A DNA stretch of 64,000 bases, taken from contig NC_080581.1 of the NCBI RefSeq assembly GCF_029962835.1, forward strand, positions 21,528,001 to 21,592,000, in the 5' to 3' direction. Position 1 is the stretch's first letter. Every line of letters starts with the position of its first letter. The DNA comes from Magnolia sinica. Lineage: Eukaryota; Streptophyta; Magnoliopsida; Magnoliales; Magnoliaceae. The notes under the pieces are model-generated. The model saw only the letters and a program-made list of their open reading frames with translations. It did no database searches and was not told the origin of the DNA. Position numbers and translations under genes: made by a program. Shown here piece by piece: positions 1 through 64,000 of the stretch.

Positions 1-978
1 GATCGATTGCCTATTTAACCACTTGCACATCGTTGCTTAAGATGATCAAGCGATTGTCAGAGGGTGGGGTTTGTCCTTGAAAATTCTTACATTCGGACGT
101 GGAGAACAACTACAGAACACCTCTCTAGATGAAGAGCTTTGCTTAATACTTAAACTAAATCCAGCGTATAAGCGTATAACCGTATACTCGAATTACAACT
201 AAAGTTAATAATTACTTGATGCTATGGATTGTACTAAGGAATGTAAATGATAAATTAAGTTAAAGATTAATTCACTATGTAAATGATAGGTAATTGAAAG
301 ATATATTTAGTTTGATTTGGTTTAGTTGGTAAGAGATGATCTCTTCTGTTGAATTCCTCTGTTATTTATAGCTTTAACCTAAACATTTGGATTCTTCATA
401 TGTTTGTTCCTATGGTTGTTATAACTACTTCGACACTACTAACCCTTTGGAGTCTTTTCTTCCTAGCTTGCCATTTGTACAAATAACCACTCTAAGCTTC
501 CTTGCTGACTCACTTGTACAGATAACCACTCCAAGCTTCCTTACTGACTCGAACATATTCTACTTAGCTACTATTACTTTATAAATGACGTGACATCGCT
601 TGATAAATGCCAACGGTATTACCTATAAAATCATTTTTTAGGTATCTCCACATTGTAAATACACTGCTCAACTCATGTAAAATTACACATGTCTTTCTTT
701 AATTGACTCTCAGGGAATCAAACAGAAATTAGGTACAACAATTATGCATGTAGGAATTGCTGATCTAATGGGTCCCACATTGGTGTGGAAGGTTGCCCAA
801 AATTTTGGCCATTATAGCTATGCAATTGCACCATCTTATCTTTTCTTTCCTATTGAACATGGGCAGTTGCACCATCTTATCTTATCTTTTCCCATTGAAT
901 GTGGACAATTGGTGTATTCTTTATTAAATTTATGAGAAATTTAGGACTATGGACCCCACCTTTTATCCAGTTGTTTTT
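1..978. other. Left flank, no gene recognised
   Basis: AT-rich sequence with no protein I recognise; the short open frames here look like chance. Two small imperfect duplications are visible. One has a period of 39 bp (479-517 and 518-556, around ATAACCACT..AAGCTTCCTT). The other has a period of about 43 bp (about 828-912, around GCACCATCTTATCTT). Confidence 0.6.
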
Positions 979-1107
979 ATGAAAGAATACAAACTTTCTT
1001 TTGCAACTTAGACCTCCATGTGCGGAGACCGAATTTTAGGATGAAAATACCCCTCCTTTTTCCATACTCTTTTCACTGCAATGCTTTGAGCATTGCTTTC
1101 ACTCCCC
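979..1107 (+). repeat. Left terminal inverted repeat of the candidate MULE
   Basis: The outer 38 bp (ATGAAAGAATACAAACTTTC onward to GACCTC at 1016) match the reverse complement of 21478-21515 with one mismatch. Similarity is patchy after that and returns at TTTTCACTGC..TTGCTTTCACTCCCC (1074-1107). Confidence 0.6.
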
Positions 1108-1425
1108 TTAACGGAAAAAAAGCTGCTTCCAGCCCTACACTCTCTTGGAACGAAGAACTGAAGTACAAAGGGTTTTCTTCTCATTTTCTTGACTGAAATC
1201 TCTATGAAGCATCTAGATATCGTCATTCTACAGTTGCCATTTTTCATCTTGGCTAGGGTTACGTGAAATCCCACGAACTGATTGCATCTCCTTGAAAAGC
1301 TTCAAAATATTCCCTCACTCGAAAGCACCTCTCTTCAACCTGCATTTAACTGGTACTGCGGCAGTTGGAGGTATAAATCTTGAAAAAAACGCTAGACTCG
1401 TACAATGGCATTACATGTGAAGTTT
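1108..1425. other. Subterminal sequence between left inverted repeat and array
   Basis: No gene or recognisable site. It may be part of the terminal sequence of the MULE. Confidence 0.4.
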
Positions 1426-2061
1426 GGTCAATTCCATGTGTTAGGCTTAGTCAATTTCATAAGCTTAGTTAATTTTATGCATTGATCGATTGAATCCACA
1501 TCAAACTCGCTTAAGTCAATTTGAAGCTCACTCAATTCCATGTTAGGGCTCACTTGATCTCATGCTAGGCTTGTTGAATTCCATGTTTACCCTGCTCAAT
1601 TTCATGCTAGGCTCACTGAATTCCATGTTTACACTACTCAATTTCATGTTAGGATCACTCAATTTAATGTTTGCCCAGCTTAATTTCATGGTAGATAAGG
1701 TTAATTTAATGTTTGCCGTAATAAATTTCATGCTAGGATCGCTCAATTTAATGTTTGCCCAGCTTAATTTCATGGTAGATAAGGTCAATTTAATGTTTGC
1801 CGCAATAAATTTCATGCTAGGATCGCTTAATTTAATGTTTACCCAGCTTAATTTCATGGTAGATAAGGTCAATTTAATGTTTGCCTTGATAAATATAATG
1901 CTAGGATCACTGAATTTAATGTTTGCCTAGCTCAATATTATCCTATGCTCGCTCAATTTACAGTTTGCCCATTCAATATCCATGCAATGCTTGCTCGATT
2001 TAATGTTTGTTGGGCCATATCACAAAATCCATTCAATATCCATACTATCGCAAAAGAGCAT
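1426..2061 (+). repeat. 21-bp tandem array, left part 1, with 84-bp higher-order repeat
   Basis: Degenerate head-to-tail copies of a 21-bp unit of the form CTCAATTTMATGTTTGCCC plus two variable bases. The core is an 84-bp higher-order unit made of four 21-mers: equivalent starts fall at 1658, 1742, 1826 and 1910, exactly 84 bp apart. Because 21 is a multiple of three, stop-free units leave long open frames on both strands (1543-1872 minus, 1562-1930 plus). These read as heptapeptide repeats and I do not consider them genes. Confidence 0.9.
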
Positions 2062-2308
2062 GCTTTTTTTCTTTTTAAACAATAATATAACGAATTTTAT
2101 TAAAAGAAAAGGCCAAAAACTAAAAAAAAAACAAGACAAACTGATTGATACCCAACATATTAGTTGCATGAGCCCATTCTATAACATTTTTTTACCTGAT
2201 TAAAAGCTCCCATCGGAAAACCCCTGCTATTTGTGAAACTATTATAATTTCTCTCCATTCGTATTCCCCAAATACATGCTAATAAACATAGATACCATAT
2301 TCATCTCC

Positions 2309-5300
2309 TGTAACGCCCTCAAATTCGGGGGTCGAGCATAACTCAGCTCCCGAGTTTCAAAACATCACGTATGCAACATATTTAATGATGGATGTATGTT
2401 GTCTGTATTAGTGCATAAAACATGGAATAGATTAAGCCAAATTGCAAATATAATTCAGGGATAAGTGAAGAATGCAAGCGGAAGACTTATAGAATTATAT
2501 GTGTACATGTGTAAATCCCTGAAATACATATACATACCAGGTCGTAATACAAGTGTTGCTATTAAAATTACAAGTATCAAATTACATCATTTAATTCCTA
2601 AAAGAAATTCCAGTATCCCTCGCATCAGAACAAGGCTCACTAGAACCCGTCTGAAAACTGCATAAAAGAGAAAGCAGCCTCATCATCCTTGATCTCCCGC
2701 TCTGCCTCAAAGGTTGCATCAACATCTGCAATATTAGCAACTAAGACAGAGTCTGGTGGGTGTTTAACACCGCCCTAGAACGTGGGAGTGAGTGATTAAC
2801 TCAGTGGAACAATAAAGCAAAGGTTAACATGTTATCAGTTCAATCAAGCAGTAATAATAAAGCAGAACAATCAAATATGTCCTAAGTACTCTTGTTAATG
2901 CAAGGATGTATGAAGAATGATGTGTGCCCTCACGCGTACACCCTCAGCGTCTTCATCTTACGTTATGCATGACATCGCCTCAAAGTGCGCCACGTCTACA
3001 AAGCACATGCAAATGCGGTGCATGAACATGATTACCAAGTTGTTATTAGTCCTTTTCATACAGTAGGATTGGGAAGCTAAGGTACCTTCCTCATATCACC
3101 ATCCAGACAGTAATCCATTCTAGGGTTGTCAGTCCTAGATCATCTCATACGATCATGTGGTTTTAGGTCGTTGTAAAGGGCTCGTCACCAATCAATGCAT
3201 GCCTATCATACCTTCGTTACCACAATAAGGCTCGTCACCTCAATGCGGTATCCAGGCATGCTCGAGGTCACTACAAAGGGCTCGTCACCAATCAATGTAG
3301 GCCGACAGCACGAATATAGTGTCCCATACCACCATAATCGGCTCACGAGTTTGGTTGCTCACTGGTCACTACGGGGAAGCTCGTCACCCCAGCGTATGCC
3401 GACAGCTCGACCACGGTGTCCCATACCACCATGTCCGGCTCATGAGTCTTAGCGGATCAAGGTACCATGGTTAATAGGATTTCATCGGTAAGTTTGGTAC
3501 CCTAGATTCAAACAATAACGTCCATATATGGTGAACATACATCGGACAATCAGGTTACTTGACGAACTCGACTAGCACGAGCACACGTTGGGTTGAACGA
3601 CATAGAGTGCGCAAACACTCCGCGTGGCCAAACCATTGCCGACAACTCTAATACGACTCGGGTTCGTCTAATCATGTCCTACGTGGCGAAAGCAACCTTA
3701 GCCACAAACTTAAGGCCGATTACCAATTTTCTGGACTATTCATAGTCCCAAGCACATTCCACTATAACAGATATTGATATCAGCAATTTAGAATAGTAAT
3801 GAAACAACAACTCAAATCATATGGTACATGAGCATTTAAAGAATATCAACTTAACATGGATTCTCACATAAGTAATACTTGAAATTAAACAACAAGGAAT
3901 GTAACTTGCATGAAGTAAATCCTACACATCAATAGGAGTGTTGAGAATCGCTTCTCAACGCCCGCAAATAGTATAATATATTACACTTTAGTTCATTCAG
4001 GCATTTCTACAAACACTTAGAATACATAGTTTAACATACATGACATATGTTGAAATACACACATTTGGACAATTCCTTTTACCAAGGAGTTGTCACACAT
4101 ACAATTAGCATAGATACACAACAGATAATCATGGCAATCACATGTGCATATTTTATACGTATACGGTACTTTATACATATCCATAGAATACACAAAACTC
4201 AATATAACACATGCATATCAGGAACGCAAAATAAACATAGCATTTGGCATGTGAAATCTCATCCATAGCAAGAATAAACCATTCACTGGCATTGAAAGCC
4301 TTGAAAACCATAACCTATACGATTAAAGTCCGCACCTTAATCCAGAAAAGAACACCGAACTGATTTCAGACGATATGTTTTCGTCAACGGCGACAGGACA
4401 ACCTAAGGTAAGAATAGAAATGAGATAAAACATCACAAAGACTATTCTAAGCTCTAACACAGATTAGGATTAAGTTAACTTACCCAAAGATGAACTCAGA
4501 ATCGCCGGAATGACGATTCAAAAGTGAAGGTTTAAGGATGAAGAAGAACAGGAAAGAATCTAAGATGATTCACCAACTTCTCTCTCACTTTCTCTCTCTT
4601 TTCCTTTCTCTTTCTTAGCTAGGGTTAGGAAATTCGTATGGAAAAGAGAGCTAGGGTTTTAAGGTCTATATATAGGCCTAACATTGATGAAAATAACCCT
4701 AGGGCCAAGGTATACTTAGGGTATAACCAAAGCAAGCCTCTCTCGATCCAACAGAGCACTTCCAGTGGGCCTATTACCACGAAAGGTCGGACTTAAGCTC
4801 ACTGACCATGGATCTAGGTCAAGCTGAGTTTTCATACCGACCGGATCTTCAGATCAGCCGTGGCGGACCACACTCAATTCAACGGTCACCGAAACTCGAT
4901 CAGGTCCACAAGCATAAAGACATGCCTGGGCTACCTTCCCTAATCAAAGGGTGAAATTGGGTCAGAATCCAACGGTCAGATTGCTTAAAATTGTCGCGCA
5001 AGCGACACGACTCAGATTTCATAAAATCTTATTAAATTTCCAACCATTCTCACACTCTTCACTCCGAACTCAATCAAATCGACCCAGAACATCACATGGA
5101 CTTGATTTTTGAGGTGATGGTCAAGCCCAACATGGTGACCGCAACAGCCTAAGATCATCACCATCGGACTTTCGACGCGCGGTCCAGGTCAGATCTAGAA
5201 CTCCTAAAAATTCCCAAGAACAGTTGGATTTAGCGATGAATCCCGGATTTCAGAGTAACCTAGCGCCAACTATTCTACAGATTTTGAGTCATGCAGATCC

Positions 5301-5423
5301 AATTTAAAGTGATTGATGCAAATTTCACAAGCAATCGAGTTTAGCGCTAATTATCCCAAAAAGCTTCTAAGGAAAATAGAGGTAGTACTCGGGTCTTGGC
5401 ACAAAATTTTTCGGGTCATTACA
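2309..5423 (-). mobile_element. Solo LTR, chromovirus (Gypsy) type, about 3.1 kb
   Basis: It begins TGTAACGCCCTCAAATTCGG and ends GGGTCATTACA, with the standard TG..CA termini. It is flanked by a perfect 5-bp target duplication TCTCC (2304-2308 and 5424-5428). No gag, pol or second LTR is present inside, so it is a solo LTR left after LTR-LTR recombination, or a deletion form. Minus orientation is inferred: read that way it ends in GGGCGTTACA like related LTRs, and it has a TATATATAG box near 4667-4675 followed by purine-rich leader-like sequence (about 4560-4620). It split the left 21-bp array after that array formed. Confidence 0.85.
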
Positions 5424-5430
5424 TCTCCCA

Positions 5431-6425
5431 ACTTTACCCCATCAATTTCTAGTTTGCCCCGCTTAATTTTCAGTTTGCTCTGCTTAATTTCATGTTTCTC
5501 CCGCTCAATTTCATGTTTGCCTTGCTCAATTTCTAGTTTGCCGCGCTGAATTTCTAGTTTGCCTCACTGAATTTCATGTTTGCCTCGCTGAATTTATAGT
5601 TTGCCCCGCTCAATTTTCAGTTTGCCTCGCTCAATTTCATATTTGCCCCGCTGAATTTCTAGTTTACCCCGCTAAATTTCATGTTTGTCCCGCTCAATTT
5701 GTAGTTTGCCTCGCACAATCGAAATGTTTGCCTTGCTCAATTTCATGTTTGCCCCGCTGAATTTCTAGTTTGCCCTGCTCAATTTCATGTTTGCCCCACT
5801 CAATTTCTAGTTTTTCCCACTCAATTTCTAGTTTGCCCCACTGAATTTCTAGTTTGCCCCGCTCAATTTCATGTTTGCCTTGCTCAATTTCTAGTTTGTC
5901 CCGCTGAATTTCTAGTTTGCCCTGCTCAATTTCATATTTGCCCCGCTCAATTTCTAGTTTTTCCCGCTCAATTTTTAGTTTGCCCTGCAGAATTTCTAGT
6001 TTGCCCCGCTGAATTTCATGTTTGCCCCGCTCAATTTCTAGTTTGCCCGCTCAATATCCATGCAATGCTCGCTCGATTTAATGTTTGCCCTACTCAATAT
6101 CATGCTATGCTTCATCGAAGAAATTTTTGCCTAACTTAATTTAATGATATGCTCGCTCGATTTATCGTTTGCCGAGCTCAATATCAATAGCTGAATTTTT
6201 ATTTTGTCCTGCTCAATTTTCAGTTTGCACCATTCAATTTCATGCTTGCCGCACTAATGTTTCAGATTTTCCTGCTGAATTTTCTAATTTATCCCACTCA
6301 TTTTTCATGTCTGCCCCGCTGAATTTCTTATTTGCTTCGCTGAATTTCTATTTTGGCCTGCTCAATTTTTAGGCTGCCCTGCTGAATTTCATGTGTGCTC
6401 CGCTCAAACTGATAATGCTTCCCTC
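5431..6425 (+). repeat. 21-bp tandem array, left part 2
   Basis: About 45 copies of the 21-bp unit, well preserved at 5440-6050 (GCTCAATTTCATGTTTGCCC, GCTGAATTTCTAGTTTGCCC and intermediates) and decaying toward 6425. Orientation is the same as 1426-2061 and opposite to 14936-15455 and 18615-20729. It ends about 280 bp before the transposase start at 6702, where a promoter would be expected. Confidence 0.92.
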
Positions 6426-6701
6426 GCTCAATGGCATGATAGATAGCGTCACAAAATGAAACAAGAACCACTTGAAACCATTCGTTAACGACGAAGGCCT
6501 AATCTATATAAGATCTAGTTGTTTTTTTTTGTTTAATTTAAATGCGTATCTTACTGTTCATTTCCTTAGCTCTTTATCATCCTCATCTATAATAGAAATT
6601 GACCTGTCGGTCCTCCATTATTTAATCGAGTTTTGTGATATGGCATGGTTCCATTGATTTATGATTCATTGATAATGTGTCATTGTATTGGTTTTTAGAT
6701 A

Positions 6702-9025
6702 ATGGCTGCAAGAATCATGTGCTCTTTTGGCGGAGAGTTAGAATTTGAAAACAAGCGATACTCGTACACTGGTGGAACATCAAAACAAATGATGCTACGT
6801 CTCGATACTACGTACGAGGAGCTTCGATTTAAAATTTACAAGATTATTAAGAGCAAACCAGAAGATTATGATATTAAGATGAAAGTATTGAATCCTTGCA
6901 CTAACGAATCAATGCCTCCAATCGAAATTGAAGACGACGATGACGTCAAAGAGTTCTTGTCTCACCAGTTTGAGCATTCGGATAAATTCATCCCGTTAGT
7001 CATCGACACAGTGCAACACATCAATACCACAACATATGTGGACAGTGTGGCTAAGTATGGCGTGGAATTCAAATACATCCTTCTCTATTACAAGTGGTAG
7101 TAAGCAATGATCAATTACCCGAGCCGCCGCAAACTTCAAATGTCGTGACTAGCCAAGTCAGTGGTAGACTTGACATTAACAGTAATTATAAATACAAGCC
7201 ACCGCCATTAGCATCAACAACAGATCTGCCATCATTATCCACCATCCCACTTGTGTATGTAAGCGACATTCCGTTTCGAGACCTTCCCAATACATCAAAC
7301 CTCATGACTTGTCAAGTTCTCGCGCCGTTTGATGATGATGCACTCACCAATGCAAAAATGCTGGAATATACTGATTTGTTGTGTGAACCGACCGATATAG
7401 CTGTTGGGCAAACGTTTAAGGACAAGAGTCGGTGCCATTATGTTCTGAGCCAATTTGCAATTCAGAATAATTTCTAGTATAGAGTAATATACTCAAATTC
7501 GAGCAGGTTTACCGCGATCTGCTTCGAAGATGCATGCAAATGGAGGGTTCATGCATCTCGGGTGAATGATACGGGCATATTCAAAATACAAACTTATACA
7601 TCAAAACACACGTGCGACATGGCATGGATGAAGAGCGATCACCGGCAAGCCAACAGTAGGCTAGTGTGTGATTTGGTTATTAACCACATTGAACAACGCC
7701 TAGGGTTGAGGCCACGTGATATTATCTTCGCCATGCAAGAGAAATATAATATTCATATAAGTTATTGGAAGGTATGGAAAGCTAGGGAGCTTGTAATTAA
7801 TCACGTGATGGGGTCTTATGAAGACTCCTATAATCAACTCCCTTTGTATTTGCAACAGTTGAGGAGGGCCAACCCAAGGACAGTTACTGCGGTGCTTGTT
7901 AACCAACAGACTTCTAGGTTCGAGAGATGTTTTGTAGGCATCGGACAATGCATTCGAAGTTTTTAGAAATCATTGCGGAGGGTATTGGCCATTGACGGGA
8001 CACACTTAAAAGGCAAATACGAGGGTGCTCTATTCATCGCCACGGCCTTAGATGGGGACAATCATATATTTCTAGTTGCGTTTGACATCGGGGAATCAGA
8101 GAATAACAGTAGTTGAAATTGGTTCCTTACCCATCTTAATAATGTGTTAGGGTCTGTGAAGGGTCTTGTCATTATATCCAACCGACATAAGGGTCTAATG
8201 AAAGAGGTTCCCCAAGTCTTCCCGCGTGCAATCCATGGGTATTGTGCATACCATATCTACAGGAACTTGGTGGACACTTTTAAGGAGAAGTCGTTGGAGA
8301 TGTATTATTGGATGGCTATGAAGACTTGCAGGAGGGCCAAATTCAAAAAAATTATACATGATAGCGAAATGGCCAATCCCCCAGTACATGTATGGCTAAC
8401 AGAAATCGAGTACGAGAGATGGGCATCTTCGCACTTTCCAGGCCGAAGATTCAACTTGGTCACGACAAACATTTTTGAGTGCGTTAATGCCCTTTTTAAA
8501 GATGCACACAAATACCCCGTTACGAAATTGATAAAGGCTATAATGTTGAAGATACAAGATTTTTTTTACAAGAGACGAGAATCTGTGGCATCATTTGTTG
8601 GTCCATTGACACCATGGGTGGAGAAACAGTTAAAGGATATTGTGCAGAAGGCTCGAGATCTTCGCTGCCATGCTATTTCTCGAGATGAGTACTATATTGT
8701 TGGAGATTATAATGATACGGTGAAGCTCAGTGAGTTTTCATGTACATATCATGAGTTTGGCGTGAAGGGCTACCCTTGTATGCATGTCCTGTCAGCTTGC
8801 ATAAACTATAATCTTCCTCACTACTCATACTGCTCCCCATTCTACACGGCGCATAATTACCTGGCCACGTATAGCGAATCGGTGTATCCAGTACACGACA
8901 AAAGCGAGTGGAAAATTTCAGTGGGGATAAAGGAGTATTGTGCGCAGATTAAACCCCCAAGCAGAGGAGGTCAGCTGGAAGACCCAAAAAGCTTAGAATT
9001 CTATCGCATGGAGAGGAATCGATAA
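6702..9025 (+). pseudogene. MULE transposase (MuDR family), inactive
   Basis: Four open segments read in order. 6702-7100 is a PB1-like N-terminus (CSFGGELEF.., YTGGTSKQ). After a frameshift near 7060-7094, the other three lie in one frame: 7094-7477 with the start of the MuDR DNA-binding region (FKDKSRCHYVLSQFAI), 7562-7966 (CDLVINHIEQRLGLRP), and 8144-9025 with the MULE transposase domain and a SWIM-type finger. In-frame stops interrupt it at 7475-7477 (TAG), 7964-7966 (TAG) and 8114-8116 (TGA). The first catalytic Asp (AIDGTHLKGKY, codon 7994-7996) and the Glu (NIFECVNALF, codon 8477-8479) remain. The second Asp of the family motif SDRHK is Asn here (codon 8180-8182). The second Cys of the SWIM finger is Tyr (CTYHEFGVKGYPCMH). 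The family cuts and pastes DNA at terminal inverted repeats; this copy cannot. A start at 6702 fits the usual CSFGGE N-terminus. Confidence 0.93.
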
Positions 9026-9692
9026 CAGTAAAGTGTGGGTGATGCAAATAAACCGGGCATAATCGCCGGTCGTGCAAGTTTCCGATACCCGATGTATAAT
9101 ATATCGTGTAATTTATGTACTTTGGATGATACATAGTTTGTAATTGTGCCACATATTCAATTTATGAGTAATTTCCAACAACCTGCGTACCAAAGTACTT
9201 CTATATGGGAGCCAACTCGATAAAGCAATAGAAGTTGTCCAACGAGTAGCAAATAATATATGGTATCCACCAAAAGAGAGGAATGAGGTGAAAAAAATGT
9301 CTAATCAAATCATATTAGACAAACTTGGAAAAACTGAACCAATCTGGTTTCATCATCACGTCATATCGCTTAATCTGGGAGCAAGATTGCCATGACGTAA
9401 TGCACACCATTGAAATCCATCAACATTTGAAAGGTCAATGAAATTGAGAACATGCAACATAACATGAAGTGCATAAATAACATGAAGTGCATAAATAAAT
9501 TTCAGCGGGGCACCACATACTGTAATCAAAATAAGTACCCCAAGTTTGGGCACTAAAATCAATGTCCCCTTCATCAGTCAAAGTAAAATTCACCCCATGA
9601 TCTAAAGAAACAGTTCGAAAATAATATCATATAGGCTTGACATACCAAAAAGATACTTAATGCACAAGCCAACAAACATGACTAAAACTAGT
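9026..9692. other. Spacer between convergent MULE genes
   Basis: AT-rich and without a recognisable gene. It separates the 3' ends of the plus-strand transposase and the minus-strand plant-transposon protein, so it should contain both 3' UTRs. A short direct repeat, ATAACATGAAGTGCATAAATA, is visible near 9460-9498. Confidence 0.5.
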
Positions 9693-10995
9693 CTAGCTAG
9701 ACGGACCGCCAACTGGAAGAGCGACATCATCACGCCGGCAGGTGATTGTGGCAATAAGGTTGTCAATTTTACACTCGACCCGGTCGATACCCTTCTGGAT
9801 GGCCTCAGAAAGCTGCTCTAGTCGTGTTAGTCATCTATCCTGCTCATCTATGTGCCTAACAATATATGCCCTGCAGTTGTGGTATGGCATCCTTCGACTG
9901 GTATGACCATATGAGGGTCGTGGCACCTCACGCTGCTCTCCCTCCGTAGGATAGTCGGTGTCGGCTGCCTCTGTCTCAGCCGCGTCCGTCTCTGCAGCCT
10001 CTGTCTCCGCTGCCTCTGCTTCTGTCTCTCCCATCAAAACTTCACTGCCTCACTGATGCTGATGCCCCTTTCGTCCCCAGTTTCATGCGCTTGATGTTGT
10101 TTTGTGTAAACATTTTCACAGCTCTGGGTCGGTCAGTGGTGGGCATCAGGCCAACATGACGGGAGAGTAAACATAGTAGGTGTGGGAATGGAATGCATGT
10201 GCTTCTCGTGGTCATTATGCTGTCGGCGATTATTTGAGTAATGATGGTGGGCAGACACAGAGGAATACCATGACAGATGCTGTATCGAATGTCTAACATA
10301 TACGACGTAATGTCAGACCTATTCAAGTCCCTCGGATAAACATTCAAGCAAAAGATATTGTGTAGCACCTTGTACTTGGCTTCCAGGTGCGTTGCTCTTA
10401 GTGCATTACCCTTATTCCATGGAACATTCTAACCGTTACAAAAATACTTCGTCATTTCTATCCGTACAGCTGGGTCATCAATGTCGTGATCAGTTAAGCC
10501 TCGAGCTGTGACTGGAATCCCTAAAAGCTGTGCAACTACCCCAGTATTAATGGTGGTGGAGTTCTCTCGAATGGTCACCTGAAATAAAGGAGGGTGAATT
10601 ATCGGCGAGTGACAATATGATAGAAATATGATCACTTGCTCATTTCGAACCATCCCTCCAAAATCTAAGAGGCTACTCCACCCAACATTCTCCAAAATCT
10701 GTGGAATCCCAAACTGATGGATGCATGCTCAATCAACCTTTTTCTCATATACAATTTTTCGGGCACAATTTTGTCGTACATGTTCACAGGAGGAGGAGGA
10801 ACCTGCGGGATCAGTTGTTCCGGCTGGATTGGTGGAGGGGGGGTCTTGAATTGGAGCACTCCTGTGAGTACAAGCTCGCCTAATCGGCGACTCGGTCGGG
10901 GAAGTCCGTTCCGATCTAGGTCTTGATCGGATTTTTATACGAACTCCCCTGGATGACTCTCCAACCATAAGCTTTTTTCCTTTATCCTTAGCCAT
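9693..10995 (-). pseudogene. Putative plant transposon protein (PTTP-type), inactive
   Basis: Read from ATG at 10993-10995 (MAKDKGKKLMVGESSRG) to a stop at 9693-9695. It has a basic, proline-rich N-terminus, then the core with FGIPQILENVGW and VVAQLLGIP, then LPTIITQIIAD..FPHLLCLL. An acidic repeat of ETEAAETDAAE follows, and last a short possible coiled coil (LEQLSEAIQKGIDRVE). This order matches the family annotated in plant genomes as 'putative plant transposon protein', whose function is unknown. Breaks: frame changes near 10800-10860, 10720 and 10040-10060, and in-frame stops at 10429-10431 (TAG) and near 9828-9830 (TGA). It is convergent with the MULE transposase and on the same strand as the ULP-like gene, which suggests all three were cargo of one element. 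Family assignment is by pattern, not by search. Confidence 0.7.
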
Positions 10996-12480
10996 TATGA
11001 CTGTTGCGATGATATTGCCTGTTTCAAACAAAGGAAATGATAAAGTAAACTCAAAATTGAGAATATATATTCCTGTCCAATTCATGATTTGTCATTGAGC
11101 AGTGAACTAATGTATCTATATAAATCATTTAACGATTATCTAGAAGAACTCCGCATGGGCAATTGTAGCACAACTTGTAGTACCATACCATACTTCATAC
11201 GAACATGCCACTTCTATATGAAATCAGCTCCATTCACATCTATTCACAAAAGCATACAATGATTCTTAATATCTCATTGAAAATTATTAATGATGGAGAT
11301 GTTCTAATTTCTAAATTTCTATTTCCTTTAGTCTACAATGCCTTAGTTATCTCATGTGATCGTGGATTTCTAATTCTAACAATTAACTAGTAATGACCTG
11401 CAGAAATTACAACTATCTAAACAACTAAAAGAATTATAAAAATAAGTTCAATTGGAGATAAGTTCTAGTTCCTTTAGAAAGGGTTCATCTTATGGGGGTA
11501 TCTTCTGTGAAACTAAAACCATTTAGAGCTTTACAGGAACTCTGAATTACTTAAAAATTTTATATATGGCGTATAAGTAATTCAAGTTGATCTTTACAGA
11601 TGACGGGTCCCGCTTTGGAAGTAACACAAAAAATTATGCTTGTTTGATTATCTGATGGACATTTATCAGATGGTTAAAAATAAAAAATATCTGATGGTCC
11701 TAATAAAACATCTACAAGTGTCCACAAATCAGAGGTTAGGATTGTTCAAGCGGTCTTGTTTTGGAGCATTGACTCGGACAATGGGTTCTTCCATTTAGTT
11801 AGTTTAATATGAGTTGATGTATGCCACTGATACAGTTTCTGAGTGCCCGAGTATCAAGCCCCATGCTTGAAAATCAAACTAATCAAGCATAACAACCATC
11901 CAATTAGTTTAATTTTGCTTGTATCTGTTCCCACCTGCACTTATCCCTCCTTTCTACTTTCTATATTTGCCTTTTGGTTTAGATTTCGTAGCAGTAGTAA
12001 GGAATGAAACTCCTCTTTGGGATAACTAAATCACCAGCCTTAGGTCATGTTTGGTAGACATCTAAAAATGATTTTGTCTCATTTTAGTTAACAGTAACTA
12101 CGTATTTGAGATCTTAATCTCTGATATATAGTGAGTTCATGTTAACAATAATTAATAAATCATTTCTACTTCAACAACTCTATTTCCGTTTTCAATTTGA
12201 ATAAAGAAGCTAAAATCCGATTGACAGATTGAAAAATAGAAGAAAGGACAAAAGGGGTTTCCATCATCGACAAACTCGGCATTTCATGAAAATTGCAATG
12301 AACAAAATCTTATCGAGATCGTCGTAGAAGAAATCCCTCAAACCAGAAGGTTGCTTGCGTGGAGAAATCCGTTGGAGATGAAGATGATGCAACATTTTGG
12401 AAGATGGAGTTGAAAGAAATGGGGGTATGGAGGGTAATAAAGGATGGTTGGTGAAAGCAGTTAATGCAGTTTGAACGTGT
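10996..12480. other. Non-coding stretch inside the candidate MULE
   Basis: AT-rich, with no protein, RNA gene or clear repeat recognised. It lies upstream of the PTTP-type gene and would contain its promoter. Confidence 0.5.
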
Positions 12481-13235
12481 CATCGATGTTATCGACAGCT
12501 TGTTGATATATCGATGTTTGATCAACGATATATTAACAGGTTTTAGATATATCGAGAATGAATTTGAACCGTCAACTTGGTGGACAGTTACAATATGGTG
12601 TTGATAGTATCAAGATATTATCGATATATCGATAAACTATTGAATTTTAGATGTTCGTTGTTGGACACTAACAGCCATAATTCGATATTATCCACAAGCT
12701 GTCGATATATTGATATATCGATATATCGATATTATATGAAAATCCATTGATGCTTGCTGGATAATTGTCATCCAGTTTCGAAATTATCGACACAATATAG
12801 ATATTATTAATGACTTACGTCGATTATTCGACGATATGTCGATCGGATCTATAACTTACGTCCATGATATCGATGATATGTTGATATAATCGATTTTACA
12901 TACATGATTGCTTTATACGTATATATCATCGACATATTGTCGATGTATCCATCGTCATCGTTGATATGATCGATAACTTGTCGATATATCGACAAAATAT
13001 GGAATTTGTGGCATTGGTTTCTGGACACTAACAGCCATAATTCGATATTATCCACAAGTTGTCGATATATCGATATATCAATAAAGTTTCGAGATATCGA
13101 CATTATATGAAAATCCATTGATGCTTGCTGGACAATTGTCATCCAGTTTCGATATTATTGACAAATTGTCGATATGATCGATGACTTACGTCGATAATAT
13201 AGATGATATGTCGATGTAATCGATTTTACGTATAT
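12481..13235. repeat. TATCGA-rich repeat with 360-bp tandem duplication
   Basis: Dense, degenerate copies of TATCGATA / TCGATATATCGA fill the block. A 360-bp duplication is superimposed: GGACACTAACAGCCATAATT occurs at 12663 and 13023, and the following 130 bp (TATGAAAATCCATTGATGCT, then TTGTCATCCAGTTTCG) match in register. ATGATATGTYGATRTAATCG also repeats (about 12874 and 13204). Open frames here are by-products. Confidence 0.85.
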
Positions 13236-14935
13236 ATTTGTAATTTTATTTTATGTTTTTTTATTTTATGTTTTTTGTTTTTTGTTTCAGTTAGCTTGTT
13301 GTACACACCCATGTCAGTACACACCCTCCATGTTAGCCATCCCCACTAGGGATCGATACGAAGATGAATAAATTCCATCCTTGTTGGGAGTATTTGAAAT
13401 TTTATTAAGACGAAAAAGTTGGGGTTGTATTGTAGCACTATGGATCGATACGAGGGTGAATAAATTCCGTCCTTGCTTTTAGTGTTTGTATTTTTTAGCA
13501 ACCAGCGAAGGAAAATATACCTAAATAAGACTTTAATTTCACTAACGAACTATAGAGGTGTCCCAAAGGAATAATTTATGGATCTTCTAAGGAATGCTTT
13601 GAATGATGCTCGAAATGTTCGTTCCACTAATCCCCGGTGATTAGTCTGGACGATTTTTCTCTCATAAATTTCAGGTTTCTTTTTTATATGCTCTTCTCGT
13701 GGCACTTAAACCCATGATCTCAGTGTTAAAATGCACTTTCTACTACTAAGCCATGAGGTTGGAACCCTAGTTCCTGTATTAATTTTCCTTTCTTCTGATG
13801 TTTTTTTTTTTTTTTTACTTAAATTCAAATAATTGTGAAGAGATAAATGAGTTGGGATGTGACAGGGATAAAACCCTTATCCTGTTAGAATCTAGAATCA
13901 TGTTCTCTTCTTGATCCATCCGTTTTAGAGAAACTCTATTTATGCATAAGCATTAAAAAAAAAAAAAAAGAGAAGAAGAAGAAGAAGACAAATTGAGAGG
14001 AATAACTATAGAATATGTGATGGTCCATTAAGATCTTGCTATATAATTGATTGTATTTAATGGTCATTCTAACTATGAATTAAGTAGGTGATTAGTTTAT
14101 TTTCACTCTCGCAATAGTTAGTCAAATCGCTGAACGAGAATTGTTTATTTTAAACTTCACCAAAGTCTTAAAAATATATAAATGCCATCAGGGGTTGTTT
14201 GGCACCATGAATTTAGGAGGGTTTGAGGGGATTTCAAATCTTCTAATATGTTTCGCACCATAAGGTAATTGGGGGGTTTCAAATCCAAGGGATTTGAAAT
14301 CCAAGGTGAAAGCATGGATTACATTTAAAATCATTTCAAGAGTTGCATGCGTAATGTATGTGCCATAGGCTACTAATCTATTGGCCACATGGCTCCTCTT
14401 CTTAATACGATGACTCCTCTTCCTCCGAACTAGTTTGAATTGATGCAAAGCCATAGAAAAATGCTATTGTACAGAAGTTGCAGTGGATCCAACATCTTAC
14501 AGAAGATATTATTCAGTTTACTCTTTCCTTCCATGTGGCCTATCAAGTGACTCTATTTGGGTCATGCCGAGTCGAGTGAGTTGTGTTGTGTTGACTGATA
14601 TATTAGTATACAAGGCTCTGGGACTACACTTTGGAGATATCCATGTTGTCACTGTGACTTACATCGGGGATTTGGAGAATGTCATTGGAAATTCTTAATA
14701 TGCTATTTTTCTTTCCAACAAAAGGGCCGCAATCATTGACAGATGAGATGATGAACAATGATTTTGATGGGGACATGTACTAGGTGTTAAGAAATCGTGG
14801 GGTTCGTAACCATTCCATATTAGTTTATTAAGTAGAGAAAAGTCGAAAGAAATGCAGAGAATGCATTGGCTCCTTACCCCTAGCTCGAACATCAACCTCT
14901 AAAGCTGTATCGACGAACAGCTCCTGTAACATCAA
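13236..14935. other. Non-coding stretch with small repeats
   Basis: No host gene recognised. It holds a T run at about 13799-13818, an A/GAA-rich tract at about 13955-13990, and a hAT-like MITE end around 14189-14310 (CAGGGGTTGTTTGGCACC followed by inverted copies of GGGATTTGAAATCC). Confidence 0.5.
13690..13772 (-). repeat. tRNA-like (SINE-type) fragment
   Basis: On the minus strand GGCTTAGTAGTAGA resembles a Pol III A box. About 30 bp further, GATCATGGGTTTAAGTGCC resembles a degenerate B box. This spacing is typical of tRNA-derived plant SINEs. No tail or target duplication was identified. Confidence 0.35.
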
Positions 14936-15455
14936 CCACTCAATAGGAATTGAGCGGGGCAAAATAGGAATTGAGCGGGGCAAACATGAAATTTAGCGGG
15001 GGAAACTAGAAATTGAGCGGGGCGAACATGAAATTCAGTGGGGCAAGCATGAAATTCAACGGGGCAAACTTGAAATTGAGCGGGGCAAGCATGAAATTCA
15101 GCGGGGTAAGCATGAAATTCAGCGGGGCAAGCATGAAATTCAGCGGGGCAAACTAGGAATTGAGCGGGGTAAACATGAAATTCAACGGGGCAAACTAGGA
15201 ATTCAACAGGGGAAACTAGAAATTGAGGGGGGCAAATATGAAATTGAGCAGGGCAAGCATGAAATTGAGCGGGGAAAAATAGAAATTTAGCGGGGCAAAC
15301 ATGAAATTTAGCGAGACAAACTTGAAATTCAGCGGGACAAGCATGAATTTGAGAGGGGCAAACATGAAATTCAGTGGGGCAAGCATGAAATTCAGCGGGG
15401 CAAACTAGGAATTGAGCAGGGAAAACATGAAATTGAGTGGGGCAAACATGAAATG
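14936..15455 (-). repeat. 21-bp tandem array, middle block (inverted)
   Basis: About 25 copies of the same unit in minus orientation (GAAATTGAGCGGGGCAAAC plus two bases). Some copies read AAGCATGAAATTCAGCGGGG. It starts about 215 bp beyond the 3' end of the ULP-like gene. It leaves a 232-codon open frame (14932-15630, minus) that reads as repeats of FHVCPAE/FLVCPAQ; I treat this as an artefact of the 21-bp period. ATGTATA-rich repeats follow at 15455-15590. Confidence 0.92.
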
Positions 15456-15671
15456 TATACAACACAATGTATATCCAACAATGTATATAACATAATGTAC
15501 AATGTATACAACAGGAAATGGTACATAAGTGAGACAACAATGTACAATGTATATTCAATAATGTGTAAAATACAATGTATATAGTACAACATTTCAACAA
15601 AATTGCTCCCATGCCCTTAACAAATATCATCTACAGACTAGAGACAAGCAGTCATATTGTATTGACTTCCT

Positions 15672-18577
15672 CTAATCAGTAGTGAATTTTTGCATGTCTA
15701 TTCCTGCTAAGGTGAGACTACTACACAAAATGTCGATGTATTTCAATACGAATATACCGCAGTAATAATCATTGTCCTGCTTCGGCACTGATTCATCGAC
15801 TCTGACGGTCCATTTCTTCCCTTCAAGCGTAGTGCTGTCTCCAGTGACATGAAAGAGGATGGGGAGTGCATCGGTCATCTTCCTCATCGTATGCTTGTAC
15901 TTTATTAATGGATTTGTGCTTAAGCTATCCACAATAACCATTTCCCTCTCTTGGATATATGAACAACAAAAACCAATGTGAATTTTCATGGTTTATGGGC
16001 GCATACACTTGTCCATGATTGAAAAAATAATATATTAGTAAAAAATGAATAGAACACAACACTCACAGAAGAAGTTCTGGGACGAGTGCATTACCCGTTC
16101 ATAACACCAAATCTCTTTGGTGTATGGTCTATCTCGCTGCTTCACAATTGCGTAGACCGAGTTCAGCTCGACTATTAGCTCGGCCCATTCTGACGTTGAG
16201 TTCGATGCCCAGTATGCGATCAAAACCGGCAAACACCTCTCAATCATTGGCTGTTACAGACAGACATGATCAAAGATCAATACATGTAAGAAGTTGAAAA
16301 AGTGAAACATATTTAGTATTGTCCGAATTAAACAGTCACCATAAAAAATGTTGGACAAAACTTGCAATCTTGAGGATAGGCTATTGCCAGGTCGATCCGC
16401 CTCTTCTCAAGGAAATCGATGTATTTGTTGATAGCATAATCAATAGGATAGTATGATTTAGCCATATATTAATATAACAAATAATTACATGTCAATCAAT
16501 GCATATAGAGAATAAATTAGTGATGCCTACCACGCTATCAACCCACGCATCCTTCACCCATATCGTACCAAACTAGGAGTAGGCTGCCGTGGCCTTGTTC
16601 GCTTCATACCAATCCTCTACCTCTTTCAATTACTTTGCAGATAGTATCCTGAATGGATCCATCTGTAGAGGAAATGGTATCGGAGTAATGGCAAAACTTG
16701 TTGCAGCCTTAGGTTCGAGAACCAAACCAGGGGTTGTATCAAATGCAGACAGGGACAAGTATGGAGAAACCTTATAAATTGATGGCTTCAGTACCCTTAT
16801 GGGTCTTCTCTGATAGACGGGATGAGAAGTGGATGTATCCAATACATTACCCTTGGCGAAACCAAACGTGTGCACATCGAAATCCCCATGCATGAAGCAT
16901 TCTTTCTCTTTAATATCATTTTCTTCCCCTCTCTTCAACTCCTCACCCTCCTCCTCCATCGTACAATCTTCCTTCTCCTTATTAAACTCCTCTCTCTCCT
17001 TCGCTAACTTTTCTTTCTCTTCAAAAAATAAATCATTCTCCCTTTTCAATGCTTCTTTCTCTTTCAGTAACGCCTCCCTCTCAGCAACCCTCGCTTCTTT
17101 CCTTCTCAAGTCTTCCTTCTCTTTCCTCAATTTTTCCCTCTCCTTCTTCAATTCCTCTCTCTCCTTCTTCAACTCTTCCTTCTCAACCCGGAATTCCTCC
17201 ATAAGAATAATATCCCCCCTCGGTCCCTCTCCCTCCACGCCTTTCTCAGTATTTTTGCCCTCTTCGTCTGATTCATCTTTCTCCTCATGATCACTCTCAT
17301 TACCCTCTTGCTCATCTTCCTAGGTCTCAGTGAGTTACAAAGTGTAACGATGGGTGTGTAAGAGGAATGATACCTTTACAAAAGCAGAAAAAATATAGTT
17401 CATTTTTTCATAACATCTTACCTGGAAACTTTCACGAACTGATCTCACCGCATTCGTTTCCCATTCTCGAAGGGTCGGTTCTAATTTCATTATTACTGAT
17501 GTTTGCAAAAGAACGAAGAGTATTGTTAAATATAAAAGCGTATACCTGTTAGAATTAAGCAAAATAAATGCCAGAGAAATATATTAACTTACAACTTTAT
17601 TTTCGAGAATAACATATATTTTGTTGTACCTCTAACCCTTTCAGCCTCGATATTGATTGAAGCGTGGAATTTGATGGGGAACATACGAAACAACACACTC
17701 TTGCAGGGCAGGTAGTATCTCTACTGCCCATACCTGTTAGAATGAAATTGCACCGGGTTAAAAATCCATAATTGAATATAGAGGATAAATATATAAAAAA
17801 TAAAAGGTGTTCTTACTTGTAGAGGAAGGAGGCAACCACATACAGTGTACCGAGGGGCACTTGATGCGGCAACGCCAGATTTTATTCCTTACGACGTTGT
17901 ATAGTACCCCAAACTACCCCAAGAATAGCTATATAAATCATCTAGCGAGTCCACCAAGTGAATATAATCCATGTTGCACATGGTTTTTGGTTCAGTTCCC
18001 TTGAGAAAGAACTCTACAACGAGGAGTAGGGCAACCTTCACGAACTCTACAACTAGGAGTATGGCAACCTTCACGACATCCTCGTGCTTCTTGCTGTCAA
18101 CTAATCTATAAAAAACATCCATTAGGTCCTTCTTTAATACTAGATATTGCTAGAAGTATTTGTCTCTTAATGTACTCATAGTGCCATAAATTTTCGGTAC
18201 AGTAAGATCTCCAGTCTTAAGGCCCGTAATGAGGGTGAATCCATCTCGGTAAACTGCACTCGTCTCCCTCTGATCTTAAATACTAGATCACCTTTATATC
18301 GTTGAAAAAGAAGGTGAAATAGAGCCTCTAAAAATCTAAAGGATGTAGCATGTAATAGAAATGAAAAAGGGGATTGGCTAAACAAATTTAGTCGACTATC
18401 GTGCTTTTCCAATCCACCCTTCACCTTCTCAAACCACCATTTCAGTGTACACCTAGAGGTTGGGTTGGGGATTACAACAGAATATTCGTCACCTGCAAAG
18501 ATGAAAATGAAAAACATATCAAACATAAAATTCACAACATAAACATACTGTACAAAATCAGAAATAAATGAAAACAA
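15672..18577 (-). pseudogene. DUF1985 / coiled-coil / Ulp1-protease-like gene of the kind carried by MULEs, decayed
   Basis: Read right to left. 18577-17889 is a DUF1985-like region (RLNLFSQSPFSFLLHATSF, LITGLKTGDLTVPKIYG, SLDDLYSYSWGSLGY) with a frameshift near 18235-18245 and a TAG near 18150. 17238-16630 is a charged coiled coil of KEREELKKEREKLRKE type followed by a linker. 16620-16250 has exon-like fragments (AINKYIDFLEKRRIDLA). 16247-15672 is a C48 (Ulp1/SENP) domain end, with VIVDSL and VPKQDNDYYCGIFVLKYID, which contain the family's Asp, Gln and Cys sites. The residue before Cys is Tyr where DCG is usual, and the His motif (KIHIGF) is atypical. The family cleaves SUMO-like proteins; activity here is doubtful. 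Introns are likely but not resolved. Arrays of the 21-bp repeat lie on both sides. Confidence 0.78.
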
Positions 18578-18614
18578 TGTAGCATTTCATGAATTTGAAC
18601 AAGGTTCATATGAA

Positions 18615-19560
18615 ATAGAGATAGAAATTGAGCAAGGAAATACCAGAAATTTTGTAATACAAACTATCAAAATAAGTGAGGCAAACATGAAATTGAATAG
18701 GACAAACTAGATATTCAGCGAGAGACACTGGAAAAACAGTGGGGCAAGCTGAAAATTCAGCGGGCCAAACTGCAAAATTGAGGGGCAATTACATGAAATT
18801 GAGCGGGGCAAACATGAAATTGAGCAGAGTGAACTAGAAATTCAGCAGGGGAAACATTAAATTGAGCGGGGCAAACTAGAAATTCAGTGGGTCAAACTTG
18901 AATTTCAACGAGGGAAACTTGAATTTGAGTGGGGTAAACTTGAAATTTAGCGGGGTAGACTTGAATTTGAGCAGGGCAAACTTGAAATTTAGCGGGGCAA
19001 ACAAGAAAATGAGCGGGGCAAACATGAAATTCAGCGAGGGGAAAAACATGAAATTCAACGGGGGAAACTAGAAATTAAGCGGGGCAAACTATGAATTCAA
19101 TGGGGCAAACTAAAAAATCAGCGGGGGAAACATGAAATTGAGCGGGGCAAACTAGAAATTCAGCAGGGGAAACATTAAATTGAGTGGGGCAAACTAGAAA
19201 TTCAGCGGGGGAAACATGAAATTGAGTGGGGCAAACTAGAAATTCAGCGGGGGAAACATTAAATTGAGCGGGGCAAACTAGAAATTGAGCAGGGTAAACT
19301 TGAATTTTAGCGAGGAAAACTTGAATTTGAGTGGGGTAAACTTCAAATTCAGTGGGGCAAACTTAAATTTGAGCAAGGTAAACTAGAAATTCAGCGGGGC
19401 AAATAAGAAATTGAGCGGGGGAAACTTGAATTTGAGCGGGGCAAACTACAAAATCAGCGGGGCAAACTAGGAAATCAGCGAGGCAAACATGAAATTGAGC
19501 GGGGGAAACGTGAAATTCAGTGGGGCAAACTAGAAAATCAGTGGTGTAAACTTAACAGAT
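18615..19560 (-). repeat. 21-bp tandem array, right part 1 (inverted)
   Basis: About 44 copies of the 21-bp unit in minus orientation, immediately upstream of the ULP-like gene. At 19134-19285 two variants alternate (..TTGAGCGGGGCAAACTAG and ..TTCAGCGGGGGAAACATG), forming a 42-bp dimer. Read inward, it mirrors the left array next to the transposase. Confidence 0.92.
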
Positions 19561-20065
19561 AAGTTCATGTATGGAGCCCAAAAACTAAATGTATCCAATG
19601 TTCAAATGGACCACACCACATGAAAATTTTGAATTGAACTTCTCATATTTATCATTTCTTAGGGGCCACAAAAGTTTTAGATCAAGCTTATAATTGTGTT
19701 TTCTATTAATCCATGTCTATATGATCTTATGAATAGGTTTGATAATAAGCAAACATCACTGTTGGGCCCACTATGGTTTTAACGGTGGAAATCATTATGC
19801 CCACTATTTCCCGTGGTATGATCCACTCGATCTTTTGATATGCTTCAGTTTAGGGCTACACGGCTAAGATTAGATGGAAGAACGGATGAACGTCGTGGAT
19901 ATACTACATACATTCAATGTGGGCCCATATGACTTTACTTAGTACAATGGGAGCGGACTGACTAACTCAGTACGCAATCCGATTATGCTTGCTATGATGT
20001 TTTATTTGTAATACATCATATTCATCAGATTATGTATACACCAAAACCCCATATGTGGGAGGGAA
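19561..20065. mobile_element. MITE remnant inside the right array
   Basis: A non-array stretch interrupts the 21-bp repeats. Its right part (about 19900-19982) reads TACATTCAATGTGGGCCCA, then ACTCAGTACGCAATCCG. In reverse complement this matches the end found at 42206-42290 (CGGATTGCG..ACTCAGTACG..GGGCCCAC). The left end is not recognised, so it is truncated or diverged. Confidence 0.5.
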
Positions 20066-20729
20066 CCTATATATTGAACAGGGCAAACATGAAATTCAAC
20101 GGGGGAAATAGAAAATTCAGAGGGAAAAACTGAACAATGAGCGGTGTAAACATGAAATTCAGTAGGGGAAATATGAAATTCAGCGGGGCAAACTATGAAA
20201 TTCAGCAAGCCAAACTAAAAAATCAGCGGGGCAACCTAGAAAATCAGTAGGGGAAACATGAAATTGAGCGGGGCAAACTAGAAATTCAGTGGGGGAAACA
20301 TGAAATTGAGCGAGACAAACTAGAATTTCAGCGGGGGAACATTAAATTGAGTAGGGCAAACTAGAAAATCAGTGGGGAAAACTTGAATTTCAGTTATGGA
20401 AACTTGAATTTGAGAGGGGCAAACTTCAAATTCAGCGGGGCAAACTTCAATTTGAGTGGGGCAAACTAGAAATTCAGCGGGGCAAACAAGACATTGAGCG
20501 AGGCAAACTTGAATTTTGAGCAGGGCAAATTACAATATCAGTGGGGCAAACTAGGAAATCAGCGAGGCAAACATGAAATTGAGTGGAGGAAACATGAAAT
20601 TCAGCGGAGGAAACTTGAATTTGAGTGGGGCAAACTACAAAATTAGCGGGGCAAATTAGAAAATCAGCGAGACAAACATGAAATTGAGTGGAGGAAACAT
20701 GAAATTGAGCGGGGCAAACTAGAAAATCA
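20066..20729 (-). repeat. 21-bp tandem array, right part 2 (inverted)
   Basis: About 31 further copies of the 21-bp unit, same orientation as 18615-19560, with more substitutions. The last recognisable unit ends near 20729, where a truncated MITE begins. Confidence 0.92.
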
Positions 20730-20734
20730 TTATG

Positions 20735-21237
20735 CCCATTGTGTTCGGTGCTTTGTGGGCCCCATCATGATGTATGTGTTTCATCCATGCTGTCCATCTA
20801 TTTTTATAAATCATTTTCTGATATTATATAAAAAATAAGGTATATCTTGATCTCAATTGGACCACATTACACGAAACAGTGTTTCATGAACATCGACCAT
20901 TAAAAACTTTTTGGGGGTCATAAAAGTATTGGATCAAGATGATCTTTGTTTTTAGACTTCATCTAGGTCTTTATGACCTAATAAACAGATTGGATTTCAG
21001 ATAAGCAGTATAGTGGGCCTCAGGAGGATTTAAATGATGGATATCCAATCACTATTGTTTTCCTGTAGTGTGGTACATCTAAGATTTATATCCCTCTTAT
21101 TTTTAGGATGAAGCCCTGAAATGATCTTTACAAATGGATGAACGGAATGGTTGAAACACATACATCATGGTGGGGCCCACGGAGCATCGACCACCAGCCA
21201 CGGGGCTGGTGTCAGGGGGAGTAGCCAATCCGTTTTC
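20735..21237. mobile_element. Truncated copy of the 30879-31424 MITE family
   Basis: It matches the MITE at 30879-31424 through its interior (TCGGTGCTTTGTGGGCCCC; ..CACATACATCATGGTGGGG) to the right terminal repeat (CAGGGGGAGTAGCCAATCCG). The outer left terminal repeat is missing, and the copy abuts the 21-bp array directly. Confidence 0.75.
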
Positions 21238-21388
21238 TATACTACATACATTCAATGTGGGCCCAACTGAGTTTAAAATATACCTGTGGTGCGTGATTTC
21301 TTCCCTGAACCGACAATTTTTGGAAGAAGACAAAATGCTGAGGCCCACAAAATGAGTTTTTTTTCGTCTTTCTCATGGAACCGAGCGT

Positions 21389-21412
21389 GGGGGGGGGGGG
21401 GGGGGGGGGGGG
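21389..21412 (+). repeat. Run of 24 G
   Basis: Uninterrupted G homopolymer located where the left inverted repeat has only CCCC. It could form a G-quadruplex; its length may also be affected by sequencing or assembly. Confidence 0.95.
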
Positions 21413-21515
21413 TGAAAGCAACGAGAAAGTAGCAGTGGAAAGGGAGATAAAAATCAAACAGTGAAAAGGGAGAGGAAGAGGTCTAATTTGCAAAAGAAAG
21501 TTTGTATTCTTTCAT
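21389..21515 (-). repeat. Right terminal inverted repeat of the candidate MULE
   Basis: The outer 38 bp (21478-21515) match 979-1016 in reverse complement with one mismatch. Looser similarity continues to the poly-G run. Confidence 0.6.
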
Positions 21516-21594
21516 CTGCCTCAAAGAACCAAATATCGACCATTAAAAAAAACTCTGGTAAGCCATGCTTTAGGAAAAGTTTGGAACACGCCCG

Positions 21595-22071
21595 TGTGGG
21601 ACTTAATCTATATGCGGAATAGGCCCACGGATCTGTCTGTACATGGGACATGGCGATCAGGGGTCGGATAGCTTACCTAGCTGAGACGCCGCCATGGAAG
21701 CCGGATAAGAATACCAGAATACCTGTAGAACTTAGGATCTTCCTCTCCTTCACACCCTTTCTGCAAATCAGTAAATGGGACTCGAATTTTTGCTGTAGTG
21801 TAGGATTGGGGACCCAGCTCTCTTTTATAGAGTCTGTGGAGAGGGAGTTTGAAACCCATCACAACTCTCTCTCCCATGCTCCACGTTGTAGCATCCTAGT
21901 TCAACTCAAACTGCTGTCTGCGTAAGACAGCTATAACATTCCAGCCCTAGTACGCAGAGCTACGCAGCGCATCACCTAAAGTGGGGCCCACTAGTCTACT
22001 CAATCATCCAGTCCAACTGTATAACAATCTAGACCGTTGATCAGTGAGGCCCACTAAATAGAGTTCTTACA
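21595..22071 (-). repeat. Copia 3' LTR (477 bp)
   Basis: TG..CA ends (TGTGGGACTTAATC..GTTCTTACA). It has a minus-strand TATAAAAG box at 21822-21829. Confidence 0.97.
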
Positions 22072-22090
22072 TTCTTCTACTTGGGCCTCA
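22072..22090 (-). other. Copia polypurine tract
   Basis: On the minus strand, purine-rich AAGTAGAAGAA directly precedes the 3' LTR, as expected for the plus-strand primer. Confidence 0.7.
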
Positions 22091-22566
22091 TTGAGCAACG
22101 TCAATAATAGTCATATATATAATAATTTTGTAAACAAGTTTTGATATTTTAGGAAGATATCTAAATGGTTAACCAATGAAAATAGTTGGACAATATGAGT
22201 AATGCTATTCAATCTGGTCCATCAAAACAGTCAGTATCGAAACGCGGTAGTCATCACAACATTTAATTTAGGCAAAGTGAGTCTAAGCGCGATCACAAAT
22301 ACTTTCAATCTTAACGACATAGATCACGAACTAGGAAATGTGGTATAAGGATTACACACTTTAGTGTGATAATATGTGCCTATCCTTAAGAGGTCCTGAA
22401 GCTTTTTCATGTCTCCAATGAGACACAACTGTAGTTCCACTTATTCAAAATTTACGCATATATATATAAATAAGCGGAAATAAATCTTTATATCAAAATC
22501 ATCCAAATAAACTGTATAAAACGAGATCTCTAAGTGTCTGTGAAAATCAAAGTCGCTCAACTCCCA

Positions 22567-24560
22567 CTAACTGAAAACATCTGTGGGATCAATGACTCCC
22601 ATGGATGTTACATGCTCCTGAAATGGCGTGATAGGGAGCCCTTTAGTGAGCGGATCTGCAATCATTTGCTTAGTGCCGATGAATTCCACGGACACTTGAT
22701 GATTCTGAACCCTTTCCTTTACAATAAGATACTTGATGTCGATATGCCTCGACCTTGACGAATGCTTGTTGTTACTAGAGAAGGAAATAACAGCCGAATT
22801 ATCGCAAAATATTCTCAATGGTTTAGGGATATGCTCCAGTACCCGCAAACCTGAAAAGAAACTCTGTAACCATAGTGCCTGATTAGATGCCTCATGGCAG
22901 GCAATAAATTCAGCTTCCATAGTAGATGAGGCTGTGGTAGATTGTTTCACGCTTTTCTACGACACAGCTCCTCCCACCATCATGAAGATGTATCCTGAAG
23001 TAGACTTCTTAGTATCGACGCAGCCTGCGAAGTCTGCATCTGAATATCCGATCAACTCCAACTGATCAGACCTTTTGTATGTGAGTCCGAAGTCTTTTGT
23101 TCTCTAAAGATACCGTAATACTTTCTTTGCAGCTATCCAATGTTGCATTCCTGGATTAGATAAATATCTTCCCAACATTCCAGTGACAAAGGCAATGTCC
23201 GGTCGCGTACAGACTTGAGCATACATGATGCTCCCTACTACTGATGCGTACGGAAATTCTTTCATTCGATTCTTTTCTAAATCATTCTTTGGACACTGAA
23301 ATAAACCAAATTTGTCGCCCTTCACAATGGGCGACTTTCCTGAAGCACAATTTTGCATGCCATACCTTTCGAGTACCCTAGCAATATAGGTCCTCTGTGA
23401 CAAACTGAGCAGTCCAAGTGTTCTGTCACGGCGAATCTCAATGCCGATGACGTAAGAAGCTTCACCAAGGTCTTTCATTTCAAACTTTTGAGATAAAAAT
23501 TTCTTGGTGTTGCTCAACATCCTGGTATCAATGCTAGCTAACAGAATGTCATCAACATACAAAATCATCATAACGAACTTACTCCCACTGGTTTTAATGT
23601 AGATGCATTCATTTGCAGTGTTTTCTACAAAGCCGTATGAAGAAATTACTTCATGAAACTTAAGGTACCACTGCCGCGATGCCTGTTTCAACCCATAGAT
23701 GGACTTCTTAAGTTTGCAAACCAAATGTTCTGTTCCAGTAGCTACAAAACCTTCGGGCTGCAACATGTACACATTCTCATTTAGATCCCCATTGAGAAAT
23801 GCAGTCTTTACATCCATCTGATGTAACTCTAAATCCATATGAGCTAAAAGAGCCATTATGATCCTGAATGAGTCTTTCTTGGATACTGGTGAGAAAGTCT
23901 CCTTAAAGTCAATGCCCTCACGTTGGTTAAAACCCTTGGCAACAAGTCTGGCTTTATATCGTTCGACATTACCTTTGGAGTCCCGTTTGGTTTTAGATAT
24001 CCATTTACAACCAATCGGCCTTATTCCAGTGGGTAACTCTACAAGATCCCATACTTTATTGTCCTGCATGGATTTCAACTTATCTTTCATGGCATTAAAC
24101 CAACGAGAAAGATCAACACTTTGTTTGACTTGTGTAAAGGATTCAGGATCCATTTCCACCCCTATGTCAAAGTCGTGTTCCGGTAAGTATACGATGTAAT
24201 CATCTCGATTTACAGGCCTTTTCTCTCTTTCAGATCTTCTTAATAGTTCAGTTTGTTAGGTTTGATCTTGATTTTTCTCATCAGTGGTTTATATATTAGG
24301 TTCTACGTGGTGCTCTTCAGTGACTGCAGAATCGACTGCATCATTAATGTCCACGTGATCTGGATTGACCATGACAGGAGTCACAGTCCTTTGTTCCTCA
24401 AATATAAAATTTCTTATGTTCGTACTCCCACTGTTTTCAGTGTCCTCAATGAATCTGGCATTCCCAGTCTCAACAATCCCGATGGAGTGGGAAGGACAGT
24501 AGAATCGATAGCCTTTTGATCTTTCTGGGTATCCAATGAAGAAACAACTTATGGTTCTAG
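22567..24560 (-). pseudogene. Copia reverse transcriptase and RNase H
   Basis: The RVT_2 domain lies in the open frame 24159-23104, with KARLVAKGFNQREGIDF, LHQMDVKTAFLNGDL and the catalytic YVDD (23542-23559 region). RNase H follows (SDADFAGC, TASSTMEAEFIA, DNSAVISFSSN) and ends at 22567. These parts are in one frame, interrupted by TAG codons at 23104-23106 and 22957-22959, each one transition away from a codon usual at that place in the family. At its upstream side (near 24561-24570) it is one frame off from the integrase. In intact elements it copies the RNA into DNA in cytoplasmic virus-like particles. Confidence 0.96.
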
Positions 24561-26669
24561 GATTAACTTCTTTTCATGCGGGTTATAAATATTGGCCTCA
24601 GTAGAACAACCCCAAACATGTAGATATCGGAGACTTGGTTTTCTCCCATTTCACAACTCAAAAGGAGTTTTGCTTACTGCTTTGCTGGGAACCCTGTTTA
24701 ATATATGAACTGCGGTTTTGATCGCATCACCCCACAGAGATTCTGGTAATGTTGAATTGCTGACCATACTTCACACCATATCCATAAGGGTGCGATTACG
24801 TCTCTCAGTAACTCCATTCTGCTCTGGAGTACCAGGCATAGTGTACTGAGTAACAATTCCACAATCCTGTAGGTATTTAGCGAATGGCCCTGGATTGCGT
24901 CCTGATTCGTCATATCTGCCATAGTATTCACCACCACGGTCAGATCTGACAACTTTAATTCTCTTATCGAGTTGATTTTCAACCTTGGCTTTATAGATTT
25001 TAAAAGCATCCAGGGCATCTGATTTCTCACTGATAAGGTATAGGTACCCAAAACGAGAGTAGTCATCTATAAAGGTAATGAAATATTTGTGGCCACTCCA
25101 TGAGGCTGTAGGGAATGGTCCATAGATATCTGTATGTATAACCTCTAATAGATCTACACTCCTGGTTGCACCTTTCTTTCTCGTTCTAGTCTGTTTTCCT
25201 TTTATGCAATCAATGCATACTTTATAGTCAGAGAAGTCTAGAGAATGCAAAATTCCTTCTCGCACAAGCCTATCTAATCTCTCACGAGATATATGGCATA
25301 GCCGCCTGTGCCACAACATGGAGGAATTCTCATAGTCTAGTCTTCGCTTGGATCTCACTACATTTCCATGCAAGGTATTAATATTATAGACGTGAGAGGC
25401 AATCAAGTCTAACTGGTATAAGTTGTTTACTAAAGATTCGGTTCCAACTTTAATCGAATTAAAGTAAATACTAAAACTTTTATTTCCAAAGTGGAACGAA
25501 TATCCCAACTTATCCAAACAGGAAATTGAAACTAAATTGCGCCTTATAGACGGCACACAAAATGTATTTACTAAATTCAAAAAATGACCAGTCTTCAACT
25601 TAAGCCTATAGACTCCTATTGCCTCCACGTCCACTTTGACACCATTGCCTACGTATACTGAGCGCTCCGCATCAGTTGGTGGCCTGGCCTGTAGTAATTC
25701 CTGCATAGAAGTGTATATGTGAATAGTAGTTCCTGAATCTATCCACCAGGAATCCACTGACACATCGGTCAGATTAGATTCAAAACAGACAAGAACAGAA
25801 TGATTACCTTTCTTTATGAGCCATTCCTTAAAACCTTTACAGTCTTTCTTTAGATGACCCGTCTTTTTACAAAAGTAGCACGGTTTGCCTTTAACCCATT
25901 TGCGTTTAGATCCATTTCCAGATTGATTCTCATGGTTTCCAGATGGAGGACCAGAGAATCCATTATTAGAACCTTGTTTCCTCTTCTTTCTACCTTTATT
26001 TCCTTGCCCATGCCCTTGTCCTGAAGTTACCATATTAACATTTTGAACTTTTATCATCTGTCTGATCCTGTCTTCTTTTTGGACGCACTGTGTGATGAGT
26101 TCATCCAATGTCCACATGTCCTTCAGAGTGTTATAGTTTACCAGGAACGTGCCGAATTGGGGAGGTAGGTTGTTCATGATCAAATGAACCAGTTGATCAT
26201 CAGTGAGTACAAGCCCTAGAGCACGGATCTTAGAAATAACTTCGATCTGCTCTACAATGTATTCACGGATGTTGCCTTTTCCATCGTAGGACGAGCGAGT
26301 CAATTTATTCAGAAGAATGCCTACTTCAGATTTATCAGATTTCTTGAATCGTTTTCCCATTTCAGTTAGGAAAACTTTAGCCTTATCTGTTTCAGGCATG
26401 ACACCCTTCATCGATTCAAAAATTAAATATTTAATGACTTTCAGGCATGTATCATTTGATCTAAACCATGCAACCCATCTATTATATTCAACTTCAGTGG
26501 CATTATCAGATGGCTTTGGTGGTTCTGATGTTATCAGGGCAAGATCTAATTGAAGACAGCCCAGTACAACTTCAATGGTGTTCTTCCATTGAGTATAATT
26601 AGACCCATTTAAGGCAGGGACTTGATGCGTATTAGTTGGAATTGAGACTGAAATATAAGAGATACACAT
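24561..26669 (-). pseudogene. Copia gag, protease and integrase
   Basis: The open frame 26669-24771 (632 codons) contains a UBN2-type gag (LNGSNYTQWKNTIEVVLG) and a CCHC zinc knuckle (CYFCKKTGHLKKDC). An aspartic protease site (WWIDSGTTIH), the GAG-pre-integrase H-C region (WHRRLCHIS..CIDCIKGK) and the integrase core follow. The three acidic sites are visible in HTDIYGPF, SDRGGEY and EQNGVTERRNR. A TGA at 24771-24773 and another at 24651-24653 cut the integrase, and a one-base frameshift lies near 24561-24570. The ATG at 26669 was kept because the gag domain starts within 20 codons of it. A TTATATTTCAG just after this ATG looks like a splice acceptor, so leader splicing is possible. Confidence 0.96.
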
Positions 26670-27953
26670 ATACTCACATTAGTTCATTATTTCACAAAGC
26701 AATTTAGTGAATGTAAGTAAATATCATGCAAAGTAAACCAATTTAGTTTCTAAGGGAGGCGACAATTGAATCATCCAAGATGAAGATGGGCCCAACCATC
26801 ACATCCTGGTGAGAATCTGTTACATCATTATCATCCTCTTGTGGGTGGTAATAATAACATGTTAGTGATCCTCCTGAACATGAAGCTAAGTGATGTCAGT
26901 CATGTAAATCTGAGACACTCAACACCTGTGGGTGAGATGAGTCTTTCAGCTTTACATTACCAGCACCATTTACTTCACCCGTTCACTTGACTGCCAAATG
27001 GTAATCGTCTGTGTTTTCGTTACCGTATGCATGAAAATGTGAACGCAACTGCATGCAATCCACTTGTCCCAATGTTATAAGTCTGTACTTGCAATATTTT
27101 CATCGATTGAGGTCACTATGGTGGCTAACACAACCGAATCCAAAACTACAAATATAGACTTTAGGATTGCTATTATAATCCTGCCTCTCTATGGATTATA
27201 TCTTAATTAGTCCGATGCAGCCCATAAGTTAGTTGATACTGACCTTTTTGGAAATAAAGGGACCTTAAGTGAAACATATAAATAGGTTTCACACCTTACA
27301 TTCCAACGGTCCATATCAATACTTAAATATGGGTGATGGGCAAATAATAGGGCCGAATCAGGACTCTTATTTGATCTGTATTTGTTCAAATGAGCATAAT
27401 TAAATCGAGCTCTTGACATTTTAATGATGGACCGATATTATGGATTGAATAAATTTGATGGGTAGATCTATGTATGGCCATCCATAAGTTGAATAGATGA
27501 GTTAAAAGTCAGATGAAAGTTCTTGATCAAACTAATAAACGGTCAGATCATAATAAATGGTCCATATCCTCCTGAATGAGTTAGATTATACGCTCATGAT
27601 TGAACCCATATATGGTCTAGGCCAAAAATAAAATAAAATAAAATTATATCAGAATGATATCAAGTGGACCAGATTATCAGACCAATGGGCCTTGAATGAT
27701 GTCAGGGCCCACTAATTGAAATATTGGATAATAGAAAATCCGGTTCGGGTCCTGAATTGCAGACCTGAATAATCAAAATCGGGTCTGCAGGTCCGATTAT
27801 TAAATAAAAGGAAGCAAGCTCCCTGGAATCGGGTCCATATACCCGAACGGACTCAAATCGGGTCCCAAAAAAAACAACAAACAAACGGCTGTTTTATTCT
27901 CAACAGGGCAAGATGCCCTGGACTCCTCTCGAGGCTCTCCGAAATATCTCACC

Positions 27954-27958
<5 letters not shown>

Positions 27959-28008
<50 letters not shown>
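27959..28008. repeat. GA microsatellite
   Basis: About 24 AG/GA dinucleotides in the copia leader, nearly perfect. Confidence 0.95.
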
Positions 28009-28013
<5 letters not shown>

Positions 28014-28404
28014 TATAGAACGAGAGAGCCGATCAGTGGCTGAAACCCAAAATCGCGAAGAGAAAAAAGAAAAAAAAAATCCGATTTCGACTCATCGCAT
28101 GCGGCAGACGAAGAGAGGGAGATGAAATCCCAGCTGCCGCAGATGAATCAGTGGTCGAGGATCGTCCGACCGCCTCCATCAACCACGAAGATCATCTCCT
28201 GCCTGGATCTAAGAAGAGATGAAGACTCTTCAATCTCGGCTCTCGCTGTCTGCCTAGTTGAGACGCCGCATTGCATCAGAAGCAGCGGACATGACTTCCA
28301 TTAATGAAGGTGCAGACATGGTCGAATGCCATCACCGTCGTCTGCAATTCCTGTTCTCGATGATGATCGACGGCACTCACAAATTGCAGGTAGATCATGG
28401 TGAA

Positions 28405-28935
28405 GTTCTTATGGGATTGAAGTCCCCAATATGGATTTTGGGATTAAAATCCCTAATTTCACCGATTTGGAATTGGAATCCCTAATTCACCAGATTTTAG
28501 GGTTTCGAAAAATCCTAATTTCTTTGATTTAGGGTTTTTGAGATCTGGATCCCCAATATTCAGATTTGAGATTTTGAAATCCCTAATTTTTATTTTCTAG
28601 ATTTGGGGATGGTCTGGAATTTCCCTAATTTCCGATCTTAGGTCCAAAATAGGGAGTATAATCCGAAATTCCCAAATACTGGATTTGGGATTCGAAATTC
28701 CTAATCTGAAAATCTGTATTTAGGGTTTCGAATCCAAATCCCTAATCTAAAATCTGATTTTAGGGATTGGAAATTGAAGACCCTAATCTTCTAATTTGGG
28801 GATTCGAAACCGAAATCCCTAATCTAGTCTGGATTTTGGGGTATTCGAATTTCAAAGCCCTAATTCGAATAGTTGTCTTTAGGGTTTTTCGAAATTCAAA
28901 TCCCTGATCACAACTGTTTTAGGAATTCGAAAATC
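28405..28935. repeat. Degenerate tandem repeats in the copia leader
   Basis: About 15-18 copies of a 25-35 bp motif alternating TTTRGGGATT / TTTAGGGTTTC with AAATCCCTAATY. Each unit is partly self-complementary (GGGATT..AATCCC), so the leader RNA could fold into a string of short hairpins. Confidence 0.75.
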
Positions 28936-28988
28936 CCTGATATGATCAGATATAGCTGGATGTGATCATCCATGCCTATGCACAGGAC

Positions 28989-29000
28989 GCTCTGATACCA
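28989..29000 (-). other. Copia primer-binding site
   Basis: The minus strand reads TGGTATCAGAGC, the standard site complementary to the 3' end of plant initiator tRNA-Met, two bases inside the 5' LTR. Confidence 0.97.
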
Positions 29001-29002
29001 AC

Positions 29003-29492
29003 TGTGGGACTTAATCTATATGCGGAATAGGCCCATGGATCTGTCTGTACATGGGACATGGCGATCAGGGGTCGGATAGCTTACCTAGCTGAGACGCCGC
29101 CATGGAAGCCGGATAAGAATACCAGAATACCTGTAGAACTTAGGATCTTCCTCTCCTTCACACCCTTTCTGCAACTCAGTAGATGAGACTCGAATTTTTG
29201 TTGTAGTGTAGGATTGGGGACCCAGCTCTCTTTTATAGAGTCTGTGGAGAGGGAGTTTGAAACCCATCACAACTCTCTCTCCCATGCTCCACGTTGTAGC
29301 ATCCTAGTTCAACTCAAACTGCTGTTTGCGTAAGACAGCTATAGCATTCCAGCCCTAGTACGCAGAGCTGCGCAGATAGACTGCGCAGCGCATCACCTGA
29401 AGTGGGGCCCACTGGTCTACTCAATCATCCAGTCCAACTGTATAACAATCCAGACCGTTGATCAGTGAGGCCCACTAAATAGAGTTCTTATA
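29003..29492 (-). repeat. Copia 5' LTR (490 bp)
   Basis: Same LTR as 21595-22071 with a 13-bp insertion near TGCGCAG. The expected terminal CA is TA (29491-29492), and GCCCG target DNA follows. The minus-strand TATAAAAG at 29230-29237 is the likely promoter. Confidence 0.97.
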
Positions 29493-29497
29493 GCCCG

Positions 29498-30222
29498 CTG
29501 TTAATTTTATATAAGGCCTACGGTGGTGTTAATATACCATCTAATCATTAGCAAAAAGTCACACTATTCCCAGAGTTAGGTGGGCCATGCAACGTAAAAT
29601 TAAAGGCTTTTAAATATAATATTAGTTAGCCCACCTGAGTGTTGAATCAATCTTGACTTTTGGGATCAAGGTTAAACAGTAGGTGAACGACCTGATAAAC
29701 AGCGTAGATTTGGTGGATTTCATGCGTAAATTAATTCATTTCTCAGTAGGTAATGACACCGAGCGGCCAACGTTTTCCTTCTAAGAATGTCATTTAATAT
29801 TGTGTTTGAGTCAGAAGTCGGGATGTACATCGAATTGACTCAGCTTTCAAAACATGTTCGGATGTTCCCCTCCAAATGTGAAGCGTGGATTGACGACTGT
29901 GACTCGGACTGACTCGTTCATTCTTGAGTTGGCTCGAAACTTGGCAGACATGGGCCAAGTCAGGCATATTTTCAATGCCGACCTGTGGTGCCCAACGGGT
30001 CAGACTCAACCGAGTCGAAGTCAACTCGGATAAGTAGCATCCAAGTCCGACAATTAGTCACAGAAATTTCAATTGGGCTAGAAATTTGGTCCCCCTCTGG
30101 TTTCGTAGCAAAAGTAATTGGCGGTGATAAGCCTCTTCTTCATTTGGGTGGTTGGTAATCTTCCCAACTTTATTGCAAGTCTTTCATATCCCTTCTCAGA
30201 GGGGAGCTAGATATGGTGGTGG
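29498..30222. other. Non-coding, right flank of the copia element
   Basis: No gene recognised. Joining this sequence to 21589 across the copia target site gives the pre-insertion locus. Several motifs of the kind GACTCGGACTGACTCG (about 29900) suggest an older repeat. Confidence 0.45.
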
Positions 30223-30671
30223 ATATCCTAGTAATCAGACTCCGTGGAGTCTACCATAGTGTATGTGTTTTATTTTGGGGGCTCATGTGTTTTGCCAGCT
30301 CATTTTAAAACATGAGCCCAAAATTGAAGCATATATGGACCACACGATAAGAAATGTTGGGAACTGAACTCACATTGCTGAAATTTTTTAGGGTTACAAA
30401 AGTTTTACATCAACCTGATATTTGTGTTTTCTGTTTATCTAGGTTAGTGTGACATTATAAATAGGTTAAATGGAAAATAAATATCATGGTGGAGCTTAAG
30501 AAGGTTTCAAGAGTATATGTTATTATCTCCACTCTTTCCTTTGGTGTGATTTGACCTTTGAATATAATTCAATTTTGGGCTCTTGCCTTAAAATGAGCTG
30601 GCAAAATGGATGGATGGCATGATAAAAGACATAAATCATATAGGCACACAGAATCCAGTCACTAGGGATAT
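30223..30671. mobile_element. MITE with diverged inverted ends
   Basis: The ends ATATCCTAGTAATCAGACTC and (reverse complement of the right end) ATATCCCTAGTGACTGGATT align with a few differences. Inner sequence is also inverted: ..GCCAGCTCATTTTAA.. against ..TTAAAATGAGCTGGC... The possible 9-bp target duplication (TGGTGGTGG / GGGTGATGT) matches at only 6 of 9. Confidence 0.6.
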
Positions 30672-30878
30672 GGGTGATGTTGAGGTCACCACCCAATCCG
30701 CTTCCACTGAAGGAACATTGTTGTTGGTAATTTGGGTCATCATTTAAATGTAACCCACCATCAGCATTTGTCCCGGATGGACAGACAAATGGTCATCTTG
30801 GCCTTCCAATCTTATGAAGGTTACAGTTCATTTGGTTCGTATTTCCATAAAGTAATGGAGTAGTCAGCACTCTTGGTA

Positions 30879-31424
30879 GGAAACGGATTGGCTACTCCCC
30901 CTGCCACCAGCCAATGGCTGGTGGTCGGTGCTCTGTGGGCCCCACCATTATGTACGTGTTTCATCTATGCTGTCCATCTATTTTTATAGATAATTTTATG
31001 ATATAAGACAAAAAATGAGGCATAGCCCAATCTCAACTGGACCACATTACAGGAAACAGTGTTGAATAAGTGTAGACCATTAAAAACCTTTTGGGGACCA
31101 TAAAAGTTTTGGATCAAGCTGATCTTTGGTTTTTCCCTTCATCTGGTCCTTTATAACCTAATCAAAAGATTGGATGTCAAATAAATAGTACAGTGGGCCT
31201 TAAGAGGATTTTAATGGTGGATATCCAATCACCATTGTTTTCCTATGTTGTGGTCCACTTGAGATTTATATCCCTCCCATTTTTAGTATAAAAGTCTAAA
31301 ATAATCTGTAAAAATGGATAAACGGAATGGATGAAACACATACATCATAGTGGGGCCCACAGAACACCGACCACCGACCACCCAGCCACGGAGCTGGTGC
31401 AGGGGGAGTAGCCAATCCGTTCCC
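30879..31424. mobile_element. MULE-type MITE, 546 bp, with perfect 9-bp target duplication
   Basis: Long terminal inverted repeats begin GGAAACGGATTGGCTACTCC on the left. Read from the right end they begin GGGAACGGATTGGCTACTCC, and similarity continues for about 110 bp (GGGGCCCAC..CACATACATCA..TGTCCATC). The 9-bp sequence CTCTTGGTA flanks both sides (30870-30878 and 31425-31433). A 9-bp duplication with long inverted ends is the Mutator superfamily signature. No coding capacity. Confidence 0.95.
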
Positions 31425-31554
31425 CTCTTGGTAATGCTGCATGTGATTCTCTTCGAGACACTGTTTATTTGGGATCCACTCTTCATAGGCCAATCAACTT
31501 GCTTTTAGGCGGTAAATGGACTGCCTACTGGGTAACTCAGCATAACTATGGGTC

Positions 31555-31650
31555 CGTACTCATGGCTCAGTGGTAGACTCCATATGAGTTTTAACAGTAC
31601 TTGAGGTCATGGATTCGAGGGTCGCAGCTTCATCTGCAAAACCCACCCCG
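31555..31650 (+). repeat. tRNA-like (SINE-type) fragment
   Basis: TGGCTCAGTGGTAGACTCC fits a Pol III A box. About 40 bp later, GGTCATGGATTCGAGG fits a B box. It does not fold as a complete tRNA by eye. It lies just upstream of the LisH gene start. Confidence 0.4.
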
Positions 31651-33266
31651 AAGCCCGCGTTCATTATATTCAAGTCACGCTAAATCATGCTGGAGAAGCA
31701 GACGATGAAGAATCCGAAGGAGGAGAAGGATGGCAAAGATGTTAATATCGCTCAACGGAAGGGCAATCTCCTCCTCCTCCAATCAATAGCTTCTTATCTC
31801 CACAACAAAGGATTTTCCAATACTCTTTCTGCTCTTCAATTGGAAGCTCCGTCCGAGGACGATGGTTGGAAGGTACATTCTATTGATCTTGAGGATGTGT
31901 TTTGCAAATACTTGGAGAAAAGTGAATATCCACTAGAAGAAAATGTCAACAAGTCCAAACACATAGATTCATCAAAAGATGGCAATGCCTAAGATGTTAC
32001 AGAAGCCATTTCTAAGAAAAAGAGAAAGAAGAGCAAAGGCGGTGAGGCTGACACGGGAACTGAGTCAAATAGACCTGAAGATGGGAATGTGTAAGATCCG
32101 TATCCTAGCCTGTACTGTTCTGTAGGCTTACGCAGTCATCCTAGTCGAATTCCGGCGACCTGCGATCAGTTATCGGTGTTTGCGCACGACCCTATGATGT
32201 GTCCCGTATATCTGAGTCGGCTCGACCCGAGACTTGTATCAGTGTGACCGCGTCGTCGCTGCGGTTCCAATGCCGCGTCTTGCATACCAATCCGGTACCC
32301 TGGCAGGGGGATGTGGACCCGCATTCAGTCTAAGGAAAAACGCCGCGCGTTGTAACCCCGAGATAATGTCCCATCAATCATATCAAAAGTCAAGTACTCC
32401 ATCCCATCAAGTCAAGTACAAGCAACATCCATCTCTTACATCACCCTTACCTAAAGTCAACTTTCCCATCACCTCACCATATCTCTCCCATCACTTCTCT
32501 TACATCACTTCCTTTCTCATCTCTTTTCCTCTAAGCAAATCCCTCCATGGAGCAACTCACGTCCATGGCTCCCATGAGAGAGCTAGTGTGGCCCACCTCC
32601 CTATCTCTCATCTCCACCATCTAATGATCATCTCCACCATTGAAATTGTTTCTTTGGGACTCTATCACGCATTGGCGAAAGAAGGAAGAAGAGACCTCGA
32701 GGTGGGTGATTTTCTATTGTGTAGATCTTGACCTTTGGATCATAGTGGGTGCTCTATTAGGCCTATATTCTTTTTTTTAATGAAGGATCAAGTGAGGCCT
32801 ACCGATTAATGGTATGGATCTCACTTTGGACCCTAGGTGTGGCTGATGGCCCACCTTGATCCACATGATCGTTCCGCAATGGGGCCATTCTCCATGGACC
32901 CCATTATAATGTTTATTTTCTTTGCATAGCTAGAGGTCATCTAGACCGTCCATTTTTGGTGGAGGAAGAATCTTCACCGTTGACCTTTAATTTGGTGGGC
33001 CCACATGTATTGGGACCCGCTTGATGTATGATTGAATGCATAGATCGGAGGGCCCATAGTGTCGGGGCCCCTCCATCGCACGTGTGTCCCCCTTTCTCTC
33101 TCTCCCTTTGTTTTCTTCTTTGTTTTGTGGTAGATGGTCGTGTGGCCCACTCAGATGGACCCTACCTTGGTGTATATTTTATCCACACCATCCATGCTCA
33201 TGGTGGTCCACCTAGACAACACATGTGAAGGTAGGGCCCACCTTGAAATATGGTATCCAGAACCGT

Positions 33267-33286
33267 CCAGCGTCCCTGGACGCTGG
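33267..33286. repeat. Perfect 9-bp hairpin in the LTR
   Basis: CCAGCGTCC, two bases, GGACGCTGG. The equivalent place in the 59156 copy (60337-60362) has an 11-bp perfect stem with a 4-base loop. A related, imperfect form follows at about 33974-33993. Confidence 0.85.
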
Positions 33287-34320
33287 CCGTCAAAGTGAAG
33301 CTTGAATCGTGTGAGTGTACTGACAAAAAAAAGGGGGTTTAAATACAAAGGTTTTGGAGAGGACCACTTATACAGGCCCTAACTTGATGCACGTTGTTAA
33401 TCCACACCATCCATTTCATTCCCGAGCTCATTTTAGCCGATGAGTCGAAAAATGAAGCTGATCCGATGTTCTGGCGGGCCATAGCATAGGAAACAGTGTG
33501 TTAACCTTTGAAACCCACCTTGTTGTTTTTACTTGCCAAAAATACACTGCATATTGGGCTCATTTGGACGGTCTTAAGCCCTGGAATCTAATGGGTGGAG
33601 TGGATCCACCAGAAGCAGGCCCTACATATGAAAAACCTCAATAAAAAAAAAAAGAAAAAGAGCAAGCCGCTGCAGCAGGCGCTGCTGCTGTCAGCAGCGT
33701 GCGCAGGCACTGCTGCGCGGGCGGGCGGACGGTCAGACTAGCCAGGGAGCACGGTCCCATATGTGGGCCCCACTGTGATGTGTTTTGCATATCCACACCG
33801 TCCATTTTGTAGGTGCTTAGGGTAGTGGGCCTCCTTCCAAATTTCAGCCATATACGTGGCTCAGGTGGCCCACACGGCAAGAAATAATGTGATTGAATTT
33901 CTGCCATTAGAACCCATTTGAGGTTTTCAACTGAGTTTTGGATTAATATGAAATTTATTTTTCCTTTCATTCAGGCCGTCCAGAGACGCTGGACGCTGCC
34001 ACTACATGGCTTCACACACACACACACACGTACATGTATATATGTATATATAATACATATAATATATTATATTATATATTATATAATTACTGTGGTTGGT
34101 TGGCCACTGTTACATGGGACCCACCTGTTTCATCCATGCCATCCGTCTATATGGGACCCACCATGATGCATGTGTTGCACCCAAACCATCCAACCTTTTT
34201 GGACAAGCTCATTTTAAGCCTTGAAACGGAATAAGACAGATATATTTATCAAGTGGACCAATCTATGTATCAAGTGGACCACACGGCAATGTGAGCATTG
34301 AAATATCTACCACTGAAATC

Positions 34321-36010
34321 ACCTTGATATTCATAAGGCCCATTTGAGGAGGCCCACCTTGATGAATTTGTGGCCTATTGTTGAGGCTCACCTTGATATT
34401 CATAAGGCCCATTTGAGGAGGCCCACCTTGATGAATTTGTGGCCTATTGTTGAGGCCCACCTTGATATTTATAAGGCCCATTTGAGGAGGCCCATCTTGA
34501 TGTATTTATGGCATGTTGCTGGGGCTCACCTTGATATTTATGGGGCTCATTGTGATGTATTAGGGCCCATTTGGTAAAGCCCATTGTAACGTGTTAGGGC
34601 CCGTGGATTGAGGCCCATTGTGATATATTTGAGGCCCATGGGTTGACGCCCATTGTGATATATTTGGGGCCCATGGGTTAGGCCCATGATGATGTATAAA
34701 GGCCCATGGGTTGAGGCCCATTTGATGTATTTAAGGCCCATAGGTCGAGGCCCAATAGGATGTACATGAGGCCCATTGAGTGTGATTCCACCATGGTTTG
34801 TGTAATGATATTTATGGCGGGCCATGCCTTGGGAGCAATGTTGGTTTGACATTCACATTGTAAGAATAATGTTGGTTAAATGTCCGCATTATAACCCTCC
34901 CTAGGGCCCATTGATAGGCCCATGCTTGTTGTGTATAAGGCCCCTACGCAGGGCCCATCTGTAATGTATATTAGACCCAGGTGTAGGGCTCACCCATTGT
35001 GCATTAAGGCCCATGGGTTGAGGCCCATTGTGTATATTTCCAACCCAGATGGCAAGGCCCGACGTTATGTATGAGAAGCATATGGGATGTGGCCCATTAT
35101 GATGTATCCAAGGCCCATGGGTATGGCCCAATGTGATGCATATGTGGCCCATGAGTGAGGCCCATAGCGATGTATGTTAGGCCCTTGTGTAGGGCCATGG
35201 GCCCATTATACGTATGACTCTATGTGGACCACTCCTTGGGGAGCGATGTCGGTTAAACGTCCATATGGATGGGTAATGGTGGTCGAATGTCCACATTGTG
35301 ACCTTTCCTTAGGCCTTGTTCGGCCGATTCCAATTGTCGAGGTCAAGTATCGAGGTCGATTCTGATTTGTCGAGACCGATTTTTCGGCCGCTTCTGATTA
35401 ACGTGACCGATTTGCCGATTCTAATTGTCAAGGCCAAGTATCTTAGCCAAGTCAGATTGTCGAGGCTTAATGTAATGTATGTAAGGCTATGGAGCCCTTT
35501 GTGATGTATATTAGGCTCATGCTAGAGGCCCATTATGATGTATATGTGGCCCATGTTAGAAGCCCATTGTGATGTATATGTGGCCCATGCGATGCGACCC
35601 ACTTGATGTATATAAGGCCCAATGTGACGTATCTATGGCCATCCATTAAGGCCCATCTTGATGTGATGCATAATGGACCCGTGTGAGAGGCCCATTGCGA
35701 TGCACTTGAGACCCATGGGTTGTGGCCTATTGTAATGTATTCGGGGCCCATGGGATGTGGCCCATCCGATGTATATAGGCCCATGTAATGTAGCCCATGT
35801 GATGCGTATTAGACCCATGTGACACGGCCCATTATGATTGTATGAGGTCCATTGTGGTATATTTGAGGGCTAGGCTATAGAGCCCATTGTGATGTATGTT
35901 AGGCCCATGTGAAGGGCCCATCGTGATGTGTATTAAGCTCTTGAGTGAGGCCCATGGTATTGTATATTTATCCCTTGTGTGAGGTTATGAGTCCACTATA
36001 TGCTAGGATC
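34321..36010 (+). repeat. GGCCCAT-rich tandem array inside the LTR
   Basis: The array starts with near-identical 69-bp units (ACCTTGATAT at 34321, 34390 and 34459). It then becomes about 35-bp units of the type AGGCCCATGGGTTGAGGCCC + ATTGTGATGTAT. In the related LTR 54567-58375 the same place (about 56040-56460) has a much shorter array with a different unit (AAATGGGCCGAATC). This accounts for most of the length difference between the two LTRs. Confidence 0.88.
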
Positions 36011-39000
36011 TATGTGGGTCATTCTTTGGGGAGCAATGTCGGTTAAATGTCCACATTGTCGAGGTCGATTGACGATGCCGATTATTGATACCGATTATGA
36101 ATGTGTAATAGCATAGCATCATGATACATGCCCACACGCATCATCTGCATGTTTGTTATGAGATGTGGTTGATCATTGCATAAGTCATTGAGCATGTTAT
36201 TATGAAACTCCCTAATAGGCAGAGGTTATCTCGCATGAGCGCACGGTATGCTCAAGATTGATGCATGATTGGATTGTATGACTCATGCATCTCGCATTAT
36301 GATTACTGTATGGCCTAACGACATCAGGGCCGTAGCCTCCACAGGCATATCGTGGATGGCCAATGGGATACCGGAAATGTTTGGTTCTAGCATACGGGCG
36401 CCATAGATGTCCCTGAGTGAAAATTCCTAAACCTCCGTGGTCAGGAGACGCCCCAACGTCGAGACCGAGTGGATACATGAGCGCCCGAGTGCCGAATACC
36501 AGGAGGCCGCGTCTCCCACTGTGTCGTGGTCGGTTGGGAGGGGGTGTGGCCTTACCCGCCCGAGGGTAGGGGGCATTACTAGGCTGAGTTTGACCAGCTC
36601 GTGAATGGGTCCGCTATCGACGTGCCGGATAGGTATTGGCAGACTATTGGACAGGCGGATAGTGAGGTTTCTTACGCTCACTTGGACTGTGCTGCTGGGA
36701 GAGAGACAGTGCCATTTGGAGTGTAGTAGACCCCGGTGATGATCCCAGAGATGAACCGTACTGATATGTGGACTTAGTGAGTAGGAGTTGCATACTCATT
36801 CATTCATTCATCATTCACTATTCACTCGGGCTAGTGGTGCGCAACTATTTGTTACGTGTACCTTCGCAATGGCCAGGATTTCGGTTGGGGCGCGCGACTA
36901 ACCTGAGATCAGGAGTTTACCACATTGGGTCTGACCATCCAAATTAGGTATGAGACTAGTTTGGATAGAAGTCGATTGTGATGGACCCCATAGCCTGTGA
37001 TACTACGTACTACCATACCGACTTCACACTCCATCATGGTCATTCCATTTGCACTGCATGTTGCATTACATCTGCAGCATATGGTGTGGTTGACGCTATT
37101 CATTTTACTTATCAGGAATGTATATTGCATTGCATCCTCTGCATTTGATATTTGGCTCTTTACGACCCTTCATTTGCATACTGATTTGTATTGTGTATTT
37201 TAATATTGTATGATTTATGCATTTATCAATATTTCCGCTTACTCTGTTATCGTGTGATTTATAACTTTGTCAGTATTTCTGTTTACTCTGATAATTCCTG
37301 CTCCTGTCGATATTTCTATTTACTCTGATAATTCCTGCTCTTATAAGTTCTGCTTACTCTGTTATCGTGTGATTTATAACTTTGTCAGTATTTCTGCTTA
37401 CTCTAATAATTCATGATCTTGTTCGTATATCTGTTTATTCTGATATTGTACGATTTATGGATCACTAGTATTTCCAGTCTTGTATGATGATGGCATTGTA
37501 TTAGAATACTTGGCACTTATCTTGTGCACACTTGCACCACCCTCTAAGCTTTCTATAAGTTTATGCACGATAGATGTGTGCAGGAGATGTTAGGTTGCAG
37601 CTTTGTTGAGCTTGGAGCGTGCAGCGGTCTTCTAGGGCTTGATTTTCGATTTATGTATTTTCCTTTCAGCATTGTACTCAAGTGATTATATTAGTGGATA
37701 TGTGATGATGATGTTGCCTTTGTGATTTGGGTATGCTTGTGGTTATGCTTACTATGAGTTGAATGTACAAAAAAAAAAAAAAATCCTCCTTGTAGCATCC
37801 CAGGATCGGAATCTGGCGTACGAACGCAAGGAGCCGAGAATGGGGTATTACGGAGGCTGTTAGCACCAAATTCGGTGATCGGCAATTTTGTGAGTCCGGT
37901 TTTCAAGTTTGGGGCGTGACAAAATGGATTGGCCAAACATGTCAATGATTCGATTGAGAAACTACCGGATATTGTCGTAGATGAGTTACACGTTGAATCT
38001 AAAGAGAAGAAAAGCAAGGACGATTCAAAGAAGAAGTACAAATCCGAAACTGAAAATGGCGATCTTTGTGGAGATCCACATGGAAAATCCAAAGAGAAGA
38101 AGAAAAAACACAAACTTGTTTCTGATTCTCTCAGTGAAAATATCGAACAAGTCGAAACAGGCCATGAAAGTCGATCAGACGAGTTGCCAAAAAAACATCT
38201 AAAGAGAAGAAGAAGAACAAAGACAAGCCAATCTCCGATTCTTGTGACGAGAGTGCTGAGCAGGCTAAATCGGAAGCATTGCAGGAGGTGATTGAAGAGG
38301 CTCCGTTAGACGAGTCAAACACAAAATCTAAAGATAAGAAGAAGAAGAAGAAACACAAATCACTTTCTATGGATTGTGGGATTGCGGGAGATTCTAATGA
38401 AACCGATTCCAAGAAGGACGATGCTTCGTTTCCCGAATGCTGTTGCTGTTGCCGATGAAAAGAAAAGTTCCAAGAAAAGGAAGAGATTGGCATCTGAGGA
38501 ATGAGAGCTTCGGGGTGGCGATGAAACTGCGAGTAAAGAGTCGAAGCTAAGCAAAACAGATGGTTTGAAAGAGAAGGCAAAGGAGAACGGATTTCTAGTA
38601 GGAGACGGAGATCTTAATGCGGGTAAGAAAAGGAAAGCAGGAATAAGCGAAGCGGGTGTGGATGTTTCTGCTGATGGGCAGAAGGAAGCGAACGGACATG
38701 CTGATGGGAACGTCGGGAAAGAAGAAAGAGAAAGGGTCCCACGCCTAAAACGATGAAGAAAGAACGTAGCGGTTCAGCTCAGCCCAAAACGGCAAGTGCA
38801 TTTCGAAGGGTGAAAGTTGATGAGGTGGAATTTGTCGATGAGCGGCTTCAAGATAATTCTTACTGGGCAAAGGACGGTGCAGATATTGGCTATGGTGCAA
38901 AGGCGCAAGAAGTTGTTGGGCAAGTCAGGGGCAGGGATTTCCGACTTGAGAAGAGAAAGAAGAAGCGGGGAAGCTACGGAGGCGGACAGATTGATTTCCA

Positions 39001-39043
39001 GTCACACTCAGAAAAATTCAATTACTCTGATGATGATGAGTGA

Positions 39044-39587
39044 TGGTTGGTTGGGATTCAACGGCCGATTTGTGCACCAGATGGACGTTTGGATTCCACA
39101 CGCACATCACTGGTGGGCCTTGCATATGCAGGTAATCATTCCCCATTGCAACTGTTACAATGGACATTATAAATTGGTCTCCACTCAGTATGAAACTCAA
39201 TATGGTGTGACGAAGGAATCACGCACATTCCTGTTGCAATTTCCCACCATTTCTGAGGTGGGTCCCACGTCGTAGCTGTCCTCTCTGATAAATCAGGTTG
39301 ATCCGATCCGATCACACTACCTGGCTGGACATCCGGATGAAATAAATATCCAATCAATAGGAAATTGATCATTAAAAAAAGATAAAAAGAAAAAAGGTCA
39401 TGGATTCGACTGTGTGGCTGTGAATGTCTGTAGGAAAAAAGAAACTACAGCTTAACTGTGGGACCCACTTGTACATGTCTTAGTACTCTTTTCGTCTCCT
39501 TCGATCACAAACTTCAGATATGGTAATGAATTGTCACCACAATTGCCAATGATGCATGTCCTCACATCTTCAATGGCTCCTTCATCG
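39044..39587. other. Non-coding, 3' flank of the LisH/SRP40 gene
   Basis: No gene recognised. It contains GGTCATGGATTCGACTGTG (about 39398), like the B-box end of the SINE-type fragment at 31555. Confidence 0.45.
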
Positions 39588-40186
39588 GGAAGCGGATTGG
39601 CTGGTGTACGTCACACCACCTGCATAGCTGCTGTATCGACGCTAGCAAGTTTTGTGAGTCTGTATGTGTTATATCCAAACCGTTCAACTATTTGGCGAGA
39701 TCGTTTTAAGGCATTGGACGAAAAATAAGACAGATATAACCATCAATTGAACCACACCGCAAAAAGGAGTGTGAGATTGAACATCTATTGTTGAAACTCT
39801 TTATGGGTCACAAAAGTTTTGAATAAGTATGAATTTTTTTTTCTTCTTCATTAAGGTCCTTTTGACCTTATGAACAGATTGGATGAAAAATAAATGTTAT
39901 GATAGGCCCTACAAGTTTTTTAACGGTGAAAATCATTATCTCCACAGCTATTTGTGATGTGGTCCGGATGATCTTTGGATATGGTTATCTTTTTGGATAA
40001 TGATCTAAAATGATATCTTAAAATAGATGAACGGTGTAAATATAATAAATAGGTCAGTATGGGGCATGTAACTTTGATCTCCTTTGAACCGTTCGTACAA
40101 CTCGGACTACGTTCCGTCTTTCGCACGACACGTACCTACAGCAGCTAGCTGATGCTGATGTGTGGTACACTAGCCAATTCGCTTCC
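39588..40186. mobile_element. MULE-type MITE just upstream of the DUF247 gene
   Basis: Terminal inverted repeats GGAAGCGGATTGGCTGGTGT and, from the right end, GGAAGCGAATTGGCTAGTGT. The flanking 9-bp sequences CCTTCATCG (39579-39587) and CCTTCATCA (40187-40195) match at 8 of 9. It is about 600 bp and related in its ends to the MITE at 30879. It supplies most of the sequence directly upstream of the DUF247 start codon. Confidence 0.9.
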
Positions 40187-40232
40187 CCTTCATCACCTTC
40201 CGAGCAAAACCAGGGCTTCTGAGGAACAGGCC

Positions 40233-41858
40233 ATGGATTCACCTCGACGGAGACATGATCGCGAGTGGGTCAAGCGTATCATTCAAAGCCTCGAGGCGGA
40301 AATCGAAGACAACGAGCAAATACCCGTCAGCATCTTTACCATCCCCAAAACCCTGATTTCCCCTAAAATAGAGGCTTATGCTCCTCAACAAGTCGCCCTG
40401 GGCCCTTACCATCACCGTCGATCAGACCTCTACGAGATGGAGCGGTACAAGCTCTCTTCGGCTCGAAGAACCCAAAAAAAACTCACCACTGGTAAGTTAC
40501 GGGACCTTGTGGCCCGCTTCATGAAGTATGAAAGCCGCATCCGGGCTTACTACAACAAATACTTGGATTTCGATGGAGAAACACTAGCATGGATGTTGGC
40601 GGTCGATGCCGCATTCCTGTTAGAGTACCTACAGACATTCAACACAGAGATGGCGGCATCACTCACCAGAATTGCTTCAAATATGTCGCATTTGATCGAT
40701 TTCACCAGACGGAAATTCCTCGGCCGTGCAATCCTAAGAGACATTATCATGTTGGAGAACCAGATTCCTCTCTTTCTACTCAGAGAGCTTCTTGGATTTC
40801 ACCAAATTGAAAACCCTAATGACGTGCTAGCCAAGATGGTGAAGGGTCTGTACGAAGTTATATCCCCCATCAAAGCCGTGGATGATTTCGCTTCATATGA
40901 AGAAGAATTTCTAGCTAAAGGTAATCACCTGCTGGAGCTTATGTATTACATGCTTGTGCCCGCAACAAACCAAGGAGGATCAATCACGATCTCTGTTGGG
41001 GTTGAGGACCAAGTCGATAAAGAAGAACATGAGAGAGAAGGATGCTTTAGGAAAGCCTTCACATCCATGTCGAATGCGTTATCACGTCTTTGCTCAGCTC
41101 CCACTCGCTGCATAAGAGGGATTTTAGGGCTGGAAGGAATCAAGATCATGGTGAAACTGCCATTGGTAATCATCAGAAAGATTCGTGGTGTTGCCACAGA
41201 AGGCGTGCTTGAAAATCTAATAACGTCAGCAGGAGAAGTGGCAGGTGGTGTAGATTCGTCACATTCTCAGACGGACGCGACACCTCTGGCAGAAGAACTC
41301 ACCATCCCCAACGTAACCCAACTCTCCAACGCCGGCATCAAGTTCCATCCTGCCAATGGTGGCCTCACCACCATTGAGTTCGACCTCTCGTCCACCACAT
41401 TCTATCTACCGACCGTCGATTTGGACGACAACTCGGAGGTCGTGATGCGGAATCTCATAGCATATGAGGCGTCCGTTGGTCCAGGGATGATGGCATTGTT
41501 GCGGTACGTAGATCTGATGAAGGGGATCATCGATGGCGACGAGGATGTGAAGTTGCTTAGGGAGGCGGGAATCGTCTTGAATCATCTGAAGAGTGATGCA
41601 GAGGTCGTGAAGCTTTGGGACAACATGAGCAAAGGTGTGACGGCGACGAAGGTGCCGGTCCTCGACAAGGCAATCAACGGCATCAATACATACTACGAAG
41701 CAAGATGGAGTGTTAGGGCTAAGAGGTTTATGAAGAAGTATGTTTTTGGCTCATGGGCACTTCTTACCTTCTTAGCAGCCAACATTTTGTTGCTGCTGAC
41801 CGCTTTGGAAGCCTTTTGTTCCGTGTACGATTGCAGCCGTTGGATTTCTTCTAAGTAA
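40233..41858 (+). CDS. DUF247 (UPF0481) plant membrane protein, intact
   Basis: 541 codons without introns, which is usual for the family. Family landmarks in order: EWVKRIIQSLEAE near the start, QVALGPYHHRRSDLYEMERYK (about residues 50-71), IIMLENQIPLFLLRELLGF (about 170-188), NAGIKFHPANGG (about 365-376), VVMRNLIAYEASVGPG (about 405-420), and a single C-terminal membrane segment (WALLTFLAANILLLLTALEA). The family is plant-specific. Most members have no proven function, and in grasses some are linked to self-incompatibility loci; nothing here shows such a role. I chose ATG 40233 (MDSPRRRHDREW). The frame is open from ATG 40152, but that lies within the MITE (39588-40186). No TATA box was found in the short gap between them. 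Codons and reading frame look under selection; a pseudogene is unlikely. Confidence 0.95.
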   Translation: MDSPRRRHDREWVKRIIQSLEAEIEDNEQIPVSIFTIPKTLISPKIEAYAPQQVALGPYHHRRSDLYEMERYKLSSARRTQKKLTTGKLRDLVARFMKYESRIRAYYNKYLDFDGETLAWMLAVDAAFLLEYLQTFNTEMAASLTRIASNMSHLIDFTRRKFLGRAILRDIIMLENQIPLFLLRELLGFHQIENPNDVLAKMVKGLYEVISPIKAVDDFASYEEEFLAKGNHLLELMYYMLVPATNQGGSITISVGVEDQVDKEEHEREGCFRKAFTSMSNALSRLCSAPTRCIRGILGLEGIKIMVKLPLVIIRKIRGVATEGVLENLITSAGEVAGGVDSSHSQTDATPLAEELTIPNVTQLSNAGIKFHPANGGLTTIEFDLSSTTFYLPTVDLDDNSEVVMRNLIAYEASVGPGMMALLRYVDLMKGIIDGDEDVKLLREAGIVLNHLKSDAEVVKLWDNMSKGVTATKVPVLDKAINGINTYYEARWSVRAKRFMKKYVFGSWALLTFLAANILLLLTALEAFCSVYDCSRWISSK

Positions 41859-44091
41859 ATCCAACTTGAAATGTAGACCATCTGTCTAGTGCAATTTATC
41901 CGTGGACAAGTACAGCTCTAGACGGTTAGAATCATCTGATCTGGGTGATTTAAATATCGCCTATCTGCAGATTGGCCCAGTAAGTGGGAGGTCTAGATCT
42001 GCATAAATATGTTTGTATGCTGTTGTGGGGTTCTCTTTGATTGTACCAAAAGGCTTTTTATCCTCTTCTTTATTTTAGTATTGGATTCCATTGAAGACTG
42101 CATTTGGATTATTCAGTTTTTGCTGGTGGGGCCATTGTTAAGTAACCTTTGGTCCGCTGCCAGCCACCATTTCGCAGGCAGTTCCTCAACATCTCCAACG
42201 AAATCGGATTGCGGACTAAGTTACTCAGTACGCTCTTATCGTACTGAGTAAACTATGTTGGGCCCACCGTTAAAGTATGTGGTCTATCCACGCCCGTCCA
42301 TCCGTTTGCAGGCAGTTCCTCAACATCTCCAACATCGGAAGATTCTACAAAGAATCATTGACCTGTTTTATTTTTCTTTTGAATGTGGACCGTCCGTGTA
42401 CTCTTCTTAACCGTTTGTCCCCTAGTCATGGATTGAGTGTTAGGATTGCCCTGTAAGGATATTTTGGGCATGATCATCCATGGTGGGCCCAAGGGATAAA
42501 ATGTTCGAATTATTGACCCATTGGCCCACTTGCACGAACGGAGGCCCTAGTATACCGTGCATATCTTCGAATGAACCATTGGCCCACTTGAAGACAATGA
42601 AATTTTCTCTCTCCTGTCTTTTTTAGTCTTGTTGTTTTTGATTTAGTGACCGCTCGTAATTTCAGCTGGTTAGTGGACCCCACCTAACTTAGGGAGGGTT
42701 TAATGGCTATCATTCGGAGAAATGCTCCAGTGCTTTCAGAGCCTTGTAAGTTATAATTCTCCTAGATGGCATAAGGACCCTTTATTCAGTACTCCAGTTG
42801 ATCCATCTGAATTGTCCATTAAGTTCTGAACACATTTCGTATGCTATCGTGCAAAATTCACACAATTAGATGATCCAATCCATCCTTGATTTGGGCTTGT
42901 TTTCTACAGCCGTCATTTTTCCATGCAATGGATGGAATTGTTACAAATGCCGAACAGATGTAATTAATCAGAATCACAAGAAATCCAGATAGGCCCTAAC
43001 AAATTGATGGATCAAACTGTTGATTGGACCTTTTTGTCTAAAAAATCATGACCATCCATGTTAAATACCATTAATCAGATGGTTAATGTTTGTTAAACCG
43101 GTGTCATTTTTGCGTGGCATATCTCATGAAATGTTTCTTGACCTAAGCAATAGTTTTGTCTTCTTGTAGTGAATGCAACTAAGAGCACTGTGAGAGCACT
43201 GGTGTATGTCAGTATTATTCATTTCCATTATTATAATGTTATAAATATTCCAGTTATTTATTATTTAGTTGAATAAATTAAGCATATAATTCCATCTTTA
43301 TATATGGGTCTCGTTTCCACCCAGTTGGTGAAATAAGCAGTAGCCAAGGTGATGAAAGAATCTATGCGAGATGAATGTAGATGAATTTGGCCTATCAAAT
43401 CGATTGATCATCCTTGAAAATGCCATGGCTTGATAATCGGATGAATTTCGTTCGTAGGCACGTGTTGTATTGGTCTATTTTTTTTTTAGCATGCCGCACA
43501 ACCCTTTGGTATACTTGAATGCAATCAACCATAATTTTTTACCACAAATATCTGTAATGCCCGAGCATAAGCCTCATTTTCCTCTCAGTGTATCAAAATT
43601 AGAAGATTGCATGGAAAAAAGGGCACCTGCACATACTTGGGCCTGGATGCTTGAGAAGCATGATCAAGTCCAAGTCAGCGTAGTGAGATCCTCATAAGGA
43701 CTCAAAAAGCTTAGGGTAAGCTAACCACTTTAATGATTAGGCAAAACAAACAATCCTGGGGTGATATGGAAAATAACAGACATTTTAGTTTGGGTTAGTA
43801 TCCTCGTAAAGCTTCAGAAAGTGCAGATGCCCTATGGTACTTTTTCGATATTAGTACAGATCGAAAGTGAAAGGGGTTGTGATTGGTTATCTATAATGTA
43901 GCAAAAAGTAAGGAGACATTATAACATTTTCCTCAAACCCTCATGACATGTGCGACTTATCTATTTCCAGCTAACCAGCTAACATCGGCACAAAGGCATG
44001 TAACAAATTCAGACCATATTTACAATCTAAGGTGGGGTGTCTACTCACTTTGACAGTCGATCGCATGCAACTTCTGCCAAAGAGGGACATT
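41859..44091. other. Intergenic, with one hairpin-bearing repeat remnant
   Basis: No gene recognised. 42174-42333 holds a short MITE-like remnant (separate entry). The rest is AT-rich with scattered GGGCCCACC-type motifs. The open frame at 43470-43697 has no recognisable features. Confidence 0.5.
42174..42333. repeat. 26-bp direct repeats around a hairpin-bearing MITE remnant
   Basis: GCAGGCAGTTCCTCAACATC plus six more bases occurs at 42174-42199 and again at 42308-42333. Between them lies a perfect 12-bp inverted repeat (TTACTCAGTACG at 42221-42232, CGTACTGAGTAA at 42240-42251, 7-base loop), next to CGGATTGCGGAC, an end shared with the remnant at 19982. Confidence 0.85.
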
Positions 44092-45246
44092 TGTAGAGAC
44101 CCCACCCCAGATTGACAAGCTGATTAAAGTTGGACGATCTCGTTGGTAAAACCTTAATCTAAATTCAAACTTAAAACTCTAGACTAACCTTAACTCGAAC
44201 CATAGCCTAAACCCCGACCTAAACTAGAACCCCAACTTAAACCTAGAATCTTAGAAAACCCAAACCCTACAATTTTTAAAACCAAGTTCAACCAAGATAA
44301 CCCATCGACTTAACTCACCAAGTCATTCCAAGTCGACTCGTTGATCTAAAACCCAACCAACACATCTAGTCAAACCAAGACTTAAATAAACCCAAAACCA
44401 AGCCTAAAATGCCAACCCATAAGCCCAATGTAGTTTCACAGCTCGGACACCAAGTGAATATCACTACAAACAGAGATCCCTCGTGCATGTGGGAGACCTC
44501 TTGCCAAAGGATGGGGAAACCCGTGCCTTGGGCGGTAGTCTAATCGCTACCCGACATGTGGCAAATCCCTTGCCTCAGCAGGGATCTCCCCACGAGTGCC
44601 AGACCTCTCATTACAATATCTGCAAGCGTAAAAATGCAGAAATATCTCTCTTTTTCTTATTTGAATCCAAAATTACACTTTGACCAAGCAATCTAGCTAT
44701 TTGAATTATTGTGCCATATGCCGATTTGGAATCTTAGCCATTCAAGCCCTTCTTAACCCCAGACTTGCTTAGAATCACTAGAAAATTAGACTTGGGGGCT
44801 ATAAATAGCCCCCTCCTCTTCTCATTTCAACACACCTCTTCCTTCAGGAAACCCACTTAAGGCCCTTGAGCCTCTCTTAGCCTAGCTATTCCATCCCTCC
44901 ACCAAGAAGATGGGAGAGCTATAAGAGAGAGTCCAACCCAGGTCAAGCATAGTCTAATCCAATCCAAAGCCACCTGAGTCAGCAAAACCTTGATCATAAT
45001 TGCTTAATCAAATTCTTACGATATTACCGTTCCATCTAATTCTTACTCGGCTTCGTCTAATCCCATCGTTAGCATTGTGTAACATCTACTCCCTTATCAA
45101 CCCCCTTACTTAACAAAGTCATCAACTTTACATTACATCACATTCTACAATTGATTGATCCAGGCGTATGCTCTATGGCTTGCCGATATAATCGAATCAT
45201 GCCCATCAAAAACCCTGGTCAAATAGTTATTATGTCATAAGTATCG

Positions 45247-45251
<5 letters not shown>

Positions 45252-45309
<58 letters not shown>
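45252..45309. repeat. AT microsatellite
   Basis: (AT) repeated about 29 times without interruption. It lies between two copies of GTATGCTCTATGGCTTGC (about 45167 and 45338), so the surrounding 170 bp looks duplicated. Confidence 0.95.
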
Positions 45310-45311
<2 letters not shown>

Positions 45312-46377
45312 CATCCTTGCATCCGATCAATGCAAATGTATGCTCTATGGCTTGCTAATACCATCAAATCCTGCCCATCAGAAACTTGTGTTGATTTACA
45401 TTTAACACTATACTATACTACGTACCATCGCATCACTAAAGTGTAAAATCATGAATGAATCCTCGAAGATAGTTTAATCTTGTGGAGTAGAGACCATACA
45501 TTGTACGGATATAGTTGGGTGTTGTAGACACCCCACGTAGGCTAGCAATTTGATAAAGCGTGAATGATCCTTAGGAATTGAACTTAAACCTCACACCCTA
45601 CCTAAAATCGTAGTCATTTCCCAAACCTGATCCAAACTCGACCCAAATCTTAGCCATTCCATTACCCTAAACCCTAACTTAACTCAAACCATTACTCAAG
45701 CCAAAGCATGCCCAAACCTTCACCCAAAATCAATACATTTTTTGAGCCATTTTCAGGTCATAGTCGAGCCAATTTCGAGCCATTTTTGAGCCAAATGTTC
45801 AAAATAGGCTTTGGGCCACTCTCTAGGATTAAAAAAAGCTTACTGGCTAAACTTGGGAAGCAATCACGTGGAGGCGGTAATCAGTTTACCGCCCCACCTC
45901 GACAGATGTGCTCCCTAGCTCACTGCTGTTGCTCCCCTTAAAAGTCAACTATATTGATCTGTTTGACCCCAAAATTCATCCTATTTACCATTCTACCAAG
46001 TCCTTTAACCTATAAAGAAGCACCACATGGCATCTCCCTTCTCTCTACCAATCCAAAACTGCCACATCATCATTTACCCTTCATAAACCCTCAAATTGCA
46101 CAAAAGTCATCCCAAGGGGCTATAACCGCCGTCTCTCTTTATTTCACACCAACAATTACCATCTAAGAAAGAGAAGGAGATTGAGAAAGAGAGGAAGAGA
46201 GAGAGAAAGTGAGTCTCCGGATTCTCTAGCTTTTACATATTCAGCAAGTTCTAGCCGATTGTGGGATTTTGAGATAATTGGCTAGTGACGACTCTAAGTT
46301 TACTGCATCATCAATCCGAATCAGCCCCTATCTAAACCATAAATTAGCGTGGGTGCCAATTTCTAGTGTTCACAGAA

Positions 46378-46399
46378 TGGCGACTCGCTCCATTGGGAA
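46378..46399 (+). other. Primer-binding site of the Ogre/Tat-like element
   Basis: TGGCGACTCGCTCCATTGGG three bases after the LTR end (46374) resembles the TGGCGACTC site (tRNA-Arg type) described for Ogre elements. Confidence 0.7.
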
Positions 46400-46547
46400 T
46401 TTTGCTAGTCGACGCTAGTTAAGACCTGGCTCGAAAAAGTATGGTAATCCAATCTTAGGGAATATTCTACATATAAACATTTGCATTCATACCTTGCATA
46501 AAAAAATAAAAAGAAAATAAAAATAAAGATGAGGATCGATCTTTGGC

Positions 46548-49210
46548 TTGCACCCATTCAAAGCTTCCGCTCACCCCATGCTTACCCGATCCAAAGTTGT
46601 CATGACAAACCAAAAAGAAAAAACCATTGTGCCTAAAAGGCATCCCTCGGATCACCTGATCTCATGGCTAGTAATACAGAAACTACCACATCCATGGCCG
46701 ATGTGGCCTAAAATATCAATGCTTTGTAGGACCTTCTTACCCAATGTATTCAAAGAGAGGCTGTCCAAACTATACAAGTATCTTCGCCAAGTGCCTCAAT
46801 CATCTTAACTTTTCAGCATCCTCCTCACAATGGAAGTCGCTTTCAAGGCCAATTTTTCCCAGCTGACAATCCTTTAAAAAAGCCTCTCATTAATGAGAGC
46901 TACTACCAAAACCAACCTACCGCAACTAGGAAACCCAACCAATTACAACATCCTCTTCCTAATTGGAGATCCGATCAATTCCAAGGGGCAAAACCCCTCT
47001 CATCTGGTCCTTCCAAAATCGAAGAGCTCCAAGAGAAATTGTGAGATATGCAGAGGAAGCTATGGAAGCAATAGGGGGTAGATATCCAATCCACCAAGTT
47101 CAAGGATCTTTGTCCCTTCCCTGATGCAAAGGTACCTTAAGACTTTAGGGTACCAAATTTCAACAGATATGATGGTACATGGTATCATATGGACCACTTA
47201 AGAGCATTTTGTGGAGACCTTAATACTATGGCGGATAATGACGAAGCGTTGATTTGTCTATTTCAAAAATCATTGAAAGGCGATGCGTTACATTGGTATA
47301 TGTCATTAGACTACCATCGAATCAAAACTTGGGCAAAACTTCTCAAAGCATTCATCGACCAGTTCGTGTACAATCTTGATGTAGCACCCAAAAGGATAGA
47401 TCTTGCAGCATTAAGGCAAAGGAATGATGAGTCATTATCAACTTACATTAGATGATGGCGGGCCATGGCCACTAGAATGAAAATACCCATTAGCGTCTAT
47501 GAGAAAATCTCCATGATTGTCCATTCGACAAACCCAAGTATCTCTAGATACCTCATCTAGTATTCATATACTAACTTTACCCAACTCATCCGTGCCGAGG
47601 AACAAGTCGAAGACGGAATAAGGGCCGGGACGATCTCCCCCTGGTGGCCTCATCAGGCCTCCCCAGTATAATAGATAGTGGAAAAAAGGTCTACTGGATA
47701 TAAGAACGATAACAGAAGTGTTCCTGACCTCTATCCAACAGCAGAAGATAATCTTGTCACCTCTACCCAAGGCACTCAATTCGCCCCTCAAGAGGGACAA
47801 TGACAACAACAACAGTAAAAGAAGATTCCTCAGTACCCCAATCATGGTCAGTAGATGGGGATGACCCGAGAACCTAAGCAGTTTACACCGATAACCTAAA
47901 GCTACAGTGAGATACTAGCCACATTAGTCCAAAGGCAAATACTTACATCGCTACTACCTAGACCCCCACCAAACCCTTTGCTACAAAACTATAATGAAAA
48001 TGAGTATTGTGCATACCACCAATCTTAAGGCCACATAACAGACCATTATTTCACCCTAAAACATGTGGTCCAAGATCTAATTAATAGCCAAAGAATTGTG
48101 GTTACCTCTCCCGCGGTTGTCTCAACTAACTACATCATCCAAAATCCCCTGCCATGGCACAAGTAGGCCCCAGCTCATCAAACACTCCTGCCACTAATAT
48201 CATCAGGGTGAATCACCTTGCCACCTAGTCCAATCCATTCATGCAATCACTGCCAACCCAACACCAATACTCCTGATTCTTCAAGGGGCACACCCAGCCA
48301 GTTCAATCTCTGCGCCCTTAAATATGCAATGGGCATCTCCAACCAGTCCAATCTTCATGCCCCAAAGTCTGCAAGAGCCACTCCCAATCAATCCAGTTCA
48401 TACATATTTTGTCTTACAAGGGGCACCACTTGCCTATTCGGCCCCTACTCCAACTATCAGAAAATGCTTATTCCTCGATCAACATATCGCATGCCCTAAC
48501 AAAACTAAGGCCCATCTTCAATCATGCATTGACTTTCCAGGAAGGACATTCTGCTATTCAAAGTGATTTTCCTAGATCTACTTAATCTTCGATACTTCAA
48601 GAGAAGAGTTTAGGATGGGTGGTTCCCGCCTCTAGGAGAGAGGTCGAGGGAGAGATTAATGACAAGACCTGATTACTCCCAAAACATCAACCATCACTTT
48701 TCAGGTCTTTGACATTACAACTTCATTTTATCTCCTCCTTGATCGATCTTGGATCTAAAGAGTCAAGGTTTTCTTTAATTCTTCACCAAAAGGCCAAGTA
48801 TATTTTCAGAGACAAGGTGCTAGCCATTCTGGATGATCGAGGGAGAGATTAATGTCAAGACCTGATTACTCCCAAAACATCAACCATCACTTTTCAGGTC
48901 TTTGACATTACAACTTCATTTTATCTCCTCCTTGATCGATCTTGGATCTAAAGAGTCAAGGCTTTCTTTAATTCTTCACCAAAAGGCCAAGTATATTTTC
49001 AGAGACAAGGCGCTAGCCATTCTGGATGATCCCGAACAAATCTTTCTGATGAAAGCATCCAATCATCAAGAGCTAAATATGCCGTTAATAGATGTACAGT
49101 GGTCCAGTGAAGACATCCCATACCATAGTCTCGAGATTGAGACTGTGAATTACATTCCTCTTGCATGTCCCATCGGATCAAACCATGTCTTCCCACCAGT
49201 CGAGCGCTAA
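46548..49210 (+). pseudogene. Ogre/Tat-like gag and protease-region remnant
   Basis: The gag core is 47130-47560: FRVPNFNRYDGTWYHMDHLR, then ALHWYMSLDYHRIKTW, DQFVYNLDVAPKRIDL and RWRAMATRMK-like sequence across a stop at 47453-47455. A later piece at about 47996-48090 (EYCAYHQS..GHITDHYFTLKHV) resembles the Cys-His segment near the gag C-terminus. 48700-49200 resembles the region after the protease in this lineage (FDITTSFYLLLDRSWI..HQKAKYIF). There are many stops and frameshifts, and a 193-bp tandem duplication (48644-49029). Lineage by pattern only. Confidence 0.78.
48644..49029 (+). repeat. 193-bp tandem duplication in the Gypsy remnant
   Basis: 48644-48836 and 48837-49029 differ at three positions that I can see (GACAAG/GTCAAG, AAGGTTTT/AAGGCTTT, AAGGTGC/AAGGCGC). 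The junction is TCGAGGGAGAG directly after CTGGATGA. Confidence 0.95.
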
Positions 49211-49394
49211 CATTTTTATTATCAGCTCGAATATCAAGAGAATGCAGGCATTAGAGGACTAGAATATTAGGTGAGATAGCAAAGCACAAATATATCAAAG
49301 GAGGGAAAAGTAGGCAAGAGGAGGATGATCCCTTCATCCACACATCAATCGGATCTATCAGATGAGGGATCATCTATCTGGTTGGTAGGCCGAA

Positions 49395-52300
49395 TGTAAC
49401 ACCCCGTACTTTTTCGTACTCGGGTGTTACCATTTAAATCAAATTTAGCACAAGCCTATGAGGAAACACACGTATCCACCTTACAACACATCATCCAATG
49501 ATTCACACATCATTCATCGTAACCATTTGAGTTAGGATATGACACGGGTCTAAGGTCAACACATTTTGAATTAACCCTTGACTTCTCATAGGAGGGATTG
49601 CGTCATGAACGATCATATGACCTACGATCTAACCATTCGACCACAAAGTTGTTTGTTGGATTGTTTGAGGTCATCAACTAAACACTAAAGTCCTTGTTGT
49701 ATGGCCCACTGATTGCATAATCTTTGAACTAATGATCCCAAAAGGATCTATAGAAGCCATTGACCGAAGGAGATCTTACAACAGGTGTCTATAGACCCCA
49801 CTTGGATTGTAACAAGTGCACTAGAGAAAGTACAGCCGCTGTGTACCAAACCAAGACCCATGTATTATGACCCACTTATAATTAAAATAATCCATTCTTT
49901 TTATCAAAGCCATATAGGGGGTTGGGTGAAGGAATAAATGTTACAGATCGGGGTGTGGCCCACATAAATGAATTAGAGAAAAGTAGAAGAAATTGTACAA
50001 AATAATAATAACAATAATAATAGTAATGATAAGGTTATTAAAAACATTGTAATAATGATATTTAATATTATAAATGTGTATGGAGTCATTTGACCCCAAA
50101 ACTAGCCATTGATTTTTAGCTAAGTGGTCCCTAGGACCATGTTAACCACTGATATTTAGATTCAGAATAATTCGACCATTAGATTGATGGAAATCCACCA
50201 TTAAAACTATAAATCAATTCGTATGGCCCACCTAAGCTTTGGATTTGACTGACCTTTGCTTAGAGGCCCTTATTGGGACCTATAAACGGAATGGTTGGTG
50301 TGGATTTCTCGAAAACATCCTTGTGGGCCCCACAGCTATTTCGTGTATGCACAAGAGGAGGTGCACATGTGATGCACGGGACCAAAGAGGCTTGGTCAAA
50401 TCGGGTTGACCCAACAGTTTCCCATACAAGGAGGGTTCTCCTCCCACTTTCTGCCAATGTCTGTTTCAAACGGACTACTTCCATTTATGTTAATCTGTGG
50501 CCCACCATCATGGCTTAGGGCCATGATCTGGTCCATCCATCTGGTAGAGGTTTCGAAAGGGATCCAAACCTCATAGGTTTTGCAAGATGATGGGCCCGAT
50601 CACATGTACGACAACAGTTGTAAGAAGGCTAGTGTGTAGGTAAGTTGTGTTTCCTGCCCTCTCAAAACCAACTTGTTGTGATTAATGTGGGCCACCTTGA
50701 TACGATCCAAATCGCTTAGGTTGTAGGCCTCTCAAATCCATCCAGGATGGTGGGACCCTCATCGATTCTTGCACACATGCGTGTACGAAAATTCGGCCCA
50801 AAGTCACCCTCTCATGAGCATTCCATTTCCAAAAATGGAAACTGTTCCTTTCCTTTCAATGACAGCTGTTGCGATCTGTGTGAGCTCTCTCTCCCTTTAT
50901 CCTAGCCGTCTTTCTCACACAATCCTAGCCCTTCAGGGCTAGGGTTTTATAAAAGAAAGAGATGGAAAGAGAGAGCAGTGGTGGGAAGGTACGTTAGTGT
51001 GTTGTCACGATACCAGCCACCCATCCGTTTCTGAAAAACCACTCTAAATCAATTAAGAGCATCCAAATCGGGATATAACATCCCAGGAAACCCTAAAACC
51101 CCATCAACATGAGGGAAATCCATAGCCACATCAGCTTCATTCAGATTTTCCAAAAAACAGTTTGTTTCCTTCCACCTTTGAACCCACCATGAAAACGTCA
51201 TTGAAGCTTCATTTTTCTACTCCTACAAGCACCACATGGAAGGTTTAGACCCTCCAGTAACCTCATTTCGAAGAAAGGTGGCCCGCATTCGAATCTGCCA
51301 TTCGATCCAACCTTCTCCCCCACCGTTCTTCCACACCGTGTGGGACGGGGCTAAGTCTAGACTCCATTTGTTGCAAACTAAGAAAGAAAAGGAGAAGGAG
51401 AGAGTGACTGAGAGGAAGGAAAAATGAGACAGAGAGAGCCGAGGTAGTGCCGCACTCCCGTCTAATTTTGAGTTGAAGTCAGGGGCTGCCGCAATGGCTC
51501 AACTCAGTTGAGCTATCTGTCCTAAGTTGTTGCAGTCCATGAAGAAAAAGAAAGGAGTAAGGAAGAAGAAGAGAGAAACAAATGAAGTAGAAAGAGAGAT
51601 GTGAGGCTGTTGTTACTTCTGCTGACTTAGTAGCTGAGTTTCGGTCTGATTGAGTTGGTGGATCTAGTCTAGCCACACCGTCTGGTAAGAAGAAGAGAAG
51701 AGAAGGAGAATAAAAGAAAGAAAGAAAGGAGGAAGGAAGAAAGGAGAGAGATAGGGTGCCATCAATCTGCTGCCATGGTAAGTCGTAGACTTGGCCTGTT
51801 CGAGTTTGGATTCGTGCAGGCCCTTGAATGTCCAGTTCACTACTGAACCTAAAACTGCCCAGCTTGTTGTTCGAGTTGCAGGCCTGCTGGATGTTCTAGT
51901 AGGAAATACAGGGAAAGGGAAGCAGTAGAAGAAGAAGAGAGAGAGAAGAGAGAGAGAGAGAGGGAAGAAGAAGCAGAAGAAGAAGAAGAAGAAGAGAAGA
52001 AAGGGAAGGGAGCTGTCCTAGCCAAACCCAGTTGACTCACCGAGTCACAGTTGAAGGCTGGTGCATCTGGGCATTTTCAATCAGGCTTTGTATGAGCCCA
52101 TGATTTGCTGGACTTACAACATGAGAGTGAAGAAGAAGGAAGTGAAAGCGATGGTGAGGAAGAGGAAGATAGAGGAAAGGAAATTTAAGTACTTCTAGGT
52201 TGCAGCAGAGTTAACTCAGCTGGAATCGAGTCCAAATGGGTTGAGTCAGGCTTGAGACTGGTCCAGGCATGACTGGAGCTCTAAAATAAAGAGAAAGAGC

Positions 52301-54052
52301 TGGGCGGTTAAGTGGAACCGAGTTAAGTCGAGTTCTAAATTGAGTTGATTCAACTCGAACCAATTAGGTACGTCTTTTCCTCCCACCTTACATTAGATTT
52401 TAAATTAGAGCTTTAGTTGGTTGATTGATTTCCTAATCTTAACTAAGATGTAGCCTAACATCGCACTTTCAATTCCATTTTGTTCGAGTTGAGGGTGAGT
52501 CGAGTCAAGTCTATCTCGAGAAGACTCTAAGGGTACACACACTTCCTATCAACAATGTAGGTGGTTCAAAACACAAGGTGATGATTTCTTCTCCTTGATC
52601 ATTCCATTTTCTCATTAGCTTAAGTGATATTTTTTATTTTAATTTTGATTTGATAATTAACATTTCTATCTCATGATTACATGTGCTAGTTGTTGGAATT
52701 GATTGCTAGATTATATGCTCAATATTTATCTTGCATATTTTCTCATGTTTGTGGATTGCTTATGGAACTTAAACTGGTACATCAATCAGCGGGAAATCCC
52801 ACTTATAAATGTACACCCATACTTGGGATGTAACTTGATTGATTGTGTTTATAATGGGCCCTCGATCTGGTGGTTATTTGAATGATGGGTTAAATGGAAT
52901 ATTGATGTGGGCCTACCATCCATGGGTTGTTGTGTCTAAGTGATTTTTGAGGATGGTCTTTTATCACATAGTTTTAATATTCGTCCTATGTATTTTAGTT
53001 TTGATATTTGCTTTATGTGGCTTCTACTTAATATTTGCCCTACGTGGCTTCGATGATTTATTTCTACATAACTATGCAATGGTAAGTCCCATATATTGAA
53101 TTAGATTGGCCACTAGTCGATAGGTTTCCATTAAACAGGTGGTAGCCTAATGAGCTGGGGATGGTGGTCATGGGACATTATGTTCGAACTGTTGGCCTAT
53201 GCTGGGTGATGAACTCCCCATAGTGACCTCTAAGCTTTCTTAAATTGGTTAGTTGTAAATGGAATAACAATGGTTGAGCTAATCATGCATTCATAGCATA
53301 TGGGCGATGAAGGGTGGCTAATTCTAGATGGTATAACACATGACTAATAGGATTTAGTTGGGGTATCATTTCACTAGCTCTCAGACCATCGACTATTGGT
53401 CCACTTTCGGTGAGCTTGACACTACGCATGTATGATGTACTTTCACTGGTGACTAGCCACATGCATGGGTTTTGCCCAAAAACCAACTAGATTAGTATCC
53501 CCAGTTGATATGCACTCACACATTCATACATTTAGTAAGACTGCATCATGTATTGTTTTAAATGCTTTTTATTTATAATTATGCTTACCTAATGTAGTGG
53601 TGTGTAATCTTGAGGGGAATTCACACTAAGCTGGCCACTCATTCATTAAATATATAACCGTATAGGTAGCATAGGTGGCTAAGATGATATTCGTGTTCAT
53701 ATTGATGAGGAGCAAGTTACGATTGTTGATGATGCATGATTGTATTTGCTAAGAGTTGCTACGTGATTTTATAGCTTAAGATTTGTTATAATTTACTTCG
53801 TTCCACATGCGATATTATTTCTTTTTGTAATTGTAAGTATTGGGACATTGGTTTGTATAAGTCATTATGGGCAAACTCTCGTATATTCTAAATATAAATG
53901 TAAATTTTTCTTTATGTTTGATTGTCCATCTTTCGCTAAACTGCTAACTCTGAAAGAAAAAAATGCCTGAATTTGACTATCTTTAAAGGTTAACACTTAG
54001 GTTTTTGGAGAACGAGTCATATACTCGGGTTTTGAAAACTCGTGGCATTGCA
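49395..54052 (+). mobile_element. 5' LTR of a chromovirus-type Gypsy element, 4.66 kb
   Basis: It begins TGTAACACCCCGTACTTTTT and ends CTCGTGGCATTGCA, followed at once by a tRNA-Met-type primer site. It contains a likely promoter (TTTTATAAAAGAAAGAG near 50944-50960) and long purine-rich tracts downstream (51360-52010) that give open frames by composition only. It sits inside the truncated Ogre/Tat-like element. Its own coding region is missing apart from 54053-54566. Confidence 0.8.
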
Positions 54053-54054
54053 GT

Positions 54055-54066
54055 TGGTATGAGAGC
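54055..54066 (+). other. Primer-binding site after the 4.66-kb LTR
   Basis: TGGTATGAGAGC differs from the canonical tRNA-iMet site TGGTATCAGAGC at one base. It lies two bases after the LTR. Confidence 0.85.
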
Positions 54067-54566
54067 ATAGTTTGGACAAACCAGGCCTTTGAGAAATGAA
54101 CTTATACAAATTATAAATGTCTCAAGTAGAATGTCGGAAATTAGAAATTTGAACTTAGGTGAATCTCCCTTAGACTTAAGGAAAATTTTGAGAATATAGA
54201 AGTCCAAACTTAGGTTCCCTTAGAAATTATTAAGATAGGCATTTGAATTGATATGGAGTCTCATTAAAATTAGGAGAAATTGAGAATATAGAGAGTTAAA
54301 ATTTTAGGCCCCCTAGAAATTTATTTGGATGACCGTAGAACTAGAAATGAACTTAGGCCCCTTTGAACATTTTAGGTTTAGTCGTTTGAACTTTGGTGAA
54401 TTTCCCTTAGAATTAAGGAAAAGTGAAAATATAGATACCTAATATTTTAGGTTCCTTAGAGAGTTGTTTGGATAATCCTAGAACTTACGAACCAAACTTA
54501 AGTCCCTTGAAAATTTTTGGTTCGGTCATTTTAAATTAGAACAAAAACTTTAGTTCCCATGTAAAC
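54067..54566 (+). other. Remnant leader of the 49395 element
   Basis: Degenerate repeats of the type CTTAGGTYCCCTTAGAAATT alternate with GAGAATATAGA at about 90-110 bp spacing. No open frame of note. It ends where the next LTR begins at 54567. Confidence 0.6.
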
Positions 54567-57408
54567 TGTCACGCTCCAAACTCAGAAACCGGGCTTACAA
54601 AATTCCTGATTGCTGAATCTGGTACCGACATCCTCCATAGTACCCCATTCTCAGCTCCCGCCACCCATACACTAGGTTCCGATCCTAGGATTCTACAAGG
54701 AGGACTTCTAATATGGTTTTGATTCGTAATGAGCATAACCATAAGTATAAAACCACAAACAATAGCCACAAGAACACCATCACAAAATCCACTATGATAA
54801 AAAACTTTAAAGTATAATGCGTATGAAGGAAAATACAAGATAATAATAATGGAAACTCCTGAAACTCGACTGCACGCTCCTACTGCGGTGAAGTTATGGT
54901 TGCGTCCTAGTGTCACCTGAACGCATCAATCATGCATAAACTTATAAAAATCTTAGAGGGCGGTGTAAGTGTGTGCGCAATATAAGCGTGCTCAGAATGC
55001 AACGTCAGAGTAATGTAGAATCATGCTGATGAGTACATGAATGCAATCAGCTATACCAAGGCTATGCGGTGCAAGATATAAATGCTATTGGTCTTATCAA
55101 GACCATATGATGCGAGATGCAACTCACACATGCCAATCCTCATCCACATATCAATGTAGCTCCTCACTAAAGCATCAAATATCAGTACGGTTCTCACTCT
55201 GGATAATCACCGGGGTTTAGTACACTCCAAATAATACTGTCCCTTTCTCAGGCGCGCAGTCAAAGTGAGCGTAAGAAACTTTACTATCCGCCTAGCCAAT
55301 AGTCTACCGATACCTATCAGGCACGTCGATAGCAGACCCATTCACGAGCTGGTCATACTCAGCCTAGCAATGGCCCTTACCCTCGGTCGAGTAAGGCCAC
55401 ACCCCTTTCCAACCGACCACGACACAGTGGGAGACGCGGCCTCCTGGTAATTGGCCCTCATGCGCTCATGTATCCACTCGGTCTCGACGTTAGAGTCATC
55501 CTCTGGTACCATCGGGTTTAAGGATTTTCACCCAAGGACATCATGGCACCCCAATGCTAGAAAAAATATTTTCGGTATCCGATCCTACCATCCACAATGT
55601 GCCTGTGGAGGCCATAGCCCTGATGTCGTTGGGCATACAGTAATCATGTCACACAAATGCAAAGTACATGAATCACACTACTAGTCATGCAGCAATTCTG
55701 CATGTACCGCGTGCTCATGTAGGGCTATTCTGCCTATCAGGGAGCCCATAAACAATTTGCCCGAAGGCATATGCTATGATCAGTCACTCCTCATATCAAG
55801 TATACATATAATGCGTATGATCATGAATCATGGAACTATACTAAATATGTTATATGGTGATGGATTCTGTTCATAACGAAGATGGGCCTAGATGGCCTAC
55901 ACACTACAAGTATGGGCCTAATAATGGGCCCTAGGGAGAGTTACAATGTAGACATTTAACCATCATTGCTCTTACAATGTGGACGTCAAATCATCATTGT
56001 TCCCAAGGCATAACCGCTAAAAACATCATTACATACATCATGGTGGGATCTCACATCGCAATGGGCCTCATATAACTCACATTCGACCCACACAAAGGCC
56101 TCACATACGTCTCATTGGGCCTCATATACATCAACTGAGCCGTATCATGTGAACCGCTCCAATGGACCAACATGCATCAAATGGGCCGCACTAATGGGCC
56201 CATATACATCAAATGGTCCACATCATGTGGGCCTCAAATACATCAAATGGGCCGCATCATGTGGGCCACATCAAATGTGCTAAATCAAATGGGCCGAATC
56301 AAATGGGCTAATCAAATGGGCCGAATCGAATGGGCCGATTCAAATGGGCCGATCAAATAGGCTGAATCAAATGGGCTGAATCAAATGGGTCGATCAAATG
56401 GGTCGAATCAAATGGGCTGAATCAAATGGGCCGATCAAATGGGCCCAAACCAACCACACCATTCACCTATTGCTAGAGATCATTTTAGAGTATTATGCAA
56501 AAATATGAGTCATATCAAGAGATCATCTGGACCATACCACACATAACAATGGTGATAAAGGGTCCCACAATTAAGATTTCAGTGGGCCCCACTAGTTTGT
56601 TCATAAGGTCACAAAGACTTGAGCAGGGAGGAAAAACAAATATTATATTGATTCAAAACTTCTGTAACCCAAAGGGGTTTCAATGGTAAACGTTCAACTT
56701 CAATATTTTCTGTAGTGTGGTCCACTTGATACTAGATCTGTCTTATTTTTAGTCTCAAGCCTTAGACCAGTTGCCAAATGGATGGACGATTCAAATGTAA
56801 CACATATAGCAGAGTGGGGTCCATGAGCACATTTAATAGATGGACGGTCTGGATGTTGCGCAGGCATCAGAGGGCCCCATGTTCCTGCTGCTGCACGTAT
56901 AATAGTCCTATGTGTGGGGTCCCACCGTCCTTTGGTGTGGACGGTGTGGATAAAACACATACGTCAGGCCCCATGGCACCATCCAGACCCACCTGGACAG
57001 TGTTGATCTTCATATATATTAAAGGTGGATCCCACGTGGGAGTGGCCCACCATAGTCTTAGTTTAATATAATATATTATATTATATAATATTACATTATA
57101 ACTTTAAAGCACCCAGCGTCCAGAGAGTCTGAACACTGGATGGAAGGCCGAATGGGAGGTTGTTTGCACCGATGTGGGCCCATCTCCACACGTGCAGCAT
57201 GTGTGGAGTGGTCCCCACTCCCTGCTGCTGCATGATATAGACGTACATCATGATGGGGTCCACACATGTGGCCGACATTAACTCCGGATCAAACTGATAC
57301 TTGTGTTTTCCTTCATTTAGGCCTGTCCAAACGGACTACCATTGGGCTACTCAGTGGACAGCATTGATAAAATACATCATGGTGGGCCACACACACACAA
57401 CATCATCC

Positions 57409-57446
<38 letters not shown>

Positions 57447-57854
57447 AACATTGATAAAATACATACTTCATGGTGGGCCACACACACACACACACCATCA
57501 TCCATAAGTGAGAGAGAGAAAGAGAGAGAGAGAGAGAGAAATGAGAAGGGGAGGGACCCCGCCACTATTGGGCCCTTCCTTATACAATGCATACATCAAG
57601 TGGGTCCCACAATAAGTGGGCCCTTAAAATAAAAATCAACGGTTGAAAAATCATAAAATCACCCACTAATTGGCCTCCTTCTTTAGCTCTTTGGACTCCT
57701 TAGCTCCTTGTCTTTAACTTTGATGGAAGTTGATGGAGATTGGAAGGTTGAGATGAGAGATGGAGAGTGGGAAAGTGGGCCACACTTGGCTTGGGAAAGC
57801 TTGGACGTTTGGTGCTTCTCTTGGGAGTTGGAGAGTGAAGATAGAAAATGAGAG

Positions 57855-57901
<47 letters not shown>

Positions 57902-58375
57902 AATGATGGATGAAGTAGTTGTTGTAAGGAATGGGGATGGGGAGGTATGGGTTTGGTTGAAATTTGTGTAATGGTGGAATGGGTGGGGAGAGAGAGTGTT
58001 GACTTGGGGAAAAGAGGGAATAGGTGCTTGTACTTGGGATAGTGTGAGGTGGCATTAGGGTATGGAGGATATACTTGACTGAATTGATGTGACGGATCGT
58101 AGAGATTCTCTCAGAATTCGCAATACGCGGTGTTTCTTCGGAATGAATGCGATCCCACATCTTCTGGCCCGGGTATCGTATCGGCGCGCGAGACACGACG
58201 TTGGAACCTCGACGCGGTTACTAGGGTACAAGTTTTGAGTCGAGTCGACTCCGATATGTAGGACTCAGGTTAGGATCATATACAAACATTGGATATAGGT
58301 TGAGGGTTGCTGAAATTCGACCGAGAGGACCGCGGAAGCCTATGGAACAGTACAAACTGTGATACGGGCCTTACA
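54567..58375 (-). repeat. 3' LTR, 3.8 kb, same family as 32100-37921
   Basis: Reverse complement starts TGTAAGGCCCGTATCACAG and ends GAGTTTGGAGCGTGACA, matching both ends of 32100-37921; many internal blocks match too (for example 54960-55700 with 36100-36780 inverted). It carries GA microsatellites at about 57413-57441, 57510-57538 and 57851-57900. Confidence 0.9.
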
Positions 58376-58387
58376 ACTCTCCCCTCC
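58376..58387 (-). other. Polypurine tract
   Basis: The minus strand reads GGAGGGGAGAGT directly before the 3' LTR start. Confidence 0.9.
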
Positions 58388-58500
58388 AAATAAAAATTTC
58401 ATCTTCGAAATTTACACTAGCATTGCAAGTAAACATAACTCATAAGAAGAGAAAACATGGCATCATCATATAAAATCAGAGACAACATACAAGATACAAT

Positions 58501-59155
58501 ATATAATCAATCATCAAAGAGATGGGGATAGCGCTCTCGAATATCGACCTCGTGCTCCCAAGATGCCTTATCAATAGAATAGTGACCCCACTGAACCTTC
58601 ACCAAGGGAATGACCTTGGTCTAAAGGACTTACTCCTTCTAATCAAGAATACAAACTAGCTGCTCAATGTAATAAGCATCTTCACCAATCTCTAGTGACT
58701 GCCAATCAATAAAAGGAATGATGTTTGACCCACACTTCCTCAGTATAGAGACATGAAAAAATTTGTGGACGTCAAACAATTGAGATGGCAAGGCAAGCCG
58801 ATAGGCCACAGCGCCAACGCGCTCAGTGATCTTAAAAGGTCTAATGAATCTCTGGGCAAGCTTACCCTTCGCTCCAAATCAAACTACGCCCTTTATGGGG
58901 GAGACCTTGAGATATACTTTGTCCCCAATTGCAAACTTTAAGGGACGACGCCGGTGATTAGCAAAACTCTTATGCATCCTCTGCCTGATGATATCGATAG
59001 CCTCTAACGTCCGCTGCATAAGCTCGGGACCTAACAAACGCCGCTCTCCAACCTCAGTCCAACAACTTGAAGATTTGCACGGTTTGCCATATAATACCTC
59101 AATAGGAGCCATGCTAATAGTTACCTGATAGCTATTATTATATGCGAACTCAGCC
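58501..59155 (-). pseudogene. Chromovirus integrase C-terminus and chromodomain
   Basis: Reading right to left: integrase end AEFAYNNSYQVTISMAPIE (about 59154-59098), then VLYGKPCKSSSCWTEVGERR and FAIGDKVYLKVSPIKGVV down to 58879. Last is a chromodomain-like end (VIPLVKVQWGHYSIDKASWE, then RERYPHLF, about 58620-58520). In intact Tekay-type elements the chromodomain directs insertion toward heterochromatin. Several in-frame stops lie between 58600 and 58880. The N-terminal half of integrase and everything before it are missing. Confidence 0.9.
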
Positions 59156-59562
59156 TATAAGACCCGTATCCTAAAACGTACTGTTCCGTCGACTCCCGCG
59201 ATCCTTCCCAACGAATTTTGACAACCTACGACCTATGATCGACGTTTGCACACGACCCTAAGTCGTATCCTGTAGATTTGAGTTGGCTTAATCCGAGAAT
59301 TGTACCATTACGACCGCACCGTCGCCTCGGTTCCAACGCCGCATCTTGCATACCGATCCGATACCCTAGCAAGGAGATATGGGCCGGCGTTTATTTTGAA
59401 GAAAATGCCCCATCAATCAATCAATCAATCAATCATTGTCAAGTAAAAGAGTAACCCATGCTTTCTTTCTTCACAAGTCAAGCAAACCCCAAAAGTCAAC
59501 AAGTCTCTCACCTCACCCATCACTCACCTCACATCCATCACCCGTCACTCTCTCTCCTTATA

Positions 59563-59602
<40 letters not shown>

Positions 59603-60670
59603 CACAAATTCCAAGCAACCAAAAGAAGTGGTGGATGTCCATGCATTTTTAAGGAGAGAAAGTGTGTTGTGTGGCCCACCTTTCCATCCCAAAATCCTTC
59701 ATCCTAGCCATTCATTTAACATCTTCCACCATCAAAGTGAGACACAAGGAGATCGACTTTCCATCGGACTAAGAAGATCGAACGGTGGGCGCTTTTATAG
59801 GCCTAGATTTCTTATTTTTATAATGGGCCTAGTGAGGCCTACCGATTGATGATATGGATTTTACTTTGGTCCCTAAGATGTGGCCAATGGCCCACCTTGA
59901 TCCTCAGGATCATTCCATGATGGGGCCATTCTCCATGGACCCTATCATGATGTTTATTCTCCTTGCATGAGTAGGGTCATCTACACCTTACATTTTGGTG
60001 GAGAAAGGATCTCCACCATTGATTTTCGATTTGATGGGCCCACATATAATGGGACCCACTTGATGTATGATTGAATGTAAGGGAGGGCTCATAGTGGCGG
60101 AGCCCTCCATCACACGTGTCCCTCTTCTCTTTCTCTCTCTCCCTCTCTTTCTTTCATTTATTTTTGTGTGTGATAATGTGGTTGTGTGGCCTACCTGGAT
60201 GGATCCCACCATGAAGCATGTATTTTATGCAAGCCATTTGTAGGTGGGGCCCACTTTACATGTGTTGTACCCACATCATCCACCATTTGGTGGCCCACCT
60301 GAGCAGGGCCCACCTTATATGCGAGGGTGTCCAAACCGTCCAGCGTCTAGGGACGCTGGACGTTAACTAAAGACACAAATATTAGCTTTGTTTCAAAATT
60401 TTGGGAAGGGCTGCCCCTGCAGGCTCCACCTTGATGTATGGGTTTAATCCAAGCCATCCATTCCATTCCTTATATCATTTTAGGCGTTGAGCTGAAAAAT
60501 GATGCTGATCCGAATTTCTGGTGGGCCATAGCATTGCAAACAGTGTTTTTTGCCGTTGAAATACACCCTGATATTTTTGTACCCCAAAATATGTTGAATA
60601 TTGGGCTTGATAGGTTTGTCTTGGACCATAAAAACCAATGGTTGGGTCAGATTTCCCCATGTGGGCCCCA
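59156..60670 (+). mobile_element. Truncated LTR of the 32100 family
   Basis: It begins TATAAGACCCGTATCC (TG changed to TA) and tracks 32100-33640 block by block. Examples are the CCGCATCTTGCATACCGATC region, the GGGCCTAGTGAGGCCTACCG region, the hairpin at 60337-60362 and the GTGGGCCATAGCAT region. It stops near 60670, about 1.5 kb into an LTR several kb long. It is inserted in, or joined to, the pol remnant of a relative in opposite orientation. CT microsatellite at about 59567-59595. Confidence 0.85.
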
Positions 60671-63600
60671 TGTATAAAAACTTTTCTCTCTCTCAATCTC
60701 CCGCACCATTGTTCCAAACATAAAAATCATCATCAGCGTATTCGTTAGATTGCATCATTAGAGAGGATTTTGGTATGTTGCAACCTATTTAATTTTTTCT
60801 ATTTATTTGTTTTGCACTCTTTTTTTATTTTTATTTTTTAATACCCGTTTGGCTGCACCAATATTGTATGTGTTTGGGAGTCTTGAAATCGAGAATGTGT
60901 TTGGGAGTCTTGAAATCGCAGTCCAGTGGAATTGATTTCATCCAGAAATTGCTATCGCATTCACATCAACAAGTGGAATTGCGATTTTGTTTCCCTTTGA
61001 TGGAAAAGGAATAGTCCTCTTTATTGCCGAATCTGCTTTCCTTGCATTTCCAAACATGATGCCTTTTTAATGCAAGGTATCCCCTTCCATCCAATTTCCC
61101 ATAGATGGATTTTATGAAAAATTCCCAGAAGACAACCATTTCTATATCATTTTGTCCTGTCTTGAGAGATCTAACCCTCAACAGAGTAATGAGCTCCTTC
61201 TCATAACCTATCATGTTTCTTTTGAAATAGGAGTCCAAACAATTTGGTTACTGACTGTCTCATAGCTATTAATCTTTCTAAACTGATAAGTTGTAAAAGT
61301 TGTAATGGAAAGATGGATGTCCTAGGATCATGCATAATATTCAAGAAGCTTCTTTTGTTATTTAGTGGTTGCATTTTGATGTTAGAAAAGCCTCTTTTTA
61401 CCGTTTATGATATATCCATGGTTACTGGTTCGCTTCAGCATTCATTTATCAGTTTACTAGTTATGAACACACCTGTTATATAATTTTTAAACTTCCTTCC
61501 AGTCATTATGGCTATATTTGTTTTGTTCGTTGTAGCGAATGTTGCATAGTTCAGCAACAATGTGATGAGAAGTGGTCTCAGCTGCCATGCTGATACGATT
61601 GGGAAAACTTTGCAGATCATGGCTGAAGCTATCTGCTTGATTTTGTTGAAGATGCTGGTTAATGGTATGATGTGAATATAACATATCTGTTACTTTTCTT
61701 TTCATGGGTTTTGGAATTGTGGTTTTATACTGTTGATGCTATACTACATTTCTATTTTATAATTAAGCATTGGTAAGGAAACTGTTTACTGGTTTACTGG
61801 TCTTGCATTTGGAAGTGTTGTGTAAGATTGACTAGTAGGATGGCTTCCACTGGGCCATAATCTGAATGGAGAGTTAAATTCACACATATTAGCGACATCT
61901 TCCTTTATTAAATCAGTATCAATGTGTCAAATGCATAGATAAGTGGGTCATAAATTGAATTATGACTGGAATTTACAAATATTAGTATCTACTACCTATC
62001 CTTGAATTCTTCTGCTATTTTTCCCCAAAACAGGCAGTGATAATTTTCATTAGTTTCTTTTGAAATATTCTTAGTAATTTATACATTCAAGGCTAGCAAT
62101 ACATGGTTTTGGTTCTTACAGTCGTGTAGTTCAAGTAAACAAAAATATCCTTTCTTCATGGACATTTATAAGGATTGAATAAATAGATAGGTGTTAACTG
62201 TTTTGTTGATATTGTGCTTTCATGATTGATTGTTTCATTAGTGGATTGAATAAATGGATGAGTAGTTTAAACAAATATTTAATTGTTAAATGGCCCATCT
62301 AGCTATTGTTAGCTCTGTTATTTTATTTTAACATTGCAATTAATGGCTTATTTTTTAATTCATATATTCTATCCTCGTGGAATGCTACTTTTTTATTTTT
62401 TTTATTCCTTACGTGTGCATGATTTTGATCAATTGCACATAAATTTAGGTCTACAAGCACTTCAGCCTTTTGATGTCACTTGTGCTTAGGAGTGGATCAC
62501 ATGAAGGATTTGTTTTTTATTTTATTTTTATTTTTTTAAGGGGGCTACACCTATTTTACTTCATCACTAATGTGCAACATGTGGAGCACATCCTTTTCAT
62601 ATAGCTATCTAATGTACATTCTTTTGTTCTTATGTCTTTCCTTGCACTAAATCACACTTCTGCCATTGGACAACTCTAGGCCACTGATCATTACTTGAGT
62701 AGAATATTCATCGTCTTCAGAGACATTCCTCATTTTTAAGTGAGCTGAGGCTGTTTGTGTATATTTTGTTAGCATTGTTTCTTTTAGAATCCAGTGAATG
62801 AATTTGACAGCCATTGTAGAGGTTCGGACGAGATCAACTGGTTCTTGAGGAATGTTCCATGGGAAAGAACATCTAATGGGTGTTTTTCATATTTAATCTT
62901 TTAGCCTTTAAAAAAAAAAAAATAAAAATAATGCAAAGGTGGTCTCTCTGCATTTCAGAACATGAATGAATTCATGGAAGTGGGGAGAGAGGGAGGATAG
63001 TTGGTGAAATTTAGGATGGTGATTTTTATTTATTTATTTTTTTTTTTTTTTGTGTTTTTCCATAATGAGAAGATATTGGTGAGATCATAGGGAGGGAGGC
63101 AGACAGTTCCTGAATTTCTTGTTGTATGTGTATTCCTGTGATGAAAAGAGAAGATGTTGGAGAGATCTAGGGGAGGAGTAGACAGTTTCTAAATTTTTCT
63201 GTTGTATGTGTGTTCCTATAATGAAAAGAGACCCCAAATAACTGGGACCAGCTATGATGTGGTGGTTCTGGTGAACCTAGGTTGCAGGATTGAATCAGTT
63301 TCTTTATTGCTTAAATTTTTGCTATGAATTAAAATATTAATTATCACTTAAATTCTGTTTTCTCTTTATATACTAGACTTTCTGTTTTCAAAACTTTGTT
63401 AACAACAACAACAATAATAGGGAGTTGGCTGAATTTGTAATTCAATGGGTTTGTGTTTAAGGACTGGTTTCCAACGCTTGTTGTATGTTTTGTTGCATGC
63501 ATGGATTGTTGTATACTTAATGTAAGGCAACTTGTCTAAATTTAGCGAGATTTCCTAATGTAGTCGATAATCTGTGAAGGAGGTAAGGTAAGTAGACCAT

Positions 63601-64000
63601 GTAAATGAGGCAATCCCTTCTCCTTAGGTGATTTGCCTACTTTTGGTTCTGTTTGAATGCACTAAGGAATTGGATTGTGATGATTAGTTTGATAGAGTGG
63701 AAATGGTGGAATTGTAATTACCTTCTGAGTACTTAGAAGGAGGATTTACCCTCAAATCGTAGTTTGTTTCCTTTAGACTCCAACTTGGCAATAATGAAAT
63801 TACAATTGGGATTGAAGTCCCTCACAATAAACAGTTGAGGAAATTGCAATTTGGCCACTTCCAATGTATTGTCCTAGTTATTGCAATTCAATTCAATAGT
63901 GAATCCAAACATAGCCTTAGATTTCCACTAGTGGTGGAATTTATCTGGTTTTTACTGTGAACAGAAGCATTCTCATTAATGGCACCATGGTTTAAATAAT
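60671..64000. other. AT-rich right flank, no gene recognised
   Basis: Homopolymer-rich sequence that looks like intron or intergenic DNA; the open frames show no known domain. GTGTTTGGGAGTCTTGAAAT is duplicated at about 60868 and 60898. CCCCAAATAACTGGGACCAG (about 63232) resembles the 3' end of plant RTE-type LINEs. The final part (about 63640-63920: GAAATTACAATTGGGATTGA .. AATCCAAACATAGCC) resembles a hAT-type MITE end. An exon of a gene continuing to the right cannot be excluded. Confidence 0.45.

Follow-up and report, generated by a model that had tools for sequence, protein, structure and literature searches.

The locus analysed here, in Magnolia sinica, raises the question of what kind of element is enclosed by a 38-bp inverted repeat, and why that element carries arrays of one 21-bp unit in both of its arms. 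Within the 64,000-nucleotide stretch that was analysed (the window), positions 979–1016 and 21478–21515 form this repeat with one mismatch and with looser likeness inward to ~130 bp; a 36-bp pattern taken from it matched twice in the window and had no match in 100 shuffles. The initial annotation had read the repeat as the edge of a Mutator-like element (MULE). The repeat with its looser extension, the arrays and the genes were all found to be real, but the edges were wrong. The true left terminus is at 934, where the outermost 45 bp of the element's terminal inverted repeat (TIR; 934–978, + strand, beginning GAGAAATTTAGGAC) adjoin position 979 from outside. This outer block was present in all 25 other left ends that were read, and the sequence outside it diverges. 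The inner part of the left TIR (979–1060, +) is identical to the right end at 37 of 38 positions, and inverted-repeat comparison placed the rest of the right TIR at 21478–21515 (−), with its outer 45 bp missing. When the window was searched for the outer block with up to 15 mismatches in 45, it was found at 934 alone and was absent at the right end. The right terminus of the window copy is truncated at ~21515. No target duplication was visible at 979/21515 in this copy, because the left end had been misplaced and the right end is truncated.

Genome-wide searches with the ends recovered other copies, some of which have both ends, internal arrays and 9-bp duplications outside. In a pairing test limited to the best 40 left and best 40 right ends and to distances of up to 45 kb, eight of nine left/right combinations lying inward of the left end were inverted, with ~0.02 expected by a rough calculation. 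Seven inverted pairs besides the window were thus available, and both outer ends were kept in six of them (C5 has no right outer end). The 9-bp flanks agreed at 9/9 positions in copy C16 and at 8/9 in each of C2, C56 and C9 (for C9, with the better of two left ends); in C4 they agreed at 8/8 only with a 1-bp offset and at 1/9 without it, and in C3 at 2/9. None of 30 mismatched pairs, compared with no offsets, exceeded 6/9. The family inserts with 9-bp target duplications, as seen in the sister copies, and the evidence that had formerly been missing for a Mutator-like element is now at hand. In two full copies, of 20,766 and 19,129 bp, the gene order and the mirrored arrays (+ on the left, − on the right) are as in the window, and the TIR measures 127–130 bp at 89–93% identity, extending to ~176/215 bp when gaps are allowed. 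The window element is an old, broken copy of this ~19–21 kb TIR-type MULE family of M. sinica. The alternative that the 38-bp repeats are dispersed ends with no relation to each other, such as MITE ends in random pairs, which bracket the region by chance, would agree with the missing duplication at the window copy; however, it is already refuted by the sister copies, given the inverted pairs, the one perfect and three 8/9 duplications and the gene order common to two full copies, and we give it practically no weight.

Some copies were less complete. A compact copy (L027, ~10.6 kb) has both outer ends and a stray + array, and neither a 9-bp duplication nor a match to the C48 (Ulp1) domain was found in it. 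Loci L009–L012 are short copies with a common left flank that matches transposase sequence; they show no duplication because their right flanks differ. In the window copy, a solo LTR of 3,115 bp (2309–5423) is a later insertion, with the 5-bp duplication TCTCC on both sides, and a Copia LTR retrotransposon (21595–29497, −; duplication GCCCG) lies just outside the element and is not part of it.

As initially annotated, a plus-strand transposase gene and two minus-strand genes lie between the arrays. The MULE transposase gene (6699–9025, +) contains DBD_Tnp_Mut (35.9 bits, cut-off 25) and MULE/Transposase_mut domains (Transposase_mut 27.9 bits, cut-off 21), and a PB1-like N-terminus that is below the cut-off. 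The MULE domain itself scored 26.0 bits in the window piece, below its cut-off of 27.6, and the homologues P0002 and P0005 gave 66.4 and 59.6 bits. The gene is broken in the window copy, since it contains in-frame stops and frame changes. The dN/dS of the DNA-binding piece was low, at 0.25–0.29. The second gene (10042–11091, −) is similar to Transposase_32 (PF20167), with a score of 32.7 bits that does not reach the Pfam cut-off of 45. Maize MuDR also has two arms with inward-reading genes; to our knowledge, it has neither arrays nor a DUF1985-Ulp1 gene.

The remaining gene (15672–18586, −), which is spread over several frames in the window copy, has a predicted DUF1985–coiled coil–Ulp1 (C48) order. 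C48 was detected in the window and scored 65.8 bits in C2, and DUF1985 was detected in an adjoining frame of the sister copies (44.4 bits in C2 and 42.3 in C16, cut-off 35.1); a Pfam search of the window ORF 18176–18586 gave no match even at E 10. P0016 (802 aa), a homologue annotated in M. sinica, combines DUF1985 with C48 and matches window positions 18490–15633, and the SHW, VDS and QDNGYDCG residues are kept in P0016 and in the aligned copy C2. The dN/dS of C48 is likewise low (0.16–0.28) and near that of the transposase piece, and a value of 0.60 was obtained for DUF1985 in the only pair measured. The linker between the domains is a repeated EREELKK-type region, for which the predicted model gives one long helix; the predicted structure of P0016 has a mean pLDDT of 45 and is confident over a long stretch in the helix region 361–490 only. 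Judged by its predicted domains, the right-arm gene fuses DUF1985 to Ulp1 (C48) and so has the architecture of the VANC/KIU anti-silencing genes of VANDAL MULEs. VANC proteins are described as DUF1985 proteins that bind to short motifs, which are found in tandem repeats ahead of VANA and within VANB/VANC introns, and the variable regions of the proteins carry tandem peptide motifs (PMC5735166); Ulp1 is reported in some VANCs (KIU) (PMC13317346). A MULE with a ULP-like gene had at first been regarded as unusual, and this view did not survive, as ULP genes were already published in both TIR- and non-TIR-MULEs (PMC2528002; PMC13317346).

Repeat search and a weight-matrix scan located five arrays of the 21-bp unit: A1 (1553–2009, +); A2 (5442–6404, +), directly upstream of the transposase gene; A3 (14948–15454, −), internal, flanked by the Ulp1 gene and the second gene; A4 (18680–19553, −), 5' of the exons that encode DUF1985-Ulp1; and A5 (20081–20729, −). 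The scan counted 142 units in these five clusters (12, 37, 24, 40 and 29), with isolated matches once within the element (11041) and three times in the rest of the window; 20 dinucleotide-shuffled 22-kb stretches gave a mean of 1.35 units and a largest count of 3. The initial description of one unit, + on the left and − on the right, was correct, but its placement of the arrays at the extreme ends was not, as they begin ~0.3–0.7 kb inside the left terminus and one is internal. Among 20 left loci (15 distinct flanks), 19 have a + array of 8–53 units ~0.3–0.7 kb inside the left terminus, with L028, which has no array near the left end, as the sole exception. Together with the same layout in sister copies, this indicates that the arrays belong integrally to the element, in mirrored form. 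No array occurs in the terminal ~0.3–0.7 kb of the left loci, nor in ~0.9 kb on the right side of C16 and C2.

In the full copies, the arrays stand on the 5' side of genes and on each gene's own strand, and for this reason they look mirrored. The transposase start follows the + array in 13 of the 20 left loci, at a distance of 87–294 bp in all 13. Spacing is close for the transposase and DUF1985-Ulp1 genes; A3 and the second gene are 1.7–3.9 kb apart (3.9 kb to its open frame in the window, with A3 upstream). As to whether A4 and A5 are intronic, the first-exon peptide of P0016 was sought in the right arm and gave no convincing match.

By analogy with VANC, it is possible that the DUF1985-Ulp1 protein encoded by this TIR-MULE targets in cis the element's own arrays, placed 5' of genes on the gene strand, and we estimate the probability of this at about 0.5. 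The transposase gene reads inward from the left end and the minus-strand DUF1985-Ulp1 gene inward from the right, with the second gene also on the minus strand. The arrays would serve as high-density binding sites for the DUF1985-Ulp1 protein, a putative VANC/KIU-like sequence-specific anti-silencing factor. Loaded on the 5' noncoding regions, the protein might lift methylation there and so keep both arms transcribable. The 21-bp unit is close to two turns of B-DNA, and therefore every site would be on the same face of the helix. Against this reading, the VANC21 motif YAGTATTAY did not occur in any of three full copies, and its two occurrences in the window lie outside the element and are no more than chance would give, although target motifs vary among VANC families. 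Other points against it are the lack of clear constraint on the units (described below), the dN/dS of 0.60 for DUF1985, the TIRs in place of the non-TIR ends of the cited VANDAL/KIU elements, the distance of A3 from the second gene, and the deviating copies L028 and L027.

The arrays may instead be functionless minisatellites that grew by slippage close to the ends and were copied between the arms by gene conversion or inverted duplication. Such an origin, to which we assign about one chance in four, is consistent with the wide variation in length of the first left array (8 to 53 units) and with a ~213-bp non-array block that borders A4 (19545–19756, −). An inverted copy of this block lies beside a left array in C16 and C2 (92–93% to the window block), and arm against arm the two copies are 93–94% identical within each of C16 and C2; thus, segments may have moved between arms. 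When five loci were aligned, divergence was 10.9% in units and 6.1% in neighbouring non-array DNA; the unit positions taken as core diverged by 6.0%, equal to neighbouring DNA, and the most variable positions were mostly C/G, so that there is no clear constraint beyond C/G decay. Against this origin, the same unit stands 5' of genes on the gene strand in the full copies, is kept in all but one left locus and precedes the transposase start at short distance wherever that start follows an array.

Inversion between the two arms is also what would be expected of transposase-binding or foldback-type subterminal repeats that help to bring both ends together, comparable to those of FB/FARE/Tm1-like MULEs or to the subterminal repeats of CACTA elements. 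In Tm1 MULEs, tandem repeats of 13–15 bp occur within the TIRs and the duplications are 9 bp long; FARE, as cited in the same account, holds a MULE transposase (PMC3169594). On the other hand, the Magnolia arrays start interior to the TIR and reach ~6 kb inward in C16 and C2, one is located mid-element beside the Ulp1 gene, and no array occurs within the TIR proper. We regard this explanation as rather unlikely. A fourth explanation takes the arrays for directional modules, acting as promoters or enhancers through host transcription factors, or for siRNA targets, with no link to DUF1985-Ulp1. It would fit the way array strand follows the downstream gene, and tandem repeats have been discussed as siRNA sources and RdDM targets (PMC10398659); it leaves the coincidence with a DUF1985-Ulp1 gene unexplained, however, and appears quite improbable.

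The Arabidopsis VANDAL/Hiun and KIU (Kaonashi) elements also combine a MULE transposase with a DUF1985 gene, with Ulp1 too in KIU, and share arrays of tandem motifs ahead of the transposase gene and a variable repeated linker (PMC5735166; PMC13317346). They are described there as non-TIR MULEs, although some Brassicaceae relatives do have TIRs (PMC6446971). In contrast, the Magnolia element has clear TIRs, a magnoliid host, arrays in both arms and a 21-bp unit without YAGTATTAY, and its anti-silencing role is putative; it is not classed as a VANDAL here. The ULP-carrying TIR-MULEs of grapevine and melon share the TIRs, 9-bp duplications (where found) and a Ulp1 gene that follows the transposase gene in either orientation, whereas the main text of PMC2528002 makes no mention of tandem arrays. 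Tm1 Mutator/Foldback elements of root-knot nematodes and Arabidopsis FARE resemble the Magnolia family in their MULE-type transposase and inverted tandem repeats in both arms, and Tm1 also in its 9-bp duplications (PMC3169594; FARE as cited there). However, the Tm1 TIR is largely made of repeats and the ~130–215 bp Magnolia TIR is not built of 21-bp units, and the DUF1985-Ulp1 gene is present in Magnolia. Since its terminal repeats are not made of units, the element is not a classic foldback element of the FB/FARE/Tm1 kind, of which the initial annotation had been reminded; the inverted arrays in the two arms do match that kind. Rehavkus likewise has 9-bp duplications, and a minisatellite precedes its 3' TIR, but it is described from arthropod and annelid hosts, with one ORF, a PHD finger and the minisatellite at the 3' end only (PMC6446971).

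Sequence-specific transposon anti-silencing has so far been worked out in Arabidopsis. Should the encoded DUF1985-Ulp1 protein target the arrays, anti-silencing would extend to a magnoliid TIR-MULE. The precise function of the Ulp1 domain was called unknown in a 2026 review (PMC13317346), and its role could then be studied with protein and targets in one element. We consider it possible, at somewhat less than an even chance, that a non-eudicot TIR-MULE carries a self-contained anti-silencing pair, consisting of a DUF1985-Ulp1 protein and mirrored arrays of 21-bp, two-helical-turn targets before its genes. If so, the VANC/KIU-type system would predate eudicots and would not be tied to the loss of TIRs, and, with many copies in one genome, the co-evolution of array and protein would be directly measurable.

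The initial annotation placed the ends of the window element, a broken copy of a Mutator-like element (MULE) with terminal inverted repeats (TIRs), at 979 and 21515, bracketed by a 38-bp inverted repeat. The repeat was confirmed, with a single mismatch, and the left end had to be moved outward. Searching the 1.84-Gb assembly, in which the window occupies contig C9:21528001-21592000, with 979-1110 gave 942 first-look candidates; the best 40 were scored and all matched the query. We read 20 of the 39 matches outside the window over 10 kb, a set that is biased to relatives of the window copy because the query came from it, and that has only 15 distinct 9-bp flanks, so that some loci are not independent. 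The 45 bp outside 979 were found in all 20 left loci (0-8 mismatches) as a block that starts with GAGAAATTTAGGAC or a variant and beyond which the flanking DNA diverges; the block was also present at five further left ends, read at short length. Because these 45 bp are kept in other left ends before the flanks diverge, the true left terminus is 934. The outer 45 bp are missing at the window right end, which stops at 21515, and were present on eight of nine fetched right ends (one of the eight with 7 mismatches). A short segment immediately internal to the 38 bp also seems to be missing from the window right end, since most matches in the right-end genome search (40 of 267 candidates scored) did not start before query position 36. 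Just inside this end, at 21389-21412, are 24 consecutive G.

The initial annotation pointed to paired ends elsewhere in the genome, with a 9-11 bp duplication outside them, as the evidence to look for, and such copies exist. Eight inverted pairs, the window included, lay within 45 kb among the best 40 left and best 40 right places (one direct pair), versus ~0.02 expected by a rough calculation. The full copy C16 has TTTCTGTGA at both sides (9/9), and the sister pairs C2, C56 and C9 match at 8/9, in C9 with the matching one of two left ends chosen. C4 matched 1/9 as aligned and 8/8 when shifted by one base, no duplication was seen in C3 (2/9), whose right end is diverged, and the right outer block is absent from C5. 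None of 30 mismatched left/right combinations, used as a control, was above 6/9 (offsets excluded), and random 9-mer pairs reach at least 8/9 at a rate of 0.0003. The C9 pair (L035, L040; C9:61018600-61060550) has two left ends close together before one right end, 41 kb apart, and therefore represents nested or rearranged copies. No target duplication was found for L027, a compact copy of ~10.6 kb, despite the presence of both outer ends.

The arrays of a 21-bp unit described in the initial annotation were recovered, five in all, by a weight-matrix scan and, independently, by Tandem Repeats Finder. The scan placed 142 units in five clusters within the window element, an exact count that depends on the matrix, which was trained on the window arrays; isolated matches numbered one inside the element and three elsewhere in the window, and 20 dinucleotide shuffles of 22 kb gave a mean of 1.35 (largest 3). 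A solo LTR of 3,115 bp (2309-5423, duplication TCTCC) interrupts the left arm, and a Copia element (21595 to ~29497, duplication GCCCG) lies to the right of the MULE. At 34319-35984, a 34-bp GGCCCAT-type unit forms long, degenerate tandem arrays, in which the 21-bp unit had no matches. A 569-aa open frame at 40149-41858 presumably resembles a DUF247-type plant gene.

Both full copies, C16 (20,766 bp, 172 units) and C2 (19,129 bp, 201 units), were read whole, with genes placed by tblastn and arrays by unit scan. Their order is that of the window: left TIR, + arrays, transposase (+), second gene (-; Transposase_32-like, below cut-off), - array, Ulp1/linker/DUF1985 gene (-), - arrays and right TIR. 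Long DNA alignments support this common order where shown; among those listed, window 5885-13630 aligned with C16 at 86.6%, and C16 6147-10848 and 14765-20923 aligned with C2 at 92.0% and 87.0%, respectively. The TIRs of these copies are 127-130 bp at 89-93%, extending with gaps to ~215 bp, and contain no 21-bp array. When the arms were compared with units masked, one further inverted block (~213 bp, 93-94%) bordered one left and one right array, and no block occurred in direct orientation. One arm may have acquired array-containing segments from the other, or both may have received an insertion of one and the same sequence. In C16, a duplicate of the initial part of the second gene sits between the first and second left arrays (copy positions 2028-2447, L019; 87% DNA identity to window 10906-11290); it also occurs in C2, L014 and L020.

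Across the family, a + array of 8-53 units begins at locus positions 478-845, ~0.3-0.7 kb inside the terminus, in 19 of the 20 left loci; in L028, it is absent from the region near the left terminus. The transposase starts 87-294 bp after a + array in 13/20 loci, every one of the 13; L009, L010 and L012 have it only as a piece ahead of the terminus, and none was found in the loci read for L015, L020, L021 and L028. On the right, - arrays lie between the second gene and Peptidase_C48 (C48, the Ulp1 domain) in L023 and L024. The right part read of L027 holds a - array close to the end, a stray 5-unit + array and no C48 match. The rearranged loci L014 and L015 have arrays on both strands. For the second gene, the distance from its start to the nearest array ranges from 1.7 kb in C2 to 3.9 kb in the window, which makes this gene the weakest case of an array preceding each gene. 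Four short copies, L009-L012 (positions 1-201 and 156-~2980; to 7024 in L011), have a common left flank matching transposase sequence, whereas their right flanks differ, as would be seen if the mobile unit began further left and carried two left ends. Identical 9-bp left flanks within the pairs L023/L026 and L027/L028 suggest segmental duplications.

The right-arm gene in the window is a piece with C48 at 32.3 bits (cut-off 20.7); in sister copies, DUF1985 exceeded its cut-off of 35.1 with scores of 44.4 and 42.3 bits, and the C48 score was 65.8 bits. An annotated M. sinica homologue, P0016 (802 aa; DUF1985 54.8 bits, C48 74.0 bits), aligns to window 18490 down to 15633. A repeated EREELKK-type linker separates the two domains and is predicted as one long helix (361-490 in a P0016 model that is mostly unusable elsewhere). 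Ulp1 proteases are expected to have His, Asp, Gln and Cys residues; in the alignment, C2 and P0016 retain these positions, and the window C48 piece appears out of frame around His. A 33-bp tandem duplication at 18009-18076, inside the DUF1985 coding part, reads in-frame as an ~11-residue repeat in the window copy. When estimated by a simple counting method from short segments of broken copies, dN/dS was 0.16-0.28 for C48 and 0.60 for DUF1985 (one pair). A 162-aa transposase piece starting in the DNA-binding domain gave 0.25-0.29, the transposase piece after it 0.44-0.51, and a piece of the second gene 0.68-1.11. Of 15 transposase homologues, 13 were from M. sinica, the magnoliid host of the window element.

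Individual parts of this arrangement have precedents in previous studies: Ulp1 in grapevine TIR- and non-TIR-MULEs (PMC2528002) and, as cited there, in melon TIR-MULEs; tandem repeats within MULE ends in Tm1, with FARE cited in that work (PMC3169594); and a minisatellite near one end of Rehavkus (PMC6446971). A literature search, with most subscription papers outside its coverage, found neither a description of this Magnolia family nor any TIR-MULE that combines DUF1985-Ulp1 with arrays in each arm. In Arabidopsis, two reports (PMC5735166, PMC10398659) describe VANC of VANDAL21, a DUF1985 protein, as binding a short motif and inducing loss of DNA methylation; the motif clusters in tandem repeats that are located upstream of VANA and within VANB and VANC introns, and VANC proteins contain variable regions in which peptide motifs recur in tandem. 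Some VANCs (KIU) contain an Ulp1 domain, whose capture was placed at the monocot-eudicot separation in another study (PMC13317346). Against a similar role as targets, the 21-bp unit is without clear selective constraint, and the VANC21 motif is absent. Because the same set of parts as in VANDAL/KIU occurs here within a TIR-MULE of a magnoliid, however, we hold it most likely, at about even odds, that the 21-bp arrays are targets of the DUF1985-Ulp1 protein encoded by the same element.
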